Virus record (IMG/VR): IMGVR_UViG_3300047551_000294
Span: 1 to 20,675 of that record
Strand: one strand, 5' to 3'
Origin: a virus
DNA: 20,675 bases
Shown here: piece by piece, positions 1-20,675 of the stretch
How positions within the stretch are numbered: position 1 is the first letter of the stretch
Layout of the letters: each line of letters opens with the position of its first letter
Made by a program: the position numbers and the translations under genes
Notes under the pieces: model-generated
Seen by the model: the letters and a program-made list of their open reading frames with translations, nothing else
The model's database searches: none
Told to the model about the DNA's origin: nothing

Positions 1-1
1 G

Positions 2-109
2 CGTCTGTACCGCGTCACATACGGTAAGACTGACTTGATGAAAAGAACCAGAGGACCAACGATGCGTGTTAACGCAATCAGAATATCAATACCGGAAATT
101 GAAGACTAA
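2..109 (+). CDS. Possible 3' end of a plus-strand gene entering from the left (partial)
   Basis: One plus-strand frame is open from base 2 to a TAA at 107-109 and would encode about 35 residues ending RISIPEIED. The segment has a plausible protein composition (RLYRVTYGKTDLMKR, then RVNAIRI), and it would sit just upstream of, and overlap, the next plus-strand frame. An open stretch this short occurs by chance fairly often, so the evidence is weak. An ATG at 62 with AGAGGA six bases upstream could also start a 15-codon peptide in this same frame. No function can be assigned. Confidence 0.27.
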   Translation, partial: RLYRVTYGKTDLMKRTRGPTMRVNAIRISIPEIED

Positions 110-296
110 GATAGCTTGGGAGCACGTACCGCCGGGAGGCGGCATTTTTGTACCCACATTAAACCCACAACGTACTATAGAGAAGATATACCGCTCTGCA
201 ATGGAGTCGCGTGTGTTTACGCTTAAGCCAATCGTTTGTATTCTCAACGGGCAGCTAGGCGTTTACTTTCAGCGACATCGGCAACTAAGGCTTTAG
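66..296 (+). CDS. Small plus-strand phage protein, function unknown
   Basis: A 76-codon frame starts at GTG 66, with GAGGA at 51-55 ten bases upstream. It differs from the usual antisense shadow because its residues look like a real small domain: a Trp then VPPGGGIFVPTL (about residues 18-32), a helical stretch with IEKIYRSAMESRV, and a C-terminal LNGQLGVYFQR. I recall small uncharacterised phage proteins with a W-x-x-VP-x-GG-x-F-x-VP pattern and a terminal G-x-x-GV-x-F-x-R, but I cannot confirm homology here. It converges on the giant minus-strand gene and shares its last 53 bases with that gene's 3' end (244-296). It would mark the junction between a late minus-strand operon and a plus-strand module. 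The start is uncertain: TTG 99 is an alternative. A shadow frame remains possible. Confidence 0.5.
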   Translation: MLTQSEYQYRKLKTKIAWEHVPPGGGIFVPTLNPQRTIEKIYRSAMESRVFTLKPIVCILNGQLGVYFQRHRQLRL

Positions 297-3200
297 CCAA
301 CTCAATACGTTCCTGACGTATATCGTCAAGCTCCTTGCGCTTTTCCGCAGGGGTCATGTTGGGGTCTGCACGGATCTCACGTTCTTCTCTCGCAAGGTCG
401 CCCATCTTCTTCTTGAAGCGTCCAGCATCTTTTGACATGTCAAGGAGAGGTTCGTTCTCTTTCTCAAACGCAAGCACTGCTGCTTCAGTACCTGTTCTTT
501 CAAGCTCTTTCAACGTACGTTGGCGCTGCTCAATGTCTCGCATCTGCTCGTATGCAAAGTTGATAAGACCCGTTCCATCTTTAGGCTGGAACAGCCCACC
601 GATCAAAACTGTGCCGCTTGCCCGTGTCTCTGGCTTGACTGTGGTCGTATCTTCCAAGACAGGGTTGGCAAGACTCATCAGCGCCGGAGCAAGACCGCTG
701 AAGTAGTTACGGAACAAGTAGTCAATCTGGATGGGCGACAAGCCGTACTCTTTTGTACCCACCGTCACGGTAGTCATCTGGCTAAGAAGTTTAGAAATCT
801 CTGTCGTGTTCTGTCTGACACGCATAGCGTTAGTCATGTCCATCTCACGCTCACTCTCAATCGCACGACCACCATAGAATGAGTAGTTGACTGCGACTTC
901 AAGTGCTGGCTTGATGAACTGCGGCAGACCGACAGGTACGCTGTTTGCAACCATAGCCTTTATTGCAGGCATGTTCTTCTGCAATGTCTCGTCAGTTGTT
1001 GCCATGTTGTACAGCATCTCAGGCAACGCTTTGAAGATATAGCCAAGTTCAAACGGGATGGGTACACGGAGGGGTTCTTCAACTCCTGGTATATACACAA
1101 AGAAGTTAGTGTACTTATCTTCAGGGGACGCGTTCTCGTAAGCCTCATCATCCTGCATCAACGCAGCGTATGCCACAGCAGTCGCCGCAAGCAACGCGCC
1201 CCGTGTCCACAACTTCTTACGAACATCAAGCTGATTCTGACCGTACATCTTGCCTGTAAATGCACGGTATACAACGTCCAGACCTTGGATCTGCGCGTTC
1301 ATAAACGGCACGAGCATGCTCAGCATGTAAGTTGTTGGGGAGTATCCACGACGCCCAAAGTTCATGGACTCCAGTGCTCCCATCGTGGCTTCCATCTCCG
1401 ACATGCCCTTCTTGCGGAAGTCATCATAGAGCGCAACACGTGTCGCAGCGTCAGCCTTCATGGACAGTGCATCGAGTCGAGCAAGCTGGTAGTTCAGCGT
1501 TTTACCGCCGTTGGCAAGATCACGGATTAAGTTCGCCATATCTTCTGGTGAACCCGTAATAGTCTGCCCTCCAAACACTCCACGCTTCTTCAGAATATCT
1601 TCTGCGTTACTCGTGCCTTTGATCATTGAGGGGAGTTGTTTTACGGCTGAGTAAACGGGCACGATGTCTGCACCTGTTACAAGCGCAGCCGCAGAGGTAT
1701 CACGTACAAGCTGGCGCAACATGTACACAGGGTTGCGTGTAACAAATTTACGTAGGATCTGTGCAGGCCCAGTGAACAAACGCGCCATGAACGGCAGCGT
1801 CATAGACACGCCTTCAAGACCTTTTACAAGGATACTTGCGTCAATGCCAATTTCTTGCAGCTTATCTTCATCGATAACTGCTGAGTGCGTCTCACCATTG
1901 ACCTTGAACCGCACTACGTTTGGACCTTCTGGTTTAGCGTCTGGCTTGATCTTGGCAAACTGCAACGCTTCAAGTGACGTAGCCACACGGCTAGACGCTA
2001 GGTTGCGCAGTGCCATGTCTGTCAGGATGGACGTGTTCTGTATGGAGCTTGTGAAGAAGTCAACAATGTGCGTGTTGCCACCAACAAGTTCACGTAGGTA
2101 CGGCTGCTCTTTCAAGCTACCGATATTGATGGGCACATCTTCTGTACCAATGCTTAAAAACACCTGCTCCTTCTTCTCATCAACACGGTAGAAGGGGATG
2201 TAGTCTTTGGTAGCGTTGAGTGTTTTCGCAAGATCTTTGGAAATAGCGCCCGTAGCCTCAAGGAAGTTGATGAGGTTCTTGTTGTACTCGTTGTATTGAG
2301 TACGTGCTTTTTCAAAGGCGTCTTTGATCTCAGGCTTGGCGTTGATGTATGCGTCAACGTCCTTCAGCATGTCCACCGAGATACCACCCTTGGCGGGGTC
2401 CGTATTAAAGTTCAGCTTGCGCAGCCCCACGCTTGGGTTGTTCTTAGCGCGTTGGTGGGCCATATAGGTCGTGAACAAACGGTTGGCAGCGTCAGCGTCA
2501 ATACCTGACTCGCGCAAAGATTCAGAGATCTCACGCAGACTCACGCCAAACCCAGCCTCTGGGATGAACTCCATACTGCCATCAGCTTTGGGGCGCTGCA
2601 CCATTTTCATACCGCCGTGGTTGACCACAGCAGACGTAAAATTCATGCGCTGGTCGTGCATCCGTGAGTAGTACACAGCCTCAAACATCTGCTGAGCTTG
2701 TGCCAGTTCGTTGTCCTTGGCGTACTTAAGCACTTGCTCAAGCGGATCTAGCCTGTCCACAAACCGCGCTCTAAACTCCCCACCACGCAGGGTATTTTTT
2801 AACCGCTCAACAACACCTTGCTCAGCGCCAGTGATTCGCTGAACAGTGTCCGCAACATTGGCAGGCATGTCAGCGGGGTAGTTAACTGAGAACAATACTT
2901 TAGACGTTGCGCCTTTTGTGCCCAGTACGTCTTTAACACCTTCTTTAAGGTCACTTACTTCTGCGGCTGTAAGGATCTGCTGTTGCTTATCGTAGAAGTT
3001 AACGTAGTTAGCGCCTTTTCTCCCTTGATGCTTATTGCCTGCAATTCCATAAGACCAGAGTAATTCAGACGCTGCTTTTTGTAATTCAGTGTACCCCAAC
3101 CCATCTCGAAAATATGGGTCTTTCACAGAAACAAGAATAAGTTTTTTTCGATCATCCGCAATTTTTTTAACAGTATCCCCTTTATTGCCTTTTATAACTT

Positions 3201-6200
3201 CTTGTGCGTATAAATACGCAGGAAGTAAATTTGCAGCAAATAAACGGTCGTTTTCTTTGTCAAGCAATTCTTTTAACACGGCCGCATCTTCAGGGGTTGC
3301 CAAATCATTTAACAATTCATCAAAAGATTTCTGAACGTGTTTGGATTGTTCGCTTAGCGGTTTTTCTAATTCCCAGTATTCATCTTCTTTACGCTCACGA
3401 ATAACGCGCTTTAGATACGTAGAAGATTTGACTGGGGCAGAAACACTATAAACAAACGAGAAATCTTTTAAAAGTTTGTTTAGCTCTTCAGGCGAAAAAC
3501 TATAGCTATCTAAATCTCGATCAATTTTTAATCGCTCAATTAACGCGTCAACAAGTTGGGAGTTGTTGTTTGAGACTAAAGCTTCGATTATTTTTTTAGA
3601 TTCTCCAAAATCAACTGCCATATCAATATAGTGCGTAAACGCGTCAATCAAATCAGTAATGTCTGCTAATTTTCCATACTCTTTTTGTAGTTTTTTAAAC
3701 TCTAAATCCGTAACATCAGGGATAGCTTTTACATAATCACTAAATGCCTTGTCTCTTATTACGGACAGCTCTGCACGTGTTTTACCGTCAAATCTAACGG
3801 CTGTCTTATAATCAAACTTTATTTTGGGTTTATTTAACTCAAGCTTTTTATTTAGTTCTTGTCTAGCGTAACTAAGCGCAGTCCCCGGTCTAGTAGCCGT
3901 GTACGTGCCCCACATATACGCTTGCACACCTTCGCCAGTGCCCATGTATGAATGGTCGAACTCTTGGAACGTAATACCCGTGCCATGCCATTCACCACGC
4001 AGTTCAAAATCAGCAGCACCGTACGCAAAGTCCACAAAGTCTTGCGCGGTCATGTTCTTAATTTCTTTGGCAAAGTCAGGTCCAAGTAACTTGCCAATAA
4101 TCTTCTTGAAGTTCTCGTACAGGCGGTACAAGAAACCTGCAACTGGGCCTTTACCTTTTTCTGTGGGGTTAACGCCAGCTATAACAGCTTCTTCTACAAA
4201 ATAAGCCAGTATCTCGTCATCACGTGTTTCAACATCAGGTGTTTCATCTGCAAACGCATAGTCAACGCGCTGCATAGCTGCTTTAGCAATCTTGGATTCT
4301 TGTGATCCGTCGTCACGCTTAGCCCAAGTCTCAACCTGATTAACAAGCGCTTTGTATTGCGCATCGCCCAACATATTACGGAAGCCAACGTGCGCACCTA
4401 CCTCATGGAGGAATACCGCAAGCTCTTGTCCTTTTGGGATATTGCTGGCAATTAAATACACTTCGCCATACGGTGTTACGAAACCACGAGCGTCAGTTGG
4501 GACGTTGTAGTATTCGCCAATGTTTTTTCCAAGAGATTTAACGTCAGGGTAAACGTATACGTTTTTGTTATCCCAATCGGTTACTAAGGGGAATGCCCCT
4601 TGAATAACTTTACGAACCTCTGCAACCGTCGTTGGGTTTTCTACCTGCCCACGTGACTTCAGGATACCCTTGCGTTCAAAGTAGTCCCGTATGCTTTGCG
4701 CTTGCGGCACATTTTCAAGCTCAGACATATGTGCTATTGCATTACGTCTTGCATCGCGCAGGGCACGTGCGTATTCTGCACTCTTAAACCCGTAATCTTT
4801 AGCTGCCTTCTTAACATCAGGCGCTGAGTAAGACATGGCATCAATTTCATATTGCAGTTTGGCTGCTTCTGTAGCCCGTGTCTTTGGCGTACCTTTTGGC
4901 TTGTTAAAGTTTTCATCAATGATGGCAGCAATACGCTCGTTAGAAGCATTAATCAAGGTTTGAATTTCCTTGATGGCTTCCAGACGATTGTCTTTAGCCG
5001 TTATGAGCGTGTCGCGTAGTGGTCCTTCAATTTTAGTTTTCTTGCCTTTTGCAGCAAGCGCTTTATCGATGGCTTTGATGTCGTTTTTATATACGCCTAC
5101 TTGTGCAGCAAGCTGTTCTTCAGAAATACGGGGTATGGATTTATCTGCACCTACCGTACGCATCCTAGCGTTTTCAAATGCTTGGGCAAGTTCAAGCGCC
5201 TGAAGGTCAACATTGCCGCCTGTGGCCTCAAATATTTCTTTTTGCTCAAGCAGTAATTTCTTTGTCTTACCCAACCGAGCGCGTTGTGCGCCTTTGGCCT
5301 CGGCAATTTGTTTATCAATATCTTGAATACGCTGCTCGTATTTTTGTTTTTCTTTTTCGGTAGCTTCTTGAACTCTGCCAAGCTGTGCTTTCTCAAGCGC
5401 TTCTAAATTAAACGGCGCAGCAGTAATGGGTTGCACATCAAGACGTTGAACAGGCTGATCTTGCAGGATGGCAAGGTCTTGCCGAAGCGCTTCCATCTTG
5501 CCGTAGAGCGCAGCCATCTTACTTGTAGCTGGGCCTACCTTATCTTGTTCTCCCTTCTCAACTTGTTTCTTAAGCTTGGACAACTGACTACGGATGTTCT
5601 TAACTTCGCGGTCGTACTTCTTCTTAAGCTCAATCGTATCTTCGTCAGTTTCAACGACCACAGCTTTACGCTCAACTTTTGTACCGGGGAGGTTAAGTCC
5701 CAGTTGGACTGCTGCAAGCTGTTCACGCTCTGCGTCCAAAGCTTTACGTGTTTCGCTTAGCTTCTTAGTTGTTTCCAACATCTGTTTACCGCGAGCAAAC
5801 TCACGATTAGCGCGGTCAATCCGCGCATCAATTTCACCAGAAGTCGGTGCCGCCGAACCCGACCTAACAACCTCAACAGCTCCCGTCCTGCTGTCATACC
5901 GCATGTACGTGCGAGCATTTTTGTAAAGTGTCTCAACAGCTTTGGCTAACTGCGCCGCAGATATATTGCGTTCGTCAGTAGTACGGTCAAAGTCTAATTG
6001 TGCTTTGGCTAGGTCTGCTTCAAGCTTATTGATCGTGTTAACAGTTTCCTGAACGATCTTGTCTGCGTCACGATACGCCTCTTTAAGCTCTGACTTATAC
6101 GCCGCAGGAAGTTTTTCGTACTGCTTAATACGATCACGTTCTTTTGCAAGCTGCGCTTTTAACGGAGCAAGGGCTGCATTTTTACGATCTTCAAACCCAT

Positions 6201-9200
6201 CAATATACGTTTCAAGCGATCTGAAGCGTTTGGAAACATCGTCGTAGTTGTCTTGCGCAAACGCAATTCTTTCTTTTGCTTTTACTGTTTTTTCATCATC
6301 CGGCTTAAACAAAAGCATGTCTCTGCGTTGTTCAAGCTCACGTTTACGCTGGTTTAATACTTCAACAACTTGCGCACGACCATTGTCGTTTTGCAAATTA
6401 AACAGCGTGTTTTGCGCTTTAGATAATGCTTTGAAAGTGTTTAGCCATGCGGTAAGTGCATCCGCTTTAGAGGGCGCTACATACTCAAAATACGATTTAA
6501 CCGTGTAGAGATCTGCTAACTTATTAGACAGGGCGTTAATCTGCTCTTGTATGCTGTCAGCCATTGAAGCTGCACGGCCCTGATCCTGCTCTTTTGTAAG
6601 CTCATTGATCTTGGTTACAGCGTCATTGATTTCTGCTTTAGTTTCTTTTAACTGCGCATCAATAGCCTGCATACGCTCAAGCGCAAAATCACGCGTAAGC
6701 ATTTGAGCAGACATCGTGCTCACATCAACTTTAGCGGCTTCAAGAGGTTCAGTTAATTTAGCAGCGTCTTCTTTCAGTATTTTTGCAATTGCGTTTAACG
6801 CTGCCTGACGTTGAGCGAACGTACTGTAGGTAACAGCCGCTTGCGCCGCAGACGTAGATTGATCAAGCATCCCAAGCTGAACTTGCAACGCGGCAAGTTC
6901 ATCCACAGTGGCTTGGAATTCAGGAGTAGGTTTAACAACGTTTGTAACCGCAGCCTGTGCCTGTTTTACAGGCGGTATCTTTAGCCTGATTGAATTTAAC
7001 AAACGCTGGAAGTTAGCCGGAGAAGCGCGAGTTGTACCAAGATCAAGCAGCACATACTTCATGGGCTTTTTACCCGCAAGCATGTCTTGTAGTTCAGCTT
7101 CGCGTTCTTTACGGTCTTGCCGCAGTGCAGCAGGGGCTTTTTCTAAACGCGCAATCTCTGCTTTAATTTCTTTAGTACGGCGTTGTGCGCTTGCGTACTG
7201 CGCACCAAACTGCGCCAAGGGCATCTTCTTACCCTTAAGCGATCCTTCAATTTGTTGAAGCTCTTTTCGCAACTCAGGTAGTGTGCGTTTGGCTTCCTGC
7301 TCAACACGCTCTGGAGAAAATAGCTCAAGCTGTCCTTCAGGAATGCCGCCTTCTGGAACTTCTTCTTTTTCCTCAGCGACAACTGCTGCTTTACGTGGTG
7401 CAGACTCAATCCCCGGCAGCGTAAACTGCTCGCCGGGAATAAACGAACGAGCTGGACGTGCCTCACGTGCCAACGCTTTATCACGAATCTCTGCAAGTTC
7501 TTCTTGTGTCACAAACAGCGCACGAGCAAATGGACGTGCTGCCTGTGTGCCAGCCTTCATATCCGCAGCAAGCTGCTCGCGGGTGATGTTTTTACTAGGC
7601 GTAAAGCGTGGTAACTCCTGCGGTCTGCGAATTTCTTCTACGACTTTTTTGTAACGTGCTTCACGAATAACTTTACCCTGCCGCATCACAGCAGGCTCGA
7701 CAAGTTCTTCTTGAATCTTAAACCCAATAACTTCCGGGTAATACTCTTGCGCCCGAATCATCAGCTCGTCCATCTTCTTGGCAAGCTGTTTAGTTAAAGC
7801 ATTTCTTTCTGGGGTGCCTACTCCGCTTACCCCTTCTGCTCGGCGTGTAGCGTCGATCTCATCAATGACGGCAATGATGTAGTTGTTACGGTACGTTACA
7901 GCTTGCTGAAGTGCATCTTTACGTTTTGCAAGTGAATCTTTCTTAAACTGCTCAAACGTAGGCATCATGTATTCCTGCCCACGCGCTGTGGCTTCTTCAG
8001 CCATTGACGCTACGTAGTAACGATACCCGCGCTCAGTCTGCCCTAGTTTTGTCTGACGTAGCTCATCAAGGGCAGAAGCAAAATTACTAAACTCCTGATC
8101 TTGGCGACTCTGTGCATCTTTAATAGACTCACGTGCTTTTGCCCCGCCAACCTTGACCTTGGCTTTAATCTGCTCAATCTCTGTATCACGCTGAGTAATT
8201 GTTTGCAGCGTCGTGTCGTAGCGTTGTTGTGCTGCGGCAAGTTGTTCTTCGCTAGCTTCAGGCTGCGCAGTGAGCGCGTCAAGTGCTGTCTTGGCTTCTT
8301 GTGACTGCTTAACTGCCGCATCACGTTCCTTCTGAAGCTTGGCTATACGCAGTGCGTCATCGCCACGAACTAACAACTCCTCAGCAGGTACACCAAGATC
8401 TTCAACGCGCTTCTCAGGTTGATTTCGTTTGAGTGCATTTAACTCGTTGATCCGCACCTGTGTAGCAAATGCCTTTAAGCCATCAGGCGTAAACGTATTG
8501 TCAGGCGTTACAAGCTGCTTATCTTCTGCAAGATAACTCTGTAATTTTTCACGCTCTTGTGCAACACGATCTTCAATCTGGTCAATGGACTGAAGTCCCA
8601 GTAACTTCTTTACAAGCGGCGACAGTTCGCCTTTACGAACAGCGTCCATATACTGGGCACGTTCTTCGGGTTTTATTAGCCCCAGTGCACGGAGACTTAC
8701 AGGACTATCAAGCGAACGCTCCACACGCTGAAGGGCAATGTCTTCAGTTTCTGCCGAGCCCATCATGAGCTTGGCTAGTTGTTTTACATCACGGCGAGCT
8801 TGTTCTTCCGCAGCACGTGCTTCTTCCACACGCATCTTTTCTTGGCGCTCAGCCATGCGCCCTTCCAAAGTTTCTGCTGTCTTGGCGGGGGGCAGCTCTG
8901 CTTGATAACCAGTGTCAACTTCTTCTGCTGTACGTTCTGCGCGTCTGGTTGCTTCAGGGTATGCAAACCCTGCTGGCGTTTCCATGAACAGTTGTTCACC
9001 ACCAACCTGCGGTGCTTGCGCTTCAAGCCGCTGACGTTCAGCGCGTAGCGTTTTAATTTTTTGCGCAAGCTCGCCAGCCTTCTGACTTTCGCCAAGCTCG
9101 GCTTGCTTTTGCATATTCTTGAGCAGCTTAGCTTCTTCAGCCTGTAGTACCTTGAGCGCTTCCATCGGATCAGGCACAGCGTTAATAGACGCTAGCTGTT

Positions 9201-10527
9201 CTTCAATCTGTTTACGCCCTTGGATTAATGGCGATAGTTGCTGGCTCATTGCCGCAACAGCATCCACGTCACCCGTCTGCGTAGCCTGTGCAATTTGTTT
9301 TTGGTAATCCTCTATTGCGCGAGATACACGCGCATAGTCTTGTTGTAACTCTTGAGTTTCTTGTGTGCGATCTACAACAGGCGCAGGAGCCTGCATCTGC
9401 GGCCCTGTCACAGCAGCTTCAGCTAAATCTAAGGCTCGTTGGTCCGCAGCAAACAGAGGCACCCCTGCTTCTTCTGCACGACGTTGACGGTCTGCAAGCT
9501 CTGCCGCTTCAGCCTTACCCTTTTCTTCTTCAGCGCGTCTACGTGCAACTTCTTGCTTTATCTTTGTTTCAGCCCGTGCCTGCTCACTACCACGCTCAAA
9601 GTATCGGCCTACTGGCGATATAGCCCCGCCCAGCACTGCACCGCCAATAAAACTATCCACGTACTCACGACGTGCGTCAGCGTCTGCAATCTTTAAGCCA
9701 GCTTGTAAACGCTCAATAAACTGCTGGCCTGTTTCTGTAACACCTTCAATCCCGGCAGTACGTGCACCTGTCGCAGCGTAGTCAGCCAACGTGCGCTTAA
9801 AACCCTGCTGTGCAATCTCTTTAGCTTGAGCTTCTGTAAGTTCTTTACCAACAGACTTAAACAAGTTACGGACAAGTGGCAGCGCACGGAAACTAACCAC
9901 ATCAAGCGCAGCTTGCGGCACAGCCGCAATAAAAGCAGTTGCCCCACTGGTCTGCTCTAGCCCCGCGTTGGGGTTAATACGTTTGACTTCTTCAAGCTGC
10001 CTTGCAAGGTTTGATCCTGTGAACTGCCCAGCAGAGGTAAGTCCTGCGGCTGCACCGGCAGCTAACGTGCCAAGCGTTAACCCCCCAACAACAGGAGCGG
10101 CAGCGGCAGCGGCGGGTATAGCCAAAGTACCAGCGGCGGCAGCAAGCGGCGCCGCCATATAAGGTAGCGACCCACCAATTAATTCTCCAAGTTTTGTAGG
10201 AAAAGCTTCAAGATACCCTTTTTCGGTGGGTTTATATATGCGTTCGCTTTCAGCTTTTTGTTTTGCTTGAAATTTTTCTGCTTCATCTAAACCCATCAAC
10301 CCTAGCTTGCCAGCCGTAAGTGCGGCTTCACCTTTAAGGGATTCAAAGCTTGATTTAGCGCTGCCTGTTAGCCCAGACAAAAAGCCTTCGGGTTCCGAAG
10401 GTCTAGCTTTTGCTTGAGGTCTACTTTGTTGAAGCGCGTAACGGTACGCTTCAGCGTCTGTCAATTCACGTGGGGAAGAAACCTCAAATGTCCCACGGCC
10501 CGGAATATTGACTTCATAAGTAGGCAT
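244..10527 (-). CDS. Giant polyvalent phage protein (zincin-like, ART-like and LPD38-type domains)
   Basis: This 3427-residue protein is probably packaged and ejected with the DNA. The start is ATG 10527, with AAAGG at 10534-10538 six bases upstream. Domains seen: residues 1-30 a small beta-like element (YEVNIPGRGTFEV); about 115-165 very hydrophobic Ala/Gly helices that could insert in a membrane; about 330-1950 long charged, Gln/Ala-rich coiled coil; about 1960-2170 a zincin-like metallopeptidase with H2041-E2042-V-G-A-H2046 and a candidate third ligand E2105 in DDEILAYFVEE; about 2177-2515 an ADP-ribosyltransferase-like domain (HGT at 2181, GTGEGVQAYMWGTY, later KPLSEQS and NYVNF); about 2520-2920 a helical region with DYIPFYR near 2776; about 2925-3300 an LPD38-type segment (RNPVYMLRQLVRD). 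Large multidomain proteins with such parts are known from phages and plasmids as polyvalent proteins, thought to enter the host with the DNA. Enzyme activity is inferred. The ART-like part is strongly AT-rich (about 3020-3860). It is the last gene of the operon. Confidence 0.9.
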   Translation of the reverse strand: MPTYEVNIPGRGTFEVSSPRELTDAEAYRYALQQSRPQAKARPSEPEGFLSGLTGSAKSSFESLKGEAALTAGKLGLMGLDEAEKFQAKQKAESERIYKPTEKGYLEAFPTKLGELIGGSLPYMAAPLAAAAGTLAIPAAAAAAPVVGGLTLGTLAAGAAAGLTSAGQFTGSNLARQLEEVKRINPNAGLEQTSGATAFIAAVPQAALDVVSFRALPLVRNLFKSVGKELTEAQAKEIAQQGFKRTLADYAATGARTAGIEGVTETGQQFIERLQAGLKIADADARREYVDSFIGGAVLGGAISPVGRYFERGSEQARAETKIKQEVARRRAEEEKGKAEAAELADRQRRAEEAGVPLFAADQRALDLAEAAVTGPQMQAPAPVVDRTQETQELQQDYARVSRAIEDYQKQIAQATQTGDVDAVAAMSQQLSPLIQGRKQIEEQLASINAVPDPMEALKVLQAEEAKLLKNMQKQAELGESQKAGELAQKIKTLRAERQRLEAQAPQVGGEQLFMETPAGFAYPEATRRAERTAEEVDTGYQAELPPAKTAETLEGRMAERQEKMRVEEARAAEEQARRDVKQLAKLMMGSAETEDIALQRVERSLDSPVSLRALGLIKPEERAQYMDAVRKGELSPLVKKLLGLQSIDQIEDRVAQEREKLQSYLAEDKQLVTPDNTFTPDGLKAFATQVRINELNALKRNQPEKRVEDLGVPAEELLVRGDDALRIAKLQKERDAAVKQSQEAKTALDALTAQPEASEEQLAAAQQRYDTTLQTITQRDTEIEQIKAKVKVGGAKARESIKDAQSRQDQEFSNFASALDELRQTKLGQTERGYRYYVASMAEEATARGQEYMMPTFEQFKKDSLAKRKDALQQAVTYRNNYIIAVIDEIDATRRAEGVSGVGTPERNALTKQLAKKMDELMIRAQEYYPEVIGFKIQEELVEPAVMRQGKVIREARYKKVVEEIRRPQELPRFTPSKNITREQLAADMKAGTQAARPFARALFVTQEELAEIRDKALAREARPARSFIPGEQFTLPGIESAPRKAAVVAEEKEEVPEGGIPEGQLELFSPERVEQEAKRTLPELRKELQQIEGSLKGKKMPLAQFGAQYASAQRRTKEIKAEIARLEKAPAALRQDRKEREAELQDMLAGKKPMKYVLLDLGTTRASPANFQRLLNSIRLKIPPVKQAQAAVTNVVKPTPEFQATVDELAALQVQLGMLDQSTSAAQAAVTYSTFAQRQAALNAIAKILKEDAAKLTEPLEAAKVDVSTMSAQMLTRDFALERMQAIDAQLKETKAEINDAVTKINELTKEQDQGRAASMADSIQEQINALSNKLADLYTVKSYFEYVAPSKADALTAWLNTFKALSKAQNTLFNLQNDNGRAQVVEVLNQRKRELEQRRDMLLFKPDDEKTVKAKERIAFAQDNYDDVSKRFRSLETYIDGFEDRKNAALAPLKAQLAKERDRIKQYEKLPAAYKSELKEAYRDADKIVQETVNTINKLEADLAKAQLDFDRTTDERNISAAQLAKAVETLYKNARTYMRYDSRTGAVEVVRSGSAAPTSGEIDARIDRANREFARGKQMLETTKKLSETRKALDAEREQLAAVQLGLNLPGTKVERKAVVVETDEDTIELKKKYDREVKNIRSQLSKLKKQVEKGEQDKVGPATSKMAALYGKMEALRQDLAILQDQPVQRLDVQPITAAPFNLEALEKAQLGRVQEATEKEKQKYEQRIQDIDKQIAEAKGAQRARLGKTKKLLLEQKEIFEATGGNVDLQALELAQAFENARMRTVGADKSIPRISEEQLAAQVGVYKNDIKAIDKALAAKGKKTKIEGPLRDTLITAKDNRLEAIKEIQTLINASNERIAAIIDENFNKPKGTPKTRATEAAKLQYEIDAMSYSAPDVKKAAKDYGFKSAEYARALRDARRNAIAHMSELENVPQAQSIRDYFERKGILKSRGQVENPTTVAEVRKVIQGAFPLVTDWDNKNVYVYPDVKSLGKNIGEYYNVPTDARGFVTPYGEVYLIASNIPKGQELAVFLHEVGAHVGFRNMLGDAQYKALVNQVETWAKRDDGSQESKIAKAAMQRVDYAFADETPDVETRDDEILAYFVEEAVIAGVNPTEKGKGPVAGFLYRLYENFKKIIGKLLGPDFAKEIKNMTAQDFVDFAYGAADFELRGEWHGTGITFQEFDHSYMGTGEGVQAYMWGTYTATRPGTALSYARQELNKKLELNKPKIKFDYKTAVRFDGKTRAELSVIRDKAFSDYVKAIPDVTDLEFKKLQKEYGKLADITDLIDAFTHYIDMAVDFGESKKIIEALVSNNNSQLVDALIERLKIDRDLDSYSFSPEELNKLLKDFSFVYSVSAPVKSSTYLKRVIRERKEDEYWELEKPLSEQSKHVQKSFDELLNDLATPEDAAVLKELLDKENDRLFAANLLPAYLYAQEVIKGNKGDTVKKIADDRKKLILVSVKDPYFRDGLGYTELQKAASELLWSYGIAGNKHQGRKGANYVNFYDKQQQILTAAEVSDLKEGVKDVLGTKGATSKVLFSVNYPADMPANVADTVQRITGAEQGVVERLKNTLRGGEFRARFVDRLDPLEQVLKYAKDNELAQAQQMFEAVYYSRMHDQRMNFTSAVVNHGGMKMVQRPKADGSMEFIPEAGFGVSLREISESLRESGIDADAANRLFTTYMAHQRAKNNPSVGLRKLNFNTDPAKGGISVDMLKDVDAYINAKPEIKDAFEKARTQYNEYNKNLINFLEATGAISKDLAKTLNATKDYIPFYRVDEKKEQVFLSIGTEDVPINIGSLKEQPYLRELVGGNTHIVDFFTSSIQNTSILTDMALRNLASSRVATSLEALQFAKIKPDAKPEGPNVVRFKVNGETHSAVIDEDKLQEIGIDASILVKGLEGVSMTLPFMARLFTGPAQILRKFVTRNPVYMLRQLVRDTSAAALVTGADIVPVYSAVKQLPSMIKGTSNAEDILKKRGVFGGQTITGSPEDMANLIRDLANGGKTLNYQLARLDALSMKADAATRVALYDDFRKKGMSEMEATMGALESMNFGRRGYSPTTYMLSMLVPFMNAQIQGLDVVYRAFTGKMYGQNQLDVRKKLWTRGALLAATAVAYAALMQDDEAYENASPEDKYTNFFVYIPGVEEPLRVPIPFELGYIFKALPEMLYNMATTDETLQKNMPAIKAMVANSVPVGLPQFIKPALEVAVNYSFYGGRAIESEREMDMTNAMRVRQNTTEISKLLSQMTTVTVGTKEYGLSPIQIDYLFRNYFSGLAPALMSLANPVLEDTTTVKPETRASGTVLIGGLFQPKDGTGLINFAYEQMRDIEQRQRTLKELERTGTEAAVLAFEKENEPLLDMSKDAGRFKKKMGDLAREEREIRADPNMTPAEKRKELDDIRQERIELAKALVADVAESKRLAAR
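3020..3860. other. AT-rich patch inside the giant gene, within the ART-like domain
   Basis: Hand counts of single 60-base lines give about 32% G+C at 3121-3180, 33% at 3481-3540, 35% at 3541-3600 and 35% at 3601-3660. Flanking lines give 57% at 2401-2460 and 52% at 3961-4020. The patch encodes residues from about 2222 to 2500, the interior of the ART-like domain. The conserved N-terminal motif of that domain (HGT, GTGEGVQAYMWG) lies outside it at normal composition. The reading frame runs through both edges without a break. Edges are approximate. Confidence 0.75.
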
Positions 10528-10536
10528 CTAACACCT

Positions 10537-12321
10537 TTAGTCTTTTTTCTTCACCGTTACACCAGCGGGCATACCACCAGCTCCACCAGTCATTTGAGCA
10601 ATAAAGTCTTCAACACCATTGTACTTGTCGCGTTCGGAACGCGGAAGATCGTTGAACGCCGCAGCAAGTCTTGCTCGATCCGCAGCAGACACTTCTGATT
10701 TGCCTTTTGTTAAAAACTTATCAAGCGCGTCATTAAATGACATATTTCCGCGTTGGGCAATTCCATCAATTACCCGCAGCGTGTCGGGCGCCATATTTGC
10801 AATTTGAAGTTTGGTTTGGCTGCTTAGTTTTTCCAAATCAAATCTGGACTTAATTTCAAGATTAAGCATTCTTTCTTTAAGTTGCCGGTCTAAAGCCCCT
10901 TCTCGTTCTTTTAACGCACGTTCTTCTTTACCTTCAGTTTCTCGGGAACGAAGCTGCGCCACCACTCTATCCATCTCAGCTTTGAGTGTTTCTTGGAACT
11001 GGTTTTCTTTCATAACTGCATCAAGATCGCCACGCTTCTCGGCGCGATCTGCGCGAGTAGCACTAGCTTTAAGTGCTGCCATATCCATTTCAAACTTACG
11101 CTCTGCATCTTGTTGCCCAGAAACAAACTGCGCTGCTGCCTGACCTGCTGCACCGGCTGCACGTTTACGTGGAGCTGCCCCATATGCGGCTAATACATTA
11201 GCAAGACCTGCAAGCCCAGCCTGTTCCTTATACTTTGCTTGCGCTGCTTTCATTTCTTCAGCTTGTGCGCGTAGCTCATCCCCAGCCCCGCCCGATAACC
11301 CAAGTTCTTGCATCAGTGTTCTACGCGCAGCAAGGGCTTGGCGTAATCTAGCTTCTTGGGTAAGTTCAGGTCCAACTGCACCTTGTTCTTGTGCTGCGGT
11401 CTTTTGCTGCTCTGCAATACGCTCAAGTTCCCCACGTAGCCCTGCACTGGCTGAAGCATTTTCTGCGGAAGGAAAATCGATACCAGTAGCCGTAGGTTCT
11501 CTTGTCGCAGAAGGGGTTATTGAAGCAAGACCTGCGCCTTGCGATTGCTGTTGTCTCTGACGTGCAGCGGCTGGAACACCTCTGTCTAACCCGAGAGATG
11601 CAGTGTCGCCAACAGAAGGGGCGCGTTGTCCAGCAGCAGGGGCAACAGCAGCAGGGGCAGCCTGTGCTTGAGGCGCATTACGTTGAGCTAAATAACTTCT
11701 TCCAGCTTGAACATCTCGCTCAAGCGCTGCTAACTTGCCAAGTGCAGCGGGGTTGGTAATACTGCCTGACGCAAGTCCGCTTTTTATACGCGCAAGTTCT
11801 TGCTCATCTTCTTTTAGCTTTTCTTCGTCAAAATCTACAGCGCCGCCTAAGCGCTCGTTACGTCCAAAAATATCAAAATACTCTGTACGTTTATACCGTG
11901 GGGGCATGACAAAACCTTGAGATTGATAACGCTCAACCTTCCCACCACCGTCAAATGCAACAATACCGCCCCCTGCGTATCCTTTCTCAACAGCAGGAGC
12001 AGGTAGACTCTCTAACCCTCTGGCCTGTGGCACCTGTATAGGTTGTTGACGCTGCTGCATTGCAGCAAGCATTTTTTTAAGCTGTGCGTTCTCCATCATG
12101 GTTTTAGCCATGATTGATGGTGTCTGTGCCGGATCACCCATCGCAGCAGCTTGCTCACCCATCGCGCTCTGTATTCTCTGAGCACGTCTTACTTCTTCAG
12201 CCTCTGCGTCATCAGGGCGAACTTGGGGATTAGGCGACATGGGGGATTGATACTGCCCCAACCGCTGCTGAGTAATCCCAGGGTTCTTAAGCGCTTCTTG
12301 CATTTGAAGACGGTTAAACAT
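10537..12321 (-). CDS. Helical internal-virion-type protein with a Gly-rich GGGIVAF element
   Basis: A 594-residue protein with ATG 12321 and AAGG at 12329-12332 upstream; the SD overlaps the preceding gene's TAA. The N-terminus (MFNRLQMQEAL) is a short helix. Residues about 111-143 hold a Gly-rich stretch with YAGGGIVAFDGGG followed by MPPRY. Residues about 200-290 are Ala/Gln/Pro-rich and probably disordered. Residues about 300-525 are long amphipathic, charged helices likely to form coiled coil, including an Ala-rich AGLANVLAAYGAAP segment near 360. The C-terminus ends in a Gly-rich tail and a KKKD cluster. No enzyme motif is visible. Its place between the small virion protein and the giant polyvalent protein, and its helical build, resemble internal or ejection proteins of short-tailed phages. 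That role is inference. A tail-associated scaffold is the main alternative. Confidence 0.8.
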   Translation of the reverse strand: MFNRLQMQEALKNPGITQQRLGQYQSPMSPNPQVRPDDAEAEEVRRAQRIQSAMGEQAAAMGDPAQTPSIMAKTMMENAQLKKMLAAMQQRQQPIQVPQARGLESLPAPAVEKGYAGGGIVAFDGGGKVERYQSQGFVMPPRYKRTEYFDIFGRNERLGGAVDFDEEKLKEDEQELARIKSGLASGSITNPAALGKLAALERDVQAGRSYLAQRNAPQAQAAPAAVAPAAGQRAPSVGDTASLGLDRGVPAAARQRQQQSQGAGLASITPSATREPTATGIDFPSAENASASAGLRGELERIAEQQKTAAQEQGAVGPELTQEARLRQALAARRTLMQELGLSGGAGDELRAQAEEMKAAQAKYKEQAGLAGLANVLAAYGAAPRKRAAGAAGQAAAQFVSGQQDAERKFEMDMAALKASATRADRAEKRGDLDAVMKENQFQETLKAEMDRVVAQLRSRETEGKEERALKEREGALDRQLKERMLNLEIKSRFDLEKLSSQTKLQIANMAPDTLRVIDGIAQRGNMSFNDALDKFLTKGKSEVSAADRARLAAAFNDLPRSERDKYNGVEDFIAQMTGGAGGMPAGVTVKKKD

Positions 12322-12330
12322 AATCCCACC

Positions 12331-13050
12331 TTACTTTAAGATGCCTGCGTATTTCAACATAGCAAGAATTGACGCTGCGCTGCTTAAGTTCTGCATGTTG
12401 CTTGGGCCTTGTTCGTAATAACTTTGCGTAGCCATTGGGAAACCACTGATTAAGTTTTTACGGAACTCAAGCATTTGTTGCGGGTACTTATACTGTTCCA
12501 TTTCAAACGCAGCCCGATCTCTGTCAATCGCTGCTTGATCGGTTGCTTGTTTTTGCGCACCGATACCGTACATTTGACTTAATCGGTTTACATCCGCTCC
12601 CAGCGCTTGCAGCCCGTACTGTTGCGCGTTTTGATAAGCCGCTTGACTGCCTTGCATCTGAATATCGCCAAGCTGTCGTTGCAAGTTACGATCACGTTCA
12701 GCTTGTTGGATAGCATAACGGCTCCCACCAAACGCTCCTGCGCCTACAGCTCTAGCCGCATCAGTCTGTCCTGCAATATTAGAAGTCCGCGTTGCTTCAC
12801 GCTTGGCAACATCAATGACGTTTTGTTGGTAGGGGTTGATGTATTGGGTATAAAACGAAGCTGATTGTGGCGAAGCTAGCGACCCTAAACCAGTTATTGC
12901 ATTTGTTTGAGGGGTAGAAAACCCAGCCGACAACGGTTTGTCATAGGGCACATAGGGCAACCCAGCAAACGCTTCACCTTGTTGAAGTAAACGCTCTACA
13001 TACGGCCCCGCCCATGTAGATAAACCAGAAGTGGTAGAAGTTGTTGCCAT
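12331..13050 (-). CDS. Small virion-type protein with conserved GAFGGSR motif
   Basis: A 239-residue protein with ATG 13050 and GAGG at 13056-13059; the upstream gene's TAA (13053-13055) lies within the SD region, so translation is probably coupled. The N-terminus is Ser/Thr-rich (MATTSTTSGLS), followed by a Pro/Tyr-containing segment (GLPYVPYDKPLS). INPYQQNVIDVAKREA begins near residue 70, and AGAFGGSRYAIQQAERDRN lies at about 103-122. A Gln/Ala-rich helical part (about 115-200) and a hydrophobic end (SAASILAMLKYAGILK) follow. I recall the INPYQ...GAFGGSR pattern from proteins of uncultured aquatic phages that are usually left as hypothetical or structural. Position among structural genes supports a virion component, perhaps an internal protein. 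No catalytic motif is visible and no firm function is assigned. Confidence 0.85.
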   Translation of the reverse strand: MATTSTTSGLSTWAGPYVERLLQQGEAFAGLPYVPYDKPLSAGFSTPQTNAITGLGSLASPQSASFYTQYINPYQQNVIDVAKREATRTSNIAGQTDAARAVGAGAFGGSRYAIQQAERDRNLQRQLGDIQMQGSQAAYQNAQQYGLQALGADVNRLSQMYGIGAQKQATDQAAIDRDRAAFEMEQYKYPQQMLEFRKNLISGFPMATQSYYEQGPSNMQNLSSAASILAMLKYAGILK

Positions 13051-13052
13051 GT

Positions 13053-16000
13053 TTACCTCGGCATAAATTTACTAGGATTAATCTGTTTACCTTGCTTGGT
13101 AGTGCCGGTACGTTCTTTGCGGATGCGATCCATCATGTCATACAAAACTTGTGCTCCGGCACTTGAGTTGCCGTTACCAAGATGACTGACTACATCCGCA
13201 GGAATTACAAATTCGCCGTCACTTAGTGCAGCAGGGCGTTTACCATCAATGTGCGCAGCAACTTTATCTGCCATACCGTCAGTAATACCGCCTAAATATC
13301 TAGGTGGAAGTGTACTGCCGCCCTTTGCCATTGCCAATCCTGCCAACCCACCTTGCGCAAGCTTTCCCGGACCTTCATAACCAACAGGCGGCGTGTACTG
13401 AATAGGGCCAAACCTTTGGAAATACGGATCTTCGTAATAGTCGTAATCTGAAGGAGGCTTTGTGTATGTCCGCTTTGCAGTCCACGGTTGCTTTAAGTTG
13501 GGGTTGTATCCGGGGTCTCTATTGCCTGCATCGTCTGTCAACCCTGGAATTGTTATTGGAGTAACAACATCAACTTCACACTGTCCTGTTGTAGCGCTGC
13601 GGGTGTACCCTGCGGGGCAAGGATCTTCTTTAACAACATCATTACCCCCACCGCCTTTAACCGTGTCTTCAGGTATCGGGTCAATACAAAGACCTGTTGT
13701 AGCGTCAACGACTTTATTTGGATTAACACAAGCACAATTACCAAAGTCGTCTCTAAATTTATCAGGGCCACACCCTGTTACGGTTACTGAAGCTTTACAC
13801 GCGCCGGTTACAGGATCTCTTGTTTCGCCCGCACCGCAGACAGGCTTGCACTCATTACCAACTTTTTCTTGCCCTGCACCGCAGACAACGTCGTTTCCTC
13901 CCCCGCCTTCAACAGTAGTTTTAGCAGGGAAGTCAACACAGCCTAGTACAGGATCAAAGTCTTTACCTTGAGCAAGGCATAACTCACGTGTAGCTGTAAC
14001 AGTAAGTTTGTCGTTACCTCCACCACCTGTAACTGAAGTAGTACCTCCACCACCTGTAATATTAGACGCGAAGTCAACACAGCCTAGTACAGGATCAAAG
14101 TCTTTACCTTGAGCAAGGCATAACTCACGTGTAGCTGTAACAGTAAGTTTGTCGTTACCTCCACCACCTGTAACTGAAGTAGTACCTCCACCACCTCCAA
14201 TTGGTGGGCCAATAATATCTAAAAGAGATACGCACTTATTTAAAACTGGGTCGTACCCTAATCCTTGAGCTTCACAGCTTTTAGCAGTAACAGTAACTTT
14301 ATCGTTACCTGTCGCACCTGTCAGAGTGGAAGCGCCAGTGCCTCCGCTAATCAAATCATTTCCACCCCCGCCAACAACTGTGGAAAGATCTGTACCTCCA
14401 CCAGTGCTTGTTACTTCTAAAGGTTTAGGTAGTCCCAGCAAATCAAAATCAGACTCTGCAATGCTAGGGTCAATCCCCAACATTTGATTGCGGATGTCTG
14501 TAATGGACTTACCTTCTTTTATAAGATCTTTAACTATTTGTTGTTTGGTACTTAGCGAATCGTTTGTGTTCCACGTTTTTCCAAACAAAGAATATTGTTT
14601 GTTTTCTGGCGTTGTAACTGTCGATGTCCCTCCGCCACCACCTGTTTGCGCAGCCCCAAGTACAAAGTCAACAGGATTAAAGGTGTCATTACTACCGCCC
14701 CCTGTAACTGTTACGGAACTATTTAACGCGCTTGCAGCGTCAAGATTGCCTTCATCAAAAGCACCTTGAATAAGTTCTACGCCATCATCGCCTGTCAGTT
14801 TTGTGCCGGGGATTTTTATGTCGCCAAGCGAACCAAGCCCAAAACCTAAAGCGGTGTTAAGCAACACTTGATCACCAGTACCACCAGCAAGTGCCGTGGT
14901 TAACCCACTACTTACCGCTGTTGTAACGCCTTTAGTGATACTGTCGCTTAGTTTCCCGTCATCTAGTCCAACAGATTCAAGCGCATTACCTGTAAGCACA
15001 TTAACGGCTTGATTAAACGTTAAATCTTTACCGCCAACAACTCCCAGCGCGTCCCCTGATCCGGGTATAGTGACTGTATTAAGCGCTGTGCCAATTACAG
15101 TACCCTTTACGCCTTGAGCAAAATCCCCGCCCATTAATTCAGAAGCAGCGCCATTAACAAGCGAGGCAACGCCTGTTTTAATTAATGCTTTTTCTCCAGT
15201 AGTCAGTAAAAGATTAGACGCTAAATTACTACCGGCTATGCCTGATTCTGCGGCTACTAAGCCTGCTTCACCACCACCAAGCGCTGTGTTGATCCCCGAA
15301 ACAATAAAATCAGTGACTGTGTTGGTGATAGGTTTGGTTATGATGCTTGTCGGGTTTGCAATAGTGCTTGCGGCTTCACCAACCGTTAAGTTGGAGGCTA
15401 AAGACCCTATTCCTGCTTCTCCAGCCCCAGCAAGAGCTGTGTTAATCCCCAACTCCCCTAAAGCAAGCTCAGACGCCGCCGCAGTACCTGCACCAGCACC
15501 GCCTAAACCTAAAGCTTCCCCAGCCATAGGTCCAAGATACACTGCTCCAGCTACAACTGCTGCTACTTTAGCCGCGTCAATTAGTGCTTGATCAGGGTGT
15601 TCTCCTTTATAAAACTGCCCCTCACCTATAGGAACAAGTTGGTCCCCCTGCGGCACGTATGCTTGTGCTACACGTTCTCTGTCGGGGCCACCTGTTTTAC
15701 CGCCAATTTGAAGAATTACGTTTCCTGCTGATGCGTCTTGGGGAGTGACAGAAGAAGGGTCAACTTCTTGCAGTTGTCCGTTTACGTTTTGGTAGGTCTT
15801 TACAAACGTAGAGCTGTGCGCCAACGAGTCAGCTATTGTAGGATTAGTTGCAACTAAATAATCAACAATAGTGGCAGGACGATCAACAACTTCTTGAGTA
15901 ATACTGTCTCCGCTGCCAACATCAACGTAGTCTTGCGCAGTACCAAAATCAGTAACCCCAACAAAAGGGTTATCTAAATTAATTTCAGGGCCAAGATTTC

Positions 16001-16235
16001 TTTTCGGCTCTGTAACGGGAGCTACGTAGGGGGTTGTATCGCGTATACTTTCACGGGGATCAATACTAAATTCATTTGACTCAGGCAACCCCTGACTTAC
16101 AAGCCATTCAATATCCCCGGAAGCTTGTCCCGCAGCGTATAGATCGTCAGCCGTTACGCCCTTGGATACAAACCAATTAAGCTTATCAAACGGGCCGTAA
16201 GAACCCCAATCCGAAGGTAAACGTGGAATTGCCAT
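13053..16235 (-). CDS. Large mosaic virion-type protein with Cys modules, RTX-like elements and LSDGEFVIPADVV C-terminus
   Basis: A 1060-residue protein with ATG 16235 and GGTGGG just upstream. Parts in order: residues 1-55, a compact N-terminus (DWGSYGPFDKLNWF, then IEWLVSQGLPE); about 215-480, Gly/Ala-rich and hydrophobic with a degenerate repeat around GINTAL (about 262 and 313); 512-866, scattered GGGGND-type elements at 512, 622 (three nonapeptides in phase to 648), 690, 737, 777 and 861, matching the RTX pattern GGxGxDxUx; 654-886, Cys-pair modules holding all 16 cysteines of the protein; about 890-950, Pro/Tyr-rich; about 958-1060, a C-terminal domain with LSDGEFVIPADVVSHLG near 1004. 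I know that last motif from marine and freshwater phage virion proteins of unclear role. A tail, fibre-associated or virion-surface function is inference from position and composition. It is not an RTX toxin: no secretion or toxin domain is visible. Confidence 0.88.
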   Translation of the reverse strand: MAIPRLPSDWGSYGPFDKLNWFVSKGVTADDLYAAGQASGDIEWLVSQGLPESNEFSIDPRESIRDTTPYVAPVTEPKRNLGPEINLDNPFVGVTDFGTAQDYVDVGSGDSITQEVVDRPATIVDYLVATNPTIADSLAHSSTFVKTYQNVNGQLQEVDPSSVTPQDASAGNVILQIGGKTGGPDRERVAQAYVPQGDQLVPIGEGQFYKGEHPDQALIDAAKVAAVVAGAVYLGPMAGEALGLGGAGAGTAAASELALGELGINTALAGAGEAGIGSLASNLTVGEAASTIANPTSIITKPITNTVTDFIVSGINTALGGGEAGLVAAESGIAGSNLASNLLLTTGEKALIKTGVASLVNGAASELMGGDFAQGVKGTVIGTALNTVTIPGSGDALGVVGGKDLTFNQAVNVLTGNALESVGLDDGKLSDSITKGVTTAVSSGLTTALAGGTGDQVLLNTALGFGLGSLGDIKIPGTKLTGDDGVELIQGAFDEGNLDAASALNSSVTVTGGGSNDTFNPVDFVLGAAQTGGGGGTSTVTTPENKQYSLFGKTWNTNDSLSTKQQIVKDLIKEGKSITDIRNQMLGIDPSIAESDFDLLGLPKPLEVTSTGGGTDLSTVVGGGGNDLISGGTGASTLTGATGNDKVTVTAKSCEAQGLGYDPVLNKCVSLLDIIGPPIGGGGGTTSVTGGGGNDKLTVTATRELCLAQGKDFDPVLGCVDFASNITGGGGTTSVTGGGGNDKLTVTATRELCLAQGKDFDPVLGCVDFPAKTTVEGGGGNDVVCGAGQEKVGNECKPVCGAGETRDPVTGACKASVTVTGCGPDKFRDDFGNCACVNPNKVVDATTGLCIDPIPEDTVKGGGGNDVVKEDPCPAGYTRSATTGQCEVDVVTPITIPGLTDDAGNRDPGYNPNLKQPWTAKRTYTKPPSDYDYYEDPYFQRFGPIQYTPPVGYEGPGKLAQGGLAGLAMAKGGSTLPPRYLGGITDGMADKVAAHIDGKRPAALSDGEFVIPADVVSHLGNGNSSAGAQVLYDMMDRIRKERTGTTKQGKQINPSKFMPR
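13929..14055. repeat. Perfect 127-bp direct repeat, copy A
   Basis: This stretch is identical base for base, by eye, to 14070-14196. The period is 141 bp, exactly 47 codons, so the duplication keeps frame inside the 1060-residue protein. It encodes a GGGGNDKLTVTA element plus one Cys pair (CLAQGKDFDPVLGC). Identity at third codon positions points to a recent duplication or to gene conversion. Confidence 0.97.
14070..14196. repeat. Perfect 127-bp direct repeat, copy B
   Basis: This is the second copy of the 127-bp direct repeat, separated from copy A by 14 bases that encode a short linker. Beyond the left and right edges the copies diverge at once. The flanking GGGGG, TTSVT and GGGGND codons form further weak homology that could promote slippage or unequal recombination. 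Confidence 0.97.
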
Positions 16236-16247
16236 ATACCCACCATT

Positions 16248-17648
16248 TTATTGGGTTAGGTCGTAAAAAGAAATACTGCCAACACCATCGCCAAGCGTTG
16301 CGCCAGAAACCGTTCTGACCGCCAAGGTGTAAATATCACTAACACCAGCCAAGGATGCGCCTAACTGTAGATCCCAGTTATAACCTGTAGCAGAGCTTGT
16401 TTGACTTACCCCGGCGCTACCCGTGCTTGTGACGTAATCTGTCTGGACAATTGTCCCAACCGTTGCAATAGCCGTAGCAGCTACATCGTATTCAACATTA
16501 GAGTCAGAAGGTACGGTTGCTGCCCATGTAGCACCTGTAAGCACAGGGTTCTTCATCAAAGCTACTTCGTAGTTCTGACTTGTAGTCGGTAGAAACTGCA
16601 CCCTGTTGGGAAGAACCACCGCGCCCGTGCGCCCTGAAGCAAGTCTAATAGAAACAATTGGAAAGAAGTTTGCTGACGTACTGATGTTATTAAAGATCGT
16701 TGTGCGACGTGCCACATGATCAATAGACGTTTGCTCAAAGCCACCCTCTGAAACCACCGAGCAGCAGATTGACTTCATGCTTGCGGCAACCGCTGAAGTT
16801 GTTGTCGTTATTTCATATCTCACAGGTAGAATGGCCGTGGTCATGTAGACGTTGGTAATCTCGTTGGCATTATTAAAGGTGTGGCAAACAATATATTGCC
16901 CATTAATAATGAACCCACAACGTACCGACCCAACTCCTAACCACTCAAAATCCATCCACAGAATCTGAGCCTTAGAAGGATCAAGCGTTAACCCCGAAGC
17001 GCCTGTACCATCCAATTTATCGCCGTTCCATGAGGATTGATTAACTGTCCTAGCATCTGAGGGCGACCCACTTACTGACGAGCGAAGCACAAAAGAATAG
17101 GTACCGTCCACCCTTTGGAAGAAAACACCATTGCTCGTATTAAAGTAACCCACCCGCTGCGTGAGGTTCAAACTCTGGCTGCTGTCCATCACGAACGTCG
17201 CTAATACCAAAAGACCTTTTCCCGGTTGATATGGGAAAGACCGATAAGACTGACGCACCACCGAACCAACGCCCGCGCCAGTAACTTCCATCTTGACCGC
17301 AGCTTCGTCAGATAAAAACGATGTCGTACCTGTTCCGGTAGTTGCTACATCAAACTGATTATCCGCAGCGTATCGATTCTGACTATCAAATAAGGTATAC
17401 GGCTGACTAACACGCTGCCTACCAAACGCATCAAAATAAGTTCCGGGCAACGTAACCGTCCCGGTAATTGGGAGTTCAGAAGTAGTTGCCATAAGTTGTG
17501 CCAAAAAATTATCCAGCCGATTAAAGTACAAACGCAAGACGTTGCTGTATTGGTCTTGGTAAACAGACGAATAGTCTGACGGAGCTATAGGAAGGCTAGG
17601 CGGCGCGAACCTTGTAAATTGATAATCTGTTGTAACAACAAGCGTCAT
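16248..17648 (-). CDS. Beta-rich virion structural protein with FDAFGRQRVSQPYTLFDS motif
   Basis: A 466-residue protein. ATG 17648 overlaps the TGA of the preceding gene as ATGA (17645-17648), a classic coupling arrangement. After an N-terminal helix-like part (SVYQDQYSNVLRLYFNRLDNFL, about residues 28-50) comes TFDAFGR-type sequence at about 68-90 (YFDAFGRQRVSQPYTLFDS). The rest is Ser/Thr/Gly/Val-rich with alternating hydrophobic residues, as in beta-sandwich virion proteins. I recall the FDAFGR.RVS..YTLFDS motif in many metagenomic phage structural proteins without a defined role. It follows the 701-residue protein directly and may assemble with it. Candidates are a tail spike or fibre base, or a head decoration protein; the sequence does not decide. 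No enzyme motif is visible. Confidence 0.85.
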   Translation of the reverse strand: MTLVVTTDYQFTRFAPPSLPIAPSDYSSVYQDQYSNVLRLYFNRLDNFLAQLMATTSELPITGTVTLPGTYFDAFGRQRVSQPYTLFDSQNRYAADNQFDVATTGTGTTSFLSDEAAVKMEVTGAGVGSVVRQSYRSFPYQPGKGLLVLATFVMDSSQSLNLTQRVGYFNTSNGVFFQRVDGTYSFVLRSSVSGSPSDARTVNQSSWNGDKLDGTGASGLTLDPSKAQILWMDFEWLGVGSVRCGFIINGQYIVCHTFNNANEITNVYMTTAILPVRYEITTTTSAVAASMKSICCSVVSEGGFEQTSIDHVARRTTIFNNISTSANFFPIVSIRLASGRTGAVVLPNRVQFLPTTSQNYEVALMKNPVLTGATWAATVPSDSNVEYDVAATAIATVGTIVQTDYVTSTGSAGVSQTSSATGYNWDLQLGASLAGVSDIYTLAVRTVSGATLGDGVGSISFYDLTQ

Positions 17649-19750
17649 CGTCTACCATCCGGTCTAATATCAATTCGTGGTGCACCAAGCTGCCAAGTCG
17701 TCCCAACCCCATTAGACCCAATCTTCATAATCATCTGGCGACCACGGATGCGGGTGTAAATAATATTGGTGAACTGCTCAATCGTAACGGTGGAAGTACG
17801 CGCAACTGCTTTTGCTGCCTCAGTGTTAAACCCAGACCCTGAACCGTTCATACCATACATCGTCATCGTGACTTGGGGTGTTGCAGCCGTAGATCCGTCA
17901 AATGTTAAGTCAGGCACCATGCGCCATACAAACCCAAAGTTTTGTCCATCTTCAATATCAAATTCCGCAGATTCAATATAAGCTTCAATAGGCAGCGTGG
18001 TGCTTGTTTCATCGTCATCAACACCGTACTCGTGGTCCACGATGTTGTAGTTATAGGTAGCGGCTTGAGGATACGCACGAATACCTGAATCACTCCATGC
18101 AGTCCTAGCCATCGTACCGTAGTACCAAATATCTTCAGCGTAGTTGTACACAACATACCGATTAATGGTTGTTGAATCCTCCGAGCAATAGAACCACCAA
18201 ACCTCATTAAAACCTTCATTGGTGCCAGCAAAGATCTGGAAGTTTTGATATTTGTTAATGTCGTTAAAGATGTACCTACGCAAATCACAGCGCAAAGTCT
18301 TCACAACCCCGTCGTACACATAAAACTTATCCACACCCATCCAGTACGTTTTGCTGGAAGCTATTGCTGTGGCGTTAGGACCAACGATTGAAGTATTGTC
18401 TGCAAGAATCTGAGACCCCCATACCAGCGGAGGGCCGAGGTACTGCAAAGAAAAGAGCGCAGAATCAGTCCACACCAAAACTTCTTGGCGAGTCTGCTGC
18501 ACTGCAATAATCTGTGAACCGTGAGATAAACGCAGACTACCTGCTTGGTTAACTGCTGAAGGCACCCAATCCACTAACGATTCTTGATTACTCCAACGGA
18601 TTAGCATGGGGTCAGTCGTTACACTTCCATAATCATTAGTGCCAAACAAAAGTAAAAAGCGTGAAGCATCGGACACTAATAAGTTGTATTGCACAAGAGG
18701 TACATCAACTAACGTGCTTATAGATTGGACCCCGGACTGCGAGCCTGTTGTGGTGATTGCTGAACCTGTTATCGTAGCAGCAAGGTTTGCTGTAACCCCA
18801 TCAACATTAATTAAGTAGTACGTCGTGCCAGCCGTTAACCCCGTGGGTAGCGCACCTGTTGTTGCAAGTTTGATTGCTGTACCTTCTGCAAGTACATTGG
18901 ATAGCGTAATCACACATGGCGCAGCGATTGTAAGTGTTACCGTCCCACCGAGGCTATTGAGTGCAACACCTCTTGTGGATAAGCCGTTGGTAGCGTCCCA
19001 GTAGTACACCCCGCTTGTACGCGGACCAAAAACAAGATCCTCGCCCCAGTTGTTAGCGTTCCATATCCGCAGTGGATCAGTAACTTGAGGCGTAACACCC
19101 CATGCTCCACTACCCCAAGAACTTGCGCCCCATCCAATCAAGGGAACTTGGGCGACACCCGGACCCGTATTGACCTGAAACGCACCGACTGCACTGCCGC
19201 CACCATTACCCACATCAGAAGCGTTTGATATAACTGGAGCACCTGTACCGGGATCTTTGGCAGTAATTGTGAAGGTGTTAAGCGTAGGGGCTGATGCGAT
19301 TTGATACTGCTGATTTAATACAGCCGCTGTGATGTTTCCACCAAGACTAACTGCACCGGAGAAGGTTACGAAGTCCCCAGTAATAGCGCCGTGGCTGGCA
19401 GATGTAACCGTGATGGTGGATGAAAAAGGAGATACCGTAACGGCAGAAAAAGTAACTGATTGGGTAAGCCTGATGGGGGTGATGTCTGAATACGCACCAC
19501 CCTGCTCGATGTAGTATTTAAGATTGGTTCCAACGCCTAAAAGATTAGCATTACCAAGCGTTACCCAGTTCCACAAAGACCGGCAAATACCAAGAAAAAC
19601 TGCCTGAGAAATCTTGCGCCACCCACCAATCTTTTCAGGTGTGCCTTGACGAAAACGGACCTTGTCGCTAACATACCATCCGTTCTCATTTGTATAACGA
19701 GTGTTCTCTTTGTTGACCCCAGGCTTTAGAAGAATCTTTTTGAGTGGCAC
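17645..19750 (-). CDS. Large beta-rich tail or head-tail protein (possibly P22 gp10-like)
   Basis: A 701-residue protein starting at GTG 19750; GAGGTGA (19754-19760) gives ideal spacing and contains the endolysin TGA stop. The N-terminus (MPLKKILLKPGVNKENTRY, then VRFRQGTPEKIGGW and SLWNWVTLG) is strongly patterned. Two Thr/Gly/Val-rich inserts look like related small beta domains: about 95-185 (HGAITGDFVTFSG) and about 272-345 (GALPTGLTAGTTYYLI). From about 350 to 600, repeated W/Y-rich strands (RWSNQESLVDW, YWMGVDKFYVYDG, NEVWWFYCSEDS, YNYAEDIWYYG) suggest beta-propeller blades. The overall plan resembles the P22 gp10 packaged-DNA stabilisation or tail-accessory family, which joins the portal to the tail. 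I offer that from memory as the best candidate, not as proven. Next to it lie the lysis genes upstream and another structural gene downstream. Confidence 0.85.
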   Translation of the reverse strand: MPLKKILLKPGVNKENTRYTNENGWYVSDKVRFRQGTPEKIGGWRKISQAVFLGICRSLWNWVTLGNANLLGVGTNLKYYIEQGGAYSDITPIRLTQSVTFSAVTVSPFSSTITVTSASHGAITGDFVTFSGAVSLGGNITAAVLNQQYQIASAPTLNTFTITAKDPGTGAPVISNASDVGNGGGSAVGAFQVNTGPGVAQVPLIGWGASSWGSGAWGVTPQVTDPLRIWNANNWGEDLVFGPRTSGVYYWDATNGLSTRGVALNSLGGTVTLTIAAPCVITLSNVLAEGTAIKLATTGALPTGLTAGTTYYLINVDGVTANLAATITGSAITTTGSQSGVQSISTLVDVPLVQYNLLVSDASRFLLLFGTNDYGSVTTDPMLIRWSNQESLVDWVPSAVNQAGSLRLSHGSQIIAVQQTRQEVLVWTDSALFSLQYLGPPLVWGSQILADNTSIVGPNATAIASSKTYWMGVDKFYVYDGVVKTLRCDLRRYIFNDINKYQNFQIFAGTNEGFNEVWWFYCSEDSTTINRYVVYNYAEDIWYYGTMARTAWSDSGIRAYPQAATYNYNIVDHEYGVDDDETSTTLPIEAYIESAEFDIEDGQNFGFVWRMVPDLTFDGSTAATPQVTMTMYGMNGSGSGFNTEAAKAVARTSTVTIEQFTNIIYTRIRGRQMIMKIGSNGVGTTWQLGAPRIDIRPDGRR

Positions 19751-19753
19751 GGC

Positions 19754-19760
19754 TCACCTC
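19754..19760 (-). promoter_or_regulatory. Shine-Dalgarno site supporting the GTG start at 19750
   Basis: On the minus strand this reads GAGGTGA, six bases from the last G of GAGG to the GTG. Its TGA is also the stop codon of the endolysin gene, so ribosomes ending there are placed for reinitiation. It fixes the GTG as the start, since no ATG lies near. Confidence 0.85.
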
Positions 19761-20221
19761 ATCAACGCAGCTTCAGCCGCACGGCGGCGGGTAAGTCCGG
19801 GGAGAACTCTTCCGGCAGCTTTATTCCACAACATACATTGATCGGCTGCACCATCCCAATCCCCCGCATCAATACGCTTCTTGAACGTGGAAACCCGATA
19901 GTTCCCTAAGCCACAATTGTATGCCCAGCTTGTCACTGCGGCAATGCGGCGTGGAAAAGCGTTTGCTAACTTAGGAGAGAGTTTAAACAAGCCACGGACA
20001 AAATACTCAACATGATGGTCAAGCGCGTCTTCACACTGCTGCATGGTCCAAATAGTTCCCGGCTGAATCTCTGGCCCTGTCGCACCCCACCCAATCGTCC
20101 AAGGATGCCCACGGGTTCCGGGATCAGGATAAGCTGTTACTCGTCCGTCAGGCAAACGCTTTGCTAGCCCTTCAAAGGGCTTGATCAGTACATCCTTGCA
20201 AAGCTTCTTTGCCTCTTTCAC
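19754..20221 (-). CDS. Phage endolysin, GH24 (T4/lambdoid-type) lysozyme
   Basis: A 155-residue muramidase that would cut the beta-1,4 bond between MurNAc and GlcNAc in the cell wall at lysis. The GH24 signature is clear: E17 in KPFEGL as general acid, D33 in AYPDPG and T42 in PWTIGWG complete the usual E/D/T set, with typical following sequence (AAVTSWAYNCGLGNY near 95-110, then STFKKRIDAGDW and GLTRRRAAEAALM at the end). Length is normal for a single-domain endolysin. The start is GTG 20221, overlapping the TGA of the holin-like gene as GTGA (20218-20221), so it is probably translationally coupled. No signal peptide or signal-anchor helix is visible at the N-terminus, so it would need the neighbouring holin for release to the periplasm. 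No spanin genes are seen. Confidence 0.96.
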   Translation of the reverse strand: MKEAKKLCKDVLIKPFEGLAKRLPDGRVTAYPDPGTRGHPWTIGWGATGPEIQPGTIWTMQQCEDALDHHVEYFVRGLFKLSPKLANAFPRRIAAVTSWAYNCGLGNYRVSTFKKRIDAGDWDGAADQCMLWNKAAGRVLPGLTRRRAAEAALMR

Positions 20222-20675
20222 GATTTGTTGTACTTCTCAATAGACCGTCCTACAAACCAGAACGTCAACATCATGTTCAGCATGGCGAAGTCATCCTCGT
20301 CGTAGCTTTTGGTCAAAACCTCAGCCCAGTTAGCGTTGGTCTGAAAGGCAATCGTTAAGCCAGCAGCTTTGACAGCCACATATACGCCAAATGCAATCCA
20401 AGTAAGACCGGGGCGGGTAATAGCAGTGATAAAAGAAGCAAACCAGCCAGCCTCTTTTGCCGTTTGAGCTTGCTCCTTAAAAGCCTCCTTAATCGTGTCC
20501 ATTTGCGAGATCGAGTAGTCCACATACTTCTCCTCCATCTTGAACTCGCCCCTCATTTTTTCGAGGTCGGTTTGAAGTTGGAACATGGATAGCTCGTGCT
20601 GGCGTTCGTTCTTTTTGTCCAAAAACTTGAGGACTTCAGGCGCAAGCCGAAAGATGCCACCAAAGATGGACCCAA
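20218..20675 (-). CDS. Holin-like membrane protein, 5' end outside the window (partial)
   Basis: The frame stays open to the right window edge. Residues upstream of the TTG at 20622 read GSIFGGIFRLAPEVLKF and run smoothly into LDKKNERQHEL, so the real start lies beyond base 20675 and the TTG is internal. A charged helix (KKNERQHELSMFQLQTDLEKM) precedes two clear hydrophobic segments: RPGLTWIAFGVYVAVKAAGL, and LNMMLTFWFVGRSIEKY at the end. The RP...TW start and the FWF-G-RSIEK ending recall the three-TM holin family first named from gene transfer agents. That match is from memory. It directly precedes and overlaps the endolysin, the usual holin place. A general membrane anchor for the virion is less likely. 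Confidence 0.72.
   Translation of the reverse strand, partial: GSIFGGIFRLAPEVLKFLDKKNERQHELSMFQLQTDLEKMRGEFKMEEKYVDYSISQMDTIKEAFKEQAQTAKEAGWFASFITAITRPGLTWIAFGVYVAVKAAGLTIAFQTNANWAEVLTKSYDEDDFAMLNMMLTFWFVGRSIEKYNKS

Follow-up and report, generated by a model that had tools for sequence, protein, structure and literature searches.

Organization of the locus

The window, that is, the whole stretch of DNA analysed here, is a linear virus record of 20,675 bases (20.7 kb), and all of its substantial genes lie on the minus strand. In the direction of transcription they run from a holin-like gene through a phage lysozyme gene, two virion structural genes and a 1060-residue gene with RTX-like repeats to a trio of genes, the last of which encodes a giant protein:

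12331..13050, minus strand: 239-residue gene that opens the trio; it weakly matches phrog_4287 'DNA ejection protein' (E=1.8e-5)
10537..12321, minus strand: 594-residue gene, second of the trio, directly upstream of the giant gene
244..10527, minus strand: gene P0001 for the giant protein of 3427 residues, a single open frame with an ATG start

The first-pass annotation had described one uninterrupted 10.3 kb frame of 3427 residues. This is confirmed at exactly 244..10527, and its strand is minus. A ribosome-binding sequence, AAAGG, lies immediately 5' of the ATG. In about 65 related loci, a relative of the 594-residue gene is found directly upstream of the giant and a relative of the 239-residue gene lies 1.3-2.4 kb upstream of it. 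This conserved trio, with the giant in third place, has a layout matching that of podovirus ejection proteins.

The giant gene occupies half the window, a proportion that tells nothing about its share of the genome because the window is a fragment. A related 43 kb contig encodes a terminase, portal, major head protein, helicase and DNA polymerase. It is without tail genes, so the full genome must be larger than either the window or that contig. Prophage relatives in bacterial genomes amount to five distant fragments only, from which no host can be inferred.

Anatomy of the giant protein

The chain can be divided, from its N-terminus to its C-terminus, into the following features:

10423..10527, minus strand: N-terminal tag, residues 1-35 (MPTYEVNIPGRGTFEV...), with a Y..LPDG/PNG-type opening
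9889..10158, minus strand: two hydrophobic segments rich in Ala and Gly, residues 124-164 and 195-213, scoring a modest 1.4-1.55
4696..9507, minus strand: extended helical region, coiled coil in part, residues 341-1944, of helix-type, charge-rich composition
4138..4647, minus strand: zincin-like metallopeptidase domain, residues 1961-2130, assigned by conservation, model and motif position
4390..4407, minus strand: HEVGAH motif of the HExxxH form, residues 2041-2046
2953..3999, minus strand: ART-like domain, residues ~2177-2525, interrupted by an insert at 2226-2440, assigned by a profile of homologues, conserved residues and model
247..2922, minus strand: C-module, residues 2536-3427 (~890 residues), common to podoviruses of several host groups
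649..1149, minus strand: LPD38 (Pfam), residues 3127-3293, within the C-module (E=2.2e-26; 93.5 bits, cut-off 27)

Short openings of the Y..LPDG/PNG type begin many otherwise different giants (22 of 70 by a loose regular expression, and also by eye). The hydrophobic N-terminus of the first-pass annotation stands only in the sense that two Ala/Gly-rich stretches are present, since these have modest scores and do not lie at the very N-terminus. Such a stretch occurs within the first 420 residues of 47 of the 70 full-length giants. The N-terminal 420 residues of the window protein found no match among phage records.

Likewise, the roughly 1600 residues previously read as coiled coil do have a helical, charge-rich composition from about 340 to 1944, but strong heptad periodicity is limited to about 1051-1500 and 1801-1950. 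Residues ~1103-1578 vary in length, with a difference of about 300 residues between relatives that share 87% identity on both flanks. Judged by these alignments, few parts of the giant are as variable as the predicted coil.

A conserved C-terminal module

The LPD38-type end proposed earlier lies well above the Pfam cut-off and belongs to a much longer conserved unit. The C-module is found in 80 further contigs at 35-53% identity and in named podoviruses at 20-27% identity, and is also recognised by fold in many predicted phage proteins. It is the sole part common to podoviruses of Bacillus, Vibrio, Escherichia, cyanobacteria, Pelagibacter and Burkholderia, and it persists in small members of the group such as the 1242-residue protein of HTVC034P.

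VIA on the C-module model gave matches to its C-terminal helices only, with no convincing solved fold, and Foldseek of both models (zincin+ART and C-module) against the PDB returned nothing at E<=0.001. Profiles of the same two segments found nothing credible among PDB sequences, phmmer with the unaligned zincin+ART segment gave no match, and a search of NCBIfam gave no useful one. As for an RNA polymerase of the kind found in N4-type virions, the giant's chain has no Pfam or PHROG polymerase match.

A zincin-like domain at a near-fixed position

The window protein matches no zincin family in Pfam. The zincin-like motif noted in the first-pass annotation is supported by conservation: six residues (H2041, E2042, G2044, H2046, E2105 and E2113) are invariant in 49 aligned sequences. 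In an AlphaFold model of residues 1945-2560 (pLDDT 80), H2041, E2042 and H2046 fall in a helix at 2035-2052, and E2105 and E2113 in the next helix, at 2099-2116. Iyer et al. 2017 (PMC5512222) describe both the HExxxH form in polyvalent proteins and the family arrangement of a motif on one helix with a Glu on the next. For the zincin part of the model, VIA lists lethal factor and MATCAP at Z 4.2-4.9, a range where chance matches are common.

The position of the motif was counted in a non-redundant set of 67 relatives retrieved with the C-module only; another set (L100-L179) had been fetched with a zincin+ART alignment and is hence biased. In 63 of the 67 relatives the distance from a motif of the form HExx(x)H to the C-terminus is 850-1650 residues, compared to 0.2 in shuffled sequences, and in 51 of the 67 it is 940-1060 residues, where shuffling predicts 0.03. 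Where an ART sits between the zincin and the C-module, it moves the motif about 400 residues away from the C-terminus.

An exchangeable ART-like cassette

Taken alone, the window protein matches the ART-PolyVal family of Pfam below threshold (E=0.054, 16.1 bits, cut-off 31.2). The earlier assignment of an ART-like domain is supported by its relatives: 35 of 49 aligned homologous segments match ART-PolyVal at E<=1, with 4.4e-6 as the best value. All 49 aligned sequences have H2181 and Y2209, which the model places in strands at 2178-2183 and 2208-2211, respectively. An invariant His and Tyr are expected of a HYD-type ART, as described by Iyer et al. (PMC5512222). The third catalytic residue is in doubt in the window's lineage. 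Column 2502 of the alignment is D in 38 of 41 sequences and G in the window, column 2510 is D or E in 40 of 48 sequences and N in the window, and D2513 is kept. The domain may therefore be altered or inactive in this lineage.

Matches to solved structures were also obtained for the zincin+ART model (1945-2560). VIA ranks chain B from the pre-ejectosome of cyanophage A4 first (Z 9.4, 181 of 616 residues aligned), ahead of AcrIF11 (6kyf; Z 6.5, 133 of 137 residues). VIA scores below 8 can arise by chance, and only the A4 match exceeds that level. This match may depend mainly on the ART part of the model.

The ART is present in 41 of 124 giants and, with a single exception, lies 123-148 residues beyond the zincin motif. 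Its GC content is below that of the rest of its own gene in all 34 measured cases, by a mean of 0.08; in the window it is 0.385 compared to about 0.48 for the surroundings. The low GC stems partly from residue make-up, yet is visible at third codon positions too. All four close relatives of the window retain the domain. By its distribution, this predicted ART is an optional, exchangeable cassette between the zincin and the C-module.

Core, slot and constraint

A comparison of about 120 relatives shows a fixed core, consisting of the putative zincin and the C-module, with an exchangeable predicted enzyme slotted between. One relative (L013) is 71% identical to the window protein over residues 107-1102 and 49% over 2536-3427, and the ART-bearing middle is replaced by a segment in which only the zincin is still weakly recognisable. 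Elsewhere among the relatives the slot holds LPD23 (L058), a second zincin or a Tat-signal-like segment.

Ratios of dN/dS between the window and its close relatives follow the same division. They are 0.06-0.07 for the C-module (2536-3300), 0.08-0.11 for the zincin and 0.08-0.25 for the coil with the length-variable residues 1101-1580 left out. Within the ART they rise to 0.24-0.45 for the insert and 0.31-0.54 for the end of the domain. By this measure the core is held most tightly, and the effector-like part is the fastest to change.

These patterns alter two functional assignments. The first-pass annotation made the coiled coil and membrane helices the carrier of the system. This role does not fit a coil that varies in length, whereas the C-module and the zincin are the constant, most constrained parts of the chain. 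For the same reason the zincin is counted with the constant core and not with the payload. The proposal that zincin and ART are jointly the payload is retained for the ART, which behaves as an exchangeable cassette, but not for the zincin, and a reading in which two adjacent enzymes make up the cargo was rejected.

Probable presence in the virion and proposed function

Injected proteins of giant size form an established family, of which the giant is a member. One relative, gp69 of Burkholderia phage JC1, was represented by 51 peptides in mass spectrometry of virions; gp67 and gp68, the products of the two preceding genes, are also virion proteins (PMC9144972). The HMM for the zincin matches gp69 at E 1.1e-9, 1,051 residues from the C-terminus, and the C-module and LPD38 match it at 3.3e-20 and 1.9e-33. 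Since this homologue of the C-terminal core is a virion protein, it is likely that the giant, as first suggested for a phage polyvalent protein, travels in the virion and enters the host with the DNA. The 594- and 239-residue proteins have no convincing homology to gp68 and gp67. An apparent membership of gp67 in the 594-residue family (E=1e-5) was rejected as a composition effect, being a 12-bit match on Ala/Gly-rich sequence.

The giant is probably an ejection (internal virion) protein of a short-tailed phage, the third in its series and the largest, and also a carrier of cargo. From the anatomy, core, slot, gene trio and homology to a virion protein we infer the following course of ejection, self-cleavage and ART action. 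The giant would be packed in the capsid together with the 239- and 594-residue proteins and would exit via the portal and tail along with the DNA. Its C-terminal LPD38 module of about 890 residues and its N-terminal tag would place it in the particle and bring it across. Once in the host, the zincin just before the C-module would cut a chain, most likely its own, and so release separate domains. The slot's ART-like domain would act as an exchangeable effector that modifies a host molecule early in infection.

A different reading keeps the structural ejection protein but takes the ART as no longer a working enzyme and assigns the zincin to maturation inside the producing cell. In its favour are the loss of the conserved acidic positions 2502 and 2510 and the ART end being the fastest-evolving part, so that the window ART could be inactive. 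Against it, H2181, Y2209 and D2513 are all kept, dN/dS is below 1 in every part of the ART, and none of the four close relatives has lost the cassette. As a whole, this reading appears unlikely.

Quite unlikely is that the giant serves as injected payload only, with no role in a DNA conduit, as a packaged anti-defence protein like DarB of P1 or of Bcep22. JC1 gp69 and the relatives in Vibrio phage VvAW1 are annotated as DarB-like and carry methylase and helicase domains, and the ART anti-CRISPR AcrIF11 is among the structural matches. The giant, however, lacks the methylase and helicase region, and the retention of the C-module in the small HTVC034P protein, at the place that gp16 has in T7, fits a structural role better. 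It is very improbable that the giant is an intracellular late protein that is never packaged, given the presence of JC1 gp69 in virions, the position of the trio among structural genes and the observation of the third protein of the A4 trio in a pre-ejectosome.

It is possible, though somewhat doubtful, that aquatic podoviruses share a modular injection chassis of zincin, slot and LPD38 C-module, in which effectors are swapped at one fixed place and the adjoining zincin would free the inserted effector after ejection. The fixed order of these parts was not found in a literature search limited to open papers, including the excerpted text of Iyer et al. (PMC5512222), and such a search cannot establish newness. 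Polyvalent proteins of giant size occur widely, and for most of them no function is known. A constant core, an example from virions and a single slot mean that new injected phage effectors can be sought by reading the slot, and the fixed place of the zincin beside the cargo makes the proposed self-processing testable.

Comparison with known systems

The giant is a large polyvalent protein of phage type, a kind named and described in 2017. As described by Iyer et al. (PMC5512222), phage-type polyvalent proteins are, like the giant, large multidomain chains with HExxxH zincins and HYD-type ARTs, and LPD38 is found only in them. The giant has LPD38 over the cut-off and two unrelated enzyme-like domains (zincin and ART, by conservation and model), but carries fewer recognisable enzymes than the proteins described there.

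JC1 gp69, a Bcep22-like 'DarB-like' protein of 4515 residues, has its zincin about 1,050 residues before the C-terminus, followed by the LPD38 C-module. Its gene closes the morphogenesis module and follows two genes for virion proteins. It differs from the giant in that an N-terminal SLT transglycosylase, methylase, SNF2 helicase and LPD3 stand in place of the coil and ART, and in having the motif HExxH instead of HExxxH.

Gp16 of T7 (internal virion protein D) resembles the giant in being large and helical and in following two other internal virion protein genes. The N-terminus of gp16 is a transglycosylase (PMC8954989), an N-terminal domain type also present in the giant's homologue JC1 gp69. 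No match was found between T7 gp14, gp15 or gp16 and the HMMs of the giant family, including that of the C-module, and no fold match to gp16 emerged among 1,000 chains compared with the C-module model. In T7-like HTVC034P, an LPD38 protein takes the position of gp16, with internal-virion-protein genes on one side and the tail fibre on the other.

Cyanophage A4 (Anabaena phage A-4L) offers a parallel on the side of the ART. In this short-tailed phage the third member of an ejection-type gene trio encodes ORF27L (9k3a_B), which carries an ART-like LYHGT...GTYFS sequence. Unlike the giant, ORF27L has no HExxH, no C-module and no HMM sequence match. AcrIF11 (6kyf) shares the ART fold but is a stand-alone anti-CRISPR of 137 residues, whereas the ART of the giant is enlarged by an insert of about 215 residues.

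Domain variation in the giant proteins

In the relative of the window's giant protein from record L155, the segment GMSRRxFLRGAVxAVG (aa 1901) directly follows the zincin-like domain, at the place that holds the ART-like domain in the window. It occupies that place too in the giant proteins of L152, L156, L158, L160-L162, L164, L165, L172, L173 and L178. This mid-chain segment looks like a twin-arginine export signal; Pfam TAT_signal matches to it are weak (E 0.04-0.09). About 260 residues past the Tat-like motif, the L165 protein bears a second zincin-like motif, LLHELTHA, in a region weakly matching Pfam DUF6782 (putative metallopeptidase).

The L089 giant is divided into two overlapping frames (4685-10891 and 10567-12456), reflecting either a sequencing error or a real frameshift.

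Other proteins of the window

10537-12321 (-): 594-aa protein, encoded directly upstream of the giant
13053-16235: 1060-aa protein with repeated GGGGND-type RTX-like motifs

The 594-aa protein contains a AGGGIVAFDGGG stretch, which its relatives have too. The 1060-aa protein, whose RTX-like motifs are matched by Pfam HemolysinCabind (E 7.5e-5), carries a C-terminal LSDGEFVIPADVVSHLGNG stretch.

Comparison with the A-4L pre-ejectosome protein

An ART-like LYHGT...GSGTYFS sequence, not recognised by Pfam, is present at residue ~1424 of the pre-ejectosome protein of Anabaena phage A-4L (ORF27L; L188, 20116-25269).

Follow-up and report, generated by a model that had tools for sequence, protein, structure and literature searches.

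The cassette and the cysteine array of P0001

The window, i.e. the whole stretch of DNA analysed here, is a virus record of 20,675 bp. On its minus strand the genes follow each other in the order holin-like gene, lysozyme, P0005, P0004, P0001, P0002, P0003 and P0008, and the gene of P0001 lies within a cassette between the nozzle gene and the large last ejection-type gene. The features were as follows.

17645..19750, minus strand: P0005, tail nozzle (role of P22 gp10 and T7 gp12, assigned by family from a profile match)
16248..17648, minus strand: P0004, virion structural protein (phrog_1645, E 5e-102)
13053..16235, minus strand: P0001, 1060 aa, putative tape-measure-like ejection protein with the array (ORF, family and context)
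15594..16235, minus strand: N-terminal region of P0001, residues 1-214 (identity to L218, L219 and L220)
15513..15596, minus strand: Ala-rich hydrophobic segment, residues 214-241 (Kyte-Doolittle maximum 1.68; helix in a low-confidence model)
14292..14372, minus strand: residues 622-648, three RTX-like units in 9-residue phase, the first perfect and the others imperfect (PF00353)
14232..14276, minus strand: Cys pair 1, residues 654-668
13929..14196, minus strand: exact 141-bp tandem duplication, 1.9 copies
14142..14168, minus strand: single RTX-like unit, residues 690-698
14079..14120, minus strand: Cys pair 2, residues 706-719
14001..14027, minus strand: single RTX-like unit, residues 737-745
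13938..13979, minus strand: Cys pair 3, residues 753-766
13881..13907, minus strand: single RTX-like unit, residues 777-785, its last residue being the first Cys of pair 4
13848..13883, minus strand: Cys pair 4, residues 785-796 (model strands 789-792 and 795-798)
13797..13838, minus strand: Cys pair 5, residues 800-813 (model strands 804-806 and 813-815)
13734..13772, minus strand: Cys pair 6, residues 822-834
13686..13730, minus strand: Cys pair 7, residues 836-850
13629..13655, minus strand: single RTX-like unit, residues 861-869
13578..13619, minus strand: Cys pair 8, residues 873-886, CPAGYTRSATTGQC
13371..13538, minus strand: aromatic region YNPNLKQPWTA...EDPYFQRFGP, kept in the five full-length A3 members
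13056..13358, minus strand: C-terminal module, residues 960-1060 (family profile related to a tape measure motif)
12331..13050, minus strand: P0002, 239 aa, DNA-ejection-protein-like, no Cys (phrog_4287, E 1.8e-5)
10537..12321, minus strand: P0003, 594 aa, cassette protein, no Cys
244..10527, minus strand: P0008, 3427 aa, LPD38 domain (PF18857, E 2.2e-26), no Cys, putatively ejected

The profile of P0005 and four relatives matched 9nwi_Y (E 1.3e-20) and the VP1 nozzle (E 1e-7) in the PDB, and such a nozzle-type tail gene suggests that this water phage is short-tailed. In the PDB, 9nwi_Y goes under the name 'capsid and scaffold protein'. In the P0002 alignment, 4/5 members matched the DNA ejection family phrog_4287, with a best E of 2e-19. 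It was found that the same cassette order, with at most three extra small genes, is present in Caulobacter phage GB2A, Synechococcus phage MinM2, the metagenome-assembled DSL-LC04 and ctpbd312 (L216), and it resembles the order 10...7-20-16 of P22. The P0001-like gene in these four is annotated as 'tail tape measure', as 'calcium-binding protein' or as hypothetical.

All 16 cysteines of P0001 were found within 233 residues (654-886), and none in the other 827, which bears out what a sequence-only reading of this DNA had reported for its stretch 13578-14372 (residues 622-886). They occupy residues 654, 668, 706, 719, 753, 766, 785, 796, 800, 813, 822, 834, 836, 850, 873 and 886 and form eight consecutive pairs, with in-pair spacings of 14, 13, 13, 11, 13, 12, 14 and 13. 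The chance of 16/16 cysteines falling in one given segment of 233 residues was calculated to be about 2e-11. The GGGGND elements described among the pairs were recovered as well, at 622, 690, 737, 777 and 861, and 5/5 match the RTX pattern GGxGxDxU. After shuffling of residues 500-900, GGxGxD occurred at most 3 times (20,000 composition shuffles) or 4 times (3,000 dipeptide shuffles), and GGGGND at most once or 3 times, respectively, so the observed numbers exceeded those of the shuffles. Of the three units claimed to stand in 9-residue phase at 622-648, the first is perfect, but the two others are imperfect: GGTGASTLT has no Asp and GATGNDKVT lacks the second Gly. Accordingly, tandem perfect nonapeptides forming a beta-roll were not found in P0001, where one unit in phase is perfect and two are not, and where the models are of low confidence. 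Pfam PF00353 matched residues 622-647 as one borderline stretch (23.1 bits against a cut-off of 23, E 7.5e-5).

The P0001 gene also contains a 141-bp tandem duplication (1.9 copies, 127 bp identical) which gave the units 690-719 and 737-766 and is recent. Being copies of each other, the 690 and 737 motifs are not independent, nor are the Cys pairs that go with them. Apart from the borderline RTX match, nothing was found over the array region in Pfam, PHROGs, NCBIfam or the PDB, and no EGF or CBM_14 match above the Pfam cut-off was obtained in the window. P0001 itself matched no PHROG, and PDB sequence searches with P0001 and with family profiles gave no useful match.

Outside the array, the N-terminal ∼500 residues of P0001 are 96-98% identical to L218 and 51-57% identical to L219 and L220. 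The segment 214-241 opens a Gly/Ala-rich stretch which extends to ∼475 (18% Gly and 16% Ala in residues 215-475). The maximal 19-residue hydropathy of P0001 (1.68, at 217) is modest; the family median is 1.41, and 57/187 representatives reach at least 1.6.

Structure prediction, which had been proposed with the sequence-only reading, gave short hairpins over several pairs but no beta-roll. The AlphaFold2 model of residues 600-912, calculated from four sequences only, had a pLDDT of 45; several Cys pairs appeared as short beta-hairpins (block-mean pLDDT 57-76 at 780-850), and most RTX stretches were unstructured (pLDDT 24-34 with this four-sequence input). The full-length model (pLDDT 37) was usable for secondary structure only. 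A beta-roll was seen in neither of the two models, both of low confidence. The fold search with the segment model gave no match at E 0.001; adenovirus fibre, reovirus sigma1 and LDL-receptor-type chains were the best fold matches, all with E of at least 0.3, and were dropped because the model was too weak.

Even cysteine numbers and sequential pairing in the P0001 family

The C-terminal 100 residues were very widespread, with at least 596 to at least 598 stretches confirmed in each of three scans. The relatives analysed here are the best 80 of at least 596 stretches per scan, i.e. those closest to each query and not a random sample; the second and third scans were queried with the C-termini of members with Cys arrays, and their samples lie near such members. 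The counts leave out ORFs truncated at a contig end, L001 (the window itself) and any copy with over half of its 5-mers in common with a longer member. The first ATG was taken as the start of each ORF, although translation may begin elsewhere. Five contigs from the Cys-pattern scan were entered a second time (L134=L234, L113=L236, L152=L313, L150=L315 and L181=L233); clustering removed them from the representatives, and they are still within the 240 complete ORFs.

Among the matches listed, the 240 complete P0001-like ORFs comprised 192 without Cys, 2 with one and 46 with an even number of at least two, and no odd number above one was observed. The 187 representatives among these matches gave 157, 2, 28 and 0, respectively. 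Hence the number was even in 28/28 representatives with at least two cysteines, or in 27/27 when L132 is set aside, whose ORF at 7905-10034 (2 Cys, residues 5 and 28) is P0002-like and also bears the C-terminal module. The second and third sets, for which the C-terminus and not Cys was the search criterion, contained 105 without Cys, 22 with an even number and 2 with a single one among the matches listed. The single cysteines of the two relatives are N-terminal, at residues 8 and 17, and possibly lie before the true start. When the cysteines were counted in order, 279/312 in-pair spacings but only 48/284 between-pair spacings were of 11-18 residues. As controls, the nozzle representatives gave 11 odd and 17 even counts in one set and 9 odd and 16 even in another, and among ORFs upstream of the nozzle odd counts outnumbered even ones (15 against 8). 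One relative, L216, has 36 cysteines with 0/18 pairs arranged as hairpins. Because whole modules get duplicated, proteins and not cysteines are the independent units in these comparisons. Even counts together with sequential pairing are what one would expect if neighbouring cysteines formed disulfide hairpins in an oxidising place, and with the rarity of single cysteines they support, at the level of sequence, disulfide formation outside the cytoplasm, and thus one part of the earlier suggestion, which had placed it outside the cell.

The combination with RTX-like units is supported as a real, recurring design, and the same module was found in other phage genomes: the full-length homologues L221, L222 and L223, with 22, 26 and 18 cysteines, have pairs interleaved with GGxGND. 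In other members an RTX block is followed by pairs, i.e. in L115/L189 (five RTX units, of which four are in tandem phase; Pfam RTX E 2.1e-7 for L115) and in L183 (three RTX-like units and 30 cysteines). L013 has ten Cys pairs and no RTX unit; over the whole protein it matched CBM_14 (E 1.6e-10) and EGF_4 (E 4.6e-8), and no single stretch passed alone. L219 and L220, with the N-termini closest to P0001 after L218, have Cys pairs running to the contig end, and L218 stops before the array. At least two RTX units were carried by 5/27 representatives with a Cys pair versus 1/160 without one among the matches listed (Fisher p 2e-4, which is optimistic because the window, L221 and L222 are related), and the one of 160 was an artefact. 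The two RTX hits of L326 overlap and come from a single Gly/Asp run.

Other members of the family have Pro/Thr-rich linkers where P0001 has its array, and the array is dispensable for the family, since 157/187 representatives among the matches listed are without Cys. The Cys loop alone is common in viral contigs, where at least 120 stretches were found; 23/119 loci with a Cys-loop ORF among the matches listed sit in an ejection-cassette context. The design thus stands less alone than the sequence-only reading had supposed, but its statement that no described family has this design holds so far, with Pfam, PHROGs, NCBIfam and the PDB blank over the region beyond the borderline RTX match. A peptide-pattern search for the Cys/RTX segment in viral contigs returned 16 stretches, none of them confirmed, the segment being too repetitive, and tblastn of the L013 array in cultured phages gave no match, the query probably having been masked as low complexity.

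Cysteine scarcity and tape measure motif in the ejection cassettes

P0002, P0003 and P0008 of the window contain no Cys in 4260 residues, and P0004-P0007 contain 12 in 1473. The same was observed in the relatives, all values being for the matches listed: P0003-like representatives had no Cys in 90,027 residues (152/152 Cys-free), P0001-like representatives with fewer than two Cys had 2 in 114,887, P0002-like representatives had 51 in 75,245 (164/173 Cys-free) and nozzle representatives had 227 in 37,011 (0/54 Cys-free). Two ORFs, L216 and L388, hold 43/51 of the P0002-like cysteines, one with 33, an odd number, and the other with 10. An odd count was seen in 1/110 complete P0003-like ORFs, and that ORF is not a representative. 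Compared with the nozzle, no residue was as strongly depleted as Cys in P0001-like and P0003-like proteins (ratio 0.00); the ratios in P0002-like proteins were 0.10 for His, 0.11 for Cys and 0.11 for Trp, and Trp was low in all three groups (0.08-0.14). As other residues are depleted too, part of the Cys effect may be a general avoidance of some residues.

Similar values were obtained for ejection proteins established by experiment. The ejection proteins of T7 (1 Cys in 2261 residues), P22 (0/1309), N4 (0/4294), SP6 (0/2487) and Sf6 (1/1326) contain 2 cysteines in 11,677 residues, and other genes picked from the same phages 171 in 20,689. DSL-LC04 had 0/2766 in the cassette versus 33/4171 in the other proteins compared, and GB2A 0/2070 versus 8/1671. 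According to two reports, the N4-like virion RNA polymerase is without Cys, and the proposed reason was its passage through the tail or through the disulfide-forming periplasm (PMC3715699, PMC2784036); in another, this absence was used as a marker (PMC10747016). Lack of Cys does not by itself prove ejection, because the needles of P22 and Sf6 also have none. With its 16 cysteines, P0001 departs from this pattern of near-absence, which was found here and is not taken from a published definition, and arrays like that of P0001 are the main exceptions to Cys scarcity in the cassettes.

A P0002-like gene was next to, or fused with, the P0001-like gene in 69/70 loci of the first set (best 80 of at least 596 stretches) and in 142/143 loci of the second and third sets (best 80 of at least 596 each), counting only loci with at least 900 bp downstream. 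The nozzle and P0002 profiles used here were seeded from the window and the four named phages, picked by annotation and position. Fusions of the two proteins were found in L050, L055, L058 and L132, with L055 and L058 being near-identical. A host assignment through bacterial genomes gave a match on one contig only, of 8 kb, binned as Alphaproteobacteria, which is not decisive.

The C-terminal 100 residues of P0001 alone matched no PHROG at E 0.01. One PHROG tape measure family matched 10/22 members with the C-terminal module, and in the PDB the C-terminal family profile picked up two tape measure proteins, 8zdo_S at E 2e-8 and 8rk3_A at E 0.006. The chain 8rk3_A, with a length of 1158, is taken here to be JBD30 gp46. 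The C-terminal module of the family is thus related, by sequence, to tape measure proteins, and since P0001 and its C-terminus match no PHROG, this link rests on the family profile. 8ZDO is Douge, according to a data table (PMC13033339). The matched stretch of 8rk3_A, residues 1016-1054, overlaps JBD30 segment 1022-1066, which is described as a predicted hook keeping the protein in the baseplate after expulsion (PMC11445458).

Proposed role of P0001 and relation to known systems

The gene order, the fusions to ejection-type proteins, the tape-measure motif and the exclusion of Cys together point to a luminal, ejected P0001. We therefore propose, at a probability of about 0.62, that P0001 is a tape-measure-like ejection protein whose disulfide hairpins would form under oxidising conditions, probably in the host periplasm. 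The protein would be ejected by the short-tailed phage ahead of the DNA. The C-terminal module, which tape measure proteins also possess, may anchor P0001 within the nozzle or portal lumen, the Gly/Ala-rich middle may interact with the membrane, and segment 620-890 would come to lie in the periplasm. The chain would be flexible both in the reducing cytoplasm, where the virion is assembled, and on its way through the narrow tail. The oxidising place would most likely be the host periplasm with its Dsb enzymes, or possibly already the free virion, and there neighbouring cysteines would join in sequence (1-2, 3-4 ... 15-16) to give eight small disulfide hairpins which could stiffen and protect the channel segment. 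Hairpins of 14 residues may be small enough that tail passage would be possible even when closed. The RTX-like units would be turns between the hairpins and may bind calcium where one unit follows another at 18 residues or at subunit contacts. In beta-rolls the calcium ligands come from turns 18 residues apart; as this spacing fits only 622 and 640, calcium binding is predicted to be possible only locally in P0001.

A more far-reaching version is a redox switch, in which the ejection machinery would be kept Cys-free to be able to cross the oxidising periplasm and the one tape-measure-like part with a modular hairpin array would lock there, host oxidants and calcium making it a rigid channel segment. 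The array would then be slack in the virion, and the RTX turns could be calcium-sensing joints in some phages. We regard this version as speculative and rather doubtful. If it were true, the phage would read the chemistry of the host envelope as a signal of where to build.

The sequence-only reading had favoured an external stalk or receptor-binding part, and P0001 might in this sense be a needle, plug, stalk or receptor binder whose disulfides form after lysis and which calcium stiffens. Its gene follows the nozzle, at the position of the P22 needle gene 26, and the needles of P22 and Sf6 are likewise Cys-free. The same Cys loop also occurs in a receptor-binding minor head protein (phrog_1698, E 3.8e-84) on the 7-kb contig L104, judged by size and family to be probably of an inovirus, and the weak fold matches include fibre shafts, none of them significant. 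However, the tape-measure motif of the family, the fusions to ejection-type proteins and the Gly/Ala-rich middle of P0001 argue against an external part, as does a variable region which ranges among members from Pro/Thr-rich linkers to Cys arrays. With gene order and Cys exclusion also pointing to an ejected protein, an external stalk is unlikely, and less likely than the ejected protein.

It seems still more improbable that the segment is a fast-evolving, low-complexity linker in which repeat expansion multiplied Cys and GGGGND without any function in redox chemistry or metal binding. The 141-bp duplication, the Pro- or Thr-rich linkers of other members and the low AlphaFold2 confidence would agree with it, and duplication of whole two-Cys modules would by itself keep the counts even. 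Nevertheless, neutral gain and loss of single cysteines would give odd counts, as in the nozzle ORFs, whereas 28/28 even counts and 279/312 paired spacings were found in cassettes otherwise nearly free of Cys. Binding of a metal such as zinc by the cysteines is very improbable. A protein neighbouring the P0001-like one of L216 (ctpbd312) does have CCSCCC-type runs with a metal-binding look, but the pairs of P0001 are 11-14 apart and not CxxC, and counts such as 6, 18, 22 and 26 cannot be divided by four; zinc binding by the array was rejected on this spacing and these counts.

The preferred reading, an ejected protein with hairpins, turns the question of where and when ejected proteins fold, and of whether host Dsb enzymes matter for phage entry, into a testable one. 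A remark made on one enzyme, the N4-like polymerase, is widened to a countable rule for the ejection cassettes of short-tailed phages, and this Cys rule can aid the annotation of ejected proteins from metagenomic data, in which homology often fails.

Like the P0001 cassette, the genes of T7 gp14-15-16 and P22 gp7-20-16 follow the nozzle, and the ejection proteins of T7, P22 and N4 (gp50-51-52) show the near-absence of Cys of the window cassette. In three reports, podovirus ejection proteins are placed in an envelope channel (PMC8954989, PMC11784390, PMC12633501). No ejection protein of T7, P22, N4, SP6 or Sf6 has more than one Cys, in contrast to 16 in P0001, for which no sequence homology to a known ejection protein was detected in PHROGs or the PDB, or with the family profile in the PDB. 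While the Cys idea for the N4-like polymerase covers one giant enzyme, here the cassette is concerned, with one member breaking the pattern by bearing paired Cys. RTX beta-roll proteins share with P0001 the GGxGxDxU units and the PF00353 match; their units are in tandem, whereas those of P0001 are mostly single and split by Cys pairs, with no roll predicted. EGF and peritrophin-A (CBM_14) domains have six cysteines, and the two-Cys loop is a fraction of such a domain. With JBD30 gp46 and Douge gp16 the P0001 family shares, in its profile, the C-terminal motif type G-x-GPGTG-x-SDS...NGEF. Siphophage tape measure proteins occupy a long tail tube and set its length, whereas P0001 goes with a nozzle gene of the short-tailed type. 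No case of an RTX, cysteine-rich or disulfide-bonded phage ejection protein was found in the open-licence literature, as far as its available text goes. Ejection proteins, the tape measure motif, RTX units and Cys hairpins are all known already; their combination, and a patterned exception within a Cys-poor machine, did not turn up in that literature and would be new.

Composition of the putative ejection-cassette proteins

Besides cysteine, Trp was found to be strongly depleted in the families of proteins like P0001 (the 1060-aa putative ejection protein), P0002 (DNA-ejection-protein-like) and P0003 (a cassette protein), at 0.08–0.14 of the level in the nozzle family. His in the P0002-like family was at 0.10 of nozzle level. 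Another exception to the near-absence of cysteine in cassette proteins was observed in ctpbd312:

L216 (MW202545.1), 4282–7443: P0001-like protein of ctpbd312

This protein contains 36 Cys, and the P0002-like protein next to it contains 33, with runs such as CCSCCCSCCC. The pair is a second, distinct kind of break with the cysteine rule, perhaps a metal-binding one.

Related loops and repeat units in other loci

A cysteine loop of the kind seen in P0001, e.g. CPDGQxxNPDTGKC, recurred in ORFs on 7–10 kb contigs:

L104, 3328–4824: loop-containing ORF
L105, L106, L120 and similar short contigs: loop-containing ORFs

The L104 ORF, the sole one tested among these contigs, matched phrog_1698, a minor head/receptor-binding protein family. 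Helical-looking units were observed in a further locus:

L064, 915–5312: cysteine-free relative

Many units of the type SLEDIASALGLTVADLNAV lay between its middle and the C-terminal module; the locus L052 showed a few of similar kind. The match found in L011, L012 and Pra-JY27 (PP438419.1), phage records from different cyanobacterial hosts, each of 65,014 bp, was the same in all three, which are possibly a single phage reported three times or a common contaminant.

The large protein of the window

P0008, 244–10527: cysteine-free protein of 3427 aa with an LPD38 domain

In the Pfam search LPD38 alone scored above its threshold, and the matches listed included no polymerase family. P0008 is only slightly shorter than the virion RNA polymerase of N4, which has 3500 aa.
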